From Salipiger sp. CCB-MM3 (GTDB taxonomy: Bacteria > Pseudomonadota > Alphaproteobacteria > Rhodobacterales > Rhodobacteraceae), in contig NZ_CP014596.1 of the NCBI RefSeq assembly GCF_001687105.1, forward strand, positions 310,001 to 374,000: DNA of 64,000 nt, read 5' to 3'. A program made the position numbers and the translations under genes. Positions 1-64,000 of the stretch are shown one piece after another. How positions within the stretch are numbered: position 1 is the first letter of the stretch; each line of letters begins with the position of its first letter. The notes under the pieces are model-generated. The model worked only from the letters and a program-made list of their open reading frames with translations, was not told where the DNA came from and searched no databases.

Positions 1-130
1 ATGCAGCCTCGCCCCCGGCAAGCTGCCGCATCACGGTTAGCGCCCAAACGTTCCAAGTGCGGGCAAAATCGAACAATGTGCCGTCCTTGTCGAACAGCAC
101 CCCGTCGGCGCGGTGGCGCAACGGGCTCAT
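1..130 (-). CDS. HAD-family hydrolase, N-terminal fragment (cut by window edge)
   Basis: The gene starts at an ATG at 130 and runs leftwards off the window, so only about 43 residues are visible. They contain the HAD motif I nucleophile block FDKDGT, where the first Asp is normally phosphorylated and the second acts as general acid, followed by LFDFARTW. This is typical of phosphoglycolate-phosphatase-like HAD enzymes, but the substrate cannot be told from this piece. The start codon overlaps the stop of the upstream DUF3572 gene by 4 nt (ATGA), which suggests translational coupling. The rest of the gene and its cap domain are not visible. Confidence 0.8.
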   Translation of the reverse strand, partial: MSPLRHRADGVLFDKDGTLFDFARTWNVWALTVMRQLAGGEAA

Positions 131-408
131 GTCCAATGCACTTCGCCGCCGCCGGGCATATGCTGGCGCGCCTGAAACGGCACGTCATAGGCATGGCCGC
201 TTTCGTCGCAGAACGCCCGCACCCATGCGTCGTCCATCAGCAGGAAATCCAGCACGGCGCCCTGAAAGCCCGGATCGGAGAGATTCGAGCGAAAGTCGTC
301 GATCGAAGCCCCTGTCGCCCCGAGGAAGACCGGCAAGAGCTCGTCATTGGCGGCCAGCCATGCGGCGGCCTGCAAGCCGATCAGTTCTGCTTGGTCGCGG
401 CCCAGCAT
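127..408 (-). CDS. DUF3572 family protein
   Basis: A 93-residue acidic protein without signal peptide or membrane segment. The core around LGATGASIDDFRSNL and FLLMDDAWVRAFCD matches my memory of DUF3572, a small alphaproteobacterial family of unknown function. Full length for the family. The stop overlaps the start of the downstream HAD hydrolase gene by 4 nt, so the two are almost certainly co-transcribed from the AT-rich region to the right (about 430-470). Probably cytoplasmic. Function is not known and I do not infer one beyond a link with the HAD enzyme. Confidence 0.8.
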   Translation of the reverse strand: MLGRDQAELIGLQAAAWLAANDELLPVFLGATGASIDDFRSNLSDPGFQGAVLDFLLMDDAWVRAFCDESGHAYDVPFQARQHMPGGGEVHWT

Positions 409-618
409 CTTCGCGTCTCTCCCGGATTTCGAAAGGCTTTTTTAACCAGTTTTCATAAAGACTGAGCGCGCATTCGGATGCAAGCCCCGCCCGCAACGCG
501 CAGGTGCGGGCGCTTCTTAGGGACCCAACGGGACGAATGGAACCATGCCCCGCGCTGGCTGGAGGAGGCCGCGAGCGGGCATTAGCGCGAAGGGCGCCGC
601 GCCGCGGCAGGAGAACGA

Positions 619-2019
619 TTGGACGAGATGACAGGACGGATCCTCATCGCCGAGGCCACCGCCGAGCAGCGCATCCTGCTGCGGGCCAAGCTGGCTTCGG
701 CCTTCTATACGGTCACCACCGCCGAGAGCGGCGCCGAAGCGCTGCGGCTCGCCGCCGCGACGCCGCCCGATCTGGTGATTGCGGGCAGCATGCTGCCGGA
801 TATGTGCGGCACCACCTTCTGCACCCGGCTCAGGGCGCTTGGCGGTCACCGCGATACGCCGCTTGTGCTGCGCTCCGACGAGGACCGCCCAGAGGAACGG
901 CTGGCGCTGCTCGCTGTCGGCGCGGATGATGTCATTGCCCGCAGCGATGGCGAGCTGCTGCTGGCCCGGCTGCGCAATTTGCTGAGCCATGCCCGCACGC
1001 GCGACGAAATGCGGATGCGCGACGACACGCAGCGCGCCTTGGGTCTAGCCGAAGCGCCGCAAGGGTTCAGCAGGCCGCCCAAGATCACGCTGCTGCCGCT
1101 CACAGCCGACCCGGCCCTCGATGCGACCGCGGCGCAGCTTCGTATCGCGCTCGACGCGCAGCTGCGCACCGCCGAGCCGGAACGGCTCTTGGCGGCGCGC
1201 GCGCCCGCGTCAGAGGCGATCATTCTCATCGACACAGGGTGCGGCGCTGGCAGCGGGCTCGCGCTCTTGTCGCAGTTGCGCATGCAGCGGCGCGGACATC
1301 CGCCCTGCATTGTCTATGTCACCGGCCCCGGCCAGCCGGAGATCACCGCCAAGGCGCTCGACCTCGGGGCCGACGATGTGCTCTCGGGCGGGCTCGATCC
1401 GTTGGAATTGGCCCTGCGCCTGCCGCGTCTGATCAGCCGGGCGCGGCGGGTCCAAAGCCACCGCAAGGCGCTGCGTAAAGGGCTGCGCGCCGCGGTCACC
1501 GATCCGCTCACCGGGCTTCACAATCGCCGCTACGCGCTGCCGCATCTTGCACGGATGTTGGAACAGGCGCAGCAGCAGGCCGAGCCGCTGGCGATCCTTC
1601 TTGCGGACCTCGACCATTTCAAATCGGTGAACGACCGCTGCGGGCACCCGGTGGGCGATCAGGTGCTCGCGGCCACGGCGCGGACCTTGGCCCGCGATCT
1701 GCGAAGCGCCGACCTCGTGGCGCGTTTCGGGGGCGAGGAATTCCTCATCGCGCTGCCGAACACCGATGCCGCGCAAGCGCTTGCCGCGGCAGAGAAGCTG
1801 TGCAGGCGGGTCGCGACACAGCCACTTTGCGCGCCGCAGGTCACCATCAGCATCGGTCTGGCCCTCAGCTACGGACCGGACACCGCGGAGGAGGCGCTAA
1901 AGCGGGCGGACCAAGCACTCTACCGCGCCAAACACGCCGGGCGCAATCAGGTGCATCTGGGCAGAACGGCGCTCGCGCCTCCCAGCCTGCAAGACGCACC
2001 GCGCGCCCTGCGGCGCTGA
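619..2019 (+). CDS. PleD-like diguanylate cyclase with two REC domains (first degenerate) and GGDEF
   Basis: Architecture is REC1 (about 5-125), REC2 (about 155-270) and GGDEF (about 290-450), as in PleD. The cyclase looks active: DPLTGLHNRR, LLADLDHFKSVND and GGEEF (371-375) are present, and an RSAD sequence five residues before GGEEF fits the c-di-GMP inhibitory I-site. REC1 is degenerate: the phospho-acceptor position reads Gly56 (VIAGSMLP), the acidic pair is Glu-Ala, and the switch Lys is missing. REC2 keeps an Asp (Asp205, ILIDTG) but also lacks the Lys. The TTG start at 619 has AGGAG five nt upstream; the ATG at 628 is the alternative. The product should make c-di-GMP in the cytoplasm, with a control mode different from classical PleD phosphorylation. 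Confidence 0.88.
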   Translation: MDEMTGRILIAEATAEQRILLRAKLASAFYTVTTAESGAEALRLAAATPPDLVIAGSMLPDMCGTTFCTRLRALGGHRDTPLVLRSDEDRPEERLALLAVGADDVIARSDGELLLARLRNLLSHARTRDEMRMRDDTQRALGLAEAPQGFSRPPKITLLPLTADPALDATAAQLRIALDAQLRTAEPERLLAARAPASEAIILIDTGCGAGSGLALLSQLRMQRRGHPPCIVYVTGPGQPEITAKALDLGADDVLSGGLDPLELALRLPRLISRARRVQSHRKALRKGLRAAVTDPLTGLHNRRYALPHLARMLEQAQQQAEPLAILLADLDHFKSVNDRCGHPVGDQVLAATARTLARDLRSADLVARFGGEEFLIALPNTDAAQALAAAEKLCRRVATQPLCAPQVTISIGLALSYGPDTAEEALKRADQALYRAKHAGRNQVHLGRTALAPPSLQDAPRALRR

Positions 2020-2061
2020 CCGGGCGTCTATGCCGGACAGAACCACCCGTTCGGCGCGCAA

Positions 2062-2598
2062 TCAGTCGCGCTTTTTCGGAGGCAGGCGTTTCGCCAATTC
2101 GTCGAGCTTCATTTCAAGCCGATTGGCATAGGCAGCCCGCTCGTCGGGCGACAGCCCCGAGACATAGTCCACCAGCACCTGCTGGCCCATCTTTTGCCGC
2201 TCTGCAGCTCGCGCATCTTGGGCGCTCAACACCTGCTCGAACCCCGCCCGGTCAAAAGGCTCAGCGCGCAGCAGTTCCAGCGTTTCGCGATAGGCACGGA
2301 ACGGTGCCGGGGGTCGTGCGTCGCCGCGCTTGCGCTCGAAGGAGGCGAAAAGCTCGCGCCCCAATTCGCGGCGCTGCGAGTCAGAGAACGCAGACGTATA
2401 GGGCGCGATAAAGTCGCGGCCGCGCGGCGGCCCGTTGCGATCAGGCCCGCCGTGACGCAGCACGCCGCCCGCAACAATCCCCACGACCGCAAGGTTCAGC
2501 GCCAGCGAGCCGAGCAGCAGCCAGCGCATCCAGCGCGGCGAGCGCCCAGTGCTGCCGCCAGCCTGCGAGCTCGCCGGTTTCGGTGTTTCAGATGCCAT
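2062..2598 (-). CDS. Membrane-anchored periplasmic CpxP/CnrX-like sensor protein
   Basis: A 178-residue protein with a short cytoplasmic N-terminus, one membrane segment (about 25-46, WLLLGSLALNLAVVGIV) and a periplasmic, mostly helical, charged domain rich in Arg and Glu. This is the layout of the heavy-metal-resistance/CpxP-like family (PF13801 type), which includes CnrX of Cupriavidus. The ATG at 2598 has GGGA eight nt upstream and lies 2 nt after the anti-sigma stop. It is the third gene of an ECF operon, so it probably modulates the anti-sigma factor from the periplasm. The periplasmic part has only one His (near the membrane, RHGG) and no Cys, so the His-based metal site of CnrX is not obvious. 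The signal may not be a metal. Confidence 0.72.
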   Translation of the reverse strand: MASETPKPASSQAGGSTGRSPRWMRWLLLGSLALNLAVVGIVAGGVLRHGGPDRNGPPRGRDFIAPYTSAFSDSQRRELGRELFASFERKRGDARPPAPFRAYRETLELLRAEPFDRAGFEQVLSAQDARAAERQKMGQQVLVDYVSGLSPDERAAYANRLEMKLDELAKRLPPKKRD

Positions 2599-2600
2599 TC

Positions 2601-2972
2601 TCAAAGTCCCAACATCGCGTAGTCAAAGCCACTCGACGGGTCGAGCGCCGAGAGTGTGCTGCTGGTGTCGTAAGAGATCAGCGTCGACATCGCATCGGGC
2701 GAGGCAACGCCGATCCACACACCTGCGGCACATGCCGCCGCAAGCCCGGCCATCGCGGGCCAGCCTCCGAAGGCGCGCAGCGCGGCGCGCCAACCGCCGC
2801 CACGAGACGCGGCAGCGCGGGGCACGTCAGCCGGGCGCGGGGCGGGCTGCTCGGCGAGCGCCAGCGCCTCCATACGCGCCATCCAGTCCCCCGAAGGCAG
2901 CGCGGCGTCGCGCCGTTCCGCCTCGAACAGGGGGCCGAGATCCCCTTCTTCAATCCTGCGCTCGTCAGTCAT
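2601..2972 (-). CDS. Putative single-pass anti-sigma factor
   Basis: A 123-residue protein with an acidic N-terminal cytoplasmic part, MTDERRIEEGDLGPLFEAER, one membrane segment at about 84-104 (GWPAMAGLAAACAAGVWIGVA) and a short periplasmic tail. Its start overlaps the end of the ECF sigma gene by 8 nt and its stop lies 2 nt before the CpxP-like gene, so all three are one translationally linked unit. Position and topology match anti-sigma factors such as CnrY, but there is no zinc-binding HxxxCxxC motif. I recall homologues in this order being poorly or wrongly named. The role is inferred from context, not from a strong motif. Confidence 0.65.
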   Translation of the reverse strand: MTDERRIEEGDLGPLFEAERRDAALPSGDWMARMEALALAEQPAPRPADVPRAAASRGGGWRAALRAFGGWPAMAGLAAACAAGVWIGVASPDAMSTLISYDTSSTLSALDPSSGFDYAMLGL

Positions 2973-3549
2973 CGTCGTACCCCAGCTCTGCGCGCTTTCC
3001 GGCCAGCAGACCCTCGAGCGCCTTGCGGCCACGCGCGGTAAGGCTCTCCACCGCGCGCACGCCAATCTCCATGATCCCGGCGATCTCGGGGTTCGAAAGC
3101 CCCTCGAGATGCCGCAAGACCACCGCCTGCCGCTGCCGTTCGGGCAGCGCGTCCAGCGCTTCTTGCAGTGCGCCTTCGCGGGCGCGGCCCTGCAGCGCCG
3201 CTTCGGCCCCGGGGGCCGGATCGGCAGGTTCGGCGATCTCGTCCAGATCCACCGTACCGCCGCGGCGGCGACGAATCCGGTCGATGCAAAGATTGGACAC
3301 GACCCGGTAGAGCCATGTCGAGACCTTCGCTTCGCCGTCGCGCCAGCACGGCGCGGCGCGCCACAGCCGCAACAGGGCCTCCTGCGCCACATCTTCCGCC
3401 TCGGCCCGGTCGCCCAGCATCCGGACGGCATGGCCAAAGGCGCGCGGCGCAAGGCGCTGAACCAGCGCCCGTGCCGCGGTCTGATCACCGGCGGCATAGG
3501 CCGCCAGCAACGCCTCGTCGCTTGCTTCGCTCATGGCATCAAAGGGCAT
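2965..3549 (-). CDS. ECF-family RNA polymerase sigma factor
   Basis: About 194 residues with sigma-70 region 2 (about 15-80, with EAEDVAQEALLRLWR and WLYRVVSNLCIDRIRRRR for core binding and -10 recognition) and region 4 (about 125-180, LPERQRQAVVLRHLEG followed by a helix-turn-helix) but no regions 1 or 3, so an ECF factor. The ATG at 3549 is preferred because GAGGA lies nine nt upstream; an ATG at 3558 sits too close to that ribosome site. It overlaps the anti-sigma gene by 8 nt. The EF-hand gene ends 83 nt upstream and may be in the same transcript or be a target. It should direct RNA polymerase to stress or envelope genes when released. Confidence 0.92.
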   Translation of the reverse strand: MPFDAMSEASDEALLAAYAAGDQTAARALVQRLAPRAFGHAVRMLGDRAEAEDVAQEALLRLWRAAPCWRDGEAKVSTWLYRVVSNLCIDRIRRRRGGTVDLDEIAEPADPAPGAEAALQGRAREGALQEALDALPERQRQAVVLRHLEGLSNPEIAGIMEIGVRAVESLTARGRKALEGLLAGKRAELGYDDD

Positions 3550-3632
3550 CCGGTCCATTCCTCTGCGCTAGCCCGAAGCGACGGGCCACGCAATGGCCGG
3601 GGGGCCGCAACGCGCGGCCCGCCCGGTTCCGT

Positions 3633-4352
3633 TCAGTACTGCCAGAAGTCCTGCATGCCGCCGCCGCGCGGACCTTCGCCGCCACGCGGGCCGCTGCCGT
3701 CCTGCGGGCCGCGCTTGAAGCCCATGCCCTTCTGACCGCCGTGGCCGCCGGGGCCGCCATGGCCCTGCTCGCCGCGGAACTGGCCACCCTGACCGCCGTC
3801 ATGGCGCATCATCCGGTCGTTGCCGCCGCGCGGGCCTTCGCCGCCGGGGCCCTGACGCATCGGGCCAGCCTGTGCCAGTTCGTCCTGACTGACTTCGCCG
3901 TTCTCATCCGCATCGAAGCGGTCGAAGAAGCCCATCGGCCCCTGCGCCTGCATCTCGTCGAGCGTCAGTTTGCCGTCTTCATTGGCGTCGAACCGCTCGA
4001 GCATGCGCTGCTCCATGCGCGCCTTGCGCATCTCCAGCTGCTGCGCTTCGCGCGCCGACTTGCGGGCATCGGCAAAGGCGATCAACTCGTCGCCTTCCAA
4101 TTCACCGTTGCCATCGGCATCCGCCACCGCATAGGCGTCGGCAAAACCTGCCGCCGGGCCGTTGGCCGCGAATTCGTCGCGGCTGATGCTGCCGTTGCCA
4201 TCGGTGTCGAAGGTCTCGAACATCTGCGTCATGGGCGCCGGGCGATCGCCACGGGGGCCCATCGGCTTGGCGTCGGTTGCAGCAAAGGCAAGGCTCGCCG
4301 TGCCCAGAACCACAAGGGCGGCACCGGTCATCAGTTTGTTCATGCGTGTCAT
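3633..4352 (-). CDS. Secreted four-EF-hand calcium-binding protein with Gly-rich tail
   Basis: A 239-residue protein. The start at 4352 has GAGGAG about nine nt upstream and opens a clean signal peptide (LMTGAALVVLGTASLAFA, cleavage near 24). Four canonical EF-hand loops follow: DTDGNGSISRDE (49-60), DADGNGELEGDE (78-89), DANEDGKLTLDE (122-133) and DADENGEVSQDE (147-158), each with acidic residues at 1, 3 and 12. The last 70 residues are rich in Gly, Arg, Met and His and look disordered. The product is therefore periplasmic or extracellular and should bind Ca2+. It is immediately upstream of the ECF sigma operon, so it may be part of, or controlled by, that envelope-sensing system; this link is inferred. 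Confidence 0.85.
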   Translation of the reverse strand: MTRMNKLMTGAALVVLGTASLAFAATDAKPMGPRGDRPAPMTQMFETFDTDGNGSISRDEFAANGPAAGFADAYAVADADGNGELEGDELIAFADARKSAREAQQLEMRKARMEQRMLERFDANEDGKLTLDEMQAQGPMGFFDRFDADENGEVSQDELAQAGPMRQGPGGEGPRGGNDRMMRHDGGQGGQFRGEQGHGGPGGHGGQKGMGFKRGPQDGSGPRGGEGPRGGGMQDFWQY

Positions 4353-4572
4353 CGCTGCGATCTCCTCATTCATCGCTACTTTCGCCGGAGGCCTCAGTGC
4401 CTGCCGATCACAAGCTTTTACGCAGCGCCGGAAAGGTCCCGTCGCTGCGAGAGAAGAAATTTTCGCAGGGTTGTGCGGGACGGGCAAAGGGATGCCACAA
4501 ATACACTATTTATCAGCATCTTAGAGGCACATCACAGGACCGTGACTGGCGCCACTTATCTGCGCCGCACCC

Positions 4573-5859
4573 TCATCCGACCGCGCGCAGCGGTGCCGGC
4601 GCGAGCCGCGCCTCGGCGCTGCGGGCATGGCCTTCCATCCCTTCGGCGCGGGAAATTCCGGCGCTGGCGCGGGCGAGATCGGGCAGCGCCTGCGGGTCCG
4701 CTTCCTGCCATGTCACGCATTTGAGGAACTTATGCACCGACAGCCCGCCCGTGTGCCGCGCCGCGCGGCCCGTGGGCAGCACATGGTTTGGTCCCGCCGC
4801 CTTGTCGCCGAAGGCAACCGTGGTCTGAGCGCCCAGAAACAGCGAGCCATAGGCGCGCAGCCGTGCGCCCCACCATGGCAAATCGCGGGCCTGCACATGC
4901 AGATGCTCGGGCGCATAGTGATCCGCCAGCGCCGCCAGTTCCTCGCGGCCCGGCACCAGCATCACCTCGCCAAGCTGCGCCCACGCCTCGCGCGCAGCGC
5001 TCCGGTTGGGGTCGGGCAGCGTCTGCGCAAGGCGCGGCAGGCGCTCGATCACCGCTTCGGCCAGCGGGCGGTGATCGGTGGCCAGCCAGACCGGCGAATT
5101 GCCCCCATGCTCGGCCTGCCCCAAAAGATCGAGCGCGACCAGGTCCGGATCGGCGGAGGAATCGGCAAGGATCATCACGTCGGTGGGCCCGGCGACCATG
5201 TCGATCCCCACCGGCCCGAACAGCTGCCGCTTGGCCTCTGCGACGAACTGATTGCCCGGCCCCGCAAGGATATCCGCCTCTGGCTGGCCGAAGAGGCCGA
5301 AGGCCATCGCGGCGATGCCCTGCACCCCGCCAAGCGCCAGCACCTCGTCCACCCCCGCCACATGCAGCGCGTGCAGGATCGCCGGATGGATACCCTCCGG
5401 ACCCGGCGGCGAGCAGGCGATGACCGTCTCGACCCCGGCGGCCCGCGCGGTGGTCACCGTCATCAGCGCCGAAGCGATATGAGCGTAGCGCCCGCCCGGC
5501 ACGTAGCAGCCGGCACAGCCCACGGGGATCAACCTTTGCCCGGCGCGCAGGCCGGGACGCAGTTCGACCTCGAACTCCTGCACCGAGGCGCGCTGTGCCT
5601 GCGCGAAAGCGCGGATGTTGGCGTGCGCGTAGGCGATATCTTCCAGCAGCGAGACCGGCAGCGCCCGCTGCGCCTCGGCCAGCCGCGCGGCGGGCACGAG
5701 GATGTCACCCTGCCAGCCGTCCAGCCGCGCGGCGTAGTCGCGCGCCGCCTCGGCGCCTTCGCTGCGCAGCCGCGCCAGCATGATCTGAACGATGTCTGCG
5801 GTATCGGCGGCAGAGCGCGGCGGCAGGCCGGGAGCGGATTTGAGATAGGTTACGGACAT
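4573..5859 (-). CDS. Histidinol dehydrogenase-family protein (HisD paralogue, HpsN-like)
   Basis: A 428-residue, full-length member of the HisD family of NAD-dependent zinc alcohol dehydrogenases. Family residues are present: QAEHG (Gln248 and His251, zinc ligands), APEHLHV (catalytic Glu-His), FGDKAAGPNH and the C-terminal EGMEGHAR. It starts MSVTYLKSAP and carries VAGCYVPGGRYAHIAS-like blocks that I associate with HpsN, the sulfopropanediol 3-dehydrogenase branch, rather than with the HisD of histidine synthesis. No his genes are nearby; instead it is divergent from a LysR regulator. It probably oxidises a primary alcohol to an acid in catabolism. A true HisD role is possible but less likely here. 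The ribosome site is weak. Confidence 0.85.
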   Translation of the reverse strand: MSVTYLKSAPGLPPRSAADTADIVQIMLARLRSEGAEAARDYAARLDGWQGDILVPAARLAEAQRALPVSLLEDIAYAHANIRAFAQAQRASVQEFEVELRPGLRAGQRLIPVGCAGCYVPGGRYAHIASALMTVTTARAAGVETVIACSPPGPEGIHPAILHALHVAGVDEVLALGGVQGIAAMAFGLFGQPEADILAGPGNQFVAEAKRQLFGPVGIDMVAGPTDVMILADSSADPDLVALDLLGQAEHGGNSPVWLATDHRPLAEAVIERLPRLAQTLPDPNRSAAREAWAQLGEVMLVPGREELAALADHYAPEHLHVQARDLPWWGARLRAYGSLFLGAQTTVAFGDKAAGPNHVLPTGRAARHTGGLSVHKFLKCVTWQEADPQALPDLARASAGISRAEGMEGHARSAEARLAPAPLRAVG

Positions 5860-5894
5860 GGGAGAAAACACTGGCCTGTCGCTTGGGAGTTTCG

Positions 5895-5907
5895 GATTTT
5901 GTAAATC
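5895..5907. promoter_or_regulatory. Candidate LysR operator between hisD-like and lysR genes
   Basis: GATTTTGTAAATC, an AT-rich inverted repeat (GATTT-N3-AAATC) in otherwise GC-rich DNA, lies in the 146-bp divergent region between the HisD-family gene and the LysR gene. It is close to the T-N11-A form expected for LysR proteins, but binding is inferred. Confidence 0.4.
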
Positions 5908-6005
5908 TGTGCGAGGGTCGAGCCGAGCCCGGGCCGCGCCCGGACCAAGCCATGGCGCAGTCGGGCACCGGCACGGCGGCGCCACAGCGGATGAGGGACG
6001 AGGCG

Positions 6006-6974
6006 ATGCTGATGAAGGGGATCACCCTGCGCGGGCTGGAGGTGTTCGAGGCGCTGGCCGCCAGCGGCTCGGTGGCGCAGGCCGCCGAACGCACCGGGCT
6101 CAGCCAGCCCGCGGTGAGCCAGCAGTTGCGAAATCTCGAAACAGCGCTTGGTGCCGATCTCGTCGATCACGGACGCAGGCCCATGCAACTGACCCCGGCG
6201 GGACGCTCGTTCTTGATGCGCACGCAGGCGGTGCTGGGCCAGCTGCGGCTGGCGCAGAACGAGCTGACAGTGATGGATCTGACGCATCTGTCGCAGCTCA
6301 ACCTCGGCGTCATCGACGATTTCGACAATGATCTGACGCCGCAACTGGTCACCATCCTCGCCGAGAATATGACCCGTTGCCGCTTCAAGCTGGTGACCGC
6401 ACCGAGCCATGAGATCATGCAGGCGATGACCGATCGCCACCTGCATATCGCCATCGCAGCCAGCCCCGGCACGGCGGCGCAGGGGGTGATCGAATACCCG
6501 CTTGTGCGCGATCCCTTCGTGCTGGTGGCGCCGCGCGGCAAGGCGCGCGAGGCAGGCGGCACCGAGGCGCTCATGTCGGCGCTGCCGCTGCTGCGCTACG
6601 ACCGCGACCAGTTGATCGGACGGCAGATCGAAACGCATCTGTCGCGGCTCAAGCTCGACTTCCCCGAGCGGTTCGAGATCGGCGCCCATCTGTCGCTGAT
6701 GACGCTGGTGGCGCGCGGCGTCGGCTGGGGCATCACCACGCCGCTCGGCTTCATGCGCGCGGCGCGGGTGCACGACCGGATCGAGGCACATCCGCTGCCC
6801 ATCAAGCCCTTCTCGCGCACCATTTCGCTTTTCGCCGCCGCCGATTGGGCCGACCGTGTGCCGCGCGACGTGGCGCGCACCATGCGTCAGTTGGTCTCGG
6901 ATCTGGTGATCAGCCCCGCGCTGCGCCAACTGCCCTGGCTCGACGGCAGGCTGCACCTGCTCGAAGGCGACTGA
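6006..6974 (+). CDS. LysR-family transcriptional regulator
   Basis: About 322 residues. The N-terminal winged helix-turn-helix (about 5-65) reads LRGLEVFEALAASGSVAQAA and LSQPAVSQQLRNLE, classic LysR. A substrate-binding domain follows (about 95-300). The start is chosen at 6006 (MLMKGITL) after GGGACGAGG; 5991 or 6012 are also possible. It is divergent from the HisD-family dehydrogenase, so it probably controls that gene and itself from the shared 146-bp region, which holds an AT-rich dyad at 5895-5907. The inducer is unknown; the dehydrogenase substrate or product is the natural guess. Confidence 0.9.
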   Translation: MLMKGITLRGLEVFEALAASGSVAQAAERTGLSQPAVSQQLRNLETALGADLVDHGRRPMQLTPAGRSFLMRTQAVLGQLRLAQNELTVMDLTHLSQLNLGVIDDFDNDLTPQLVTILAENMTRCRFKLVTAPSHEIMQAMTDRHLHIAIAASPGTAAQGVIEYPLVRDPFVLVAPRGKAREAGGTEALMSALPLLRYDRDQLIGRQIETHLSRLKLDFPERFEIGAHLSLMTLVARGVGWGITTPLGFMRAARVHDRIEAHPLPIKPFSRTISLFAAADWADRVPRDVARTMRQLVSDLVISPALRQLPWLDGRLHLLEGD

Positions 6975-7166
6975 GGGCTGCGCGCGCATAGGGGCTTTCC
7001 TTTCTGAACATAAGGCTTTCGGAAACTACAAGCCGCCCTGCCCTCCCCGGAGCAAGGGAAAGACAGGGATTTTTCGGAACGGGAATGCGCAGATTTGGGA
7101 AATTCGAATTACCCGCCCGCAGCGCCCGCAAATCGGGCAGCGAGCCGCGCCTCGGGCGTTCAGACC

Positions 7167-7931
7167 TCAGGCGGTCAGATCGAGGAAAGCCCGCACCGCC
7201 GCTTCGAACTCGCGCGGCTTCTCGGCGTGCAGCCAATGACCGCAGCCCGGTAGTTTCGCGAATTTCGCGTTCGGGAACAGCTCTTTGATCCGCGGCCGGT
7301 GCTCGGCCTGCACATAGTCCGAGTTTGCCCCCGACAAAAACAGCGCGGGCCCGTCGAACTGCCCGTCGATCTGCGGAAACCCAATGATCTTCGGCATTTC
7401 CGCCGCCAGCACGTCGAGGTTCAGCTTCCAGCGCTTGTTCTGCAGGTCGAGCGACTGGGTGAAGAAGCTGCGCAGCGTCGGATCGGAAATATGCGCGGCC
7501 AGCTGGTCGTTTGCCTCGGACCGCTTCTCGACCTGCGTCAGATCCACGGCGCGCATCGCTTCGATGTTTTCCATCTGGCTGTGCGTGTAGGTCACCGGCG
7601 CGATATCGGCGAGGATCGCCCGGTTCACCAGATCCGGGCGGGTCAGCGCCAGCACCATGACCGCCTTGCCGCCCATGGAATGGCCCAGCACGTCGGCCTT
7701 GCCGCCGAGACTCTCGATCACCTCGGCGATGTCAGCCGCCATGTCGGGGTAGCTGTGGCTCTCGCTGCGCGGGCTGTCGCCGTGGTTGCGCTGGTCCACC
7801 GCGATCACCTCACGCCGGTCCGACAGCCGCTTGGCGATCACGCCCCAGTTGCGGGCGGAGCCAAAGAGCCCATGCACGATGACGAGCGGCGGGAGGTCGG
7901 TGGCGGAGCCGTGGCGGATCATGTTCAGCAT
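7167..7931 (-). CDS. Alpha/beta-fold hydrolase (YbfF-like esterase)
   Basis: A 254-residue cytoplasmic alpha/beta hydrolase. The oxyanion region is HGLFGSARNW, the nucleophile elbow is GHSMGG (Ser), the acid is probably the Asp in SGANSDYV, and the catalytic His is in GCGHWLHAEKP. Length and the DQRNHGDSP block match the YbfF/ABHD11 esterase group, which hydrolyses short acyl esters or thioesters. It is a single gene flanked by divergent and convergent neighbours, so context does not reveal the substrate. Confidence 0.88.
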   Translation of the reverse strand: MLNMIRHGSATDLPPLVIVHGLFGSARNWGVIAKRLSDRREVIAVDQRNHGDSPRSESHSYPDMAADIAEVIESLGGKADVLGHSMGGKAVMVLALTRPDLVNRAILADIAPVTYTHSQMENIEAMRAVDLTQVEKRSEANDQLAAHISDPTLRSFFTQSLDLQNKRWKLNLDVLAAEMPKIIGFPQIDGQFDGPALFLSGANSDYVQAEHRPRIKELFPNAKFAKLPGCGHWLHAEKPREFEAAVRAFLDLTA

Positions 7932-8068
7932 GCGCCCTGTCTAAGCCGCGGGCGCGGGTGGGAAAAGGCCAAAAGCGCTGGGTCCGCGCGGCCAAATCTC
8001 TTCGAAGAGATTTGCAACTTCCTTCGAAGGAAGTTGCGCGGCCCCGACAAATCTCCGACTGTGCGCCT

Positions 8069-8434
8069 ATGGATCAGGACCTTCAAATCGGCGCACGGTT
8101 GATGCCGCTCTTCGAAAGCCGCCTCGGGCTCGGCAAGGGCAGTTTCGAGAAGCGCGCAAGCCGCGCGGCGCATCGCCTGCCGCGGTGGGCGCGGCGCGAT
8201 CTGGCACAGCTGCGCGCGGCGCAGGGCATGACCGGCCACCCCAAGCTCGCCAAACAGATCGATATGCAAGCGCTGCGCCGGGCCGAAACCCGCGTCGCCG
8301 CCCATCTCGAGGGCATCGACGCCAAGGCCCGCCGCCGCTACTGGCAGTTGGGCGTTCTGGGCGGGCTGATGTTCAACCTCGCCCTGCTCGCGGCGCTGCT
8401 TTTTGCGGGATATTACCTTCTGATGCGCAGCTGA
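8069..8434 (+). CDS. Small C-tail-anchored membrane protein of unknown function
   Basis: A 121-residue protein starting MDQDLQIGARLMPLFE. The first 90 residues are highly basic with many Arg and Ala and likely form helices; a single hydrophobic segment near the C-terminus (about 98-118, LGVLGGLMFNLALLAALLFAGYYLL) should anchor it in the membrane with the basic part in the cytoplasm. I do not recognise a named family. Its last 22 nt overlap, on the opposite strand, the end of the NUDIX gene. A longer in-frame start at 7958 exists but overlaps the promoter side of the hydrolase gene and is less likely. Confidence 0.65.
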   Translation: MDQDLQIGARLMPLFESRLGLGKGSFEKRASRAAHRLPRWARRDLAQLRAAQGMTGHPKLAKQIDMQALRRAETRVAAHLEGIDAKARRRYWQLGVLGGLMFNLALLAALLFAGYYLLMRS

Positions 8435-9147
8435 CGGCGCGGGCGGTCGCTTTCGGGCTGGTCCGGCGCGCGGCCCCGCAGGCGCAGGAAGAGGCTTTCC
8501 TCGTCATCATTGCGGAAGAACGGCACCGAGCGCGGCGGCTTGCGGTCTTCGACGCGGGCGGCGACCTCGGCCAGCACCACCTCGGTGATGAACGGCAGAT
8601 CGAAGCGGCGCACCTCGTCGAGCGGCACCCATTGCAGGTGCGACAGCTCATCCGAGGCGGCAGAGAAATCATCGGGGTCGCTGCGCAGCGCCTCGGCCTC
8701 GACAAGGAAGAAGCGCGCATCGAAACGGCGCGGACGGCCCGGCGGGGTGATCGCGCGGAATACGAACTGCAGCGCCGAGGCGTCGGGGCGGTGGCCGGTC
8801 TCGGCAAACCCTTCCCAGCCCTCCGGCGCAACCGGCCATTTGCCCGGCCAGCCAAGGATCTGCCCGGTCTCTTCCCAAAGCTCGCGGATGGCCGCCGCCG
8901 CCAGCGCATTGGCACGGCCCGCGGGCGCATCCTCGGCCAGCCGCGCGGCGCAGAGCGCGGGCAGCGGGCCAGCCAGCTTCACCTCGGCATCGACCTCGTC
9001 CACCGCGCCGCCGGGAAACACGAACTTGTTGGGCATGAAGGCCGCCGCGGCGCCGCGCTGGCCCATCAGGATGCTGGGACGGCTGTCCCGGTCGCGCAGC
9101 ACGATCACCGTGGATGCGTCGCGGATCGCTGTCTTGTCGCTGCTCAT
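8413..9147 (-). CDS. NUDIX hydrolase with interrupted Nudix box (NUDT19-like)
   Basis: A 244-residue protein. The Nudix signature is split: the first half is FVFPGGAVDE and the second half AAIRELWEETG, separated by about 35 residues rather than the usual few. Such an insertion is a mark of the NUDT19/RP2p coenzyme A diphosphatase group. The catalytic REXXEE helix is intact, so the enzyme should hydrolyse a nucleoside diphosphate linked to another group, possibly CoA or acyl-CoA. The ATG at 9147 follows a weak purine-rich site. It lies 53 nt downstream of the DUF983 gene and is probably in its operon. The 3' end overlaps the convergent small membrane gene by 22 bp. Confidence 0.86.
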   Translation of the reverse strand: MSSDKTAIRDASTVIVLRDRDSRPSILMGQRGAAAAFMPNKFVFPGGAVDEVDAEVKLAGPLPALCAARLAEDAPAGRANALAAAAIRELWEETGQILGWPGKWPVAPEGWEGFAETGHRPDASALQFVFRAITPPGRPRRFDARFFLVEAEALRSDPDDFSAASDELSHLQWVPLDEVRRFDLPFITEVVLAEVAARVEDRKPPRSVPFFRNDDEESLFLRLRGRAPDQPESDRPRRQLRIRR

Positions 9148-9200
9148 GCCTCTGCCCTGCCTTCCTGCGGTCTTATCGGCGGGGACGTCGTTGCGCGGGC

Positions 9201-9632
9201 TCAGGGCTCGCGCGCGAAACCATGCATCTCGCGCGCCCATTGGAAGCCCACGATCGCCCCCTTCAGTCGCGGCAGAAGGTAGAGGGAAAGCCCGATGCAG
9301 CCAATAAGGAAGATCGTGATCAGGATCAGCGGCTCAGGCCGCCACGTGGTGAACACCCAAAGCAGCGCCGGCGCCATGATGTGGCCGACGATGAGGATCG
9401 TCAGATAGGCCGGGCCGTCGTCGGCGCGGTGGTGATGCAGATCCTCGCGGCACACGGGGCAATGATCGCGCACCTTAAGATAGGAGCGCAGAATCGGCCC
9501 GTTGCCGCAACTCGGACAGCGCCGACGAAAGCCGCGCCAGACGGCGGGCCATGTCTCACGCTCGGCGCTCGCGGTAGCGGAGCCGGCGGGTGGTTTAGCC
9601 GGCATGCCGGTCTCCGGCGGCAAATGGGACAT
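9201..9632 (-). CDS. DUF983 membrane protein with zinc ribbon
   Basis: A 143-residue protein. The cytoplasmic N-terminal part has a treble-clef style zinc ribbon, CPSCGNG followed by CPVCRED, then two membrane segments (about 75-95 TILIVGHIMAPALLWVF and 100-120 LILITIFLIGCIGLSLYLL). This is the DUF983 family, common in alphaproteobacteria and of unknown function. The ATG at 9632 has GAGG eight nt upstream; longer in-frame starts (9653, 9671) lack a good site. It leads a two-gene unit with the NUDIX hydrolase. Confidence 0.85.
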   Translation of the reverse strand: MSHLPPETGMPAKPPAGSATASAERETWPAVWRGFRRRCPSCGNGPILRSYLKVRDHCPVCREDLHHHRADDGPAYLTILIVGHIMAPALLWVFTTWRPEPLILITIFLIGCIGLSLYLLPRLKGAIVGFQWAREMHGFAREP

Positions 9633-9899
9633 AGAAGGCACCTCGGTTTGCATCGCACAAAGGTGGCGCATGGGCCCTCACGTTTAAAGAGGACAGAGGC
9701 GCGCAGCGGCGTGTTGTCGCAAATGTCGGGCCGCAGATGCAGCTTTCCAAGGGTTTCGCAGGGTGGGTCGGGCTGGCGCGTTCGCGCGGCCCGATATGTG
9801 CCTAAGGGCGCCAGCGTTTAGCGCCGCGCCCTGAGGTCAGAGGTCGCAATGCATTGGTCGTTGAGCCCGCCCCGCCCCAGCCACCGCGCCTGCGGGCGA

Positions 9900-10235
9900 T
9901 CAGATCCCGCGGCACAGGCTTTCGGCGCGATTGACGAAGGCCGAATAGCGCTTCCAGAAATCGCGGTCCGAGCTGCGGTCAGACTGACGCACTTCCTGCG
10001 CGCGATGAGGATCGCGATAGAAGCCGACCGCCTTGCGCTGGTCGCCATAGCTGAGTTCGGTGTCCGCCGCAGCCTGCACGCAACCGCAGAGCGCCCGGCT
10101 GCGCGCCTTGCGGTCGGAATTCATGCACGCCTTGCTGACCGGTCCGGTCGCGAAGCGCGTCACGTCATAGTCGCGCGAGCCGCCGCCGCAGCCCGCCACG
10201 AACGCGAGAATCGTCACCAGATAAATTGGCTTCAT
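9900..10235 (-). CDS. Small lipoprotein, conserved hypothetical
   Basis: A 111-residue protein starting MKPIYLVTILAFVAGCGGG, a lipoprotein signal with the lipobox AFVAGC, so it should be lipidated and membrane attached. The mature part has three further Cys (ACMNSD, ALCGCVQ) that could form disulfides and a charged block DPHRAQEVRQSDRSSDRDFW. I recall similar short lipoproteins in Roseobacters but no established function. The start at 10235 is chosen because it begins the signal peptide; 10247 is a possible alternative. Confidence 0.72.
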   Translation of the reverse strand: MKPIYLVTILAFVAGCGGGSRDYDVTRFATGPVSKACMNSDRKARSRALCGCVQAAADTELSYGDQRKAVGFYRDPHRAQEVRQSDRSSDRDFWKRYSAFVNRAESLCRGI

Positions 10236-10674
10236 CCGCCTGCCCATTCGCTGCCCTTGCCTGTGCCTCCGGGGCTTTGCGCCCTCCTCATCGAGGCTTT
10301 GCACCAGAATGCCCCATGCGCACGGGTTTTTCAATTCACCGATTCGTTGCTGGACGCAGCGATCATTGGCCCTAGCGCGATCGTCCTGCCGCCGTTTTGG
10401 GGGCGCTGCCCCCTCTTGGCCTGCGGCCAATTCACCCCCGGCGTATTTGTCAGAGAGAAGAAGGGGCTAGCCTTGCGCCATGGGGGTTTGCGCCCATACA
10501 GAGCGCGTGGGAACGGGTGCCGGCGCGCTGCGCGCGCGGTGCTGAAACGGCGGGCGATCGTGCGCCGGGGGCGGCGGGGCGGCAGCGCGTTGCCACCGCG
10601 AGGGGCGTGACGCCGCGAAGGCCCGCGCGCGCGGGCTTGACCGGGCGCGAAAACCCTTACATATCGACCCAATC
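10236..10674. other. Intergenic region upstream of lepA, no gene seen
   Basis: About 440 bp between the divergent lipoprotein and lepA genes. It contains one copy of the double-hairpin repeat family (10399-10463). The remainder is GC-rich with no convincing coding frame, RNA gene or clear promoter box. Confidence 0.5.
10399..10463 (-). repeat. Double-hairpin intergenic repeat, copy 1
   Basis: Reads on the minus strand as CTTCTTCTCT, an AAATACGCCGGGGG block, a small hairpin (GGCCGCAGGCC) and the perfect stem-loop GGGGGCAGCGCCCCC. The same order of blocks is found at 32903-32964, 33965-34026 and 36241-36301, and in weaker form at 44053-44118. It lies between divergent genes, so a terminator role for a neighbour is not obvious here. 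Confidence 0.75.
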
Positions 10675-12477
10675 ATGACCGATCTCGCGCATATCCGTAA
10701 CTTCTCCATCGTTGCCCACATCGACCACGGGAAATCCACCCTGGCCGACCGGCTGATTCAGCTCACCGGCACCGTCGCCGAACGCGACATGCAGGAGCAA
10801 ATGCTCGACTCGATGGATATCGAGCGCGAGCGGGGCATCACCATCAAGGCCAACACCGTCCGCATCGAATATCCGGCGCAGGACGGCGAGACCTATGTGC
10901 TGAACCTCATCGACACGCCCGGCCACGTCGACTTCGCCTATGAAGTCGCGCGCTCGATGCATGCGGTCGAAGGCTCGCTGCTGGTGGTCGACGCCACGCA
11001 GGGGGTCGAGGCGCAGACGCTGGCCAATGTCTACACCGCCATCGACGCCGATCATGAGATCGTGCCGGTGCTCAACAAAGTCGACCTGCCCGCCGCCGAA
11101 CCCGACCGGGTAAAAGAGCAGATCGAGGATGTGATCGGCATCGACGCTTCCAACGCCTGCCTGATCTCGGCCAAGACCGGCGTCGGCATCCCCGACGTGC
11201 TGGAAGCCATCGTGCAGCGCCTGCCCGCCCCGACGGAGGGCGACCGCAACAAGCCGCTGAAGGCGATGCTGGTGGATTCCAAATACGACCAGTATCTCGG
11301 CGTGATCTGTATCGTGCGGATCATCGACGGCGTGCTGAAGAAGGGCGACCGCATCCGCATGATGAAGACCGGCGGCACCTATGATGTCGACGATGTCGGC
11401 GTCTACCGCCCCAAGATGACCAACGTGCAGGAACTCGGCCCGGGCGAGATCGGCTATCTCAACGCCTCGATCAAACAGGTCCGCGACACCCGCGTCGGCG
11501 ACACGATCACCCACGAGAAAAAGCAATGCGCCGACCCGCTGCCGGGCTTCAAACCCTCGGTGCCGGTGGTGTTCTGCGGGCTCTTCCCGGTGGATGCGAA
11601 TGACTTCGAAGACATGCGCGACGCCATCGAGAAGCTGGCGCTGAACGACGCGTCCTTCACCTTCGAGATGGAAACCTCGGCGGCGCTCGGCTTCGGCTTC
11701 CGCTGCGGCTTCCTCGGGCTGCTGCACCTCGAGGTGATCCGCGACCGTCTCGAGCGCGAGTATGGCATCGAGCTGATCACCACCGCGCCGTCGGTGATCT
11801 ACCACCTCTACACCAAGGACGGCGAGCGCCGCGACCTGCACAACCCCGCCGACATGCCCGACATGTCGACCGTGGATCACATCGAAGAGCCGCGCATTAA
11901 AGCCACCATCATGGTGCCCGACGAGTATCTCGGCGACGTGCTGAAACTGTGCCAAGAGCGCCGCGGCCTGCAGCTCGACCTGACCTATGTGGGCGGGCGC
12001 GCGATGACGGTCTACGATCTGCCGCTCAATGAGGTGGTCTTCGACTTCTACGACCGGCTGAAATCGGTGACCAAGGGCTATGCCTCTTTCGATTACGACA
12101 TGATCGGCTACCGCGAGGACAACCTCGTGAAGATGTCGATCCTGGTGAACGACGAGCCGGTCGACGCGCTGGCGATGATGGTGCACCGCGAGCGCGCCGA
12201 GATGCGCGGCCGCGCCATGTGCGAGAAGCTCAAAGAGCTGATCCCGCGCCACATGTTCAAGATCCCGATCCAGGCTGCGATCGGCGGCAAGGTGATCGCG
12301 CGCGAGACCCTGTCGGCGATGCGCAAGGATGTGACCGCCAAATGCTACGGCGGCGACGCCACGCGGAAGAAGAAACTGCTCGAGAAGCAGAAGGCCGGTA
12401 AGAAGAAGATGCGGCAGTTCGGCAAGGTCGAGATCCCGCAGGAGGCCTTCATCTCCGCACTCAAGATGGACAGCTGA
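10675..12477 (+). CDS. lepA: Elongation factor 4 (LepA), back-translocase GTPase
   Basis: A 600-residue translational GTPase of the usual LepA length. The G domain (about 1-185) has G1 [10 protein letters not shown]2/switch [14 protein letters not shown]3 DTPGHVDF and G4 NKVDLP. Domains II and III follow, then the LepA-specific C-terminal domain ending near [19 protein letters not shown]4 acts on stalled ribosomes and helps elongation under ionic or temperature stress. The gene stands alone; a GC-rich hairpin follows at 12508-12536. The ribosome site ahead of the ATG is weak. Confidence 0.98.
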
Positions 12478-12507
12478 CCCGGGGCATCCCGGTTTGGTAT
12501 GGAACGG

Positions 12508-12536
12508 AAGGCCGGGGCGAATGCGCCCCGGCCTTT
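12508..12536 (+). terminator. Intrinsic terminator after lepA
   Basis: A 12-bp perfect stem, AAGGCCGGGGCG with CGCCCCGGCCTT, and a 4-nt loop, begins 30 nt after the lepA stop. The T run is short (TTT), so termination may be partial. Confidence 0.65.
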
Positions 12537-12603
12537 CACGTTGGGCCCCGCGCGGGGCCGCGCTACATCCCCTCTTCACCGCCATCTGCATGGGAGCTTT
12601 CCG

Positions 12604-13302
12604 ATGCCCGCACCGAAGATCCTGAGACCCTGCGTGGGCGCCACCGTGGCGCTGCTGGTCTCCACCGCCTCCCTGTCCGCCGCGATCTGCGACTACCGGC
12701 CCAGCCGGCTGGTCGGCGACGCCGTGGGCGATGCTGCGCGCGCCGCGACCGATGCGGCCCGGCAGGTGACCGGCACGACGGGCGAAGGCGGCTTTTACAC
12801 GCTGGTCAACGCCACCAGCGGCCTCACGCTGCTGGGCGGCAAGCTGGCCGCCTCGGGCGGCGCGGCGGGGCTGCTGGAGGGTGGCGGCGCGGCCGCAGCC
12901 GCGGCGGCGGCCAACCCGGCGATCTGGGTTCCGGCGCTGATCCTCGGCGCGGGCGGCGCGGGTTATGAGGCCACCTGCGCCTATTTCGTCGACGAGCGCA
13001 TCACCGATTACGACACGGTGCTGATGATCATGCGCGACTTCGAGGCCCATGCCGACCCGCGCTTTTTCCGTCTCGAAGAAGACACGCTGACGCCCTTCAT
13101 CGAGGTGCAGGACGAGACCGGCACACGCGCCGCCTATAAGATCGAGGATCTCTACATCGTCGACGGCATGCTCAAGCACCGCAACTGGGGGCCGAACCGC
13201 AAGATCGGCCGGGTGGTCTTTGTGCCCGATGATGCGCCCAGCGAAGCGCTGCCCGAGGCGCAGATCGAAACGCAAATCGAAGAGGCCGCGCCGCTAGAGT
13301 GA
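12604..13302 (+). CDS. Secreted or membrane-associated protein, unknown function
   Basis: A 232-residue protein with a signal peptide (MPAPKILRPCVGATVALLVSTASLSA, cleavage near 27). The middle (about 60-125) is a long Gly/Ala-rich hydrophobic stretch, including an alanine run and NPAIWVPALILGAGGAGYEA, that could insert in a membrane or form a glycine-zipper. The C-terminal part is acidic and ends with Glu-rich repeats (ALPEAQIETQIEEAAP). Two Cys (CDYRP and TCAYF) may pair. I do not recognise the family. The ATG at 12604 follows GGGAG. Confidence 0.7.
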   Translation: MPAPKILRPCVGATVALLVSTASLSAAICDYRPSRLVGDAVGDAARAATDAARQVTGTTGEGGFYTLVNATSGLTLLGGKLAASGGAAGLLEGGGAAAAAAAANPAIWVPALILGAGGAGYEATCAYFVDERITDYDTVLMIMRDFEAHADPRFFRLEEDTLTPFIEVQDETGTRAAYKIEDLYIVDGMLKHRNWGPNRKIGRVVFVPDDAPSEALPEAQIETQIEEAAPLE

Positions 13303-13334
13303 GGCGCAGCCAAATGCGCCTCCCCCCGCACGAA

Positions 13335-13358
13335 AAGAGCCGCCCCCGAAGGGACGGC
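13335..13358. terminator. Possible bidirectional terminator
   Basis: An imperfect hairpin, GAGCCGCCC with GGGACGGCTC, lies between the convergent secreted-protein and DUF4168 genes and is preceded by an AAAA run that would be a T run on the minus strand. Confidence 0.4.
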
Positions 13359-13384
13359 TCGCAATGACCGGTATGTGAGGGGGG

Positions 13385-13834
13385 TCACTCAGTCATTGTC
13401 TCGGGGCTGGCGGGCGTGCGCTCCTGCAGCATCGCCATGATGCGCTCGTTGAGCTGCGGGTCGGCCTGCGCCGCCTGACCGATCTCGTTGTAGGTGTTGA
13501 CGTCCATGCCGTCGGTCTCGTTCACCGCGTCGGCCATTTCGGCCTGCGCTTCCTCGACCAGCTTCTGCTTCCCTTCGGGCTCTTCCACGCCCTCGATCTG
13601 CATCATGTAGTCCTGCTGCACCGCCTGCACCTGCGTGGCGGCATCGACAAAGGCGGTCAGCTGCTCGTCGCTGAAATCAGCCGCCGGTGCCGGAGTCTCG
13701 ACCGGAGCCTGGCTTTGCGCCGGGGCTTCTGCGGGGGCTTCGGGCGTGGCGGTCTGCGCCATCACCGAAGCCATGGGGGCCGCAACCAGCGCTGCGATGA
13801 CAGTGGACTTGAGCAGGGTCGACTTGAGTTTCAT
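13385..13834 (-). CDS. Secreted DUF4168-like protein
   Basis: A 149-residue protein with a signal peptide (MKLKSTLLKSTVIAALVAAPMASVMA), then a Pro/Ala/Glu-rich linker, then an acidic helical domain starting ADFSDEQLTAFVDAATQVQAV. FSDEQL plus a helical region ending in a QLNERIMAMLQ block fits DUF4168, a periplasmic or secreted family of unknown function. The ATG at 13834 has GGAG seven nt upstream. Monocistronic. Confidence 0.8.
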   Translation of the reverse strand: MKLKSTLLKSTVIAALVAAPMASVMAQTATPEAPAEAPAQSQAPVETPAPAADFSDEQLTAFVDAATQVQAVQQDYMMQIEGVEEPEGKQKLVEEAQAEMADAVNETDGMDVNTYNEIGQAAQADPQLNERIMAMLQERTPASPETMTE

Positions 13835-14282
13835 AGAAGTCTCCTTCCGTTTGCCTGTCGACGCGGGGGTATCCCGCGGCGTTGAGGCTGAGCTAGTCGC
13901 CAAACCCGGTCGTTTCAAAGCCCGCCGCGCCAAAACCCGATGATCTGGCAAGGACTTGCCGTCAGGCCGCCATGGCGGCGGCGGCGCTCTGCCCGTCAAA
14001 TCCCGCTCGCGGAACATCGCCGGGCGCGCGGCGGCAAACGGGCGGTGAGACGCCCAGCGGATCACAGCCGCTTGAGCCACCCTTTCATGTGGAGCGTGGA
14101 CACCCAAAGAGGCGCCATTCGCGCTGAAACGCGCATCCCGCGCCGCCAGCAATGCGCGCCGCCGCGCCCGATCGCGGGCAAGCCTCTGCCAAATCGCGGT
14201 CCTGTGCCTCGCGCCCCGGCTAACGCCATGTTATGCCGTGACTGTCCCGCGTGTTTCGGGACGGTGATGCAGGGAGGGCATC
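13835..14282. other. Intergenic region, no gene seen
   Basis: About 450 bp between the divergent DUF4168 and methyltransferase genes. Open frames here are Arg/Pro/Ala-rich read-throughs without ribosome sites or recognisable content. I see no RNA gene or repeat. Confidence 0.5.
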
Positions 14283-14951
14283 TTGGATCCACGCGCCGCC
14301 ACAACCGTCTACGCCCGCTGGGCTCCGATCTACGATCAGACGTTCGGAGCCATCACGCAGGCCGCGCGCCGCGCCGCCTGCCGCCGGGTCGAAGGGCCCG
14401 AGGGCGGAACGGTGCTCGAGGTCGGGGTCGGCACCGGGCTCTCGCTGCCGCTGCTGCCGCGCCACATGAAGGTGACCGGCGTCGATTACAGCGCCGAGAT
14501 GCTGGCGCAGGCCAAGCGCCGCGTCGCCCGGATGCAGCTTCCGCATATCGCCGCCCTGCAGCGTATGGATGCGCGCAAGCTTGAGTTCGCCGACGGCAGT
14601 TTCGACCGGGTCGTGGCCATGCATATGATCTCGGTGGTGCCCGAGCCCCAGCGCGTCATGCGCGAGATGGTGCGGGTGCTCAAACCCGGCGGCCAGCTCA
14701 TCATGTCGAACCATTTCGCCCGCAAACAGGGGCCGCTGGCGCATCTGTCCCGCCGCACGGCGAAATTCGCCGACCGCATCGGCTGGCACTCGGATTTCGA
14801 CATCTCGGTGGTGCTGGACACGCCGGGGCTTCGGCTGGTCGAGCGGCGGGCGCTGCCGCCGGTGGGAATGATGACCCTGCTGGTGCTCGAACGCACCGAA
14901 GAGGCGATTGCCCCCTGCCCGGCAAATACGGCAGCCCAGCCCCAGGGGTAA
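14283..14951 (+). CDS. pmtA: Class I SAM methyltransferase, PmtA-like (phosphatidylethanolamine N-methyltransferase)
   Basis: A 222-residue Rossmann methyltransferase. Motif I is VLEVGVGTGLSL, followed by VTGVDYSAEML (motif II) and LKPGGQLIMSNH (motif IV region). These blocks and the length match the Rhodobacter sphaeroides type of PmtA, which methylates phosphatidylethanolamine stepwise to phosphatidylcholine at the inner membrane. The start is a TTG at 14283 with AGGGAGG five nt upstream. Monocistronic, convergent with the SDR gene. Another small-molecule methyltransferase is possible. Confidence 0.75.
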   Translation: MDPRAATTVYARWAPIYDQTFGAITQAARRAACRRVEGPEGGTVLEVGVGTGLSLPLLPRHMKVTGVDYSAEMLAQAKRRVARMQLPHIAALQRMDARKLEFADGSFDRVVAMHMISVVPEPQRVMREMVRVLKPGGQLIMSNHFARKQGPLAHLSRRTAKFADRIGWHSDFDISVVLDTPGLRLVERRALPPVGMMTLLVLERTEEAIAPCPANTAAQPQG

Positions 14952-14988
14952 ACTCGGGCTGAACTGGCAAGCTGAACCGCAGCCCGCG

Positions 14989-15756
14989 TTACGCGAGCAT
15001 CTGGCAATCGCCGCAGATCGACACCGCCTGCCCCGAGATGGTCCGCCCGCGCGGGCTGGCGAGGAACAGGATCTGGTCGGCGATCTGCTGCGGCTCGACG
15101 TATTCCTTGAGCGAGGTATAGGAAAACGCCGCCGCTTCGACCTCGTCGAAGCTTTTGCCAAGCCGCTGCGCCTTGGCCTCCAGAACCCGTCGCTGGCGGT
15201 CACCGGCGACAATGCCCGGCAGGATCGCATTTGCCCGGATCCCGCTGCCGCCCAGTTCGATCGACAGCGACTTGGTAAAGCCGATCACCCCCCATTTCGC
15301 CGCCGCATAGGGCGTCCGCAGCGCAAAGCCGACGCGCCCGGCCATGGACGACAGGTTGATGATCGAGGCATTGCCGCTTTCGCGCAGCGCCGGGACCGCG
15401 TGCCGCACGCAGTGGAACTGCGAACTGAGACAGACCGTCAGGCAACGCTCCCATTCCGCCGGATCGATCTCCTCCACCGGCCCCGTCGGCCCGGCGATCC
15501 CGGCGTTGTTGACCAGCACGTCGAGACCGCCAAGCTCGGCGATGGCCGCCTGCATGAAGCTCTCGATCTGCGCCGGGTCCGAGACGTCGCAGCGCTGGCG
15601 CCAGACCTCCTCCGGCAGCGCGGCAAGCGCCGCCTCGTCGATGTCGCAGGTGGCCACACGCGCGCCTTCGGCCAGAAACCCCTCGACGATGGCCCGCCCA
15701 ATACCCTGCGCGCCCGCGGTCACGATGACCCGCGCGCCTTCAAGTTCCAAATTCAC
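14989..15756 (-). CDS. Short-chain dehydrogenase/reductase
   Basis: A 255-residue classical SDR. The cofactor motif is TAGAQGIG (TGxxxGxG type), then NNAG, catalytic Ser in INLSSMAG, and YAAAK (Tyr and Lys of the active site). Asp at the end of beta-2 (TCDID) suggests NAD rather than NADP. The start is a GTG at 15756 with a perfect AGGAGGAGG seven nt upstream; this overlaps the GntR stop by 4 nt (GTGA). It probably oxidises a hydroxyl of a sugar or hydroxy acid controlled by the adjacent GntR; the substrate is not known. Confidence 0.9.
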   Translation of the reverse strand: MNLELEGARVIVTAGAQGIGRAIVEGFLAEGARVATCDIDEAALAALPEEVWRQRCDVSDPAQIESFMQAAIAELGGLDVLVNNAGIAGPTGPVEEIDPAEWERCLTVCLSSQFHCVRHAVPALRESGNASIINLSSMAGRVGFALRTPYAAAKWGVIGFTKSLSIELGGSGIRANAILPGIVAGDRQRRVLEAKAQRLGKSFDEVEAAAFSYTSLKEYVEPQQIADQILFLASPRGRTISGQAVSICGDCQMLA

Positions 15757-16490
15757 GGTAACAACCTCCTCCTGCTGTCTTCCAATTCCTCCTCCGCGCG
15801 CGCCCGGATCAGTTCCGAGGCCACGCGAATGTCTTCGGTCACCGCCAGCGCCGCCTCCTCGGCGTCGCGCGCCTCCAGCGCCTCGCACAGCTGCCGGTGG
15901 TGGCTGCGCGAATGGTGCGTGCGCGAGCGCGTCATCTCCTCTTCCAGCGGCAGGCTGCTCACCCCGATGTCGTAGTTGATGATCGGCCCGGCCTTGAGCC
16001 AGAGCATGCGGATCACATCCATAAGCACCGGCGATCCCGCCGCGCGATACAGCGCGAAATGCAGGTCCTTGTTGGCCGCCACCGGCTCGGCGGTGCCATA
16101 GGCGCTGTCGAGCAGATCCTCGAACCGCGCCGCCAGCGCCAGAATCTCTTCGATCTGCTCGGGCGAGGCGCGCTCTGCCGCCAGCCGCGCCGCCTGCCCT
16201 TCGGTGAGCATGCGCATCTCGGTCAGATCCTCGAACTCCGCGGCACTGATCAGCGGCACCTGCACCGCGCGCTTCGGCTCGACCAGCAGCGCGCCACTGG
16301 CGGCCAACCGACTCACCGCCTCGCGCACCGGCATCATCGACACATCCAGCCGCTCGGCCAGATCGCGCAGCGAAATGCGATCGCGCGGCTTGAGTTGACC
16401 CGAAAGCAGCATCTCGCACAGCGTTTCATGCACCTGATCGGCCAAGGTGCGCGGCCGTTGCTGCGGCGGATTCTCTGAAATTTGCCCCAT
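15753..16490 (-). CDS. GntR-family (FadR/FCD) transcriptional regulator
   Basis: About 245 residues. The N-terminal winged helix (about 15-75) reads LADQVHETLCEMLLSGQLKP with LAERLDVSMMPVREAVSRL, typical GntR. An all-helical FCD ligand domain follows with metal-binding-type His residues (KDLHFALYRAAG and THHSRSHHRQL). The start at 16490 is chosen for length and a GGGGA site; the frame runs open further upstream. It is the first gene of a two-gene operon with the SDR and probably binds the dyads at 16534-16550 and 16628-16640 upstream of itself. Confidence 0.9.
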   Translation of the reverse strand: MGQISENPPQQRPRTLADQVHETLCEMLLSGQLKPRDRISLRDLAERLDVSMMPVREAVSRLAASGALLVEPKRAVQVPLISAAEFEDLTEMRMLTEGQAARLAAERASPEQIEEILALAARFEDLLDSAYGTAEPVAANKDLHFALYRAAGSPVLMDVIRMLWLKAGPIINYDIGVSSLPLEEEMTRSRTHHSRSHHRQLCEALEARDAEEAALAVTEDIRVASELIRARAEEELEDSRRRLLP

Positions 16491-16533
16491 GTCCCCTAAC
16501 TCCCCGTTGACTCTTACCAAGCCCTTCTGCAAC

Positions 16534-16550
16534 TGTGATCTCAGATCACA
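16534..16550. promoter_or_regulatory. Palindromic operator candidate for GntR regulator
   Basis: TGTGATCT-C-AGATCACA is a perfect 17-nt palindrome 44 bp upstream of the gntR start. A second TGTGATCT half-site lies at 16633-16640, and AGATCACACCAGA (16543-16555) is the exact reverse complement of 16628-16640. Such paired dyads ahead of a GntR gene suggest autoregulation by DNA looping or two-site binding. Confidence 0.55.
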
Positions 16551-16627
16551 CCAGAACGGACAAGACCGCAACAGTAGATCGCGTGGCAAGGGAGGAAAGA
16601 CTGCCGCACGAACTCGGGTCACCAGAA

Positions 16628-16640
16628 TCTGGTGTGATCT
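16628..16640. promoter_or_regulatory. Second arm of the GntR-region inverted repeat
   Basis: TCTGGTGTGATCT pairs exactly with 16543-16555, 72 nt away. It contains TGTGATCT, the half-site of the palindrome at 16534-16550. The role as a regulator site is inferred from position. Confidence 0.45.
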
Positions 16641-16699
16641 CTTCAAAGACGCGCGGGAGAGGACATTGCCGCACCCTTACGCGGACTTGAGGCACATCC

Positions 16700-16856
16700 A
16701 GATTTGGCCGGACGCCGCAAGGTGATCATCACTTGCGCCGCGACTGGCACGGAGGCTTTGGCCTTCCGACACCGCCCGCATGGCACACCCCAAGGGAGCC
16801 TGTTTCTCCCAGCCTGCCCCCGTCGCCCCTCACAGCGCCGGGGGCTTCTTTTGTCT
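16700..16856 (+). ncRNA. Candidate small structured RNA ending in a terminator-like hairpin
   Basis: A gene-free stretch has two potential hairpins: CGCAAGGTGA/TCACTTGCG (about 16716-16737) and a 3' GCCCCCG...CGGGGGC stem followed by TTCTTTT (about 16816-16853). No protein frame explains it and no plus-strand gene ends here that would need a terminator. This arrangement resembles a free-standing small RNA. I cannot assign a family (6S-like is a guess), and both ends are approximate. Confidence 0.3.
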
Positions 16857-16865
16857 GGGGCAAGA

Positions 16866-17042
16866 GCCGGGCGAGCGCCTGCCCGGAACAAGGCCGAAGG
16901 CCGCCGGGCCAGCGCCGGCCCGTCCCCACGGGCTGGCGCTTTGCCACCTTGCACGGCGTTCGGAAGTCACGCGGATTTGCCAGGGATAAAGCGCAGACCT
17001 CAACCGTTGCGGCGCCAACCCACGGGCCAGCACCGACCCGGC
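16866..17042 (+). repeat. MITE-like dispersed repeat, copy A
   Basis: About 177 bp. It starts GCCGGGCGAGCGCCTGCCC and ends with a decayed inverted match (GGGCCAGCACCGACCCGGC). Inside are GAAGGCCGCCGGGC, GGGCTGGCGCTTT, GGCGTTCGGA and AGACCTCAA blocks shared in the same order with 25947-26121. There is no coding capacity, so it looks like a non-autonomous element or structured repeat. Confidence 0.75.
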
Positions 17043-17061
17043 TATCACCTCGCCCTACCCC

Positions 17062-17931
17062 TCACGGCTTCCTGAACAGCCGCGTCAGTTCGAACAACTC
17101 GTCCAGCCGCTCGAACCGCTCGCGCGCATCGGGCCAGCGCTCTTCCTGCGCCGCGGCGACCAGCGCCTCGACCAGCGACAGCGTGGAAATGTTGGAATCC
17201 CATGCCGAGGGAATCTCGACCCAGCAATTGAACGCGTGATCGGCAACGCTGGAGATCGGGCTCGCCCATTGATCGGTGATCAGGATCACCTGCATGCCGC
17301 GCGCCCGCGCGATCTCGGCCAGCCGCAGAAGGTTCTCTTCATAGCGGCGGATGTCGAAGATCAGCAGCGTGTCGCCCTCGGTCATGTCCAGCACATAGTG
17401 CGGCCATGTGGCGGAAGAGGAGGTCAGATGCGTCACCCGCGCGCGGATCGCCTGAAAGTGGGTGAAGGCATATTCCGCCAGCGACCGGGTGATCCGCCCG
17501 CCAACCACGTAGAGCCGCCCCTCGGTCGAGGCCAGCCGCTTGGCCGCCGCATCGAACTGGGCGGCATCGATATTGGCGAAGGTCTGGCGCAGGTTCTGCG
17601 TCACCGCCTCGGCAAACCGGTTGAGCAGATGCGACTCGGGCGCCTCCGAGGCCCAGACCGCGCGGCGCGCCTCGGGGCCCGAGACCTTGGCCTGCAATTC
17701 CGACAGCAGCGCCGCATGGAAGGCCGGATAGCCCTTGAACCCCAGCTTCTGCACCATCCGCGCCACCGTCGGCGTCGAGACCCCGGCATTGGATGCCGCA
17801 GCGGTGATCGAGGCGATTCCCGCGCCGGGATAATCGTCGAGCAAGGCCTGCGCGAACTTGCGCTCCGAGTTGGTCAGATGCGCGTAATGCTCACGAATGA
17901 GCTGGCGCACGGTGCCTGTCGGGCTGGTCAA
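17062..17931 (-). CDS. MurR/RpiR-family transcriptional regulator
   Basis: About 289 residues from a TTG at 17931, chosen because GAGGAG lies six nt upstream; longer frames lack a better site. An N-terminal HTH_6 domain (about 5-80: LTNSERKFAQALLDDYP, NAGVSTPTVARMVQKLGF) is followed by a SIS domain (about 120-250: LYVVGGRITRSLAEYAFTHF, ITDQWASPISSVADHAF). SIS domains in this family sense phosphosugars or other small metabolites. It is divergent from the N-formylglutamate amidohydrolase-like gene and the TRAP catabolic operon and is the likely local regulator. Confidence 0.92.
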   Translation of the reverse strand: MTSPTGTVRQLIREHYAHLTNSERKFAQALLDDYPGAGIASITAAASNAGVSTPTVARMVQKLGFKGYPAFHAALLSELQAKVSGPEARRAVWASEAPESHLLNRFAEAVTQNLRQTFANIDAAQFDAAAKRLASTEGRLYVVGGRITRSLAEYAFTHFQAIRARVTHLTSSSATWPHYVLDMTEGDTLLIFDIRRYEENLLRLAEIARARGMQVILITDQWASPISSVADHAFNCWVEIPSAWDSNISTLSLVEALVAAAQEERWPDARERFERLDELFELTRLFRKP

Positions 17932-18041
17932 CGGCGGCTCCTCTTCGTCTGAGGTCCAAAATTTGAGCAGATATTCTTGGCACTTCACGCCCCCCCGGTG
18001 TTGCGGGAACCCGCTCTGAAAAAATATTGACGCATTACAAG

Positions 18042-18071
18042 CCTCGTGGAAAGGTTTTTCCAAACACGAGG
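18042..18071. promoter_or_regulatory. Inverted repeat at the start of the amidohydrolase-TRAP operon
   Basis: CCTCGTG (18042-18048) and CACGAGG (18065-18071) flank an inner GGAAA/TTTCC pair, giving a nested dyad of 30 bp. Its right arm overlaps the purine-rich ribosome site (18068-18075) before the GTG start at 18081. It may be an RpiR operator or an RNA hairpin that hides the ribosome site. Confidence 0.5.
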
Positions 18072-18080
18072 GGGACAGCC

Positions 18081-18854
18081 GTGCAGCAAGAGGACGCGAC
18101 CGCATTCGAGGTACGCAGGGCCATGGGAAAAGGCCCGGCCCTGTTCCTGTGCGAACACGCCTCCAACGCCATTCCCGCACGCTACGACGGGCTCGGCCTT
18201 TCCGAAGCCGCCCGGCAGAGCCACGCCGCATGGGACCCGGGCGCGCTCGCGCTTGCCGAGCGGATGGCCGAGGCGCTGGATGCGCCGCTGGTGGCAGGCG
18301 CGGTCTCGCGGCTGGTCTATGATCTCAACCGCCCGCCCGAGGTGCCCTCGGCAATGCCCGAAAAGACCGAGACCGTCGATGTGCCGGGCAACCGCGCGCT
18401 CGACGAGGCGGCCCGCGCGCAGCGTGCCCGCGACATCTACGATCCGTTCTGCGCCGCCGTGACCGGCGCCGTGGTCACCCGCAAGACGCTGGGCACGCCC
18501 TTTGCCCTTGTCACCGTGCACAGCTTCACGCCCACATGGTTCGGCATCCAGCGCGAGGTCGAGATCGGCATCCTGCATGACGAAGACAGCCGTCTCGCCG
18601 ATTACATGCTCGAAGAAGCGACCCGCCTGCCCGGTCGCCGCATCGCCCGAAACGATCCCTATGGCCCCGAGGACGGGGTGACCCATTCGCTGAAACTGCA
18701 CGGCATGGGGAATGATCTGCCGAACGTGATGATCGAGGTCCGCAACGACCTGCTGGCCGATGAGACCGGCATTGAGACCATCGCCGGCGAACTGCTGACC
18801 CTGCTGCGCCCAGCGCTGGCGGGGCTTGGACTTACGGAGACGAACAATGCCTGA
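18081..18854 (+). CDS. N-formylglutamate amidohydrolase-family enzyme
   Basis: A 257-residue member of the FGase family (PF05013 type). Recognisable blocks are ALFLCEHASNAIPARY, VSRLVYDLNRPPE, FALVTVHSFTPTW and VMIEVRNDLL, which hold the usual metal and substrate residues. HutG-type enzymes release formate and glutamate from N-formylglutamate. The GTG at 18081 follows GAGGGGGA by five nt; an ATG at 18123 is the alternative. It is the first gene of the TRAP operon and overlaps the small permease by 8 nt. With a gamma-glutamyl ligase-like gene downstream, it could instead cleave a gamma-glutamyl amide; that is inference. Confidence 0.85.
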   Translation: MQQEDATAFEVRRAMGKGPALFLCEHASNAIPARYDGLGLSEAARQSHAAWDPGALALAERMAEALDAPLVAGAVSRLVYDLNRPPEVPSAMPEKTETVDVPGNRALDEAARAQRARDIYDPFCAAVTGAVVTRKTLGTPFALVTVHSFTPTWFGIQREVEIGILHDEDSRLADYMLEEATRLPGRRIARNDPYGPEDGVTHSLKLHGMGNDLPNVMIEVRNDLLADETGIETIAGELLTLLRPALAGLGLTETNNA

Positions 18855-19443
18855 GGCCATGGTCTCTTATGTCCGCATCATCGACCGGATGAACCGCCTT
18901 ATCGGGCGGTTCGCCATGTATCTAATCTTTGTGCTGATCGGCGTGCTGCTCTGGTCGTCGGTGTCGAAGACCTTCTTCACCCCCACGCTTTGGACGCTGG
19001 AGACCGCGCAGTTCATCATGGTCGCCTATTACGTGCTGGGCGGGCCCTATTCGATCCAGATGGGCTCGAACGTGCGGATGGACTTCTTCTATGGCGACTG
19101 GTCGCCGCGCCGCAAGGCGATGGTCGATGTGATCACCATCTGGTTCCTGCTGTTCTACCTCGGCGTGCTGCTCTGGGGAGCGATCAGTTCCACCGCCTAT
19201 AGCTTTGGCTATTTCGGCACCGAGCCGTTCAAGTTCTTCGGCCAGCTGATCTGGGCCTTCGTCACCGGCGGGCCGGACGCGGCGGGAGAGCTCATGGGCT
19301 ATCTCGAGCGCAGCCCGAGCGCGTGGCGTCCCTACGTCTGGCCGGTGAAAGTCATCCTGTGCTTCGGGGTCACGCTGATGATCCTGCAATGCGTCGCCGA
19401 GTTCTTCCGCGACATCGCCCGCATCCGCGGAGAGGAAATCTGA
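18847..19443 (+). CDS. TRAP transporter small permease (DctQ-type)
   Basis: A 198-residue inner-membrane protein with four predicted membrane segments, in the DctQ layout (MYLIFVLIGVLLWSSV, TAQFIMVAYYVLGG, IWFLLFYLGVLLWGA, VILCFGVTLMILQCV). The N(V)RMDFFYGDWSPR block between segments 2 and 3 is characteristic. An extended loop (about 120-160) is longer than in minimal DctQ proteins and is seen in the larger Roseobacter versions. GGAG lies about seven nt ahead of the ATG. Its stop overlaps the large permease start (TGATG). Confidence 0.92.
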   Translation: MPEAMVSYVRIIDRMNRLIGRFAMYLIFVLIGVLLWSSVSKTFFTPTLWTLETAQFIMVAYYVLGGPYSIQMGSNVRMDFFYGDWSPRRKAMVDVITIWFLLFYLGVLLWGAISSTAYSFGYFGTEPFKFFGQLIWAFVTGGPDAAGELMGYLERSPSAWRPYVWPVKVILCFGVTLMILQCVAEFFRDIARIRGEEI

Positions 19444-20768
19444 TGTCGCAAGACCTGATCGCTATTGTCATGTTCTCGGGCATGCTGGGCCTTCTGCTGA
19501 CCGGCCAGCGCGTGTTCGGCGCCATCGGCTTTGTCGCCGTGCTGGCGGCGCTGTTCCTCTGGGGGGATCGTGGCGGCTTTGATCTGGGCTTTGCCGCCTC
19601 GATCAAGCTGATGAAATGGTATCCGCTGCTGACGCTGCCGATGTTCATCTTCATGGGCTATGTGCTGTCGGAATCGAAGATCGCCGATGACCTCTACAAG
19701 ATGTTCCACGTCTGGATGGGCGGGCTGCCCGGCGGTCTGGCGGTGGGCACCATCGGGCTGATGGTGCTGATCTCGGCGATGAACGGCCTTTCCGTGGCGG
19801 GCATGGCCATCGGCGCCACCATCGCCCTGCCCGAACTTCTGAAACGCGGCTACGACAAGCGCATGGTCACCGGGGTGATCCAAGCCGGGTCAAGTCTGGG
19901 CATCCTCGTGCCGCCCTCTGTGGTGCTGGTGCTCTACGCGATGATCGCGCGCCAGCCGGTGGGGCAACTGTGGCTGGCCGGGATCATTCCCGGGCTGGTG
20001 ATGGCCGCGGGCTTCGTCATCTACATCATCATCCGCTGCCGCCTGAATCCCGCGCTCGGACCGGTGCTGCCCAAAGCAGACCGCGATATCCCCATGTCGG
20101 AAAAGCTGCGCCTGCTGAGCGCGGGCCTGCTGCCGCTGATCATCTTCGCGGTGATGATGGTGCCCTTCGTCAACGGTTGGACCTCGCTTGTGGAAAGCTC
20201 GGCCATCGGTGCCATCGCCGCCTTCCTCGCCGCGGTGATCAAGGGCCGGATGACCCGCGAGGTCTTCGAGACCTCGGTGCGGCAGACACTGGGCGTGTCG
20301 TGCATGTTCATGTGGATCATTCTTGCCGCCCTCGCCTTCGGCGCGGTGTTCGACGGGCTGGGCGCGGTCAACGCCATCGAGACGCTGTTCACCGAAAAGC
20401 TGGGCCTCTCGCCGTGGATGATCCTCATCCTGATGCAGCTGAGCTTCATCGTCATGGGCACCTTCCTCGACGACACGGCAATGCTGGTGATCGTGGCGCC
20501 TCTCTATGTGCCGCTGGTGGGGGCGCTCGGTTTCGATCTGGTGTGGTACGGTGTGCTTTACACGATCACCTGCCAGATCGCCTATATGACACCGCCCTTC
20601 GGCTATAACCTCTTCCTGATGCGCGCCATGGCCCCGCCCGAGATCGGCCTGCGCGACATCTACACCTCGATCATCCCCTTCGTCGGTGTGATGACCGTGG
20701 TGCTTGCCATCATCATGATCTTCCCCGAGCTCGCCCTTTGGCTGCCGGACCTGGTTTACGACAAGTAA
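19443..20768 (+). CDS. TRAP transporter large permease (DctM-type)
   Basis: A 441-residue protein with about twelve hydrophobic segments and the DctM hallmarks GSSLGILVPPSVVLVLYA and MGTFLDDTAMLVIVAPL. It carries the sodium-coupled transport of the substrate delivered by the periplasmic binding protein encoded next. Full length. It overlaps the small permease by one nt. A short GC stem lies between this gene and the binding protein gene (20775-20795), which may help set their different expression. Confidence 0.95.
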   Translation: MSQDLIAIVMFSGMLGLLLTGQRVFGAIGFVAVLAALFLWGDRGGFDLGFAASIKLMKWYPLLTLPMFIFMGYVLSESKIADDLYKMFHVWMGGLPGGLAVGTIGLMVLISAMNGLSVAGMAIGATIALPELLKRGYDKRMVTGVIQAGSSLGILVPPSVVLVLYAMIARQPVGQLWLAGIIPGLVMAAGFVIYIIIRCRLNPALGPVLPKADRDIPMSEKLRLLSAGLLPLIIFAVMMVPFVNGWTSLVESSAIGAIAAFLAAVIKGRMTREVFETSVRQTLGVSCMFMWIILAALAFGAVFDGLGAVNAIETLFTEKLGLSPWMILILMQLSFIVMGTFLDDTAMLVIVAPLYVPLVGALGFDLVWYGVLYTITCQIAYMTPPFGYNLFLMRAMAPPEIGLRDIYTSIIPFVGVMTVVLAIIMIFPELALWLPDLVYDK

Positions 20769-20825
20769 AAAAGAGACCCCCGCAAAGAGGGGCGCATACT
20801 TCAACCATCCAACAGGAGAGACAAG

Positions 20826-21863
20826 ATGACCCTGACACGACGCAAGATCCTTAGCGGGGCCGCCCTCGCCGCTCCGGCGGCGCTGGCCGCGCCCTCCATC
20901 GGCCGCGCACAGGAACCGATCAAATGGCGCTTCCAGACCTACGCGGGCGCCGCCCTCGGCGAACAAGTGACCAAGCCGATCATCGACTACATCAACACCG
21001 CCGCACAGGGCGAGCTGGAGATCGAGCTCTACTACGCCGACCAGATCGTGCCCACCGGCGAGCTGTTCCAGGCGCTGCAGCGCGGCACCATCGACGCCGT
21101 GCACTCGGATGACGACTCCATGGCCTCGCCGACCCCGATGCGCGTCTTCGGCGGCTACTTCCCCTTTGCCACCAAGCACATCCTCGACGTGCCGGTGCTT
21201 TTCGAGCAGTACGGCCTCGCCGACATCTGGCGCGCCGAGTACGAGAAGGTCGGCGTCACGTGGCTCTCGGCCGCCGGTCAGGACCCGTGTAACTTCAACA
21301 CCAAGAAAGAGATCACCAGCCTTGCCGATCTCGACGGGCTGAAGCTCTACACCTTCCCCACCGCTGGCCGCTTCCTGAGCCAGTTCGGCGTGGTGCCGGT
21401 GAACATCCCCTATGAGGATGCCGAAGTTGCCGTGCAGACCGGCGAGCTTGACGGCATGGCGTGGTCGGGCATCACCGAAGACTACACCGTGGGCTGGGCG
21501 GAAGTGACCGACTACTTCCTCACCAACAACATCTCTGGCGCGTGGATCGGTTCGATCTTCGTTAACCAGCAGCGTTGGGCCGACCTGCCCGAGCACCTCA
21601 AGACGCTGGTGATGTCCGCGATCAAGGCCGCCGACACCTACCGCAACCAGTGGTACTGGGGCGGCGAAGCCAAGCTGCGCGCCACCGGCGACAAGCTGCA
21701 GCTGCGCTCGGTGCCGCCGGAGGAATGGGCCGAGGTCGAGAACGCCGCCAAGGAGTTCTGGAAAGAGATCGCGCAGGAAGGCGAAGTGCACGCCAAGGTC
21801 GTGTCGATCTTCGAAGAGTACAACGGCGTGATCAACCAAGCGGGCCCGCCCTACACCTTCTGA
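20826..21863 (+). CDS. TRAP transporter substrate-binding protein (DctP-type)
   Basis: A 345-residue periplasmic receptor. The N-terminus MTLTRRKILSGAALAAPAAL has a twin-arginine (TRRKIL) signal, so export is probably by Tat, with cleavage after GRAQ. The DctP fold is shown by KWRFQTYAG, QALQRGTIDAVHSD and the LDGLKLYTFPTAGRF strand where an Arg usually salt-bridges a carboxylate ligand. The ligand therefore probably has a carboxylate, but the true substrate is unknown. An AGGAG-type site precedes the ATG. It sits between its permeases and the ligase/dehydrogenase genes. Confidence 0.93.
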   Translation: MTLTRRKILSGAALAAPAALAAPSIGRAQEPIKWRFQTYAGAALGEQVTKPIIDYINTAAQGELEIELYYADQIVPTGELFQALQRGTIDAVHSDDDSMASPTPMRVFGGYFPFATKHILDVPVLFEQYGLADIWRAEYEKVGVTWLSAAGQDPCNFNTKKEITSLADLDGLKLYTFPTAGRFLSQFGVVPVNIPYEDAEVAVQTGELDGMAWSGITEDYTVGWAEVTDYFLTNNISGAWIGSIFVNQQRWADLPEHLKTLVMSAIKAADTYRNQWYWGGEAKLRATGDKLQLRSVPPEEWAEVENAAKEFWKEIAQEGEVHAKVVSIFEEYNGVINQAGPPYTF

Positions 21864-21979
21864 TCCACTTCCCTTACGACACCCGGCCTCCGCGCATCTT
21901 GCGCGGGGGCCAGCTCTGTAGAACCAAGAGACGACGATGCCGCGATGCCGTCGCGGCCTGCCCAGCAAGGAGCCCCGGA

Positions 21980-23344
21980 ATGGCTGCCCCAATGACTCTC
22001 GACCAACTCAAGGATGCCGCCAAGAGCGGTGAGATCGACACCGTGCTTGCCTGCATCATCGACATGCAGGGCCGTCTGCAGGGCAAGCGGTTCCACATCT
22101 CGAATTTCCTCGAGCAGGCGATCAACGAGACCCATTGCTGCAACTACCTGCTGGCGACAGACCTCGTGATGAGCACCCCCGAAGGCTTTGCTTCGACAAG
22201 CTGGGCCTCGGGCTACGGCGACTATGTGATGAAGCCCGATCTCGCGACGCTGCGCCCCGTGCCGTGGCTCGAGGGCACCGCGATGATCCTGTGCGACGTG
22301 ATGGATCACCACACCCACGCCCCGGCCTTCGAGTCGCCGCGCCAGATCCTGCAGGCGCAGATCGCCCGCGCCGAGGCCATGGGCCTCACTCCGATGATGG
22401 CGACCGAGCTGGAGTTCTTCCTCTACGCTCGCTCCTTCGACGAGATTCGCCACAGCGGTTGGCGCGATCTCGAGACGCTCTCGCCCTACAATCAGGATTA
22501 TTCCATCCAGCTCACCAGCCGCGAGGAATACGTGCTGCGGCCGATCCGCAACCATCTCTATGCCATGGGCGTGCCGGTGGAATGCACCAAGGGCGAGGCC
22601 GAGACCGGGCAGGAAGAGCTCAACATCCGCTATGCCGACGCGCTGGCCTGCGCCGATCACCACGCGCTGGCCAAACACGCGGTCAAAGAGATCGCCCACC
22701 AGCACGGCCATGCCGCGACCTTCATGTCGAAGTGGCAGGCCGACAAGGTCGGCAGCGCCGCGCATATCCACCAGTCGCTGTTCGCGGGCGATGACAACGC
22801 CTTCTACGACAAGGACGGCGCGCATGGCATGTCGCAGACCATGAAGCATTACGTCGCGGGCCTGCTGAAATACGCGCCCGACGTGACGCTGTTCATGGCG
22901 CCCTATATCAACAGCTACAAACGCTTTGCGCCCGGCACCTTCGCCCCCACCAAGACCGCGTGGAGCATCGACAACCGCACCGCCGGGTTCCGCCTCGTCG
23001 GCGAGGACAGCAAGGGCGTGCGCATCGAATGCCGCATCCCCGGCTCGGACATGAACCCCTATCTCGCCTGCGCCGCGCAGCTGGCGGCGGGCCTTGCGGG
23101 GATCGAAGAGACGCTCGAACTGCCCGACCCGGCACAGGGCGATATCTACGGCATGGACGATGTGCCCGACGTGCCCAGCACCCTGCGCGCCGCCATCCTC
23201 GCCTTTGGCGGCTCGAAGATGATGCGCGACGCCTTCGGTGATAAGGTGGTGGATCACTACGCCCATGCCGCCAACATCGAGCAGCAAGATTTCGACCGCG
23301 CCGTCACCGACTACGAGCTGGCGCGCGGCTTCGAGAGAGCGTGA
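21980..23344 (+). CDS. Glutamine synthetase-like gamma-glutamyl ligase
   Basis: A 454-residue protein with the glutamine synthetase fold: beta-grasp domain at about 15-110 and catalytic domain at about 115-450. Metal and ATP residues are in ATELEFFLY, KGEAETGQEELNI, HGHAATFMSKW, GSAAHIHQSL and NRTAGFRL. Inserts and divergence from GlnA, and the genomic setting, fit ligases such as PuuA, GlnA4 or IpuC, which join glutamate to an amine. The ATG at 21980 has AAGGAG seven nt upstream. Followed 10 nt later by an aldehyde dehydrogenase. Housekeeping GlnA is unlikely because no glnB is adjacent and the operon is catabolic. Confidence 0.88.
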   Translation: MAAPMTLDQLKDAAKSGEIDTVLACIIDMQGRLQGKRFHISNFLEQAINETHCCNYLLATDLVMSTPEGFASTSWASGYGDYVMKPDLATLRPVPWLEGTAMILCDVMDHHTHAPAFESPRQILQAQIARAEAMGLTPMMATELEFFLYARSFDEIRHSGWRDLETLSPYNQDYSIQLTSREEYVLRPIRNHLYAMGVPVECTKGEAETGQEELNIRYADALACADHHALAKHAVKEIAHQHGHAATFMSKWQADKVGSAAHIHQSLFAGDDNAFYDKDGAHGMSQTMKHYVAGLLKYAPDVTLFMAPYINSYKRFAPGTFAPTKTAWSIDNRTAGFRLVGEDSKGVRIECRIPGSDMNPYLACAAQLAAGLAGIEETLELPDPAQGDIYGMDDVPDVPSTLRAAILAFGGSKMMRDAFGDKVVDHYAHAANIEQQDFDRAVTDYELARGFERA

Positions 23345-23354
23345 AGAGGACACT

Positions 23355-24734
23355 ATGACAACGCTGAACTGCATTTCCCCCATCGACGGCTCGGTCTTTG
23401 CCTCGCGCGAGACCCTTTCGCTGGAGATGGCCCGCGAGGCCGCGGCATCGGCCCGCGCCGCGCAGGCCGCATGGGCTGCCCGCCCGCTGGCCGAGCGTAT
23501 CGAGCTGGTGATGAAGGGCGTCGCCGAGATCGGCGCGCAGAACGATCAGATCGTCCCCGAACTGGCGCAGATGATGGGCCGCCCGGTCCGCTACGGCGGC
23601 GAATTCGGCGGCTTCAACGAGCGCGCCTCGCATATGGCCGAGATCGCCGCAGGCGCATTGGCGGACATCGAGGTTGGCGAGGATGCCACCTTCAAGCGCT
23701 ACATCAAGCGCGTGCCGCATGGCGTGGTCTTCGTGGTCTCGCCGTGGAACTACCCCTATATGACCGCGATCAACACCGTGGCCCCGGCGCTCATCGCGGG
23801 CAACACCGTGGTTCTGAAGGGCGCGACGCAGACGCTGCTCGTGGGCGAGCGGCTTGCCAATGCCTTCCACAAGGCGGGCGTGCCCGAGGCGGTGTTCCAG
23901 AACCTCTATCTCGACCATGACACCACCTCGGCCCTCATCGCCGAAGGCGCCTTCAACTTCGTCAACTTCACCGGCTCGGTCGGCGGCGGCAAGGCCATCG
24001 AACGCGCTGCGGCGGGCACCTTCACCGGCCTCGGGCTGGAGCTTGGCGGCAAGGATCCGGGCTATGTGATGGAGGATGCGGATGTGGACGCGGCGGTCGA
24101 CACGCTGATCGACGGCGCCATGTTCAACTCCGGCCAGTGCTGCTGCGGGATCGAGCGGATCTACGTGCACGAAAGCCTCTTCGACGCCTTCGTCGAGAAG
24201 GCCGTGGCGGTAGTCAAAGGCTACAAGCTCGGCAACCCGCTCGACGAGGCGACCACCATCGGCCCGATGGCCAACGTGCGCTTCGCGGATGAGGTGCGCG
24301 CGCAGATCAAAGAGGCGCTGGAGATGGGCGCCAAGGCGCATATCGACACCCTCCCCGAGGACGATGGCGGCGCCTATCTGACGCCGCAGATCCTCACCAA
24401 TGTCACCCACGAGATGCGCGTCATGCGCGACGAGAGCTTCGGCCCGGTCGTGGGCATCATGCCCGTCAAGGACGACGCCGAGGCCATCGCCCTGATGAAC
24501 GACAGCCCCTTCGGCCTCACCGCCTCGCTCTGGACGCAGGACGTCGAGCGCGCGCAGGCCGTAGGCGATGCCATCGAAACCGGCACCATCTTCATGAACC
24601 GCGCCGATTACCTCGATCCGGGCCTCTGCTGGACCGGCTGCAAGCAGACCGGGCGCGGCGGCGGCCTGTCGGTCATCGGCTATCACAACCTCACCCGCCC
24701 CAAATCCTACCATCTCAAGAAGGTGACGAAATGA
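23355..24734 (+). CDS. Aldehyde dehydrogenase
   Basis: A 459-residue NAD(P)-dependent aldehyde dehydrogenase. The cofactor block is SPWNYPYMTAIN, the glycine motif FTGSVGGGKAIE, general base Glu in LELGGKDPGYV, and the nucleophile Cys lies in FNSGQCCCGIERI. It should convert an aldehyde made by the next gene, an iron alcohol dehydrogenase, to an acid. AGAGGA precedes the ATG by about five nt. It overlaps the alcohol dehydrogenase start by 4 nt (ATGA). The substrate may be a free or gamma-glutamylated amino aldehyde. Confidence 0.93.
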   Translation: MTTLNCISPIDGSVFASRETLSLEMAREAAASARAAQAAWAARPLAERIELVMKGVAEIGAQNDQIVPELAQMMGRPVRYGGEFGGFNERASHMAEIAAGALADIEVGEDATFKRYIKRVPHGVVFVVSPWNYPYMTAINTVAPALIAGNTVVLKGATQTLLVGERLANAFHKAGVPEAVFQNLYLDHDTTSALIAEGAFNFVNFTGSVGGGKAIERAAAGTFTGLGLELGGKDPGYVMEDADVDAAVDTLIDGAMFNSGQCCCGIERIYVHESLFDAFVEKAVAVVKGYKLGNPLDEATTIGPMANVRFADEVRAQIKEALEMGAKAHIDTLPEDDGGAYLTPQILTNVTHEMRVMRDESFGPVVGIMPVKDDAEAIALMNDSPFGLTASLWTQDVERAQAVGDAIETGTIFMNRADYLDPGLCWTGCKQTGRGGGLSVIGYHNLTRPKSYHLKKVTK

Positions 24735-25876
24735 GCCTCACCGCCAATTGGTCCTACCCCACCGCCATCAAGTTCGGCGCGGGCCGCATCGCGGAACTGC
24801 CCGCCGCCTGCGCGCAGTCTGGCATCACCAAGCCGCTGCTGGTCACCGACCGCGGCCTTGCTGCCCTGCCGGTCACCGAAAGCACCATCGCGGTGTTGGA
24901 AACCGCGGGGCTCGAATGCGGGCTTTTCGCCGACGTCGATCCCAACCCCAACGAGCGCAACCTTGCCGCGGGCGTCGAGGCCTATAACGCGGGCGGCTAT
25001 GACGGGGTGATCGCCTTCGGCGGCGGCTCCGGCCTCGACCTTGGCAAATGCGTGGCCTTCATGGCCGGGCAAAGCCGCCCGGTCTGGGATTTCGAGGATA
25101 TCGGCGACTGGTGGACCCGCGCCGACGCCGCCGCCATCGCCCCCATCGTCGCCGTGCCGACCACCGCGGGCACCGGCTCAGAGGTCGGGCGCGCGGGCGT
25201 GCTGACCAACTCCGAAACCCATGAGAAGAAGATCATCTTCCACCCCAAGATGCTTCCCGCCGTGGTGATCTGCGATCCCGAGCTGACCGTCGGCATGCCC
25301 AAGGCGATCACCGCCGGCACCGGGCTCGACGCTTTTGCTCATTGCGTCGAGGCCTTCTCCTCGCCGCACTACCATCCCATGTCGCAGGGCATCGCGCTCG
25401 AGGGCATGCGGCTGGTGATCGACTACCTGCCCCGCGCCTATGCCGATGGCACCGACATCGAGGCGCGCGCGCAGATGATGAGTGCCGCCGCCATGGGGGC
25501 CACCGCCTTCCAGAAGGGCCTCGGCGCGATCCACGCCATGAGCCATCCCATCGGCGCGCATTTCGGCACTCACCACGGCACCACCAACGCGGTCTGCATG
25601 CCTGCCGTGCTGAAGTTCAACGCGGATGCGATCCGCGAGCGCTTCGACAAGGCGGCGGGCTATCTCGGCATCGAGGGTGGCTTTGACGGGTTCTGCGCCT
25701 TCGTGGACGAACTTAACGACAGCCTCGGCGTGCCCAAGGGGCTGACCGCGCTCGGCGTGACCGAAGCGTCGATCCCCGAGCTGGTGAAAGGCGCGATCAA
25801 GGATCCCTCCTGCGGCGGCAACCCGATCGAGCTGACCGAAGAGAACCTCGAGGCGCTGTTCCGCGCGGCGATGTGA
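24731..25876 (+). CDS. Iron-containing alcohol dehydrogenase
   Basis: A 381-residue group III alcohol dehydrogenase. The NAD site is GGGSGLDLGK, then TTAGTGSEV, and the metal ligands fit Asp in TGLDAFAHCVEAF and His in HAMSHPIGAHFGTHHG. Members oxidise primary or secondary alcohols with NAD. It is the last gene of the operon that begins with the amidohydrolase-like gene and is followed by a hairpin at 25911-25937. Together with the upstream aldehyde dehydrogenase it would take a hydroxymethyl group to a carboxylate. Confidence 0.94.
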   Translation: MSLTANWSYPTAIKFGAGRIAELPAACAQSGITKPLLVTDRGLAALPVTESTIAVLETAGLECGLFADVDPNPNERNLAAGVEAYNAGGYDGVIAFGGGSGLDLGKCVAFMAGQSRPVWDFEDIGDWWTRADAAAIAPIVAVPTTAGTGSEVGRAGVLTNSETHEKKIIFHPKMLPAVVICDPELTVGMPKAITAGTGLDAFAHCVEAFSSPHYHPMSQGIALEGMRLVIDYLPRAYADGTDIEARAQMMSAAAMGATAFQKGLGAIHAMSHPIGAHFGTHHGTTNAVCMPAVLKFNADAIRERFDKAAGYLGIEGGFDGFCAFVDELNDSLGVPKGLTALGVTEASIPELVKGAIKDPSCGGNPIELTEENLEALFRAAM

Positions 25877-25910
25877 CCGGGCTAAGTGACCGGGCTTATC
25901 TGAACTCCAA

Positions 25911-25937
25911 GGGCCGGGGCGAAAGCTCCGGCTCTTT
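25911..25937 (+). terminator. Intrinsic terminator after the iron alcohol dehydrogenase
   Basis: GGGCCGGGGC, loop GAAA, GCTCCGGCTC, then TTT. The stem is 10 bp including two G-U pairs, with a stable GNRA-type loop, and begins 35 nt after the stop codon. Confidence 0.7.
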
Positions 25938-25946
25938 GCGTTTCAA

Positions 25947-26121
25947 GAGGGCGCATCTGGCCCGGAATCAAGGCGAAGCCGCCGGGCAAGCGCCTGCCCG
26001 TCCCGGCGGGCTGGCGCTTTTGCAACGAAGGACGGCGTTCGGACGCTTCACGGACTTGGCCGGTATAAACCCAAGACCTCAAGCGCAGCAGCGCCACCCC
26101 ACGGGCAGGCGCTCGCCCGCC
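25947..26121 (+). repeat. MITE-like dispersed repeat, copy B
   Basis: About 175 bp in the same orientation as 16866-17042. The right end GGGCAGGCGCTCGCCCG is the exact reverse complement of the left end of copy A, while its own left end is decayed. Shared internal blocks include GCCGCCGGGC, GGGCTGGCGCTTT, GGCGTTCGGA and AGACCTCAA. It occupies most of the 365-bp gap between the TRAP operon and the FAD oxidase operon. Confidence 0.75.
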
Positions 26122-26241
26122 TCCGCATCGGTCCCACACGCGCCATAGCCCCCCTTGCACAAGCTGCCGCAACGGCGCCTTATGGCGCGCGATGACATCA
26201 CCGCCCCCAAGGGTGGCGTACACGGGCGCAGGGAGCCGAAG

Positions 26242-27483
26242 ATGAAGAAGACGGTGGCAGTGATCGGTGCGGGAATTGTCGGCGTCAGCACGGCGATTGC
26301 GTTGCTGCGCGACGGCCACGAGGTTGTGCTGATCGACCGCGAGGGCCCGGCCACGGGCACCAGCCACGGCAATGGCGGCGTGCTGGCGGCGGCGGCGGTG
26401 CTGCCGGTGCCCGGCCCCGGTCTCTGGGCCAAAGCCCCGAAAATGCTGCTCGATCCCGACCAGCCGCTGTTCCTGCGCTGGCCTTACCTGCCGAAGCTGC
26501 TGCCATGGCTGCGCCGCTACATGGGCGAGGCAAGCGCCGAGGCCGCGCTGCGCCGCGCCCATGCCATCGCGCCCCTCATCGGCGACAGCCTTGCCGACCA
26601 CCAAGCGCTCGCCACGGGCACCCCCGCCGAGAAATGGCTGGTCCCGGGCGATTACGTCTACGCCTACCCCGACCGCGCCGCTTTCGAAGCCGACGCCTTC
26701 ACCTGGCAGACCAAAAGCGCGCTCGGCTTTGCCCATGAGGTGCTCGAGAACGGCGCCTTCCAGCGCTACGACCCGGCGATGAGCGAAAGCTTCGCGCTGG
26801 GTGTGCGCCAGCCGGATCATGGCCGCATCACCGACCCGGGCGCCTATGTGAAGGCGCTGGCGGCCCATGCCCAAAGCCTCGGCGCGCGGCTGGTGATCGG
26901 TGAAGTGACGGATTTCGCTGAAGAGAACGGCGCACTGACCGGCCTGCGCATCGGCGGCGAGACCCTGCCCTGCGACGCCGCCGTCATCACCACCGGCGTC
27001 TGGTCCGGCCCGCTGGCCAAGCGTCTGGGCGTCGCGGCCCCGTTGGAAAGCGAGCGCGGCTATCACCTCGAACTCTACGAGCCCTCGATGATGCCCCGCG
27101 CCCCGGTGATGTTCGCCGCGCAGAAATTCGTCGCCACCCCGATGGAGGGCCGCTTGCGGCTGGCGGGCATCGTCGAGTTTGGCGGGCTCGACGCGCCGCC
27201 CTCGAAGGCGCCCTTCGAGCTGCTGCGCCGCTGCATCGCCAAGGCGATGCCCGAGCTGACGTGGAAGCATGAGGTCGAATGGATGGGCCACCGCCCCTCG
27301 GTCTCGGACTCGCTGCCGCTGATCGGCGCGGCGCCGGGCCTCAGGGGCGCGTTCTTTGGCTTCGGGCATGACCATGTGGGGCTGACCGCCGGACCCAAGA
27401 CCGGCCGCCTGCTGGCGCAACTGGTCGGCGCGCAGCGGCCCAATATCGACATCGCGCCCTTCTCGCCGGACCGTTTCGCGTGA
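26242..27483 (+). CDS. FAD-dependent amino acid oxidase/dehydrogenase (DadA-like)
   Basis: A 413-residue flavoprotein. The FAD-binding Rossmann motif is at the start, VAVIGAGIVGVSTAIALLRD, with the acidic strand end LIDRE; GTSHGNGG and the C-terminal GFGHDHVGLTAGPKTGRL are typical of DadA-type D-amino acid dehydrogenases. It may oxidise a D-amino acid or a related secondary amine. The ATG at 26242 is set by AGGGAG six nt upstream and by the Rossmann motif. It overlaps the next gene by 4 nt (GTGA). Confidence 0.87.
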   Translation: MKKTVAVIGAGIVGVSTAIALLRDGHEVVLIDREGPATGTSHGNGGVLAAAAVLPVPGPGLWAKAPKMLLDPDQPLFLRWPYLPKLLPWLRRYMGEASAEAALRRAHAIAPLIGDSLADHQALATGTPAEKWLVPGDYVYAYPDRAAFEADAFTWQTKSALGFAHEVLENGAFQRYDPAMSESFALGVRQPDHGRITDPGAYVKALAAHAQSLGARLVIGEVTDFAEENGALTGLRIGGETLPCDAAVITTGVWSGPLAKRLGVAAPLESERGYHLELYEPSMMPRAPVMFAAQKFVATPMEGRLRLAGIVEFGGLDAPPSKAPFELLRRCIAKAMPELTWKHEVEWMGHRPSVSDSLPLIGAAPGLRGAFFGFGHDHVGLTAGPKTGRLLAQLVGAQRPNIDIAPFSPDRFA

Positions 27484-28529
27484 GCCCACTGCCCTTTCTT
27501 GCCCGTCACGCGCGCTGGCTGATGCTGATCGGTCTGGCTTTCGGCATCGCCGTGCCGGAAATCGCGCATCTTGTGCGGCCTTGGCTGTCGGAACTGGTGG
27601 CGGTGATGCTCTTCACCGCCGCCCTGCGCATCGGCCCGCGCGCGGCGCTTGGCGCGGCGCGGCATCTGCGCGGCAACCTCGGCGCCACGCTCGCATTCCA
27701 GCTGATCGCGCCGCTGGCGCTGGTGGCGCTTATGGCGCCCTTCGGCCTGCTGGACAGCCCCGCCGCGCTGTCGGTGATCCTGATGCTCGCCGCCGCGCCG
27801 CTTGCCAGCAGCCCCAATCTGACGCTGATGGTCGGCGGTGATCCCGGCCCGGCGCTGCGGCTGCTGATCTTGGGAATGCTGGTGCTGCCGCTGACCACGC
27901 TGCCGGTCTTCGCCCTGCTGCCCGCCCTCGGCGGCGCGACGGGCATCCTCGGTACGGCGCTGAAACTGCTGGTGGTGATCCTGCTGGCCACCGGCATCGC
28001 CTTCGCCCTGCGTCCGTGGCTGCTGCCCGATCCCGGCCCCCGCGCCTTGGCACAGCTTGACGGGGCCTCGGCGCTGCTGATGACGGTGATCGTGCTGGCG
28101 CTGACCTCGGAAATCCGGCCCGCTCTGCTGGAGCGGCCCGGCGAGTTGCTGGCATGGCTGGCGCTAGCCTTCGTCGCCAACCTCGGGCCGCAGGTGCTGG
28201 TGGGCTGGGCGCTCGCCCGCACGGGCCGGCGCGAAGGGCTCGAGGCGCTGGCGATGATCGCCGGCAACCGCAACATCGGGCTGTTCCTCGTTGCCCTGCC
28301 CACCGGCGTCACCGACCCGCTGCTGCTGTTCATCGGCTGCTATCAGGTGCCGATGTTCCTGACGCCACTGCTGATGGCACCGCTCTACCGCCGCTTCGCC
28401 CGCATCGCGGCAACCCGCGCAGGGCTTGGCATCGCCGGTGAGCGCGGTATCACGGGCGCAGGAAACGGAGACCGCAATGCCCCAGACTGCAATTCCCCTG
28501 TCCGACATGCCGCTCAATGCCGCCGATGA
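27480..28529 (+). CDS. BASS-like (bile acid:sodium symporter fold) membrane transporter
   Basis: A 349-residue membrane protein with about nine to ten hydrophobic segments and little else until residue 310. Features such as ASSPNLTLMVGGDPG and AMIAGNRNIGLFLVALP fit the BASS/SBF-like fold, which moves organic anions with sodium. The start is GTG at 27480, overlapping the DadA-like stop. The last 17 codons overlap the start of the D-2-hydroxyacid dehydrogenase gene and read as low-complexity, so the functional protein may end earlier. It probably imports the substrate of the two flanking flavoenzymes. Confidence 0.7.
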   Translation: MSPLPFLARHARWLMLIGLAFGIAVPEIAHLVRPWLSELVAVMLFTAALRIGPRAALGAARHLRGNLGATLAFQLIAPLALVALMAPFGLLDSPAALSVILMLAAAPLASSPNLTLMVGGDPGPALRLLILGMLVLPLTTLPVFALLPALGGATGILGTALKLLVVILLATGIAFALRPWLLPDPGPRALAQLDGASALLMTVIVLALTSEIRPALLERPGELLAWLALAFVANLGPQVLVGWALARTGRREGLEALAMIAGNRNIGLFLVALPTGVTDPLLLFIGCYQVPMFLTPLLMAPLYRRFARIAATRAGLGIAGERGITGAGNGDRNAPDCNSPVRHAAQCRR

Positions 28530-29922
28530 CGGTTTTGCCGAAACCCTGAGCCGCGCGCTGCCCAAAGACACGCTGCGCCGCGCCGAGCCGTGCTACCTCG
28601 AAGAGCCGCGCGGGCGCTGGCAGGGGGTGTCGCGCTGGGTGGCGCTGCCGCGCACCGTCGAAGAGGTCTCGACCATCGTCCGCGCCTGCAACGCGGCGCG
28701 CGTCGGCGTGCTTCCCTATGGCGGCGGCACCGGGTTGGTGGGCGGGCAGATCGCCCCCGATGGCCCCGCGCCGCTGCTGATCTCGCTGGAGCGCATGTCG
28801 GCGGTGCGCGCCGTCTATCCGCAGGAAAACGTGCTGGTCGCCGAGGCGGGCGCGGTGCTGGCCGATGTGCAGAGCGCTGCGCAGGACGCCGGTCGGCTGT
28901 TCCCGCTCTCGCTCGCCTCAGAGGGCACCGCGCGCATCGGCGGGCTGCTCTCGACCAATGCCGGCGGGCTCAACGTGCTCCGCTACGGCAACGCCCGCGA
29001 GCAGGTGCTGGGGCTGGAGGCGGTGCTGCCCGACGGATCGATCTGGCACGGGTTGAAGCGGCTGCGCAAGGACAACACTGGATACGATCTGCGCGGGCTG
29101 CTGGTCGGCGCCGAGGGCACGCTGGGGGTGATCACCGCCGCCGCGCTGAAAGTATCTCCGATCCCCGCCAGCACCGGCACCGCGCTGCTGGCCGTCGAGA
29201 GCCCCGCCGCCGCGCTGGACCTGCTGGCCTTGGCCCGCCAGCAGCTTGGCGAGATGGTCAGCGCGTTTGAACTGATCGGGCGTATGAGCTTCGATTTCCT
29301 CGCCGAGGCCCTGCCGGGCCTGCGCCAGCCGTGGCCCGAGGCTCCGGCGTGGTGCGTTCTCGTCGATCTTGGGCTGGCGCAGGGCATGAACCCCGAGACG
29401 GCGCTCGAGACGCTCTTTGCCGCCGGGATGGAGGCGGGGCTGGTAAGCGACGGGCTGGTCGCCCAGTCGCAGGCGCAGGCGCAGCAGTTCTGGGACATCC
29501 GCGAGCGCATCCCCGAGGCCAACCGCCATATCGGCGCGATCGCCAGCCATGACGTCTCGCTGCCGCTGAGCGCCCTGCCCGAGTTCATCGAGACCGGGCT
29601 GGACCGGCTGGCGCGGCTTGGCGATTTTCGGGTCAACTGCTTTGGCCATCTCGGCGACGGCAACCTGCATTACAACGTCTTCCCACCGAAGGGCCGCAAG
29701 AAGCAGGAGTATGAAAGCCAGCGCGCCGACGTGCAGCGCTGCGTGCATGATCTGGTGCATGAGATGGGCGGCTCGGTCAGCGCCGAGCATGGCATCGGGC
29801 GGCTGAAGGTGCCCGATCTGGAGCGGTACTCCGACCCCGCGAAACTGGCGGCGATGCGGACGATCAAGGCCGCGCTCGACCCTGCGGGCATCATGAACCC
29901 CGGCGCCGTGCTGCGGGCTTAA
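28477..29922 (+). CDS. FAD-linked D-2-hydroxyacid dehydrogenase (GlcD/D2HGDH family)
   Basis: A 481-residue flavoprotein with an N-terminal PCMH-type FAD domain (VLPYGGGTGLVGGQ, EGTARIGGLLSTNAGG, LVGAEGTLGVIT) and a C-terminal FAD-oxidase domain (NCFGHLGDGNLHYNVFPP, GGSVSAEHGIGRLK). These blocks match D-2-hydroxyglutarate and D-lactate dehydrogenases. The ATG at 28477 has ACGGAG six nt upstream and lies inside the end of the transporter gene (53-bp overlap). It would reduce a 2-hydroxy acid to a 2-oxo acid equivalent, passing electrons onward. Confidence 0.9.
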   Translation: MPQTAIPLSDMPLNAADDGFAETLSRALPKDTLRRAEPCYLEEPRGRWQGVSRWVALPRTVEEVSTIVRACNAARVGVLPYGGGTGLVGGQIAPDGPAPLLISLERMSAVRAVYPQENVLVAEAGAVLADVQSAAQDAGRLFPLSLASEGTARIGGLLSTNAGGLNVLRYGNAREQVLGLEAVLPDGSIWHGLKRLRKDNTGYDLRGLLVGAEGTLGVITAAALKVSPIPASTGTALLAVESPAAALDLLALARQQLGEMVSAFELIGRMSFDFLAEALPGLRQPWPEAPAWCVLVDLGLAQGMNPETALETLFAAGMEAGLVSDGLVAQSQAQAQQFWDIRERIPEANRHIGAIASHDVSLPLSALPEFIETGLDRLARLGDFRVNCFGHLGDGNLHYNVFPPKGRKKQEYESQRADVQRCVHDLVHEMGGSVSAEHGIGRLKVPDLERYSDPAKLAAMRTIKAALDPAGIMNPGAVLRA

Positions 29923-29939
29923 TACGGCGCCTCAAAGCA

Positions 29940-29960
29940 GGGGCGGCACAGCGCCGCCCC
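29940..29960. terminator. Possible hairpin terminator between convergent genes
   Basis: GGGGCGGC and GCCGCCCC form an 8-bp stem with a 5-nt loop between the convergent D2HGDH-like and GYD genes. There is no T run, so it is only a likely transcription barrier. Confidence 0.4.
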
Positions 29961-29976
29961 CGTCATGCGCGCCGCC

Positions 29977-30306
29977 TCATCCCGGCGATTTGTAGCTCTG
30001 CGCCGCCTTCCCGGCCTTCTTCTGCATGTCCATGAGTTCTTCGGCGGAAAACGCCCGGACGGTCTGGATGTTGCTCACCATCCCCGAGGCTCCGACCCCC
30101 ATCAGGCTGGCCAAAAGATCGTGCACGTCGGACACGTCGACGATCACCATCCAGTCGGTCGCGCCGGTGGTGGCGTAATAGGCGAGCATCTTGCCGCCCG
30201 TGGCCTCGACCACCGAACGTGCGCCCTCGGCGCGGTCGCTGGGCTCGGCGATCATGCCTTTCAAGGCCGCCGCCGTGTAGCACCCTGTCACTATGAATGT
30301 TGGCAT
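29977..30306 (-). CDS. GYD-domain protein
   Basis: A 109-residue soluble protein. MPTFIVTGCYTAAALKGMIAEPSDR followed by VEATGGKMLAYYATTGATDWMVIVD is the compact beta-alpha-beta form of the GYD family (PF08734 type), where the usual GYD tripeptide is near the TDW position. These are small dimeric proteins of unknown function, sometimes related to antibiotic-monooxygenase-like folds. It stands alone; context gives no role. Confidence 0.82.
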   Translation of the reverse strand: MPTFIVTGCYTAAALKGMIAEPSDRAEGARSVVEATGGKMLAYYATTGATDWMVIVDVSDVHDLLASLMGVGASGMVSNIQTVRAFSAEELMDMQKKAGKAAQSYKSPG

Positions 30307-30455
30307 AACGACTCCTCCGGGGAAGGACCCGCGGGTCGTCCTTATGCACTATGCAGACCGGTCCGGCCCGCATCCTCCCTGCCTTGGTTATACCACAGTT
30401 GCGCGTCCGGCGACATCAGCGCCGCGGCACCGCCCACCCCAGAGCGCCCCGCAGG

Positions 30456-30860
30456 TCAGCCGCAGCTGCGGCTTCCGCTGCGCGCCGCACGTTGCGCACG
30501 GATGCTGTCGAGCGCGTCTTCGACCTGCGTGCCCGACTGCACCGCCTCCTCAGCGGTCACATCGTCGCGCGCGTTGCGCTCACGCAGCACGCTCGCCGCA
30601 TCCATGGTCCGCCCGGCATTGCGGAGCAAGATCACCCGCTGCAACTCGCTGGCGCTGGTGCTGCCGCCGCGCGCCGCCTCGGTACTGGCGAGCGTGGCCA
30701 AGGCCTCGTCATGGCGGCAGGCGATGGCAAGCTCGGTGGAGGCATCAAAGCTCTGAGGCTGCGCCACCACCGCGGGATCGGTGCAGGCCGCAAGCAGGAT
30801 CGGAAGGGCAAGCACGGCCCCTTTCAGGCCGGTCACCCCGGAGGTCAGGCGCGAAAACAT
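30456..30860 (-). CDS. Small lipoprotein, unknown function
   Basis: A 134-residue protein. The start at 30860 gives a lipoprotein signal (GLKGAVLALPILLAAC, lipobox LAAC). The mature part is helical, with IACRHDEALATLASTEAARGG and ASELQRVILLRNAGRTMDAASVL, like one or two TPR-type helical pairs. Two Cys (IACRH and SRSCG) could form a disulfide. GAGG lies about ten nt upstream. No named family recognised. Confidence 0.7.
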   Translation of the reverse strand: MFSRLTSGVTGLKGAVLALPILLAACTDPAVVAQPQSFDASTELAIACRHDEALATLASTEAARGGSTSASELQRVILLRNAGRTMDAASVLRERNARDDVTAEEAVQSGTQVEDALDSIRAQRAARSGSRSCG

Positions 30861-30956
30861 GGTCTTTATCCTCGTTACTCGGGGCCCGGCCGGAACACCC
30901 GCAATGCAGTTCTCAACATCACCGGGCACAAGGCAAGCGCGCGCGCCGGGACGGGT

Positions 30957-31118
30957 CTATTGCGGCCCGAAGACGTCGTAAGAGACCGTCTCGCGCGCCG
31001 TCTCGATTGTGGCGCTCAGCGCCAGACGCTCTTTTTCAGAACCGGGCTGCACCAAAATCACGAAGAGCGCGCCAAACAGACCCAGCCCGCCCAGCAGCTC
31101 GTATTTCATCGACAGCAT
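30957..31118 (-). CDS. Small membrane protein (53 aa)
   Basis: Begins at ATG 31118 after GAGGCGGAGCCG and stops at 30957-30959. The product starts MLSMKYELLGG, has one hydrophobic segment (about 8-23, LLGGLGLFGALFVILV) and a short polar tail with GSEKERLALSATIETARE. The ribosome site, the clear membrane segment followed by a charged amphipathic stretch, and its place in an otherwise empty 490-bp gap argue for a real gene. It may be co-transcribed with the lipoprotein gene 96 nt downstream. Family not recognised. Confidence 0.55.
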   Translation of the reverse strand: MLSMKYELLGGLGLFGALFVILVQPGSEKERLALSATIETARETVSYDVFGPQ

Positions 31119-31349
31119 CGGCTCCGCCTCATCTCTTGCCCGGGGCCTGCCTTGGTCAAACTGGCCCGATCAAACTGGCCAGATTATGTCGGCCAGTCCA
31201 CCTCGGCAGAAATGCTGCGCGGGAAGCACGCTCAAATCAAGACCGCGCTCCGTGCAGAGGCAAGCTAGGCCGGAAACCGCGAGCGGCAACGCCGTGCACC
31301 GGCCAGACAAGTCCCGTGCACAGGCGGCGCCCCAGAGGCGGGCAGCGGG

Positions 31350-32750
31350 TCAGTCCCACCAAGGGCCGTGATGCGCGTCCTGTCCGTCAACCCAGTCAAA
31401 CCCGTGACGCCCGAAGAAATCGCGCTGCGCCTGAATCAGTGCTGCCGTGCCGCGCGGCTGTCGCAGCGTGTCCCAGAAGGCCAGCGCAGAGGAGAGAACC
31501 GGCAGCGGATAGCCCGCCGCGATCCCCTGCGATACCAGCCGCCGCAGCGCCGGGATGCCCGCCTCGAAGACCTCGGCAAAGCGCGGAGCGAGGAAAAGCT
31601 GCCCCTCGGGCGCGCCGTCGCGGAAGGCGCTGGCGATATCGTCCAGCAGCCGAGCCCGAATGATGCAGCCCGCGCGCCAGATCTCGGCGATACGGGCAAA
31701 ATCAAGTTGCCAGTCATAGTCTTCCGAGGCCGCCGCCAGAATCCGAAAGCCCTGCGCATACTCAAGGATACGCGCCGCCAGCAGCGCCGATTCCAGATCG
31801 TCAGGCTCGGGCGCAAACGCCTCGCGGTCGCTGCCGAGCGCCGCCCCGGCCAGCTCGCGCAGCGGCTTTTCCGCCGACCACGCCCGCGCCGCCACCGCGC
31901 CCTCGATCATCGTCGCCGACTGGCCGAGCTTGACCGCCTCGATCGCCGTCCAGCGCCCGGTGCCCTTCTGTCCGGCGCGGTCGAGGATGGCATCCACCAC
32001 CGGCCCGGCGCCCAGCGCATCCTCATAGCTCAGCACCGTGCCGGTGATCTCGAAGAGGTAGCTTTCCAGCGGCCCTTCGTTCCAGCGGGTGAACTGCGCG
32101 CCGATCTGCGCCGGCGAGAGTCCCGCGCCATTGCGCAGCAGGTCATAGACCTCGGCGATCATCTGCATGTCGGCATATTCGATGCCATTGTGCACCGTCT
32201 TGACGAAATGCCCGGCGCCATCGGGACCCATGCGGTCGACGCAGTGCGCGCCTTCGAAACGGGCGGCGATCTTCGACAGGATCGGCTGCAGCCCCTGCCA
32301 GCTGTCCATCGCGCCACCGAACATCATCGACGGGCCATGCCGCGCCCCATCCTCGCCGCCCGAGACGCCAAGGCCGACGAAATGCAGCCCATGCTCGGCC
32401 AGCTGCGCGGCGCGGGCGCGGGTCGCGTGGAAATCGGCATTGCCCGCGTCGATCACCGTGTCGCCCGCCGCCAGCAGCGGAATCACATGGGTCAGAAACT
32501 CGTCCATCGGCGCGGTCGAGGGGATCATCGCCAAAAGCAGCCGCGGCTTCGGCAGCGCCTCGATAAGCTGCTCGAGCGTGTCCAGCGCCTGCACCTGCGC
32601 CGCGAAGGGCTCGGCACGTTTCAGAAATGCCGCGATGGGATCCGCGCTGCGGTTCGAGACGGCGATGGAAATTCCATTGTCGGCCATGTTGAGCGCCAGC
32701 GCGGCCCCCATCGTGCCCAATCCGTAAATGCCGATCTGCGGGTCTGCCAT
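31350..32750 (-). CDS. gnd: 6-phosphogluconate dehydrogenase, decarboxylating
   Basis: A 466-residue enzyme of usual length. The NADP-binding N-terminus is IGIYGLGTMGAALALNMADN; NADFHATRARA, GVSGGEDGARHGPSMM and GHFVKTVHNGIEYADMQ (catalytic Lys and the substrate-binding HNGIEY) are present, and the C-terminal all-helical domain is complete. It oxidises 6-phosphogluconate to ribulose 5-phosphate in the pentose phosphate pathway. It starts after AGGAGGC-type sequence. It is separated from argF by a strong terminator and so is its own unit. Confidence 0.97.
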   Translation of the reverse strand: MADPQIGIYGLGTMGAALALNMADNGISIAVSNRSADPIAAFLKRAEPFAAQVQALDTLEQLIEALPKPRLLLAMIPSTAPMDEFLTHVIPLLAAGDTVIDAGNADFHATRARAAQLAEHGLHFVGLGVSGGEDGARHGPSMMFGGAMDSWQGLQPILSKIAARFEGAHCVDRMGPDGAGHFVKTVHNGIEYADMQMIAEVYDLLRNGAGLSPAQIGAQFTRWNEGPLESYLFEITGTVLSYEDALGAGPVVDAILDRAGQKGTGRWTAIEAVKLGQSATMIEGAVAARAWSAEKPLRELAGAALGSDREAFAPEPDDLESALLAARILEYAQGFRILAAASEDYDWQLDFARIAEIWRAGCIIRARLLDDIASAFRDGAPEGQLFLAPRFAEVFEAGIPALRRLVSQGIAAGYPLPVLSSALAFWDTLRQPRGTAALIQAQRDFFGRHGFDWVDGQDAHHGPWWD

Positions 32751-32877
32751 GGAAGCCTCCTATGCGTTCTGCGCGAAAGGTAGCGATAACAGCCGCCATG
32801 ACAAGCGCCCGCCCGGTGCCGCCGATGCACATGGGCTGTGCATGGCTTGTGCATGGCTTTTGCCCCCCGCAAAAACC

Positions 32878-32903
32878 AAAAAAGCCGGGCGCTGCCACCC
32901 GGC
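32878..32903 (-). terminator. Intrinsic terminator after argF
   Basis: On the minus strand GCCGGG-loop-CCCGGC is followed by TTTTTT. It lies about 105 nt beyond the argF stop, after the repeat element at 32903-32964. Confidence 0.75.
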
Positions 32904-32964
32904 TTCTTCTCTTTCAAAATACGCCGGGGGAGACCGCCGTCAGGCGGGCGGGGGCAGAGCCCCC
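32903..32964 (+). repeat. Double-hairpin intergenic repeat, copy 2
   Basis: CTTCTTCTCTTTCAAAATAC, GCCGGGGG, a CCGCC/GGCGG small hairpin and GGGGGCAGAGCCCCC in order. It is opposite in direction to the argF transcript that crosses it. Confidence 0.78.
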
Positions 32965-33006
32965 TCACCCAAGCATACGGCCCGAGCAAACGGCCCAGGC
33001 CCGATA

Positions 33007-33933
33007 TCAGCCGCCGAGGCACCAGCGCATAATCGCCTTTTGCGCATGCAGACGGTTCTCGGCCTCGTCCCAGATCACCGACTGCGGACCGTCCATGACC
33101 TCCGAGGTCACTTCCTCGCCGCGGTGCGCGGGCAGGCAATGCATGAAGAGCGCGTCCTTGCCCGCGGCCTCCATCAGCTTTTCGTTCACCTGATAGGGCC
33201 GCAGCATATTGTGACGCCGCTCGCGGGCGCTTTGCGCGTCATGCATCGACACCCAAGTGTCCGAGACCACCAGATCGGCCCCCTCGACGGCCTTGAACGG
33301 ATCGCGCTCGATGGTCACCGTGGCGCCTTCGTTGCGCGCCAGCCCAACGAATTCCATCTCGGGATCAAGCTGCACCGGGCCGGTGAAGGTCAAATCGAAG
33401 CCAAAGCGCCCGGCGGCATGCAGGAAGGAGGCGCAGACGTTGTTGCCGTCGCCGCACCACACCACCTTCTTGCCCTTGATCGGGCCGCGGTGCTCTTCGA
33501 AGGTGAGGATATCGGCCATGATCTGGCACGGATGGGTGCGGTCGGTCAGACCGTTGATCACCGGCACGGTGGCAAACTCGGCCATCTCGGTCAGCACCGC
33601 CTCGTCGAAGGTGCGGATCATGATCATGTCGACGAAGCGCGACAGCACCCGGGCGGTGTCGGCGATGGTCTCGCCATGACCCAGCTGCATGTCGCTGCCC
33701 GAGAGCACCATGCTCTGCCCGCCCATCTGCCGCACGCCCACGTCAAAGGAGACGCGGGTCCGGGTCGAGGGCTTCTCGAAGATCAGTGCCACCATGCGCC
33801 CGTCGAGCGGGGTTTCGTCGTCGGCCATGGCCTTGGGGCGACCGTTGCGGCTGTCCTTGATGGCTTTGGCGCTGTCGATGATCGACCGCAGGTCCGCCGG
33901 GTCGGTTTTATGGATGTCGAGAAAATGGTTCAT
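33007..33933 (-). CDS. argF: Ornithine carbamoyltransferase
   Basis: A 308-residue enzyme. The carbamoyl-phosphate loop [22 protein letters not shown] and the ornithine-binding SMH in DTWVSMHD, plus [11 protein letters not shown] with the active-site Cys, are all present. It makes citrulline from ornithine and carbamoyl phosphate in arginine synthesis. It is downstream of argD in the same direction with copy 3 of the intergenic repeat between them, so the two are probably one operon ending at the terminator at 32878-32903. Confidence 0.98.
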
Positions 33934-33964
33934 CTGTCGGGTCTTTGTTGTTGGGCCGGGAGCT

Positions 33965-34026
33965 GGGGGCGCTGCCCCCGCCGGCCTTACGGCGGACTCC
34001 CCCGGGATATTTTTGCCAAGAGGAAG
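33965..34026 (-). repeat. Double-hairpin intergenic repeat, copy 3
   Basis: On the minus strand: CTTCCTCTTGGCAAAAATAT, CCCGGGGG, a CCGCCG/CGGCGG hairpin, then GGGGGCAGCGCCCCC. It directly follows the argD stop and precedes argF. It is closest in sequence to copy 4. Confidence 0.8.
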
Positions 34027-34027
34027 A

Positions 34028-35206
34028 TCAGGCGGCGGCCTCCAGGGCGGCGGCCGTTGCGTCCAGACGGGCAACCGCCTCGGCGATCTCCTCCTCGGTG
34101 ATGTTGAGCGGCGGCAGCAGGCGCACGATATTGTCGGCGGCGGGCACGGTGATCAGCTCCTGCGCATAGCCCGCCTTGACGAAATCGCCCGGAGCAACCT
34201 TGGTCTTGAGGCCGATCATCAGCCCCTGTCCGCGCACTTCCTCGAAGATATCGGGATGGGCCGCGACGAGGCCTTCCAGCTTTTGCCGGATGAGGCCCGC
34301 CTTGCGGCTCACCTCGTCGAGGAAGCCCTCGGCGCAGATCACGTCCATCACCGCACCGCCGACGGCGCAGGCCAGCGGGTTGCCGCCATAGGTGGAGCCA
34401 TGGGTGCCCGCGGTCATGCCCGAGGCCGCCTCTTCGGTGGCCAGCACCGCGCCCAGCGGGAAGCCCCCGCCGATGCCCTTGGCGACCATCATGATGTCGG
34501 GGGTGATGCCCGCGAATTCATGCGCGAAGAGACGCCCGGTCCGGCCCATGCCGCATTGCACCTCGTCGAGGATCAGCAGCACGCCGCGCTCGTCGCAAAG
34601 CTTGCGCAGCGCCTTGAGTTGGTCATCGAGCAGCGGGCGGATGCCGCCTTCGCCCTGCACCGGCTCGATCAGGATCGCCCCGGTGTGCTCGTCAATCGCC
34701 GCCTCGAGCGCCTCCATGTCGCCGAAGGGCAGATGTTTGAAGCCCGGCAGGATCGGCCCGAAGCCCTTCACCATCTTTTCGGTGCCCGCGGCGGCGATGC
34801 CCGCAGAGGACCGGCCATGGAACGAGCCGGTGAAGGCGATGATGTCGGTCTTCTCGGGCTGGCCCTTCTCGTACCAGTATTTGCGCGCCATCTTCACCGC
34901 CAGCTCACAGCTTTCGGTGCCCGAGTTGGTGAAGAAAACTGTGTCAGCAAAGGTCGCACCCACCAGCTTGTCGGCCAGCGCCTGCTGCTGCGGGATCTCA
35001 TAGAGGTTCGACACGTGCCACAGGTTACCCGCCTGCTCGGTGAGCGCGGCCACCAGCGTCGGATGCGCGTGGCCCAGAGCGTTCACCGCGATGCCGCTGC
35101 CCATGTCGAGAAATCGGCGCCCGTCCTCCTCGATCAGCCAGCAGCCTTCGCCCTTCACGAAGTGAAGCGGCGCGCGCGAATAGGTCGGCAGGACGGAGGG
35201 GATCAT
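34028..35206 (-). CDS. argD: Acetylornithine aminotransferase (PLP-dependent)
   Basis: A 392-residue class III aminotransferase. [56 protein letters not shown] and the PLP Lys in [15 protein letters not shown] are present, as is the C-terminal [14 protein letters not shown]. It transfers the amino group from glutamate to N-acetylglutamate semialdehyde, and can serve as succinyldiaminopimelate aminotransferase. The ATG at 35206 is preceded by GAGGAAG. First gene of the argD-argF pair. Confidence 0.97.
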
Positions 35207-35414
35207 TGGGTCTTCCTCTGCAATGAGGCCCGATTGGTGCCAAGGGCCCGGGGCCAAGTCAAGTTTTCAAAGGGGATGTCAGACGGACAAGCGTATGCGG
35301 CGCGCCCGGATTGGGCACGAAGGGAGGAGCTCAGGCTCGTCGGATTCGGATCACTTGCGTCATGGCGCTGCTCTTGCCGGGTTTCGCGGCGTAAATCAAG
35401 CACCTTACGCGGGC

Positions 35415-36185
35415 TCAGCTGCCGAAGGGATCGTCGGGATAGCCGACACCCATCAGATAGAGCCCATCGGGCGGGCACACCGGGCCGCAGGCGGCGCGGT
35501 CGGCGGCCTGCAGCGCCGCCTTCACATCCTCGGGCTGCCAACTGCCCGCGCCGACGCGCTCCAGCGTGCCGACAATCGAGCGCACCTGATTGTGCAGGAA
35601 GCTGCGGGCGCGCAGGTGGAAGTGGTATTCGGTGCCCGCGCCGGTCTCGATCTCTTCGATCCGGCATTCGTCCAGCGTCTTCACCGGCGAGGCGGCCTGA
35701 CACATGGTCGAGCGGAAGGTGGTGAAATCATGCAGGCCGATGAGATGCGCCGCGCCCTCGCGCATCGCCTCCAGCGACAGCTGGTTCATCACCCGCCAGA
35801 CCTGCCCCTTCTCCAGCGTCGCGGGCGCGCGGCGCACCAGCACCCGGAAAAGATAGCGCCGCTCCATGGCCGAGAAGCGCGCGTGCCAGTCATCCGCGAC
35901 CGCGGCGCAGGCGCGGATCGCGACCGGCGCGGGCTTGAGATGGAAGTTCAGCGCCTCTCCAAGACGGAACGGATCCCAGACCTTCTCCATGTCGCAATGG
36001 GCCACCTGCCCGCGCGCGTGCACGCCCGCGTCGGTGCGCCCGGCGGCGGCGATCGTATGATCGCGCTTTTCGAGTTTCGCCAAGGCGGCTTCGATCGCCC
36101 CCTGAACCGAGGGCTGATCCGCCTGACGCTGCCAGCCCGCGAAGGGCCCGCCATCATATTCCACCAAAAGCGCGTATCTGGGCAT
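35415..36185 (-). CDS. truA: tRNA pseudouridine(38-40) synthase
   Basis: A 256-residue enzyme. [18 protein letters not shown] opens the protein and the catalytic Asp lies in [28 protein letters not shown] is the conserved C-terminal block. It makes pseudouridine at positions 38-40 of the anticodon arm. Full length. The ATG at 36185 follows AAGGGG. It is divergent from the ycjX-like gene, with repeat copy 4 between them. Confidence 0.97.
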
Positions 36186-36240
36186 GGCTTGCCCCTTACC
36201 CCGCCGCCGCGCCCCCAGCAATCCCCGCGAACGCCCGCCA

Positions 36241-36301
36241 CTTCCTCTTGGCACAAATATCCCGGGGGTGAGGCGCATAGCGCCGAGGGGGCAGCGCCCC
36301 C
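36241..36301 (+). repeat. Double-hairpin intergenic repeat, copy 4
   Basis: CTTCCTCTTGGCACAAATAT, CCCGGGGG, the hairpin GGCGCATAGCGCC, then GGGGGCAGCGCCCCC. It lies upstream of two divergent genes (truA and ycjX), so it is not a terminator for either. Confidence 0.8.
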
Positions 36302-36404
36302 TCCACCTAGACCTACCCAAACCTGCAACCTCGGCCTGCACCACTGGCAACCGGGCGCATCCGCCTCTATCTGTTACATCAAACGCAGAACGAGGGGCTC
36401 CACT

Positions 36405-37832
36405 TTGGTCATCGGAACCATTGCCGACACGCTCAGCCGCGGCGTCGGCAACGTCAGTGACACGCTGTCTGAAACCTTCTTCGAGCCGGTGATCCGCCTC
36501 GGCGTCACCGGGCTGTCGCGGGCGGGCAAGACCGTCTTCATCACCTCGCTGGTGGCCAATCTGCTCGACCGCGGGCGCATGCCGCAGCTGGCTGCCGAGG
36601 CGGAGGCGCGCATCCTCGCCGCCTATCTGCAGCCCCAGCCCGACGACACGGTGCCGCGCTTCGACTATGAGACCCATCTCGCCGCGCTCACCGCCCGCAC
36701 GCCGCATTGGCCCGAGAGCACGCGCGCGGTTTCCGAACTTCGGCTGTCGCTGAAGGTGCGGCCCACGGGCATGCTGGCGGGGCTGCAGGGGCCGCGCACC
36801 CTGCATCTCGATATCGTCGACTACCCGGGCGAATGGCTGCTTGACCTCTCGCTGCTCGAACAGAGCTTCGAGGCGTGGACCGACGCGACACTCAAACGCC
36901 TGCCGCAGCGGCCCGGCGCCGAGCCTTTCCTTGCGCTGATCGGCGGGGTCGATCCCAACGAGGAGTTCTCCGAGCCGAAGGCCAAGGCGCTGGCCGCCTC
37001 TTTCACCGAGGCGCTGAACATTGCCCGCGAGGCGGGGTTTTCGGACTGCACGCCAGGGCGCTTCCTGTTGCCCGGCGAGAAGGAAGGCAGCCCGGCGCTG
37101 ACCTTCGCGCCGCTGCCCAAGCCCGAAGACCCCGCGCGGCGCGGGCTCTGGCGCGAGATGGAGCGGCGATTCGAGGCCTATAAGTCGCAGATCGTTAAAC
37201 CTTTCTTCCGCGATCACTTCTCGCGCATCGACCGGCAGATCGTGCTGGTGGATGCGCTTGGCGCGATCCACGCCGGGCCGCAGGCGCTGGAGGATCTGCG
37301 CCGCACCATGGCCGGGATCCTCGGCGCCTTTCGTCCCGGCCCCAACGCGTGGCTGACGCAATTGCTGCGCGGGCGGCGGGTGGAGAAGATCCTCTTTGCC
37401 GCCACCAAGGCCGACCACCTGCACCACAGCCAGCACGGGCGATTGACCGCGATCATGGAGGCGCTGACCCGCGAGGCCCGCGACCGTGCGCGGTTCGCCG
37501 GGGCCGAGACCTCGGCGATGTCCATGGCCGCACTGCGTGCCACCGTCGAGCAGACGCTGCCGCATGAGGGGCGCGAGCTTGACTGTGTGCGCGGCACGCT
37601 GCTGAACCCCGACGGCTCGCGCGGGCGGCAGGCGGCCTTCTACCCCGGTGCGCTGCCCGAGGATCCGACGCATCTGCTGACCCCCGCGCGCGAAGGGGCC
37701 GAGCAATGGCTGGGCGATGACTATGAGATCATGCGCTTCGCCCCGGCCCCGCTCACGCTGAAACCCGGCGAGGGCCCGCCGCATATCCGCCTCGACCGCG
37801 CGGCGCAGTTCCTCTTTGGGGACCGGCTGTGA
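36405..37832 (+). CDS. ycjX: YcjX-like P-loop ATPase/GTPase
   Basis: A 475-residue protein. The P-loop is [14 protein letters not shown] (about 35-48); [16 protein letters not shown] holds a Walker B-like Asp, and [10 protein letters not shown] is a NKxD-like base motif. This is the YcjX (DUF463) family, linked in enterobacteria to stress and phage-shock conditions. The start is TTG at 36405 with GAGGGG seven nt upstream. It is followed without gap by a GNAT gene and a YcjF-like gene, so the ycjX-ycjF pairing known from E. coli is kept but interrupted. Confidence 0.9.
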
Positions 37833-38308
37833 GCGCCCCTGCCCCGACCCTGCGCGCGGCCCGCTCCACCGATGCGGGCCAGCTTGGTGCGATGATCTCC
37901 GACGCGGTGGCGGCGCATCCGTGGAAGCCGGTGCTGCACAGCGGCGCCGAAGATATCGCCCACGCCGGGCAGATGATCGCGCGCGGCTGGGTCACCGTGG
38001 CCGAGGCCGAAGACGGGCGGCTGCAGGGCTTTCTGGCCCGCGAGGAAGGCTATGTGCATGCGCTCTTCGTGACGCCGCAGGCGCAGGGAAGCGGCGTCGG
38101 GCGGGCGCTGCTTGATGCGGCGAAAGGGGCCGCCGAACGGCTGGAGCTTTGGACCTTCGTTGCCAACACGCAGGCCCGGCGGTTCTACGAGCGCGCCGGA
38201 TTTGCGGTCATGCGCCGCGGCGACGGTTCGGCCAATGACGAGGGCCTGCCTGATCTTTTCTACGTATGGGAGGCGCAGGCCTCCCCCAGCATGGAGGCCC
38301 GCGGATGA
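37829..38308 (+). CDS. GNAT-family N-acetyltransferase
   Basis: A 159-residue acetyltransferase. The acetyl-CoA loop is [18 protein letters not shown], and the C-terminal [27 protein letters not shown] is typical of small-molecule GNATs. The start is GTG at 37829, overlapping the ycjX-like stop by 4 nt; its own stop overlaps the ycjF-like start by 4 nt. It lies between two genes that normally adjoin, so it may act in the same process; the acceptor is unknown. Confidence 0.9.
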
Positions 38309-39342
38309 GCGACCTGCCCCCGAACACGCCGCCGCGTCAGGGACCGATCCTGATTGATCTCGACGAGGATCAGGGACCGGCGGCAAGCCCGTCCGAAGCA
38401 CCGCCGGTGCCCGAGCCCGACCTTCCCGGCCCGCAGGGGCAGGCGATGACCACCGCCGCGGCGCTCGCCGCCCGCCGCCCGTCGAAGCTGGCGCGCTGGT
38501 TCTGGGCTCTGGCGGGCACGCTGCTGACCACGCTGATCTCGATTGCGGCGTGGCGCTTCGTGACCGATCTCATTGCCTCGGTGCCGCTGCTGGGGCTGGC
38601 GGTGACGGTGCTCCTTGCGCTCTTCGTGCTGGTCGCGCTGGCCATCGTGGTCAAGGAACTGGCGGCGATCTCGCGGCTGGCCAAGGTGGACGCGCTGCAC
38701 CGCGCCGCCGATGCCGCGCTGGCTGCCGAGGACCTCAAGGCCGCGCGCAAGCTGGTGGGCGATCTGTCGTCGCTCTACGCGGGTCGCGAGGACACGCGCT
38801 GGGGACGGCAGCGGCTGAAGGAGCGCGGCGAGGAAGTCTTTGACGCCTCGGGGTTGATCGGGCTGGCCGAGACCGAACTTCTGGAACCGCTCGACCGCGC
38901 CGCCCGGCGCGAGGTCGAGGCGGCGGCGCGGCAAGTCGCCACTGTGACTGCGCTGGTGCCGCTGGCGCTGGCCGATGTGATCGCCGCGCTTTCGTCCAAC
39001 ATCCGCATGATCCGCCGCATCGCCGAGATCTACGGCGGGCGCTCGGGCACGCTGGGCAGCTGGCGGCTGACGCGGGCGGTCATGTCGCATCTGGTGGCCA
39101 CTGGCGCGGTGGCGGTCGGGGACGACATGCTCGAGCCCGTGCTCGGTGGCGGCCTTTTGGGCAAGCTCTCGCGCCGCTTCGGCGAGGGGATGGTCAACGG
39201 CGCGCTGACCGCACGGGTCGGCGTCGCGGCGATCGAGGTCTGCCGCCCCCTGCCCTTCATCCGCCGCAAGCGCCCGCCGGTGCGCGACATCATCCGCACC
39301 GCGCTGGCCGGGCTGGTGATGAAGGACAGCAGCAAGGGCTGA
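38305..39342 (+). CDS. ycjF: YcjF-like membrane protein (TIGR01620 / DUF697 type)
   Basis: A 345-residue protein with a Pro-rich cytoplasmic N-terminus, two adjacent membrane segments (about 65-90 and 95-115: FWALAGTLLTTLISIAAW, LLGLAVTVLLALFVLVALAIVV), and a C-terminal helical DUF697-like region with NIRMIRRIAEIYGGRSG. This is the YcjF family, the partner of YcjX. It overlaps the GNAT stop by 4 nt. It probably anchors a YcjX-YcjF complex to the inner membrane. Confidence 0.88.
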   Translation: MSDLPPNTPPRQGPILIDLDEDQGPAASPSEAPPVPEPDLPGPQGQAMTTAAALAARRPSKLARWFWALAGTLLTTLISIAAWRFVTDLIASVPLLGLAVTVLLALFVLVALAIVVKELAAISRLAKVDALHRAADAALAAEDLKAARKLVGDLSSLYAGREDTRWGRQRLKERGEEVFDASGLIGLAETELLEPLDRAARREVEAAARQVATVTALVPLALADVIAALSSNIRMIRRIAEIYGGRSGTLGSWRLTRAVMSHLVATGAVAVGDDMLEPVLGGGLLGKLSRRFGEGMVNGALTARVGVAAIEVCRPLPFIRRKRPPVRDIIRTALAGLVMKDSSKG

Positions 39343-39380
39343 GCGCGCCATCTGGCGGCGGCGTCCATCGCGGCGCCGGG

Positions 39381-39440
39381 TGATCAAAGGCAAATTGATC
39401 AAAGACAAGTTGATCAAAGACAAGTTGATCAAAGACAAGG
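39381..39440. repeat. 4 x 15-bp direct tandem repeat
   Basis: Four units of TGATCAAAGACAAGT (the first reads TGATCAAAGGCAAAT, the last ends in G). Each carries the palindrome TGATCA. It lies between ycjF and the VIT-family gene, 38 nt after one stop and 51 nt before the next start. AT-rich against a GC-rich background. Confidence 0.95.
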
Positions 39441-39491
39441 CGCGCGCGCTGCGGCAGGGTCACTCTATGCCCGCAAGCAGGAGCCAGCCGC

Positions 39492-40190
39492 ATGACCAGC
39501 CAGCCCGACATCTCCACCGACCTGCCGCAGCCCGAGGGCCACGGACGGCTGCGCGACATCGTTTACGGTGCCATCGACGGATCGGTGACCACTTTCGCCA
39601 TCGTCGCCGGGGTGGCCGGAGCCGAGCTGTCGCCCTTCATCATCCTCGCGCTTGGCTTTGCCAATGTGCTGGCGGACGGGTTCTCGATGGCGGCGGGCAA
39701 TTATTCGGGCACCAAGGCGGAACTCGACGATCTGCACCGGCTGCGGCAGGCGGAATGCGCGCGGATCGACACGGCTCCCGAGACCGCCCGCCGCGACCTG
39801 CGCGCGCAATTGGCCCGGCAGGGTCTCTCCGGTGAGGTGCTGGAGGCGGCGACAGCGCAGATCGCCGCCAACCCCGAGCATTGGTGCACGCAGCTTCTGG
39901 CCGGGGATCATGGGCTGTCGTCGGTGGACCCGCAGCCGATGCGCGCCGCGCTGGCCACTTTCGCCGCGTTCCTCGCCGCCGGGCTGGTGCCGCTTCTGCC
40001 CTTCGTTCTGGGGCTGGGCAACGCTCTGGAGGTGGCGACCGTGCTGACGCTCGCCTGCTTCTTCGCGATCGGCGCCTACAAGAGCCGCTGGTCGCTCAGC
40101 CCGTGGTGGCGCTCGGGCCTCGAGACGCTGGCCATCGGCGGCGTGGCGGCGGGCATCGCCTTTGTCGTCGGACGGCTCTTCGCACTTTGA
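39492..40190 (+). CDS. VIT1/CCC1-family metal transporter
   Basis: A 232-residue membrane protein. The first two membrane segments carry the signature GAIDGSVTTFAIVAGVAGAEL and NVLADGFSMAAGNYSGTKAE, with the Asp/Met/Gly residues used for metal passage in VIT1. A charged cytoplasmic metal-binding domain (about 75-145) and three more membrane segments follow. Family members export or store Fe2+ or Mn2+. It begins 51 nt after the 15-bp tandem repeat. Confidence 0.9.
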   Translation: MTSQPDISTDLPQPEGHGRLRDIVYGAIDGSVTTFAIVAGVAGAELSPFIILALGFANVLADGFSMAAGNYSGTKAELDDLHRLRQAECARIDTAPETARRDLRAQLARQGLSGEVLEAATAQIAANPEHWCTQLLAGDHGLSSVDPQPMRAALATFAAFLAAGLVPLLPFVLGLGNALEVATVLTLACFFAIGAYKSRWSLSPWWRSGLETLAIGGVAAGIAFVVGRLFAL

Positions 40191-40421
40191 CGGCGCGCTT
40201 TAAAGGCAGCCAGCGCCGCGACGGCCCCCTAAGAGATCACGAAACCATCACCGGCGGCGCTGGCCTGAACAAACCCCGTTACGCGGGGCCGGTCGAAAGC
40301 GAAAGCCCCTGCCCATACCATCCGTGAGTGGCAGCGAAGCCGCTGCGGCTGGACAGGGGCGCACCAAGCGCCAGCCACAATTGGCCAGCGCACTCAGGAA
40401 GTCGGCAGCGTCGGTGCCGCC

Positions 40422-40673
40422 TCACTCCCCCGGAACGGAGCTTATGGCTCCGCCCCCCGGCGCGGTGGCGGGGGCGTCCCCATCCCCGTGCACGCGCAGG
40501 GTTCCGATCCCGACCATCAGGCCGAGCACAAGCAGGACCGCCACCAGAAGACCCCCGGCAAAATTACCGAAGGCGCCGGTCTGCGGCGGCTCTGCAATAC
40601 GCATGGTCGGCTCTGCCCTCAGGGTCGAGCCATAGGCGCCGCCACGCGGCAGATCTTCGTCACGATAGGCCAT
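40422..40673 (-). CDS. Small single-pass membrane protein, unknown function
   Basis: An 83-residue protein. A polar N-terminus (MAYRDEDLPRGGAYGSTLR) is followed by one membrane segment (about 38-58, AGGLLVAVLLVLGLMVGIGTL) and a short Gly/Ala tail. GGAGG lies four nt before the ATG at 40673, a good site. I do not recognise the family. Convergent with the VIT gene. Confidence 0.7.
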   Translation of the reverse strand: MAYRDEDLPRGGAYGSTLRAEPTMRIAEPPQTGAFGNFAGGLLVAVLLVLGLMVGIGTLRVHGDGDAPATAPGGGAISSVPGE

Positions 40674-41129
40674 CGAGCCTCCATGGGTTCGCTATGGGTG
40701 CGTCCGGTTCGGGCCGCGAAAGCCCGGCGTGCACCGCGTCTGCCCGTAACAACCTCATTTTGGTCCGGCGGGTCCTTCACTTCCTTCGTGATTGCGGAAT
40801 TCGGCGCGCAGCCGCCAAATCCCGCTTGGGCCATTGGCCGATCCCCGCCAGCGCCTCGGGGCAGGCGGCGCCAGAGCGCCGGACTGCCGCAGCGTCACCG
40901 GGGGATTTCCGCCCATGGCGTGTATTTCGGCACCAGCCTTGGGCACCGCGCGCAAGCTCTGGACCATCGCGAGTCGCTTGCCTATAAGGCGCGCATGATG
41001 CCCCGCAATGCGATCATCATTCGAATTACATGCCCGGCGCTCTGATCAATAGAGCCGCCGGGACAAGGCGTATGGACCGCCGCGCCGACCTTTCTCAGAC
41101 ATCCGACATCATTTCCGGGACCGCAGAAC
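40674..41129. other. Intergenic region upstream of ileS, no gene seen
   Basis: About 455 bp between the divergent small membrane gene and ileS. It contains no repeat copy, no tRNA, and no coding frame with ribosome site that I trust. T-box leaders are not expected in Proteobacteria and none is seen. Confidence 0.5.
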
Positions 41130-44048
41130 ATGTGCGCCGACACCACCACCCAGACGCCTGACTACAAGGACACGCTGAACCTTCCGAAGACCGAATTCCC
41201 GATGCGCGCGGGCCTGCCCAAGCGCGAGCCGGAATGGCTGGAGCGTTGGGCCAAGATCGGCATCTACGACCGGCTCCGCGACAAGGCCGAGGACGGCGCG
41301 CGCACGCCCTTCACGCTGCACGACGGCCCGCCCTATGCCAACGGTCACCTGCACATCGGCCACGCGCTGAACAAGACCATCAAGGACATGATCGTGCGCT
41401 CGCACCAGATGATGGGTCATGATGCGCGCTATGTGCCGGGCTGGGACTGTCACGGCCTGCCGATCGAGTGGAAGATCGAAGAGCAGTACCGCAAGAAGGG
41501 CAAGAACAAGGACGAGGTTCCGGTCATCGACTTCCGGCAGGAATGCCGCAAGTTCGCCGAAGGCTGGGTCGACATCCAGCGCGACGAGTTCAAGCGCCTT
41601 GGCATCACCGGCAACTGGGACGATCCCTATCTGACCATGGCGTTCCACGCCGAGCGGGTGATCGCGGAAGAGTTCCAGAAGTTCCTGATGAACGGCACGC
41701 TCTATCAGGGCTCGAAGCCGGTCATGTGGTCGCCGGTCGAAAAGACCGCGCTGGCCGAGGCCGAGATCGAGTACCACGACCACAAGTCGCACACGATCTG
41801 GGTGCCGTTCAAAATCGTCTCGGGCGGCGAGCTTGATGGCGCGCGCGTGGTGATCTGGACCACAACCCCCTGGACCATCCCGTCGAACAAGGCCGTCGCC
41901 TACCACCCGCAGATCGAATACGGCCTCTACGAGGTCACCGGCACCCCCGAGGAATGCTGGTGCTCGGTCGGCGATCTCTACGTCGTGGCCGACAAGCTGG
42001 CTGGCGACGTGTTCAAAGCTGCCCGCCTCGAGCCCGATATGGTCTCGCGCAAGCGCAGCATTTCGGCCGATGAGCTGTCGGGCATGACCCTCGCCCACCC
42101 GCTGCGCGGCGTCGACGGCGCCGAGGGCTTCTGGGACTACGACGTGCCGATGATCGACGGCGACCATGTCACCGACGACGCGGGCACCGGCTTTGTGCAC
42201 ACCGCCCCCAGCCACGGTGCCGACGACTATGAGTGCTTCGTCAAGCGCAACTGGATCGACCGGATGACCCACAACGTGGGCGAGGAATCCGAGTTCCTGC
42301 CGCATGTGCCGTTCTTTGCCGGGCTGCGCGTGTTCGATCAGAAGGGGAAGGAAGGCAAGGCCAACAACGCCGTGATCGCCAAACTGGTCGAGGCTGGCGG
42401 CATCATCGCGCGTGGCCGCGTCACCCACTCCTACCCGCACAGCTGGCGCTCCAAGGCGCCGGTGATCTTCCGCAACACGCCGCAGTGGTTCGCTGCCATC
42501 GACCGCGACGTGCAGGACGGGCAGGACGAGAACGGCAAGACCATCCGGGATCGCGCCCTCACCTGCATCGATCAGGTGAAATGGACACCGCAATCGGGCC
42601 GCAACCGTCTTTACTCGATGATGGAAGCGCGTCCGGACTGGGTGCTCTCGCGCCAGCGCGCCTGGGGCGTGCCGCTGACCTGCTTCACCAAAAAGGGCGC
42701 GCTGCCCACCGACGAGGGCTTCCTGCTGAAGGACCCGGCGGTGAACGCGCGCATCTGCGAGGCCTTCGAGACCGAGGGCGCCGATTGCTGGTACGCCGAT
42801 GGCGCCAAGGAGCGCTTCCTTGGTGCGGATTACAACGCCGATGAATGGGAGCAGGTCTACGACGTGCTCGACGTGTGGTTCGATAGCGGCTCGACCCATG
42901 CCTTCGTGCTGCGCGACCGCGCCGATGGCACCAAGGACGGCATCGCCGACGTCTACATGGAAGGCACCGACCAGCACCGCGGCTGGTTCCACAGCTCGCT
43001 GCTGCAGTCGGTCGGCACCACCGGCCACGCGCCCTATCGCAACGTGGTCACCCATGGCTTCACGCTGGACGAGAAGGGCAACAAGATGTCCAAATCGCTC
43101 GGCAATACCATCGTGCCCGAAGAGGTGATCAAACAGTATGGCGCCGACATCCTGCGCCTCTGGGTCGCCCAGACCGATTACACCGCCGACCAGCGGATCG
43201 GGCCGGAGATCCTCAAGGGTGTGGCCGACAGCTACCGCCGCCTGCGCAACACCATGCGCTTCATGCTCGGCGCGCTTGGCCACTTCGAGGAAAGCGACCG
43301 GGTCGACGCCGCCGACATGCCCGAGCTGGAGCGCTGGGTGCTGCACCGTCTGGCCGAGCTCGACGAGGTGGTGCGCGAGGGCTACCGCGCCTATGACTTC
43401 CAGCACGTGTTCCAGCAGGTCTTCACCTTCTGCACCGTGGATCTGTCGGCCTTCTACTTCGACATCCGCAAGGACGCGCTTTACTGCGACGGCGACACCG
43501 CCCGCCGCAAGGCCGCCCGCACGGTCATGGACCTGCTGTTCCACCGTCTGACCACATGGCTCGCGCCGGTGCTGCCCTTCACCATGGAAGACGTCTGGCT
43601 GGACCGCTTCCCGGGCGAGCAAAGCTCGGTGCACCTGCAAGACTTCCCCGCCACCCCGGCGGACTGGCGCGATGCCGCGCTGGCCGAGAAATGGGGCAAG
43701 GTGCGCCTTGCTCGCCGCGCGGTCACAGCGGCGCTGGAGCTGCAGCGCACCGAGAAGGTCATCGGCGCCTCGCTCGAAGCGGCCCCGGTGGTGCATGTGG
43801 AGGACGCGGACATGCTCGAGGCGCTGAAGTCGGTCGCTTTCGAGGATATCTGCATCACCTCGAACGTCGCGCTAACCGCCGATCCGGCCCCGGCAGAGGC
43901 CTTCCGCATGGCCGATGTGCCGAATGTGGGCGTGGTCTTTGAAAAGGCCGAGGGCGAGAAATGCCAGCGCTGCTGGAAGATCCTCCCCGATGTGGGCACG
44001 CACAGCCATTCGTCCACCTGCGCGCGCTGCGACGAAGCGCTGGGGTAA
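41130..44048 (+). CDS. ileS: Isoleucyl-tRNA synthetase
   Basis: A 972-residue class I synthetase. HIGH is in NGHLHIGHALNKTIKDM, the editing domain covers about 195-400 (including TTPWTIPSNKAV and GTGFVHTAPSHG), WFDSGSTHAFV and KMSKSLGNT follow, and a C-terminal zinc finger CQRCW...CARC closes the protein. It charges tRNA-Ile and edits valine. This is the bacterial type. The ribosome site is weak. It is followed by a degenerate repeat copy and a strong terminator. Confidence 0.99.
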   Translation: MCADTTTQTPDYKDTLNLPKTEFPMRAGLPKREPEWLERWAKIGIYDRLRDKAEDGARTPFTLHDGPPYANGHLHIGHALNKTIKDMIVRSHQMMGHDARYVPGWDCHGLPIEWKIEEQYRKKGKNKDEVPVIDFRQECRKFAEGWVDIQRDEFKRLGITGNWDDPYLTMAFHAERVIAEEFQKFLMNGTLYQGSKPVMWSPVEKTALAEAEIEYHDHKSHTIWVPFKIVSGGELDGARVVIWTTTPWTIPSNKAVAYHPQIEYGLYEVTGTPEECWCSVGDLYVVADKLAGDVFKAARLEPDMVSRKRSISADELSGMTLAHPLRGVDGAEGFWDYDVPMIDGDHVTDDAGTGFVHTAPSHGADDYECFVKRNWIDRMTHNVGEESEFLPHVPFFAGLRVFDQKGKEGKANNAVIAKLVEAGGIIARGRVTHSYPHSWRSKAPVIFRNTPQWFAAIDRDVQDGQDENGKTIRDRALTCIDQVKWTPQSGRNRLYSMMEARPDWVLSRQRAWGVPLTCFTKKGALPTDEGFLLKDPAVNARICEAFETEGADCWYADGAKERFLGADYNADEWEQVYDVLDVWFDSGSTHAFVLRDRADGTKDGIADVYMEGTDQHRGWFHSSLLQSVGTTGHAPYRNVVTHGFTLDEKGNKMSKSLGNTIVPEEVIKQYGADILRLWVAQTDYTADQRIGPEILKGVADSYRRLRNTMRFMLGALGHFEESDRVDAADMPELERWVLHRLAELDEVVREGYRAYDFQHVFQQVFTFCTVDLSAFYFDIRKDALYCDGDTARRKAARTVMDLLFHRLTTWLAPVLPFTMEDVWLDRFPGEQSSVHLQDFPATPADWRDAALAEKWGKVRLARRAVTAALELQRTEKVIGASLEAAPVVHVEDADMLEALKSVAFEDICITSNVALTADPAPAEAFRMADVPNVGVVFEKAEGEKCQRCWKILPDVGTHSHSSTCARCDEALG

Positions 44049-44052
44049 GCGA

Positions 44053-44118
44053 GGCGCCCCTGCCCGTCGCCGCTTTGGCGGTGCGGGCGGAAGGTGAGTA
44101 TTTGGGGAAAGATGAAAG
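44053..44118 (-). repeat. Double-hairpin intergenic repeat, copy 5 (degenerate)
   Basis: On the minus strand: CTTTCATCTTTCCCCAAATA, CTCACC, and a CGCC/GGCG hairpin inside a wider GCCCG/CGGGC pairing. It keeps the pyrimidine lead, AAATAC box and one stem of copies 1-4 but has lost the GGGGGCAGCGCCCCC stem. Confidence 0.5.
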
Positions 44119-44149
44119 GGCCGGGGTGGCGATCACCCCGGCCCTTTTT
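44118..44149 (+). terminator. Intrinsic terminator after ileS
   Basis: GGGCCGGGGTG, loop GCGAT, CACCCCGGCCC, TTTTT. An 11-bp perfect stem with five T, 69 nt after the ileS stop. Confidence 0.92.
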
Positions 44150-44170
44150 GCAATTCGGGAAGCGGGCGGC

Positions 44171-44800
44171 TCAGCCGCCCTGATGCATCATCCGCTCGTG
44201 CACCGCCTGCATGCCGCGTGCGGCCATGTCCGAAACCTCGGCGGCATGGGTGTGCAGCGCCGCCACCATCTGCGGATCATCCGAGGTCTGGGTGACGATG
44301 ATCCCGGAGTCCGTCACCTCGATCTGCGTGTCGATCGCCTCGGGGCGGGCGAAGAAGATGTCGAGCGTCGGGCTCTGGATGAAGACCTTGGGATCGTCCC
44401 CCGCCTCGACCCTCGCGATCATCCCGGTGACATGGCTGACGAGCACGCCCATCACCTCTGGATCGGAGGAGCGCGTCACCGTCCTGATGCCGTCCGGCAG
44501 ATTGGTGACCTCGCGTGTGAAGGTGCGAAAATTGCGGAACATGGTGGCAAGCTCGGCGCTTTCCTCGGGCGTGGCGTTGAGACCGCGCAGGCCCGGCATG
44601 TTGACTTCATCATGCCCGGTGCCATCGGCGCCATGGCCATGCATCATGCCCGCGCCCGTCTGGCCCCCCATATGGCCCCCTGCGCCATGGCCCTGCATTT
44701 GGGCGTGCCCTGTGCCCGCCAACAGAAGCGTGGCACAGGCGGCCAAAGGCGCGACATAGGCGGCTATGGAGTGGGACATGCGGTTGCGATGCGCGGACAT
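44171..44800 (-). CDS. Secreted His/Met-rich protein, unknown function
   Basis: A 209-residue protein. The ATG at 44800 has GGGGAG about eight nt upstream. A signal peptide (about 8-34, AYVAPLAACATLLLAGTGHA) is followed by a His/Met/Gly-rich stretch (GHGAGGHMGG, GMMHGHG) that could bind copper or other metals. The globular part includes FTREVTNLPDGIRTVTRSSDPEV and AALHTHAAEVSDMAARGMQAVHERMMHQ. Likely periplasmic and metal-related. No named family recalled with certainty. Confidence 0.72.
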   Translation of the reverse strand: MSAHRNRMSHSIAAYVAPLAACATLLLAGTGHAQMQGHGAGGHMGGQTGAGMMHGHGADGTGHDEVNMPGLRGLNATPEESAELATMFRNFRTFTREVTNLPDGIRTVTRSSDPEVMGVLVSHVTGMIARVEAGDDPKVFIQSPTLDIFFARPEAIDTQIEVTDSGIIVTQTSDDPQMVAALHTHAAEVSDMAARGMQAVHERMMHQGG

Positions 44801-44902
44801 TTGGGCTCTCCCCCTCTGAGGTCTGCGGCCCATGCTACAGCGCCCCCGCGGGCGCGCCAAAGCGATACGTTCAAATTGACGAATTTGTTAGGCCGCACAA
44901 AG

Positions 44903-44926
44903 AAAAAGGCGCCCCCAAGGGGCGCC
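44903..44926 (-). terminator. Intrinsic terminator after the PagL-like gene
   Basis: On the minus strand GGCGCCCC, loop TTG, GGGGCGCC is followed by TTTTT. A perfect 8-bp GC stem, about 28 nt after the stop. Confidence 0.88.
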
Positions 44927-44953
44927 TGTCTCAAGCTCGGCGGAAATGCGCGC

Positions 44954-45475
44954 TCAACGGGTCGGGATGCTGACCCGGAACTGGACCGTCTCGATGCCGG
45001 GGTTGTTGTCGTAGATGTCGGCGTTCGAGCGGTGATCATAGCTGAGGCCAAAGCGCCAGCCCATGCGGTTCTCGTAGCCCAGTTCGATCCCCGAGCGGAA
45101 CTCGATCGGACCGCCAAGCTCGAAGCCGCCATTGTCGGCATAAAGCCCCGGCATGGCGTGCAGTTCGGCATAGAAGGGCGTGTTGCCAAGCGCGGTGTTC
45201 CACGTCGCACCATAGCCGATCCAGCTTTCGCCATCCTCGGCCAGCGACACGCCGATGGCCTGACCGAAGGGGCCAAACTTGCGACCGAAATCGTAGCGCA
45301 GATAGACCTCGGGCTTCGCCTCGGCGTGGCGCTCGACCACCGAGCCTGCCGAGAAGGCGAGCCGCGGCGAGGTTTCGCTGCTGCCGACGCAGCCGCTCGA
45401 CGTGCCGCAATAGTTGACGCCCATGTCGCTGAGACCCGCGATCAGCATGAGCACTGCAAAGGTTCCGTTTGCCAT
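44954..45475 (-). CDS. PagL-like lipid A 3-O-deacylase / acyloxyacyl hydrolase
   Basis: A 173-residue outer-membrane beta-barrel type protein. The C-terminal half contains SYDHRSNADIYDNNPGIETV: His148, Ser150 and Glu162 have exactly the spacing of the PagL catalytic triad (His-X-Ser with Glu 12 residues on). Alternating hydrophobic strands (SWIGYGATWNTAL, RFGLSYDH, TVQFRVSIP) fit a barrel. PagL removes the 3-O acyl chain from lipid A. The signal peptide is short (MANGTFAVLMLIAGL), so the true start may be slightly different. Followed by a strong terminator. Confidence 0.82.
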   Translation of the reverse strand: MANGTFAVLMLIAGLSDMGVNYCGTSSGCVGSSETSPRLAFSAGSVVERHAEAKPEVYLRYDFGRKFGPFGQAIGVSLAEDGESWIGYGATWNTALGNTPFYAELHAMPGLYADNGGFELGGPIEFRSGIELGYENRMGWRFGLSYDHRSNADIYDNNPGIETVQFRVSIPTR

Positions 45476-45609
45476 TCTACTACCCTTCGATCTGCCCCGA
45501 CGCCTGACGCGCCTTGATTTTACCTAGCGTCTCAATGGCGCATGCGGCACGGGCTGTCCACCCGCCGCAGCGCACGCCGCCCGAGGCGATCCTTCGGCGC
45601 AACAGCGCC

Positions 45610-46065
45610 TCAGCGCGAAAGCGCGTCCAGCAGGCCCTCTGCGGCGCGTTCGATGAGCTCGAGCGTGCCGTCAAAATCGCGTGTGTAGTAGGGATCGGGC
45701 ACCTCGGTGGCACCACTGCCCGGCGCGTAATCGGTGAAGAGGCGCAGCTCGGCCCCACCCTGTGCCGGGCGCAGGCGCTCGAGATTTTCGAGGTTCGACG
45801 GGTCCATGGCGATGATCAGATCGAAGCGGTGGAAATCCTCGGCCGCCACCTGCCGCGCGCGCAGCCGCGACAGATCGTAGCCGCGGGTCCGCGCCGCGCG
45901 CTGCATCGGACCGTAGGGCGGCTCGCCCACATGCCAGTCTCCGGTGCCGGCGCTGTCAATCTCGAGCGCGACGCCGCGCTCTGCGGCCCTCACACGCAGC
46001 ACCCCCTCCGCCGAGGGAGAGCGGCAGATATTGCCCAAGCAGACAAAGAGGATACGGTAAGCCAT
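45610..46065 (-). CDS. Low-molecular-weight protein-tyrosine phosphatase
   Basis: A 151-residue enzyme. The P-loop is VCLGNICRSPSAEG (Cys nucleophile, Arg), and the general-acid Asp is in EVPDPYYTRDFDG. This is the LMW-PTP family; bacterial members often dephosphorylate polysaccharide tyrosine kinases. GGAG lies seven nt before the ATG at 46065. It is divergent from the sirtuin gene with only 67 bp between starts. Confidence 0.95.
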   Translation of the reverse strand: MAYRILFVCLGNICRSPSAEGVLRVRAAERGVALEIDSAGTGDWHVGEPPYGPMQRAARTRGYDLSRLRARQVAAEDFHRFDLIIAMDPSNLENLERLRPAQGGAELRLFTDYAPGSGATEVPDPYYTRDFDGTLELIERAAEGLLDALSR

Positions 46066-46132
46066 GCGGGTCTCCTTCCGGGGCCGGTGATAGCCTGTCC
46101 ACGCGGCAGGCGCAAAGCAGGAGACGGACAAA

Positions 46133-46831
46133 TTGGCAAAGCTGGGCAAGATCGTCATTCTCACCGGAGCAGGCATCTCTGCCGAAAGCGGGCTGGGCAC
46201 CTTCCGCGACGAGGGCGGGCTTTGGGCACAGCACCGGATCGAGGATGTGGCCACGCCCGAGGGTTTTGCCCGCAACCCCACGCTGGTGCATGACTTCTAC
46301 AACGCCCGCCGAGCGCAGGCCGCCGAGGCCACGCCCAACGCGGCCCATGCTGCCCTTGCGCGTCTGCAGCGCGAGCATGCGGGCGAGGTGATCCTTGTGA
46401 CCCAGAACGTCGACGGGCTGCATGAGGCGGCGGGCGCCAAGGCGCTGCACATGCATGGGGCGCTTGAAGGCGCGCTCTGCGCCGTCTGCGGGTCTCGCTG
46501 GACGGCGCCGCTGGTCATGGCCCCTGCCGAACCCTGCCCCAGTTGCGGGCGCGCCGCGACGCGCCCCGACATCGTCTGGTTCGGAGAGATGCCCTATTAC
46601 ATGGACGAGATCGCCGAGCACCTCGGAAGCTGCGATCTCTTTGCCGCCATTGGCACCTCCGGGCAGGTTTATCCTGCCGCTGGCTTCGTGCAGGAGGCGA
46701 CCTATGCCGGGGCCCATACGGTGGAGCTCAACCTCGCCGACAGCGACGGCTCGCGACTCTTTGCCGAGCATCGGGTCGGACCGGCGAGCCGGATCGTGCC
46801 GCTTTGGGTTGAGGACCTGCTGGCGGGCTGA
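46133..46831 (+). CDS. cobB: NAD-dependent protein deacylase, sirtuin class III (CobB-like)
   Basis: A 232-residue sirtuin. ILTGAGISAESGLGTFRD, TQNVDGLHEAAG, the catalytic His in LHMHGAL and a CxxC...CxxC zinc site (CAVCG, CPSCG) are present. Tyr56 and Arg59 in DFYNARR are the class III mark for removing succinyl and malonyl groups as well as acetyl. The start is TTG at 46133 after AGGAG. It shares a short divergent promoter with the tyrosine phosphatase. Confidence 0.95.
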   Translation: MAKLGKIVILTGAGISAESGLGTFRDEGGLWAQHRIEDVATPEGFARNPTLVHDFYNARRAQAAEATPNAAHAALARLQREHAGEVILVTQNVDGLHEAAGAKALHMHGALEGALCAVCGSRWTAPLVMAPAEPCPSCGRAATRPDIVWFGEMPYYMDEIAEHLGSCDLFAAIGTSGQVYPAAGFVQEATYAGAHTVELNLADSDGSRLFAEHRVGPASRIVPLWVEDLLAG

Positions 46832-46834
46832 AGC

Positions 46835-47272
46835 TCAGCGCTCCAGATCGACCGGCACGTCGATGCGAATCTCTTCGCCAGACTCGAATCCCAGCGTCAG
46901 GCCGATCTGCGCGCCTTGATCGAGCGGGTGGGTGAGGCCCATCAGCATGACGTGGTCGCCGCCGCGGGCCAGCGCGTGGCTGCCACCGGCGGGAATCACC
47001 AGCCCGCCCTCAATCGGGCGCATCCGCATCACGCCATCCTCGCCTGCGATATGAGTGTGAAGCTCAGTCTTGGCGGCGGCGTCCGACTCAACCGAAACGA
47101 GTCGCGCGTCCTCGGGGCCGTCGTTGCGCAACGTCATGAAGATCGCGCCGGTGGGCGCCGAGGGCATGGCCGCGCGGGCGTAGGCATCCTCGACAATGAT
47201 CTCAGCCTTGGCGTGTCCGGCTACCACTGTGGACAGCGCGAGCGCCATCGCCGCAAAAAGGTTCACCTGCAT
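46835..47272 (-). CDS. PCuAC-family periplasmic copper chaperone
   Basis: A 145-residue protein with a signal peptide (NLFAAMALALSTVVAGHAKA). The copper site of the family, a His then Met then HxM, is represented by TELHTHIAGEDGVMRMRPI and GGDHVMLMGLTHPL. PCuAC delivers Cu(I) to cytochrome oxidase assembly or to the periplasm. GGAGG lies about ten nt before the ATG at 47272. Its stop nearly touches the convergent sirtuin stop. Confidence 0.93.
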   Translation of the reverse strand: MQVNLFAAMALALSTVVAGHAKAEIIVEDAYARAAMPSAPTGAIFMTLRNDGPEDARLVSVESDAAAKTELHTHIAGEDGVMRMRPIEGGLVIPAGGSHALARGGDHVMLMGLTHPLDQGAQIGLTLGFESGEEIRIDVPVDLER

Positions 47273-47424
47273 GTTTAACATTCCTCCCCAAACACCGAAG
47301 CTTACAGCGGTTTCGTGAACCATCCCCAGAGGCGACGCAAGGGCATGACGTGGGGATAACTTTTGGGGAAGGTTCGACAGCCCCGCTGAGCACAGCAGAC
47401 CAAGCACATAAAAACAAACGAAAA

Positions 47425-47453
47425 CAGCCCCGAAGCAGGCTGCTTCGGGGCTG
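47425..47453 (-). terminator. Intrinsic terminator after rpmB
   Basis: On the minus strand CAGCCCCGAAGCA, a 3-nt loop and TGCTTCGGGGCTG are followed by TTTTCG. A 13-bp perfect stem about 20 nt after the rpmB stop. Confidence 0.92.
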
Positions 47454-47474
47454 TGGAAATCTCTGTGGACCAGA

Positions 47475-47765
47475 TTAGGCTTGCGCCGTCTGAGCCTTTG
47501 CGATTTCTTTTTTGACTTTCAGCGCGTTGGCGCTCAGTTCGGTGTCCTTCGCCTTGGCGAGGAACTTGTCGAGGCCACCGCGGTGGTCGACCGAACGCAG
47601 AGCGGAAGCCGAGATGCGCAGCTTAACGCCGCGGCCAAGGGTTTCCGACTGCAGAGTAACGTCGTTCAGGTTGGGCAGAAAGCGACGCTTGGTTTTGTTG
47701 TTGGCGTGGCTCACGTTGTGGCCCGTCATGGGGCCTTTGCCGGTCAGTTCGCATACGCGCGACAT
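47475..47765 (-). CDS. rpmB: 50S ribosomal protein L28
   Basis: A 96-residue basic protein beginning [29 protein letters not shown] in sense, with [10 protein letters not shown] and [20 protein letters not shown], the classic L28. It is a component of the large ribosomal subunit. The length is the long alphaproteobacterial form. It is a single gene closed by a strong terminator at 47425-47453. Confidence 0.98.
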
Positions 47766-47882
47766 TTGGTCCATTCCTTCATGTCTCGGGGCGAAAGCGG
47801 GCCTTCCGCCAATATCAAAGGGCGCCGCTTTCACAGCGCCCGGAATCTGGTCGCGCTTCTCTAGCTCCAAGGCCGGTTGGCG

Positions 47883-48884
47883 TCAAGTGCCCTTCCCGGC
47901 AAAGGCCGGTAGATAAGTCCGGAGGATTTCATCTGCCGCGCGCGCGGGCACTATCTCGCCGGATTCGACGCGGCTTGCAAGCGCCTCCATTGCGCCGCGT
48001 ACCGGCTCCTGACGCAGCCGCGAGAGCAGCCCCTCGCGCACCTCTGCCTCGAACCAGTGGCGGGCCTGCTCGGCGCGGCGGGCGGCGAATTGACCGGCCT
48101 CGCGGCGCCAGTCGGTCAGCGCCTGCATCTCCTGCCACGCGGCCTCCAGCCCCGCCTCCTCGAGCGCCGAGACGGTGAGCGCCTTGGGAAAGCCGTCTGG
48201 GTCCTGCGGGCGCTTGCGCAGCAGCCGCAGCGCACCTGCATAGTCGGCGCAGGTGCGCGTCGCGGTGGCCTTGAGGTCGCCGTCGGCCTTGTTGATGAGG
48301 ATGATGTCGGCGCTCTCCATGATGCCGCGCTTGACCCCCTGCAGCTCGTCGCCGCCCGCCGGGGCCAGCAGCAGCAGGAAGAGATCGGACATCTCGGCCA
48401 CCATGGTCTCGGATTGCCCCACCCCCACGGTCTCGATCAGGATCACGTCGAAGCCAGCGGCCTCGCAGAGACCGATTGCCTCGCGCGTGCGGCGCGCCAC
48501 ACCGCCCAGTTGGGATTGCGCCGGAGAGGGCCGGATAAAGGCGTTGCGGTCGCGCGAGAGCCGCTCCATGCGGGTCTTGTCGCCGAGGATCGAGCCCCCC
48601 GAGCGCGCCGAGGAGGGATCGACCGCCAGCACGGCAACCTTGAGCCCCTGCCCCGTCAGCATCATGCCGAAGGCTTCGATGAAGGTGGATTTGCCGACGC
48701 CGGGCGTGCCCGAGAGGCCGATGCGCAGCCCTTCGCGGCCCCGGCCCTGCCCGCGCAGCCGCTCCATCAGCGCCGTTGCCTGCGCCCGGTGATCGGCCCG
48801 CCCGCTTTCCACCAGCGTGATTGCGCGTGCCAGAGCGCGCCGCTCCCCGGCCTCGATCCGTGCTGCCAGATCCTCGATATCCAT
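47883..48884 (-). CDS. meaB: Methylmalonyl-CoA mutase-associated GTPase MeaB (ArgK family)
   Basis: A 333-residue G3E-type GTPase. The P-loop is GLSGTPGVGKSTFIEAFG; VLAVDPSSARSGGSILGDKTRM, ETVGVGQSE and INKADGD follow. MeaB protects and reloads adenosylcobalamin on methylmalonyl-CoA mutase. No mutase gene is in the window. The frame begins with ATG at 48884. It is separated from the argE-like gene by about 120 bp and is probably its own unit. Confidence 0.95.
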   Translation of the reverse strand: MDIEDLAARIEAGERRALARAITLVESGRADHRAQATALMERLRGQGRGREGLRIGLSGTPGVGKSTFIEAFGMMLTGQGLKVAVLAVDPSSARSGGSILGDKTRMERLSRDRNAFIRPSPAQSQLGGVARRTREAIGLCEAAGFDVILIETVGVGQSETMVAEMSDLFLLLLAPAGGDELQGVKRGIMESADIILINKADGDLKATATRTCADYAGALRLLRKRPQDPDGFPKALTVSALEEAGLEAAWQEMQALTDWRREAGQFAARRAEQARHWFEAEVREGLLSRLRQEPVRGAMEALASRVESGEIVPARAADEILRTYLPAFAGKGT

Positions 48885-49006
48885 GCCACCTCGCTCCGTT
48901 TGCCCCGATTTGGGCCACGGGCGCAGGCAATGTCCACCCGCGCGGTAGCACCGCGCGGAAAAATCGCAGCGAGATGAAAGAGCCTAGGCGGGCCCCGGAA
49001 AGAGTG

Positions 49007-50113
49007 TCAGCCGCGCAGCAACCGGTCCAGCACGTCGCAGCAGAGGTCCAGCTGGGCGCGGGCGATGGATTCGTCGGGCTGGTGCCCGTCCGCCATGGTG
49101 CCCGGCCCGCAGACCACTGTGGGAATCCCCAGCGCGGCAAAGAAACCCGCCTCGGTGCCATAGGAGACCTTGAGCGGCGCGGCATCGGGCAGCAGTGCCG
49201 CCAGAGGCGCGATCTCTGGCCGGGACGGGTCGGTGTCGAGCCCGGGATAGGCGCCGGTGCGGGTGATCTCGATCCCTTCGGGCAGGTCGCTTTCGATCCC
49301 CGCGAGGATGTCCTCGGCCCGCTCCTGCGCCAGATGGCGGATCTCGAACTCCACCTCGGCATGCTCGGGTACGATGTTGAGCGCCACGCCGCCCTGCATC
49401 CGTCCGGCGTGCACGGTGGAACTGGCGATATCATAGGCCGCGTCCTGCGCGCCCTGCTCGGCCAGCCTCTCCTGCGCGGCGCGCAGGGCCGCGATCAGCT
49501 CGGCGGCGAGATGCAGCGCATTGGTGAAGCGCGGCGCCATGGCCGAATGCTTCGCCTCGCCGTGGCAGGTGGCGCGGTAGCTCGCCTTGCCCTTGTGCCC
49601 GATGCCAAGACGCATCAGCGTTGGCTCTCCGACGATGCAGAGGTCGGGGCGGCCAAGCTCGGGGATCACCCGGTCGATCATCTGCGGGATGCCGCGGCAG
49701 CCCACTTCCTCATCCCAGCTGAGCGCGATCATCACCGGGCACTTGGGCGGCGCGTCGCGCAGCGTTTCGGCCAGAGCGAGCACGCAGGCGATGAACCCCT
49801 TCATATCGGTCGTCCCGCGCCCCAGCAGACGATCCCCGCGCCGGGTCAGGGAAAACGGATCGACGCTCCACCTCTGCCCATCCGTTGGCACCACATCGGT
49901 GTGGGCCGACAGCAGAACGCCCCCCTCGCCCTCGCCGAAGCGCGCCAGCAGCCCGGCTTTGGGTGCCCCCTCTGCCGCAATGCGGGTCACGGTGAAACCC
50001 GCCCGGTTCAGAAACCCCTCGACCCAGTCGATCAGCGCAAGGTTCGAACTCGCCGACACCGTGGGAAAGCCGACCAGCGTGGCGAGCAGTTCTTCGACGC
50101 GGGCCAGCCTCAT
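49007..50113 (-). CDS. argE: ArgE-like M20 deacylase (acetylornithine deacetylase family)
   Basis: A 368-residue M20 metallopeptidase. LLSAHTDVVPTDG (first metal His-Asp), GRGTTDMKG, SWDEEVGCRG (catalytic Glu pair), GEPT and the dimerisation domain (about 175-285) are present, and the last metal His is in GHQPDES. The best match by eye is acetylornithine deacetylase, ArgE. It overlaps the amidohydrolase gene by 4 nt and is the last gene of the putative LysR-controlled operon. It may act on an N-acylated catabolite rather than in arginine synthesis. Confidence 0.88.
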   Translation of the reverse strand: MRLARVEELLATLVGFPTVSASSNLALIDWVEGFLNRAGFTVTRIAAEGAPKAGLLARFGEGEGGVLLSAHTDVVPTDGQRWSVDPFSLTRRGDRLLGRGTTDMKGFIACVLALAETLRDAPPKCPVMIALSWDEEVGCRGIPQMIDRVIPELGRPDLCIVGEPTLMRLGIGHKGKASYRATCHGEAKHSAMAPRFTNALHLAAELIAALRAAQERLAEQGAQDAAYDIASSTVHAGRMQGGVALNIVPEHAEVEFEIRHLAQERAEDILAGIESDLPEGIEITRTGAYPGLDTDPSRPEIAPLAALLPDAAPLKVSYGTEAGFFAALGIPTVVCGPGTMADGHQPDESIARAQLDLCCDVLDRLLRG

Positions 50114-51768
50114 GCGTCTGCCTCAAAGACCACGGCGCCATCGCAGATGGTGAGCGCGGCCCGGCAGGCGCCAGCACCCGCGACCAGCGCCCGCGGATCG
50201 CCATCGAGCAGCACCACATCCGCCGCCATGCCCGGCTGCAGCGCCCCGCGTGTGCTCTCGGCAAAGAGCGCATGGGCCCCGCCGAACGTATAAGCCTCGA
50301 TCACCGCCTCGAAAGGAATGCGCTGGTCCGGCACATCCTCGGCCCACGGCTCTCGCGAGAGCGCCGAATGGATCGCATTGAACGGCGAGAGCGGCGCGGT
50401 CGGCCAGTCGGTGCCAAAGGCGAGCGTGGCACCCGCGTCCTGCAGGGTCTTCCATGGAAATGTGTCCTGCCAACGGTCACGGCCCATGATCGACACGGTC
50501 GGCTCGAGCGGCAGGCCGCTGGAGCCCGGCGGATGCACCGGCTGCATCGAGGCCACCACGTCGAGCGCAGCGAAGCGGGCCAGATCGTCTGGGTGCAGCA
50601 TGTCGATATGCTCGACCCGGTGGCGGGCATCGCGGGCACCGTTCTTTGCGCGCGCCGCCTCATAGCCGTCGAGCGCCGTGCGCACGGCGGCATCGCCGAC
50701 GCAATGCACCTGAATTTGCAGCCCCCTCGCATCGGCGTCTTCGCAAAGCGCGGTAAAGCGCTCGTGCGTGAACAGCGGCGCGCTGCGAAAGCCCTGACGG
50801 TCCGGGTAATCATCGGTGCGATAGGCGGTCCATGTGTCGAAGACGCCATCAAGGAACATCTTGATGCGGCCAAAGGAGAGCTTCTCCGAGCCTTTGCGCG
50901 TGGCGGCCTCGATCAACTCATTGATGCGGGTGTCGTCATGCGAGGGCGACAGCCGCATCGCCAGAGAGACGCGGATCGGCAGCGCGCCATCCCGCTCCAT
51001 CTCCGAGAGCAACTCGGCCTGATAGAGGTTGCCGTCCATATTGACGGCGGTGGTGATCCCATAGGCCGCGCAGGCCTTCATCGCGGCGGCAATGGCAGCC
51101 TTGTCGGCGGCACGGTCGGCCTCGCTCACCGGGCCGGGCTCATCCCCCGCCATCGCCGCATTGTCGCGCCCGCCATGGGCCGAGAGCCTGCCGACGAGGC
51201 GCATGGCGTTGCCCTCGCGCAGCTCGCCGTTCGGTTTGCCATCCGGCCCGAGCACGATCTCGGCGTTCTTCACCTCCGGGATTTCATCCATCAGCCCCGC
51301 CGCGGCAAGCGCGGCGGTGTTGGCCCATGCGGTGTGCAGATCGACCGCGTAGACCATCAGCGGTTGATCGGGCAGCAGCGCATCAAGAGCATGTCGGTCG
51401 GGCCGCGTGCCGGGGCCGAGAATTTCATAATTCGCCGAAATGGCGCAGAGCAAAGGACTGCCTTCGCGGCCTTGGCGATAGGCGGTCAGCGCCGCCGCGA
51501 ACGCTGCGCGGGTGTCGATCCCGAAGAGGTTCAACTGACCCAGCGTCACGCCGCCCTGAAAGAGGTGCAGATGACTGTCGCATAGGCCGGGCGAGACCCA
51601 AAGCCCCCCCGCCTCGATCCGCCGAGCGGGCATCTCTCCGTCTGGCATGGCGCCGGGCGTACCGATCCAGTCGATCCGCCCGTCCTTGAGCCGCAGGGAC
51701 ACGGGCGCGCGGCTGAAGATGTCGCGCGCATTGTGGATTTCGAGCGTCTGCGGGCTGGTGCGGGTCAT
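50110..51768 (-). CDS. YtcJ-like metal-dependent amidohydrolase
   Basis: A 552-residue amidohydrolase superfamily protein. LCDSHLHLFQGGV (metal His-X-His), the carbamylated-Lys region KMFLDGVFDTWTAY, HCVGDAAV and RVEHIDMLHPDD, and FGTDWPTAPLSPF (metal Asp) mark the YtcJ/NfdA group. These enzymes hydrolyse N-formyl or N-acyl groups. The start at 51768 (MTRTSPQTLEIHNARD) has only a weak site. Overlaps argE by 4 nt. A strong hairpin separates it from the binding-protein gene upstream. Confidence 0.88.
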   Translation of the reverse strand: MTRTSPQTLEIHNARDIFSRAPVSLRLKDGRIDWIGTPGAMPDGEMPARRIEAGGLWVSPGLCDSHLHLFQGGVTLGQLNLFGIDTRAAFAAALTAYRQGREGSPLLCAISANYEILGPGTRPDRHALDALLPDQPLMVYAVDLHTAWANTAALAAAGLMDEIPEVKNAEIVLGPDGKPNGELREGNAMRLVGRLSAHGGRDNAAMAGDEPGPVSEADRAADKAAIAAAMKACAAYGITTAVNMDGNLYQAELLSEMERDGALPIRVSLAMRLSPSHDDTRINELIEAATRKGSEKLSFGRIKMFLDGVFDTWTAYRTDDYPDRQGFRSAPLFTHERFTALCEDADARGLQIQVHCVGDAAVRTALDGYEAARAKNGARDARHRVEHIDMLHPDDLARFAALDVVASMQPVHPPGSSGLPLEPTVSIMGRDRWQDTFPWKTLQDAGATLAFGTDWPTAPLSPFNAIHSALSREPWAEDVPDQRIPFEAVIEAYTFGGAHALFAESTRGALQPGMAADVVLLDGDPRALVAGAGACRAALTICDGAVVFEADA

Positions 51769-51795
51769 GGCATCGGGGCTTTCGATCAATGGAAG

Positions 51796-51828
51796 GCGCC
51801 CGGCCAGAGCGTCTCCGGCCGGGCGTGG
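51796..51828 (-). promoter_or_regulatory. Intercistronic stem-loop after the ABC binding-protein gene
   Basis: GCGCCCGGCC and GGCCGGGCGT can form a 10-bp stem with an 11-nt loop just before the amidohydrolase start, without a T run. Such hairpins after solute-binding protein genes often stabilise the upstream message and lower expression downstream. Confidence 0.5.
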
Positions 51829-51846
51829 CAATTGCGGGTTCAGCGC

Positions 51847-52866
51847 TTATTGCAGCAGGTCGGTCCAGACCTTGGTCACCAGATCCTGCGCCGCGGGCGA
51901 GCAGGCCTTGGAGAATTCGACCGGCACCGTCGGGAACAGTTCGGGGGCGTTCTCGGGGGTGTATTTGGCTTTCTCGAGGTCCAGCTCCACCGGCGAAGAG
52001 TGGGCGTAGTAGTTGTACTGGATCGTCGCGTTCTCCACCTCGGACATGAAGTCGATGAACTGCTTCGCACCTTCGACGTTCTCGGCGCCCTTCGGCACGA
52101 CGAAGCTGTCGAGCCAGCCCACGAGACCCTCTTTGGGCTCGGCGTAGACGATGTTCGAGCCCGCATTGCGGGTTTTCAGCACGTTGCCGTCCCACCAGAA
52201 GTGCGCGCCGACCTCACCTGTGCCGATGCGGTTTTCGATGTTGTCCGAGCTGTAGGCGGCCACGTCGGGCTTTTGCGCCATCAGCAGATCGTAGACCTTC
52301 TTCATCTCGGATTTGTCCTCCGAGCAGAAGGGCACGCCGAGATAGAGCTGCGCCGCGCCCACAACCTCATCCGGGTAAGACAGCGAGGCCACCTTGCCCT
52401 TCAGATCGGCGGGCGGGGTGAAATAGACCTCCCAGCTGTCGATCGGGCCCTCATAGACGTCGCGGTTCACCGCAAACCCTGCGGTGCCATAGGCGAGCGG
52501 GATCGAATAGGCGTTTTCAGGATCCCACCACTTGCCCTTCCATTTGTCGTCCACCTGCGCGTAGGCGGCGAGATCTTTCGCACCGATGTCTTCCAGCAGC
52601 CCCTCGTCGATCATGATCTTCACGAAGTGCTGCGAGGGGGTCACGATGTCATAGCCCGACGAGCCTGCCTGCAGCTTGGTCAGCGCATCCTCGTTAGACT
52701 GGAAACCGTCGGTGTTGACGGTCATGCCGGTCTGCGCCTCGAATTTCTCGATGAGTTCGGGGGCGATGGAATCCGACCAGGTGTAGAGATTGAGCGTGCC
52801 GCCCGCATGGGCCGGCAGCGCCAGCGCGACGGCGGTGGCCGCGCCGAGGAGGGTCTTGAGTTTCAT
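51847..52866 (-). CDS. ABC transporter periplasmic binding protein, polyamine type (PotD/PotF-like)
   Basis: A 339-residue protein with a signal peptide (MKLKTLLGAATAVALALPAHA). LNLYTWSDSIAPELIEKFEAQ and YDIVTPSQHFVKIMI are typical of polyamine-binding proteins; acidic and aromatic ligand-site residues are in WWDGNVL and SYPDEV. It captures a cationic amine or peptide-like compound in the periplasm for the two permeases upstream. AGGAGAG lies before the ATG. The family is clear; the ligand is not. Confidence 0.92.
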   Translation of the reverse strand: MKLKTLLGAATAVALALPAHAGGTLNLYTWSDSIAPELIEKFEAQTGMTVNTDGFQSNEDALTKLQAGSSGYDIVTPSQHFVKIMIDEGLLEDIGAKDLAAYAQVDDKWKGKWWDPENAYSIPLAYGTAGFAVNRDVYEGPIDSWEVYFTPPADLKGKVASLSYPDEVVGAAQLYLGVPFCSEDKSEMKKVYDLLMAQKPDVAAYSSDNIENRIGTGEVGAHFWWDGNVLKTRNAGSNIVYAEPKEGLVGWLDSFVVPKGAENVEGAKQFIDFMSEVENATIQYNYYAHSSPVELDLEKAKYTPENAPELFPTVPVEFSKACSPAAQDLVTKVWTDLLQ

Positions 52867-52901
52867 GGATGTCTCTCCTGTTGGTTTTTCGTTGGGAGGT
52901 A

Positions 52902-53702
52902 TCAGCCGCGCCGCATCGACCGGGCCGACAGGACCAGCGCGACGGTCGCGATGATGAGGGAAGCGAGGATCAGCAGGGTCGAGATCGCGTTGAGCTCGGG
53001 CGTGGTGCCCTGCTTGATCAGGCCGAAGATATAGACCGGCAGCGTCGTGGTGCCGCCGGTGGCGAGCAGGTTCGAAGTGATGAAATCGTCCATCGAGATC
53101 ACGAAGGCCAACATCGCCCCGGCAAAGACGCCGGGCAGGATCAGCGGCAGCGTCACCCGCCGGAAGGCGGTGAAGGGGGATGCGTAAAGGTCTTTGGCGG
53201 CCTCTTCGTAGTCGCGGCTCATGCCCTGCATCCGGGCGCGGATCGGCAGGAAGGCAAACGGCGTGCAGAAAGTCGAATGCGCCACGATCAGCCGTGCCAT
53301 GCCGTTCGAGAATCCCAGCTGCGAGAAGAGGATCAGCGAGGCCACGGCGACCACGATCTCGGGCAGCAGCAGCGGCAGGTTGACCACGGTCTCCGACAGG
53401 CGGCGAAAGCGCATGGTCTCGTTGCGGCTGAGCACCATGGCCGCCGAAAGCGCGACCAGCGTCGACACGGTGGTGGCGATGACCGCCACGGTCAGCGAGA
53501 CGCGCAGCGCATCCAGAAGCGCGCGGTTGGTCAGCGCGGCCTCGTACCACTTCATCGAAAAGCCGGTCCACACCGAGACGAGACGGTTTTCGTTGAACGA
53601 GAACCAGATCACCACGGCGATGGGCGCGTAGAGCCACAGGAAGAACACCCAAGTGACCAGCCCCGCGCCGGGGTAGTGGCGGACGTTGTGCGCCTTGCTC
53701 AT
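52902..53702 (-). CDS. ABC transporter permease, polyamine type (PotC/PotI-like)
   Basis: A 266-residue inner-membrane protein with six predicted membrane segments. The EAA loop, where it contacts the ATPase, reads YEEAAKDLYASPFTAFRRVTLPLILPG. It overlaps the other permease by 4 nt and is followed 35 nt later by the binding protein gene. The gene order ATPase, PotB, PotC, binding protein is the standard polyamine-type one. Confidence 0.95.
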   Translation of the reverse strand: MSKAHNVRHYPGAGLVTWVFFLWLYAPIAVVIWFSFNENRLVSVWTGFSMKWYEAALTNRALLDALRVSLTVAVIATTVSTLVALSAAMVLSRNETMRFRRLSETVVNLPLLLPEIVVAVASLILFSQLGFSNGMARLIVAHSTFCTPFAFLPIRARMQGMSRDYEEAAKDLYASPFTAFRRVTLPLILPGVFAGAMLAFVISMDDFITSNLLATGGTTTLPVYIFGLIKQGTTPELNAISTLLILASLIIATVALVLSARSMRRG

Positions 53703-54562
53703 GCCCGAGCCTCCTTGCGCATCGCGCGGCGCGCGTTGATCAGCAGCACGATGACCACCATCGCCATCAGCACCAGCGCCACCGCGGCCCCGAAGGGCCA
53801 GTTGCGCGCGCCGCCGAATTGGGTCTGGATCAGCGTGCCCATCATCATCTGCTTGCCGCCGCCCAGCAGCATCGGCTCGAGCACCGTGCCGAGCGCCGGA
53901 ACGAAGACCAGCACCGCGCCTGCGGCGAGCCCCGGCCATGTCAGCGGCAGGATCACCCGGCGCGCCGTGGTCCAGCGGCTGGCGTAAAGGTCAGCCCCTG
54001 CCTCCAGCAGCGCCGGGTCGAGCTTTTCGATCGCGGCGAAGACCGGCAGCACCATCAGCGGGATATAGCTGTAGACCATGCCCACCAGCATCGCGCCGGG
54101 GGTGAAGAGCAACGTGCCCTCGCCGCCGATCCAGTGCCAGAAGCGGCCCAAGAAACCCTCGTTTCCGAGAATGATCAGCCACGCATAGACCCGCACGATC
54201 ATCGACACCCAGAACGGCAACGTCACAAGATAGATCAAAATCGCCTTCATCCGCGGCGGGCGGGTGGCGATCACATAGGCCACGGGCAACGCGAGGATCA
54301 TGCAGATCAGCGTCGTGGCCCCGGCCAGCAGCAGCGTGCGGGCGATGATGGCCAGATACTTGGGATCGAAGACGAGATTGCCATCCCAATCCTCGCTGAA
54401 CAGGATGCCGCGATAGGAGAGCGGGTTGAAATCCCACGCAAAGCCGCCGTAGGAGCCGCGCTCGGCCACCGAGACGGCGGCGACGATCAGCAGCGGGACC
54501 ATCAGCGTGCCCAGCATCAGCACCCATGCGGGCATCAGGCCCCAGATGCGCGCGCCCCTCAT
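53699..54562 (-). CDS. ABC transporter permease, polyamine type (PotB/PotH-like)
   Basis: A 287-residue inner-membrane protein with six predicted membrane segments and the EAA loop [27 protein letters not shown]. It overlaps the ATPase gene by 4 nt and the second permease gene by 4 nt. It forms the transmembrane channel with the PotC-like permease. Confidence 0.95.
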
Positions 54563-55632
54563 TGCGCCAGCACCCGCACCGACTCGTCGCGAAAGCCAAG
54601 GCGGACCTCCTGCCCGATGGCGTAGCTTTCGGCCTGACTGAGCGCATTGCGGCGCGAGACGCGCAGGCTTGCACCGCCGGTCTCGACGACGAAATGCGTA
54701 TAGCCGCCCATATAGTTGCGCGACCGGATGGTGCCGGTCATCACGTTGCCCGTGGCCTGATCCTGTAGGCCGATCTTCTCGGGGCGCAGCGACATGGTGG
54801 CCGGGCCGGTGCCGGTCAGCCCCTTTTGCGCCGCGTCGAACTCCAGTCCCAGCGGTGTGCGGATCCGCGCCCGCGCGCCGTCCAGCGAGATCACCTCGGC
54901 GTCGAGGAAATTGCTCTCACCGATGAAGTCGGCGACAAAGCGGTTCTCAGGCTCTTCGTAGATCTCGGCGGGCGTGCCGATCTGCTGCACCCGTCCCTGC
55001 CCCAGCACGCAGATGCGGTCGGACATGTCGAGCGCCTCTTCTTGATCGTGAGTGACGAAGATGAAGGTGATGCCGGTCTTGCGCTGCAGCGCGCGCAACT
55101 CGTCGCGCATGGCTTGCCGCAGCTTCAGGTCGAGCGCAGAGAGCGGCTCGTCCAGCAGCAGCACCTTGGGTTCGGGGGCGAGCGCGCGGGCCAATGCGAT
55201 GCGCTGGCGTTGCCCACCCGAAAGCTGATCGGGGCGGCGGCTGGCAAAGGCGGTCATATGCACCAGCTCGAGCATCTCGGCGACGCGGGCCTCGCGCCGC
55301 GCCTTGTCCCAGCCGAGGTTCTCGAGGCCGAAGGCGATGTTCTGCGCCAGCGTCATATGCGGAAAGAGCGCATAGCTCTGAAAGACGGTGTTCACCCGCC
55401 GCTTGTGCGCGGGCAGTTGGTCGATCTCCTGCCCAAAGAGCACGATCGCGCCCTCGCTGGGGGTCTCGAAGCCGGCGATCATCCGCAGCAGCGTGGTCTT
55501 GCCGCAGCCCGAAGGCCCCAGCAGGGTGAAGAACTCGTTCTCGTGGATGGTGAAATCGACGTGGTCGAGCGCCTGATAGTCGCCGAAGCGTTTCGAGACG
55601 TTGAAGACTTCTACGGCCTTTCCGCGTGTCAT
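54559..55632 (-). CDS. ABC transporter ATP-binding protein, polyamine type (PotA/PotG-like)
   Basis: A 357-residue ATPase. Walker A is [11 protein letters not shown], the signature is [14 protein letters not shown], Walker B is [12 protein letters not shown], and the switch His is in [12 protein letters not shown]-terminal TOBE-type domain (about 265-355) is present. AGGGA lies eight nt before the ATG at 55632. It follows the flavoprotein gene by 59 nt, so uptake and first catabolic step are probably one transcript. Confidence 0.97.
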
Positions 55633-55691
55633 GGTGAGATCCCTGTGTCTGGGGCCCGGCGCCGCCCTCCCCTGCGGCGCCGGACGGGGGG

Positions 55692-57755
55692 TTAGGCGAG
55701 TTGCGTGACCTCGCGGCGGAACGGCAGCGCGTCGCCGATGTCGGGCATGTCGAGCTCGCGGGCGTAGCGGTGACCGGCGTAGGTGGCCCATGCGATCGGG
55801 CCGGGGGCTGCCGCATCCCCGATCAGCTTGACCGACTTGATGCCAGCGTCGGCCCACTCGTCCTCACGCGCCTTCAGCTCGTGGTAGAGCGCATCATCAG
55901 AGATGCGGGAGGCGACCATCACCACGGCCTCGCAGCCGATGGCCGAGGTCTGGCCGGTGTAGGTGCATTCGGTCACGACCTCGCCCGCCTTCAATTCGGC
56001 GATGCCGGTGTTGAGCACGATCTTCACGCCCGCCTCGACCAGCCGCTTGTGGATCGCCGCCTGTTCGAGCGTGTTGAGCGTCCAGTCCGACACATAGGCC
56101 GAGGGGGTGACGAAGGTCACCTTGCAGCCTGCCTTGGCCAGCAACTCGGCGATGACGCCGCCCATGTAGTAGTGATCGTCGTCGAAAAGCACGACCTCGC
56201 CCTTGGGCAACTGGCCCGCCATGATGTCGTCGGGGGTGAAGACCGGCATCGCCGGATCGGCGGGCATCGGCACCACGTGCTGGCGCGAGACCCCATCGGC
56301 GCGCCAATGCGAGCCGGTGGCGATGCACACGTTCTCGAAACCGAACTCGAGGATGTCCTGCGCGGTGAGGCGGCTGTCGAAATAGGTCTCGGCATTTGCG
56401 CGCTGCGACAGCTGATAGCTGCGATAATCGACCACGCGGCCCCATGCCGAAAGCCCGGGCAGCAGCCGCTCACGAGCGACACGGCCGCCCAGTTCGGTGC
56501 CCGCCTCGGCCAGCGCCACGTCATAGCCGCGCACCGCCAGCGCACGTGCCGCTTCGAGACCGGCAGGGCCCGCCCCGACGATCAGCGCGTTCGAGCTGCC
56601 GCCTTTGGCGTTCATCGTCTCGGGGTGCCAATCCTTGCGCCACTCTTCCATGAAGGTGGGGTTTTGGGTGCAGCGGCTGATCGACATGGTCATGTCGCCA
56701 GTGATGCAGATGTTGCAGCCGATGCATTCCCGGATGTCCTCGATCCGGCCTTCCTCGATCTTCTTGGGCAGGAAGGGATCGGCGATCGACGGGCGGGCGC
56801 AGCCGATGAAGTCGAGCACGCCCTGCCGCACCAGCCGTGCCATCACATCAGGCGAGGTGAAGCGGCCGACGCCAACCACCGGCTTTGAGGTCAGCTCGCG
56901 GATGCCGTTGACCAGCACTTCCTGCGCCGCCTCTTCCTTGAAACGCGAGGGGCCCGAGCAGTCTTCCCAAGTGCCCTGCGCCAGATCCCAGAGGTCCGGC
57001 AGGTCGGCGTTCATCTCGATGAACTCGCGCACTTCGGCGTTGGAAAAGCCAAGCTGGCCGATGGTCTCGTCGAGGCTGACACGCAGGGTGATGCCCATGG
57101 TGTCGCCCACCGCGTCGCGCATGTCGGCGATCACCTCGTTGACGAAGCGGGCGCGGTTCTCCAGCGAGCCGCCGTATTCGTCGGTGCGCTGGTTGGTGGC
57201 GCGCGACAGGAAGTGCTGGAAGATGCCGAAGCCATGCGCGCCGTAGAGGCAGATCAGGTCGAACCCGGCGATCTTCGAGCGCTTGGCGGCATTGACGAAC
57301 CAGCGGCGCAGATCGCGGATGTCGGTCTTGTCCATCGCGCGCGCCTGCACCGGGTCATTGGTGAAGGTGCGGATCGGTAGTGCCGAGGGGGCCAGCGGCA
57401 CCTCCTTGGTGTAGAGGTTCGGGCCGTTGATGCCGGAATAGGCCAACTGGATGCCAGCCAGCGCGCCGTTGGTCTTCATCGCGTCGGACATGCGGCGCAG
57501 CGCGGGGATGTCGGCGTCGTCCCAGAGGCGCTGCTCGATGAACGGGGTGATCTCCGAGGTGTGGTGCATCTCGGTCTGCTCGGTGAAGATCACGCCCCAG
57601 CCACCCTCGGCCTTCACGCCGCGCATGGCCGCAACGGCAGAGGGGTCGCGATAGCCGCCGCCGTTGCAATGCGGCACTTGGTAGAACCGGTTCTTCGCGG
57701 TCAGCGGGCCGATCTTGGCGGGTTCGAACAGGATATCGTAGCTGGGGTTTCGCAC
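55692..57755 (-). CDS. Flavoprotein demethylase/dehydrogenase, TMADH/DgcA-like (Old Yellow Enzyme plus FAD/NAD domain)
   Basis: A 687-residue two-part protein. Residues about 1-350 form an OYE-type TIM barrel for FMN ([32 protein letters not shown]). A 4Fe-4S cluster motif follows, [10 protein letters not shown] with a further Cys 12 residues on. Residues about 385-680 are a dinucleotide-binding domain ([17 protein letters not shown]). This is the layout of trimethylamine, dimethylamine and dimethylglycine/stachydrine dehydrogenases. It probably oxidatively demethylates an N-methylated compound. First gene of the transporter operon, with a LysR-box promoter at 57826-57877. The precise substrate is not shown. 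Confidence 0.9.
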
Positions 57756-57825
57756 CGTCTTCTCCTTGCGGCGTGTCGTCGTGCCGGGCTCGGTGCTTTG
57801 ATCGGTCGGAGTAAGGTTCGAGTAA

Positions 57826-57831
57826 ATTATA
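57826..57831 (-). promoter_or_regulatory. -10 box TATAAT of the flavoprotein operon
   Basis: A perfect TATAAT on the minus strand. The -35 position at 17-bp spacing (57849-57854, GGCTAA) is poor and lies inside the LysR-type dyad, as expected for an activator-dependent promoter. Confidence 0.6.
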
Positions 57832-57848
57832 CCTTCTGAAAGCTTGAG

Positions 57849-57877
57849 TTAGCCTCACCCTAATCGCTGAATTAGGG
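57849..57877. promoter_or_regulatory. LysR-box cluster upstream of the flavoprotein operon
   Basis: TTAGCCTCACCCTAA (57849-57863) matches TTAGGCTNNNCCTAA with one change. It overlaps a perfect 7-bp inverted repeat, CCCTAAT-N6-ATTAGGG (57858-57877). The same box occurs at 58895-58909 and 61992-62014. Binding by the LysR protein encoded next door is inferred. Confidence 0.65.
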
Positions 57878-57938
57878 TGCAGCTTGCCTGCGCAGCATTT
57901 GGCGTAAAAAATGAAATTGGGTCAGATATATAGCGCCG

Positions 57939-58871
57939 TCACGGGCGCATCTGCAGGCCCGGAGCGCGGGTCTCGGTGATCTCGGCCTGCGCGTGATCAA
58001 TGAAGGCTCGGATCGTCCGGGAACTACGCGCGCCCTCGCTCATCAGCAGCCCGAGCTTGAGCGTCCGCACAGGTCCGGTCATCGGGATGAACTTCAGGCG
58101 GCGGCCATCTGGGGCAAGGTCGGTCGCCGGGTGGGTGTTGCCCATGCCATAGCCGAACCCATTGGCCACCAGCGAGCGCATCACCGCGATGTCGCGGGTG
58201 CGTTCGGCAATCATCGGTGTGATCCCGAGCTTGGTGAAGAACGACAGGAAGTACTCACCGCTCATCGGCAGGTCGAGCAGCACCATGGGATAATCCGACA
58301 GCTCGGCAGGGGTGACGCTGTCGAGCGCCGCCAACTCGTGCCCCTCGTGCACCAAGGCGAAGGGCGGAAGCTCGATCAGCGGCAGGAATTCGAGGTCGGA
58401 AGGCACGTTCAGATCATAGGTCAGCGCCACGTCGATCCGCGCCGAGCGCAGCCCGTCGAACAGCTCTTGCTGATCACGCTCGAACTGGTGGAACTCGACG
58501 TCGGGCCACGCATCGACAAAGCTGCGGCGCAGCTGCGGCAGCACGATCTGCGCGAAGGTCAGCAGGCAGCCCACGTTGAGCGGGCCGCGCACCTGCCCCG
58601 AGATGTCATTGGCGAGATCGTTGAGCGTCGCGGCCTTCTCGAGCAGGTCGCGCGCCACGGTCATGAAACGCGCCCCGCCCTGCGTCAGCGACAGCCCGTG
58701 GGCATGGCGGCGGATGAACAGCTGCAGGCCGAACTCTGCCTCCAGCTGCGAGATCGCCGCTGAGATCGACGGAGAGGAGACATTCACCTTTTCAGCCGCG
58801 AGCGCGATCGAGCCGCATTCGCCCACGGCAACGAAATATTCCATCTGGCGCAGGGTAAAGCGTAAGGGCAC
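57939..58871 (-). CDS. LysR-family transcriptional regulator of the amine cluster
   Basis: A 310-residue regulator. The helix-turn-helix (about 5-62) has LRQMEYFVAVGECGSIALAA and VSSPSISAAISQLE; the ligand domain spans about 90-295. The start is GTG at 58871 with GGAGGA five nt upstream. It lies between the aldehyde dehydrogenase and the TMADH-like gene, in the same direction as both. TTAGGCTTGCCCTAA sits 24 nt ahead of its start, so it probably represses or controls itself and activates the neighbours with the same box. Confidence 0.93.
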   Translation of the reverse strand: MPLRFTLRQMEYFVAVGECGSIALAAEKVNVSSPSISAAISQLEAEFGLQLFIRRHAHGLSLTQGGARFMTVARDLLEKAATLNDLANDISGQVRGPLNVGCLLTFAQIVLPQLRRSFVDAWPDVEFHQFERDQQELFDGLRSARIDVALTYDLNVPSDLEFLPLIELPPFALVHEGHELAALDSVTPAELSDYPMVLLDLPMSGEYFLSFFTKLGITPMIAERTRDIAVMRSLVANGFGYGMGNTHPATDLAPDGRRLKFIPMTGPVRTLKLGLLMSEGARSSRTIRAFIDHAQAEITETRAPGLQMRP

Positions 58872-58894
58872 GTCTTCCTCCGGGACGGGGTGCG

Positions 58895-58909
58895 TTAGGC
58901 TTGCCCTAA
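58895..58909. promoter_or_regulatory. LysR box upstream of the lysR gene
   Basis: TTAGGCTTGCCCTAA, a 5-5-5 dyad (TTAGG, CCTAA) of the LysR T-N11-A class, between the aldehyde dehydrogenase stop and the regulator start. Confidence 0.65.
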
Positions 58910-58937
58910 TACACCCCACCCCGCTGCGCCGGAACCC

Positions 58938-60419
<1,482 letters not shown>

Positions 60420-60472
60420 TGTTTGTCTCCGGGCGGCGGCTGCGACGCGCCGCGATTGGTCTTGTCATATGC

Positions 60473-60506
60473 GCCCGCGCCCGGAGGGCAGCTTCCGGGC
60501 GCGGGC
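60473..60506 (-). promoter_or_regulatory. Perfect 13-bp stem-loop between monooxygenase and aldehyde dehydrogenase genes
   Basis: GCCCGCGCCCGGA and TCCGGGCGCGGGC with an 8-nt loop. There is no T run after it on either strand, so it is more likely a message-stabilising or attenuating hairpin than a full terminator. Confidence 0.65.
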
Positions 60507-60523
60507 TATGGGAGTGGGTGGGA

Positions 60524-61792
60524 TCAGGCGGGCTCTGTCACCGGTGCGACCGCCGGGGCATAGGCGAGATAGCCGCGCTGCTTGGCGATGTGATCGACCA
60601 CATATTTCGCGTCGTGCCAGACGCCCCAAATGAACGAGGACCCGCGCCGCGTCTGCCAAGGCAGCCCGAGGAAATAGACACCCGGCGCGGTGGACACCCC
60701 GCGCTGGTGGCGCGGCTTTCCAGCCCCGTCCAGCGCATCGACCGCCAACCAGCTATAGTTGCAGTGAAATCCAGTGGCCCAGAGGATCGTGGTGATCCCG
60801 GCTTCGGCGAGATCGAGCGACAGGATCGGATCGGTCATGCAGGCCGGGTCCGTCCCAATGCGGCGGGCTTCGGGCTCCAGCGGCAGATCGAGACCATTGG
60901 CCGCCACATAGGCATCGGCCTCATCCAGCAGCGAAAGGTAATTGGCGTCGCCCGCCTCGATATTCCGCGCCAGATCAGGCGCGAAGCCAAAGGCGCCTTC
61001 CTCAAAGCTTTCGGTGCGGCCCAGCAGCACCATCCCGCGCGCGGCGAGCTTGCGGAAATCCACCGTGTGTCCGCCATGCGCACCGCTGACGGCGATGGTG
61101 GTGTGCTCGGACGCGGGATTGGCCTCGGCGTCCCATTTGTTGAGCACCCCCAGCCACCAGACGAAATCGCGGCCCCGGTAGGCGCGCGGCGGGCGGTCGT
61201 GCGGCCCCACCGAGAGATAGACCTTGCGCCCGGACGCAAGCAGCTCGTCCGCGATCTGCACACCCGAAGATCCCGCGCCAACGACCAGCACCGCGCCCTC
61301 GGCCAGCTGCGCTGGATTGCGGTACTGGCTGGAATGCATTTGCGCGACAGGCACCGAAGCGGGCACCAGCGGCGGGATCGACGGCTGCTGGAAGGCCCCG
61401 GTGGCCGAGATCACATAGTCGGCCTCGATCACACCATCGGAGGTTTCGACACGGAAGCCGGGACGGCCCTCAAGACGGCTGACCTTGGTCACTTCAACGC
61501 CGCAACGCACCGGCGCGTTGATCTGCTGCGCATAGGCTTCGAAGTAGTCAGCGACCTTTTCCTTGGGCACAAAGGCCTCTGGATCCCCCGCGAACTCCCG
61601 TCCGGGGAAGCGGTCGTGCCACGCCGGGCCGTTGGCGACCAGCGAATCCCAGCGCTCTGACCGCCAGCGCTCCGCGATGCGCTTTCTTTCGAGAACGATA
61701 TGCGAAATGCCATTGGCGCCAAGATGCTCGCTCGCGGCGATCCCGGCCTGCCCGGCGCCGATGACGAGGGCTTCTGTCTTCTCAACCGACAT
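60524..61792 (-). CDS. Flavin-dependent monooxygenase / NAD(P)-FAD oxidoreductase (CzcO-like)
   Basis: A 422-residue flavoprotein. The FAD motif is ALVIGAGQAGIAASEHL, the NADPH motif is VLVVGAGSSGVQIADEL, and ATGFHCNYSWL sits in the C-terminal ATG motif of this class. It resembles CzcO/YUCCA-type monooxygenases more than trimethylamine monooxygenase. It may N- or C-hydroxylate the cluster substrate. First gene of the cluster; a LysR-type dyad lies about 200 bp upstream at 61992-62014. Confidence 0.88.
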   Translation of the reverse strand: MSVEKTEALVIGAGQAGIAASEHLGANGISHIVLERKRIAERWRSERWDSLVANGPAWHDRFPGREFAGDPEAFVPKEKVADYFEAYAQQINAPVRCGVEVTKVSRLEGRPGFRVETSDGVIEADYVISATGAFQQPSIPPLVPASVPVAQMHSSQYRNPAQLAEGAVLVVGAGSSGVQIADELLASGRKVYLSVGPHDRPPRAYRGRDFVWWLGVLNKWDAEANPASEHTTIAVSGAHGGHTVDFRKLAARGMVLLGRTESFEEGAFGFAPDLARNIEAGDANYLSLLDEADAYVAANGLDLPLEPEARRIGTDPACMTDPILSLDLAEAGITTILWATGFHCNYSWLAVDALDGAGKPRHQRGVSTAPGVYFLGLPWQTRRGSSFIWGVWHDAKYVVDHIAKQRGYLAYAPAVAPVTEPA

Positions 61793-61991
61793 CGGTGAGT
61801 CCTTCCGTACAAATCAGAGGGTCCAATTTCCTGAACCACGGAAGGGGCTGCTCAAGCCGAGCACCGGCAGGCAGAGATGCGGCTGTAGCGCACGAACGGC
61901 CTGCGGGTCAGCGTCTTAGCTCCCGACCGGGGTCTTCGCGGTGGAAGGTGCGCCAGCTATGAGTGAGAAAAAAGAAACCAATGCGTCACTA

Positions 61992-62014
61992 CGGATTAGG
62001 CTCCACCTAATCCG
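61992..62014. promoter_or_regulatory. LysR box upstream of the monooxygenase gene
   Basis: CGGATTAGG-N5-CCTAATCCG, a perfect 9-bp-arm dyad. Its core TTAGGCTCCACCTAA matches the boxes at 58895 and 57849. It lies between the hrpB stop and the monooxygenase start. Confidence 0.7.
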
Positions 62015-62028
62015 TGCGCGAGCGGTGG

Positions 62029-64000
62029 TCAGCGCCCGCGCGGCTTGGCGCGCAGCGTCGGGTCGGCCTCGCGCGGGTCTTCGGGCCACGGATGCTTGGG
62101 GTATTGCGCCTTCATGTCCTTGCGCACATCGGCATAGGATCCCTGCCAGAAGCCCGGCAGGTCCATTGTCGTCTGCACCGGGCGGCGCGCCGGTGACAGA
62201 AGAGTCACGCGCAGCGGCTGCTTGCCAACCCTCGGGTGCTCGCGCTGGCCGAACATCTCTTGGATGCGCAGGGTGATCTCGGGGTGCTCGCCGGAGTAGT
62301 CGATGGGGATCTCGCGACCCAGCGGCGTAACGAACTTACCCGGCACCGACGCATCAAGCGCCTGCATCTGCCCCCAGTCGAGCCGCGCGCGCAGCGCAGG
62401 CAGAAGGTCGAAGCGCTTCCAGTCCTCGGCGGTCTTCACCCCGGTGAGATAGGGCAGCAGCCAGTCCTCGAGCTCTGCCATCAGCGCCTCCGGGCCCATG
62501 TCCGGCAGGCCCAGCCCCGCCTCGCGGCCAATCTCGACCCGCGCGCAGAAGCGGCGGGCGGCATCCGACAGCGCGAGCCCCAGATCGCGCACCCCCTCCA
62601 GCATGGCCTGCGCGATGGCCTCGGGGGGTGCCTCTTTCCACAAGCGGTCGTCGAGCGCGATGGCCCCGAACCGCTCTTGCCGACGCGCCACGACGCGGCG
62701 CTCGCGCTTCGACCACGCGCAGACATCATGCCAGGCGATCTGCGCGCCAAAGAGATCGCGCAGCTCGGATTCGCTGATCGGGATCGCCTGCCGGATGCGC
62801 GCCTCGCGCGGGTTGCCATCGGTGTCGGTGACCACGATCAGGCGGGTGCCGGCCAGCGGGTCCCCCTCATCCATCACCGCGCCCTTGCCGCCCGAGAGCT
62901 GGAAGCGCGGCGCATCGCCCTTACGGCGCAGACCGATCCGGTCGGGATAGGCCAGCGCCGCCTGCGCCGCGGGCGAGAGCGGATCGCCCGCGCTGCCTGC
63001 GCCGCCTGCGCGGGCGAGGCGCTTGGCCTCGGTCTTGATCCGCTCCAGCGCCGCGCGGTTCACCTCATAGGGGCGGCTCTGGCTGAAGCGGCGCAGATCG
63101 CGGATCGCCTCGAGCCGGAAGCCCAGATCCGACGGCGCGCCGCGCAGCGGATCGCGCTCGGCCAGCAACGCGGCAAGCGGCGCGGCCTTGGGCCCGGCGA
63201 GGCTGAGCATATGGGCCAGACGCGGGTGCAGCGGCAGGCGCGCCAGCGCGCGGCCATGCTCGGTGATCCGGCCAGAGCCATCAAGTGCGCCCAGCATCTT
63301 GAGCAGCGCGCAGGCCTCGGCATAGGCGCCGGGGTGCGGCGCGGTAAGGAACGGTAGATCCTCGGGTGTGGCGCCCCAGAGCGCCAGTTCCAGCGCCAGC
63401 CCCGACAGGTCGGCGGTTTCGATCTCGGCGGGAGGAAACGCCTGCAGCGCGCCCTCCTCGCCTTTGGTCCAGAGCTTGTAAGCGATGCCCTCGGCCACCC
63501 TGCCCCCGCGACCGGCGCGCTGCGTGGCCTCGGCGCGGGTGACCTTCTCGGTGACAAGACGCGACATGCCCGAGCCGGGATCGAAGCGTGCACGGCGGGC
63601 GCGGCCCCCGTCGACCACCACGCGGATGTCCTCGATGGTCAGCGAAGTCTCGGCGAGCGACGTGGCGAGCACCAGTTTGCGTCCCTGCGCCTCGGGCCGG
63701 ATGGCGGCGCGCTGCGCGGCGAACTCCATGGCCCCAAAGAGCGGACGGATCGTCACATCCTTGGGGAGCCGCCCCTTGAGCAGCCCCTCGGTGCGGCGAA
63801 TTTCGCCCTCCCCCGGCAGAAAGGCGAGGATGCCCCCGGTGGTTTCGCGCGCGGCACGCTCGATCAGCTCGGCCATCGCGGGCTCGAAGCGCTGGCCCTT
63901 GGGCACGGCGCGGTCAAGCCAGCGATCCTCGACAGGAAAGCTGCGGCCCTCGGAGGTGATGACCGGCGCCTGCATCAGCTCGCCCACCGGCCCCGCATCG
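62029..64000 (-). CDS. hrpB: ATP-dependent helicase HrpB, 5' end cut by window edge
   Basis: About 657 residues of the C-terminal part are visible; the frame stays open to the window edge. Present are the helicase motifs of RecA domain 2 (GGILAFLPGEGEIRRTE, VLATSLAETSLTIEDI and TQRAGRGGR, with the motif VI arginines), the HA2 domain (about 215-330) and the HrpB-specific C-terminal domain ending YPKHPWPEDPREADPTLR. The Walker A and DExH motifs lie outside the window. HrpB is a DEAH-box family helicase of unclear substrate in most bacteria. Confidence 0.95.
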   Translation of the reverse strand, partial: DAGPVGELMQAPVITSEGRSFPVEDRWLDRAVPKGQRFEPAMAELIERAARETTGGILAFLPGEGEIRRTEGLLKGRLPKDVTIRPLFGAMEFAAQRAAIRPEAQGRKLVLATSLAETSLTIEDIRVVVDGGRARRARFDPGSGMSRLVTEKVTRAEATQRAGRGGRVAEGIAYKLWTKGEEGALQAFPPAEIETADLSGLALELALWGATPEDLPFLTAPHPGAYAEACALLKMLGALDGSGRITEHGRALARLPLHPRLAHMLSLAGPKAAPLAALLAERDPLRGAPSDLGFRLEAIRDLRRFSQSRPYEVNRAALERIKTEAKRLARAGGAGSAGDPLSPAAQAALAYPDRIGLRRKGDAPRFQLSGGKGAVMDEGDPLAGTRLIVVTDTDGNPREARIRQAIPISESELRDLFGAQIAWHDVCAWSKRERRVVARRQERFGAIALDDRLWKEAPPEAIAQAMLEGVRDLGLALSDAARRFCARVEIGREAGLGLPDMGPEALMAELEDWLLPYLTGVKTAEDWKRFDLLPALRARLDWGQMQALDASVPGKFVTPLGREIPIDYSGEHPEITLRIQEMFGQREHPRVGKQPLRVTLLSPARRPVQTTMDLPGFWQGSYADVRKDMKAQYPKHPWPEDPREADPTLRAKPRGR

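Follow-up and report, generated by a model that had tools for sequence, protein, structure and literature searches.

Ethanolamine is a main headgroup in bacterial membrane lipids, and the abstract of Vetting et al. 2015 reportedly presents a new catabolic pathway in which it serves as nitrogen source. The closest described operon is MED193_10021-10056 of Phaeobacter sp. MED193, which, in the portions of the report available, comprises the genes for RpiR, GGAH, EtoV, EtoW, EtoX, ETAGA, GAADDH and GETADH (PMC10132767). According to the same portions, GGAH, EtoX, ETAGA, GAADDH and GETADH are upregulated on phosphorylethanolamine, EtoX is also upregulated without phosphorus and binds ethanolamine with a Kd of 7.9 ± 1.9 µM, and the names GGAH, GAADDH and GETADH rest on induction and position, not on enzyme assay (PMC10132767). 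The MED193 genes are there called closely related to the Chromohalobacter salexigens/Agrobacterium ethanolamine pathway of Vetting et al. 2015, which is also cited in the excerpts of PMC12410723 and PMC4646407.

We found the same eight kinds of genes in a window of 64,000 nucleotides from Salipiger sp. CCB-MM3 (contig NZ_CP014596.1, positions 310,001 to 374,000): RpiR, hydrolase, three TRAP subunits, ligase, aldehyde dehydrogenase and iron alcohol dehydrogenase stand in the order of the MED193 list, the comparison being made by gene list and between species. This operon type is already described, and the original prediction was mistaken in considering the combination of gamma-glutamyl logic, TRAP transporter and FGase-family hydrolase as new, since it had been published for Phaeobacter sp. 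MED193 (PMC10132767, sections available). The regulator subtype probably differs in MED193, since the window's type of RpiR and its intergenic footprint, described below, occur in Salipiger/Alloyangia/Roseovarius-like loci. Among the other relatives, the window receptor resembles Csal_0678 of Chromohalobacter salexigens (E 4.8e-141) and the window hydrolase resembles Atu2144 of Agrobacterium (PDB 2odf, E 4.3e-74). GlnA4 of Streptomyces coelicolor, compared by description, shares the first step, ethanolamine gamma-glutamylation by a glutamine-synthetase-like enzyme, but belongs to an actinobacterial route, unlike the window operon (PMC6529630, in the part available).

The eight genes are closely packed within or at the edges of positions 17062-25876, and Pfam confirmed the RpiR-linked cluster that had been predicted, with ligase, iron alcohol dehydrogenase, aldehyde dehydrogenase, FGase-like enzyme and three TRAP subunits. 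The RpiR-family regulator gene (17062..17988, minus strand, start codon approximate; HTH_6 57.3 bits against a cut-off of 28.3, SIS 76.4 against 25) is divergent from the other seven, all on the plus strand. The FGase-family hydrolase (18081..18854; PF05013, 134.5 against 28.9), resembling an orthologue of GGAH (gamma-glutamylglycine amidohydrolase), has a GTG start preceded by GAGGGGG. It is followed by the EtoV-like small permease DctQ (18847..19443; 59.9 against 28.3), the EtoW-like large permease DctM (19443..20768, start approximate; 220.2 against 23.8) and the EtoX-like solute receptor DctP (20826..21863; 99.6 against 23.4). Then come the ETAGA-like, glutamine-synthetase-like ligase (21980..23344, start approximate; Gln-synt_C 334.8 against 24), the GAADDH-like aldehyde dehydrogenase (23355..24734, start approximate; Aldedh 393.2 against 23) and the GETADH-like iron-containing alcohol dehydrogenase (24731..25876; Fe-ADH 163.5 against 31.3, ADH_Fe_C 152.2 against 27). 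Among the NCBIfam matches listed (for the aldehyde dehydrogenase, the best 25 of 44), none of the eight proteins had an equivalog match above cut-off; the receptor clears one subfamily cut-off, TRAP_S1. The host genome measures 5.52 Mb and its nearest named relatives, by the ligase, are Alloyangia pacifica (89%). The DAO-family flavoprotein encoded downstream (26155-27483) was rejected as an operon member: tblastn at E ≤ 1e-20 found a homologue in 7 of 85 loci (L012-L014, L027, L031, L067 and L069), those of L067 and L069 being only 32-33% identical.

We read this locus as an ethanolamine gamma-glutamylation operon, with a probability of roughly 0.93. Ethanolamine would be imported by EtoVWX, and the ligase would join it to glutamate at the expense of ATP, giving gamma-glutamylethanolamide. 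The iron alcohol dehydrogenase would then oxidise the hydroxyl to an aldehyde, which the aldehyde dehydrogenase would convert to gamma-glutamylglycine; the hydrolase would finally release glycine and regenerate glutamate. For the window's own proteins, we infer each enzymatic step and the order of the two oxidations from sequence. The chemistry originally predicted (import, gamma-glutamylation of an amino alcohol, oxidation and hydrolysis of the amide) is very probably right; it agrees with all the findings and with the published pathway.

We then considered how well the gene set is conserved. A ligase search of genome contigs yielded 67 loci, in which gene presence, order and strand were assessed by tblastn: all eight genes were present in the same order and on the same strands in 46/67, which means that the grouping exceeds chance. 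A simple gene caller gave eight contiguous genes in 33/67 and missed real genes, hence the use of the tblastn count. Across the 46 complete loci, identity to the window ranged from 61 to 99% for the receptor, from 41 to 86% for the hydrolase and from 31 to 94% for RpiR. Among the 21 incomplete loci, four (L028, L037, L045, L063) lie at a contig end and begin partway through the operon. The aldehyde dehydrogenase alone is missing in L026, the FGase alone in L067 and L069, RpiR and FGase in L060, and FGase and both dehydrogenases in L070; L029, L040 and L066 retain the FGase gene and miss TRAP parts. The ligase is found with the iron alcohol dehydrogenase in L043 and L052, with both dehydrogenases in L051 and L061, and without its usual partners in L027, L031, L050, L071 and L072. 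The absence of the FGase gene in some relatives (L067, L069, L070 and, in addition to these 21 loci, L084) counts against the ethanolamine reading. As a separate observation, a PhoU-domain protein of the Na/Pi-cotransporter family directly precedes the ligase in L040 and L052.

Several amines had been kept as candidate substrates in the original prediction; the receptor favours ethanolamine, which is likely the substrate of the window operon. The receptor's best PDB match was Csal_0678 (4uab and 4xf5), the next distinct PDB sequence having an E value of 2.7e-17: the protein is nearest to Csal_0678 and far from other TRAP receptors, as an EtoX-type receptor is. Other amino alcohols may also enter, since 4xf5 is reportedly the complex of Csal_0678 with 2-amino-1-propanol. 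The 4uab entry is the ethanolamine complex, in which Glu220 holds both the amine and the hydroxyl (PMC12410723, in the part available). The stretch GITEDYTVGW, which contains Glu218, is identical in the window receptor and Csal_0678, and this residue probably corresponds to Csal Glu220; the aligned Glu of the Csal chain has index 217, and matching it to Glu220 assumes an inferred offset of 3. Csal_0678 is described, in the accessible part of PMC4646407, as lacking the Arg that binds the carboxylate in other TRAP receptors. Coherently, the window receptor is without this Arg, as read off the alignment: it has a Tyr where SmoM (2hzk, sugar-acid type) carries it.

With the pathway logic unchanged, the main substrate could instead be a related amino alcohol (alaninol, 1-amino-2-propanol or 3-aminopropanol), which would suit the chemistry of the two dehydrogenases and would fit the presumed 2-aminopropanol complex of the closest receptor. 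We regard this as improbable, given the micromolar affinity of the Phaeobacter receptor for ethanolamine and the induction of the operon proteins on phosphorylethanolamine (PMC10132767, in the sections seen), and given that in one genome, G226, a related TRAP set adjoins eutBC.

As for the two enzymes whose family names suggest other functions, the ligase matched PDB 5dm3 (E 8.1e-195), presumably the Chromohalobacter salexigens ligase. The window ligase shares 26% identity with the GlnA-type protein encoded by one of the five glutamine-synthetase-family genes of the host genome. This GlnA-type protein has the DGSS motif, which is the ammonium-site motif of glutamine synthetase; in the same alignment, 5/5 ETAGA rows (the window and four relatives) are without it, while the catalytic-domain motifs are retained in the window ligase. 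On the basis of this identity and of the absent DGSS, a plain glutamine synthetase is disfavoured; the ligase would rather act on ethanolamine and, likewise, the hydrolase on gamma-glutamylglycine. For the hydrolase, 2odf was the sole PDB match at E ≤ 0.01. The host genome has four FGase-family genes, one of which (L002) lies between genes for urocanase and an aromatic-amino-acid lyase (histidase), so the histidine role is already taken. The neighbours of the window FGase are ethanolamine genes and not hut genes; moreover, it has no match to the L002 FGase by tblastn at E ≤ 1e-3 and is distant from it in the tree, in which branches are long and exact placement is unsure. A hydrolase acting on N-formylglutamate in histidine breakdown, next to a ligase making glutamine from ammonia, which the original prediction had named as the outcome that would count against it, has in its favour the family names by themselves (PF05013 and PF00120), and is extremely improbable; we rejected the histidine role of the hydrolase on the gene context of L002 and the sequence distance of the two hydrolases.

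The ethanolamine reading also has to be placed beside the EutBC route, which uses ethanolamine as well but, unlike the window operon, has no gamma-glutamyl intermediates: EutBC is a cobamide-dependent lyase that converts it to acetaldehyde and ammonia. The host genome has eutB and, by reading, an adjoining eutC-like gene, and thus a second possible ethanolamine route. Among 248 genomes of the family, 132 matched the receptor at E ≤ 1e-60, and EutB exceeded the Pfam cut-off in 17. EtoX was found in 5 of the 17 EutB genomes versus 127 of the 231 others (Fisher p = 0.047), a negative association on which we do not rely, since related genomes are not independent.

In G226, a 55%-identical receptor gene and two permease genes stand directly upstream of eutB and eutC (Pfam), which independently supports ethanolamine as the substrate; a literature search for ethanolamine ammonia-lyase and TRAP transporters in Rhodobacter found no paper. 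Among the receptor matches in the family, 16 were full-length with an identity of 54-57%, and the loci of six of these were examined. One (G003) holds the full eight-gene operon; in the other five, an FGGY kinase adjoins the TRAP set (Pfam), with DeoR regulators confirmed in four (none called in G138) and flavoprotein oxidoreductases in all five by reading, two of them confirmed by Pfam. Among these five, G138 has a GMC oxidoreductase, and G141 has ligase, aldehyde dehydrogenase and iron alcohol dehydrogenase, no FGase being found at E ≤ 1e-5 within the stretch examined. We tentatively propose, as a possibility on the unlikely side, that EtoX-type TRAP sets are interchangeable front ends, with a second branch (receptors about 54-57% identical, accompanied by an FGGY kinase, flavoprotein oxidoreductases and mostly a DeoR regulator) feeding EutBC in G226 or gamma-glutamyl genes in G141. 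If so, the second branch would be a unit using the glycerol and ethanolamine halves of glycerophosphoethanolamine.

The divergent RpiR regulator probably acts on the operon through conserved sites between its own gene and that of the hydrolase. We compared 18 intergenic regions, the window included, in which RpiR shares 75% identity or more with the window's RpiR (type-1 regions): two elements are conserved in them amid otherwise variable sequence. The first is the block CTGAAAAAATATTGAC (18016..18031, plus strand), with a TTGAC -35-like element, whose pattern TGNAAANNTATTGAC occurs in 18/18 regions and which is a possible regulator or promoter site. The second is the inverted repeat TGGAAA-GGTT-TTTCCA (18047..18062, plus strand), a candidate RpiR operator to which the regulator would bind. 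TGGAAA-N4-TTTCCA is exact in 17/18 type-1 regions, with one mismatch in the 18th (L020), and at up to one mismatch it was found in 0/35 regions with a more distant RpiR; the inverted repeat appeared in 0.02% of single-base shuffles, and in the 5.5 Mb genome TGGAAAN4TTTCCA is unique to this site. For the regions with a distant RpiR, CTGWAA-N6-TTWCAG is a lead as a type-2 operator: at up to two mismatches it was present in 28/35 non-type-1 regions versus 2.1% of shuffles, with the pattern derived by eye from the same sequences that were scored and the shuffles being single-base only.

The locus is a further instance, in a marine-type alphaproteobacterium, of a well-conserved ethanolamine operon that was already known; the footprint beside RpiR and the swapping of downstream modules are small testable additions to it. 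In the ocean, the gene for the ethanolamine TRAP receptor is reported to be both abundant and expressed (PMC10132767, in the part available). In terms of annotation, the "glutamine synthetase" and "N-formylglutamate amidohydrolase" genes found here are better read as ethanolamine genes.

Downstream of the ethanolamine gamma-glutamylation operon, the window carries a DAO-family flavoprotein (26155-27483) and an FAD-linked oxidase with FAD_binding_4 and FAD-oxidase_C domains (28426-29922), and the conservation of these two genes alongside the operon is not general. Upstream of the RpiR gene, a GntR/FCD regulator gene (15753-16646) is accompanied by a short-chain dehydrogenase (within 14989-16419), both on the minus strand.

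Among the relatives' loci collected with the ligase as query, L067 and L069 lack the FGase-family hydrolase and have a flavoprotein gene immediately 3' of Fe-ADH (12053-13315 and 12048-13310, respectively), assigned by Pfam to the DAO family in L067. This flavoprotein could stand in for the hydrolase, or it may be unrelated. In L029, a dimethylglycine/sarcosine dehydrogenase-like gene (DAO + GCV_T; 4652-7099) lies directly 5' of FGase-ligase-ALDH-FeADH, and it might bring methylated ethanolamines into the gamma-glutamyl route.

No TRAP permease match was found in locus L040 or L052; directly 5' of their ligase gene is a Na/Pi-cotransporter-family protein with a PhoU domain (6304-7983 and 6207-7904, respectively), a possible alternative transporter. 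Beside the L040 ligase cluster, genes for a phosphodiesterase family protein, an ALDH-like protein and a class-III aminotransferase (321-4377) form a set that resembles that of phosphonate breakdown.

As regards ethanolamine ammonia-lyase, in the Rhodobacteraceae genome G226 eutB and then eutC directly follow TRAP genes of the EtoX (ethanolamine receptor) type (L079, G226:C104:6000-22000, 4521-9704). In the Salipiger sp. CCB-MM3 genome itself, Pfam identifies eutB, next to which a eutC-like gene was recognized by reading (L083, C2:1111000-1129000, 7617-9784); a kinase gene of the APH family and genes resembling those of ABC transporters lie nearby. This pair is a predicted second ethanolamine route in the genome that holds the operon.
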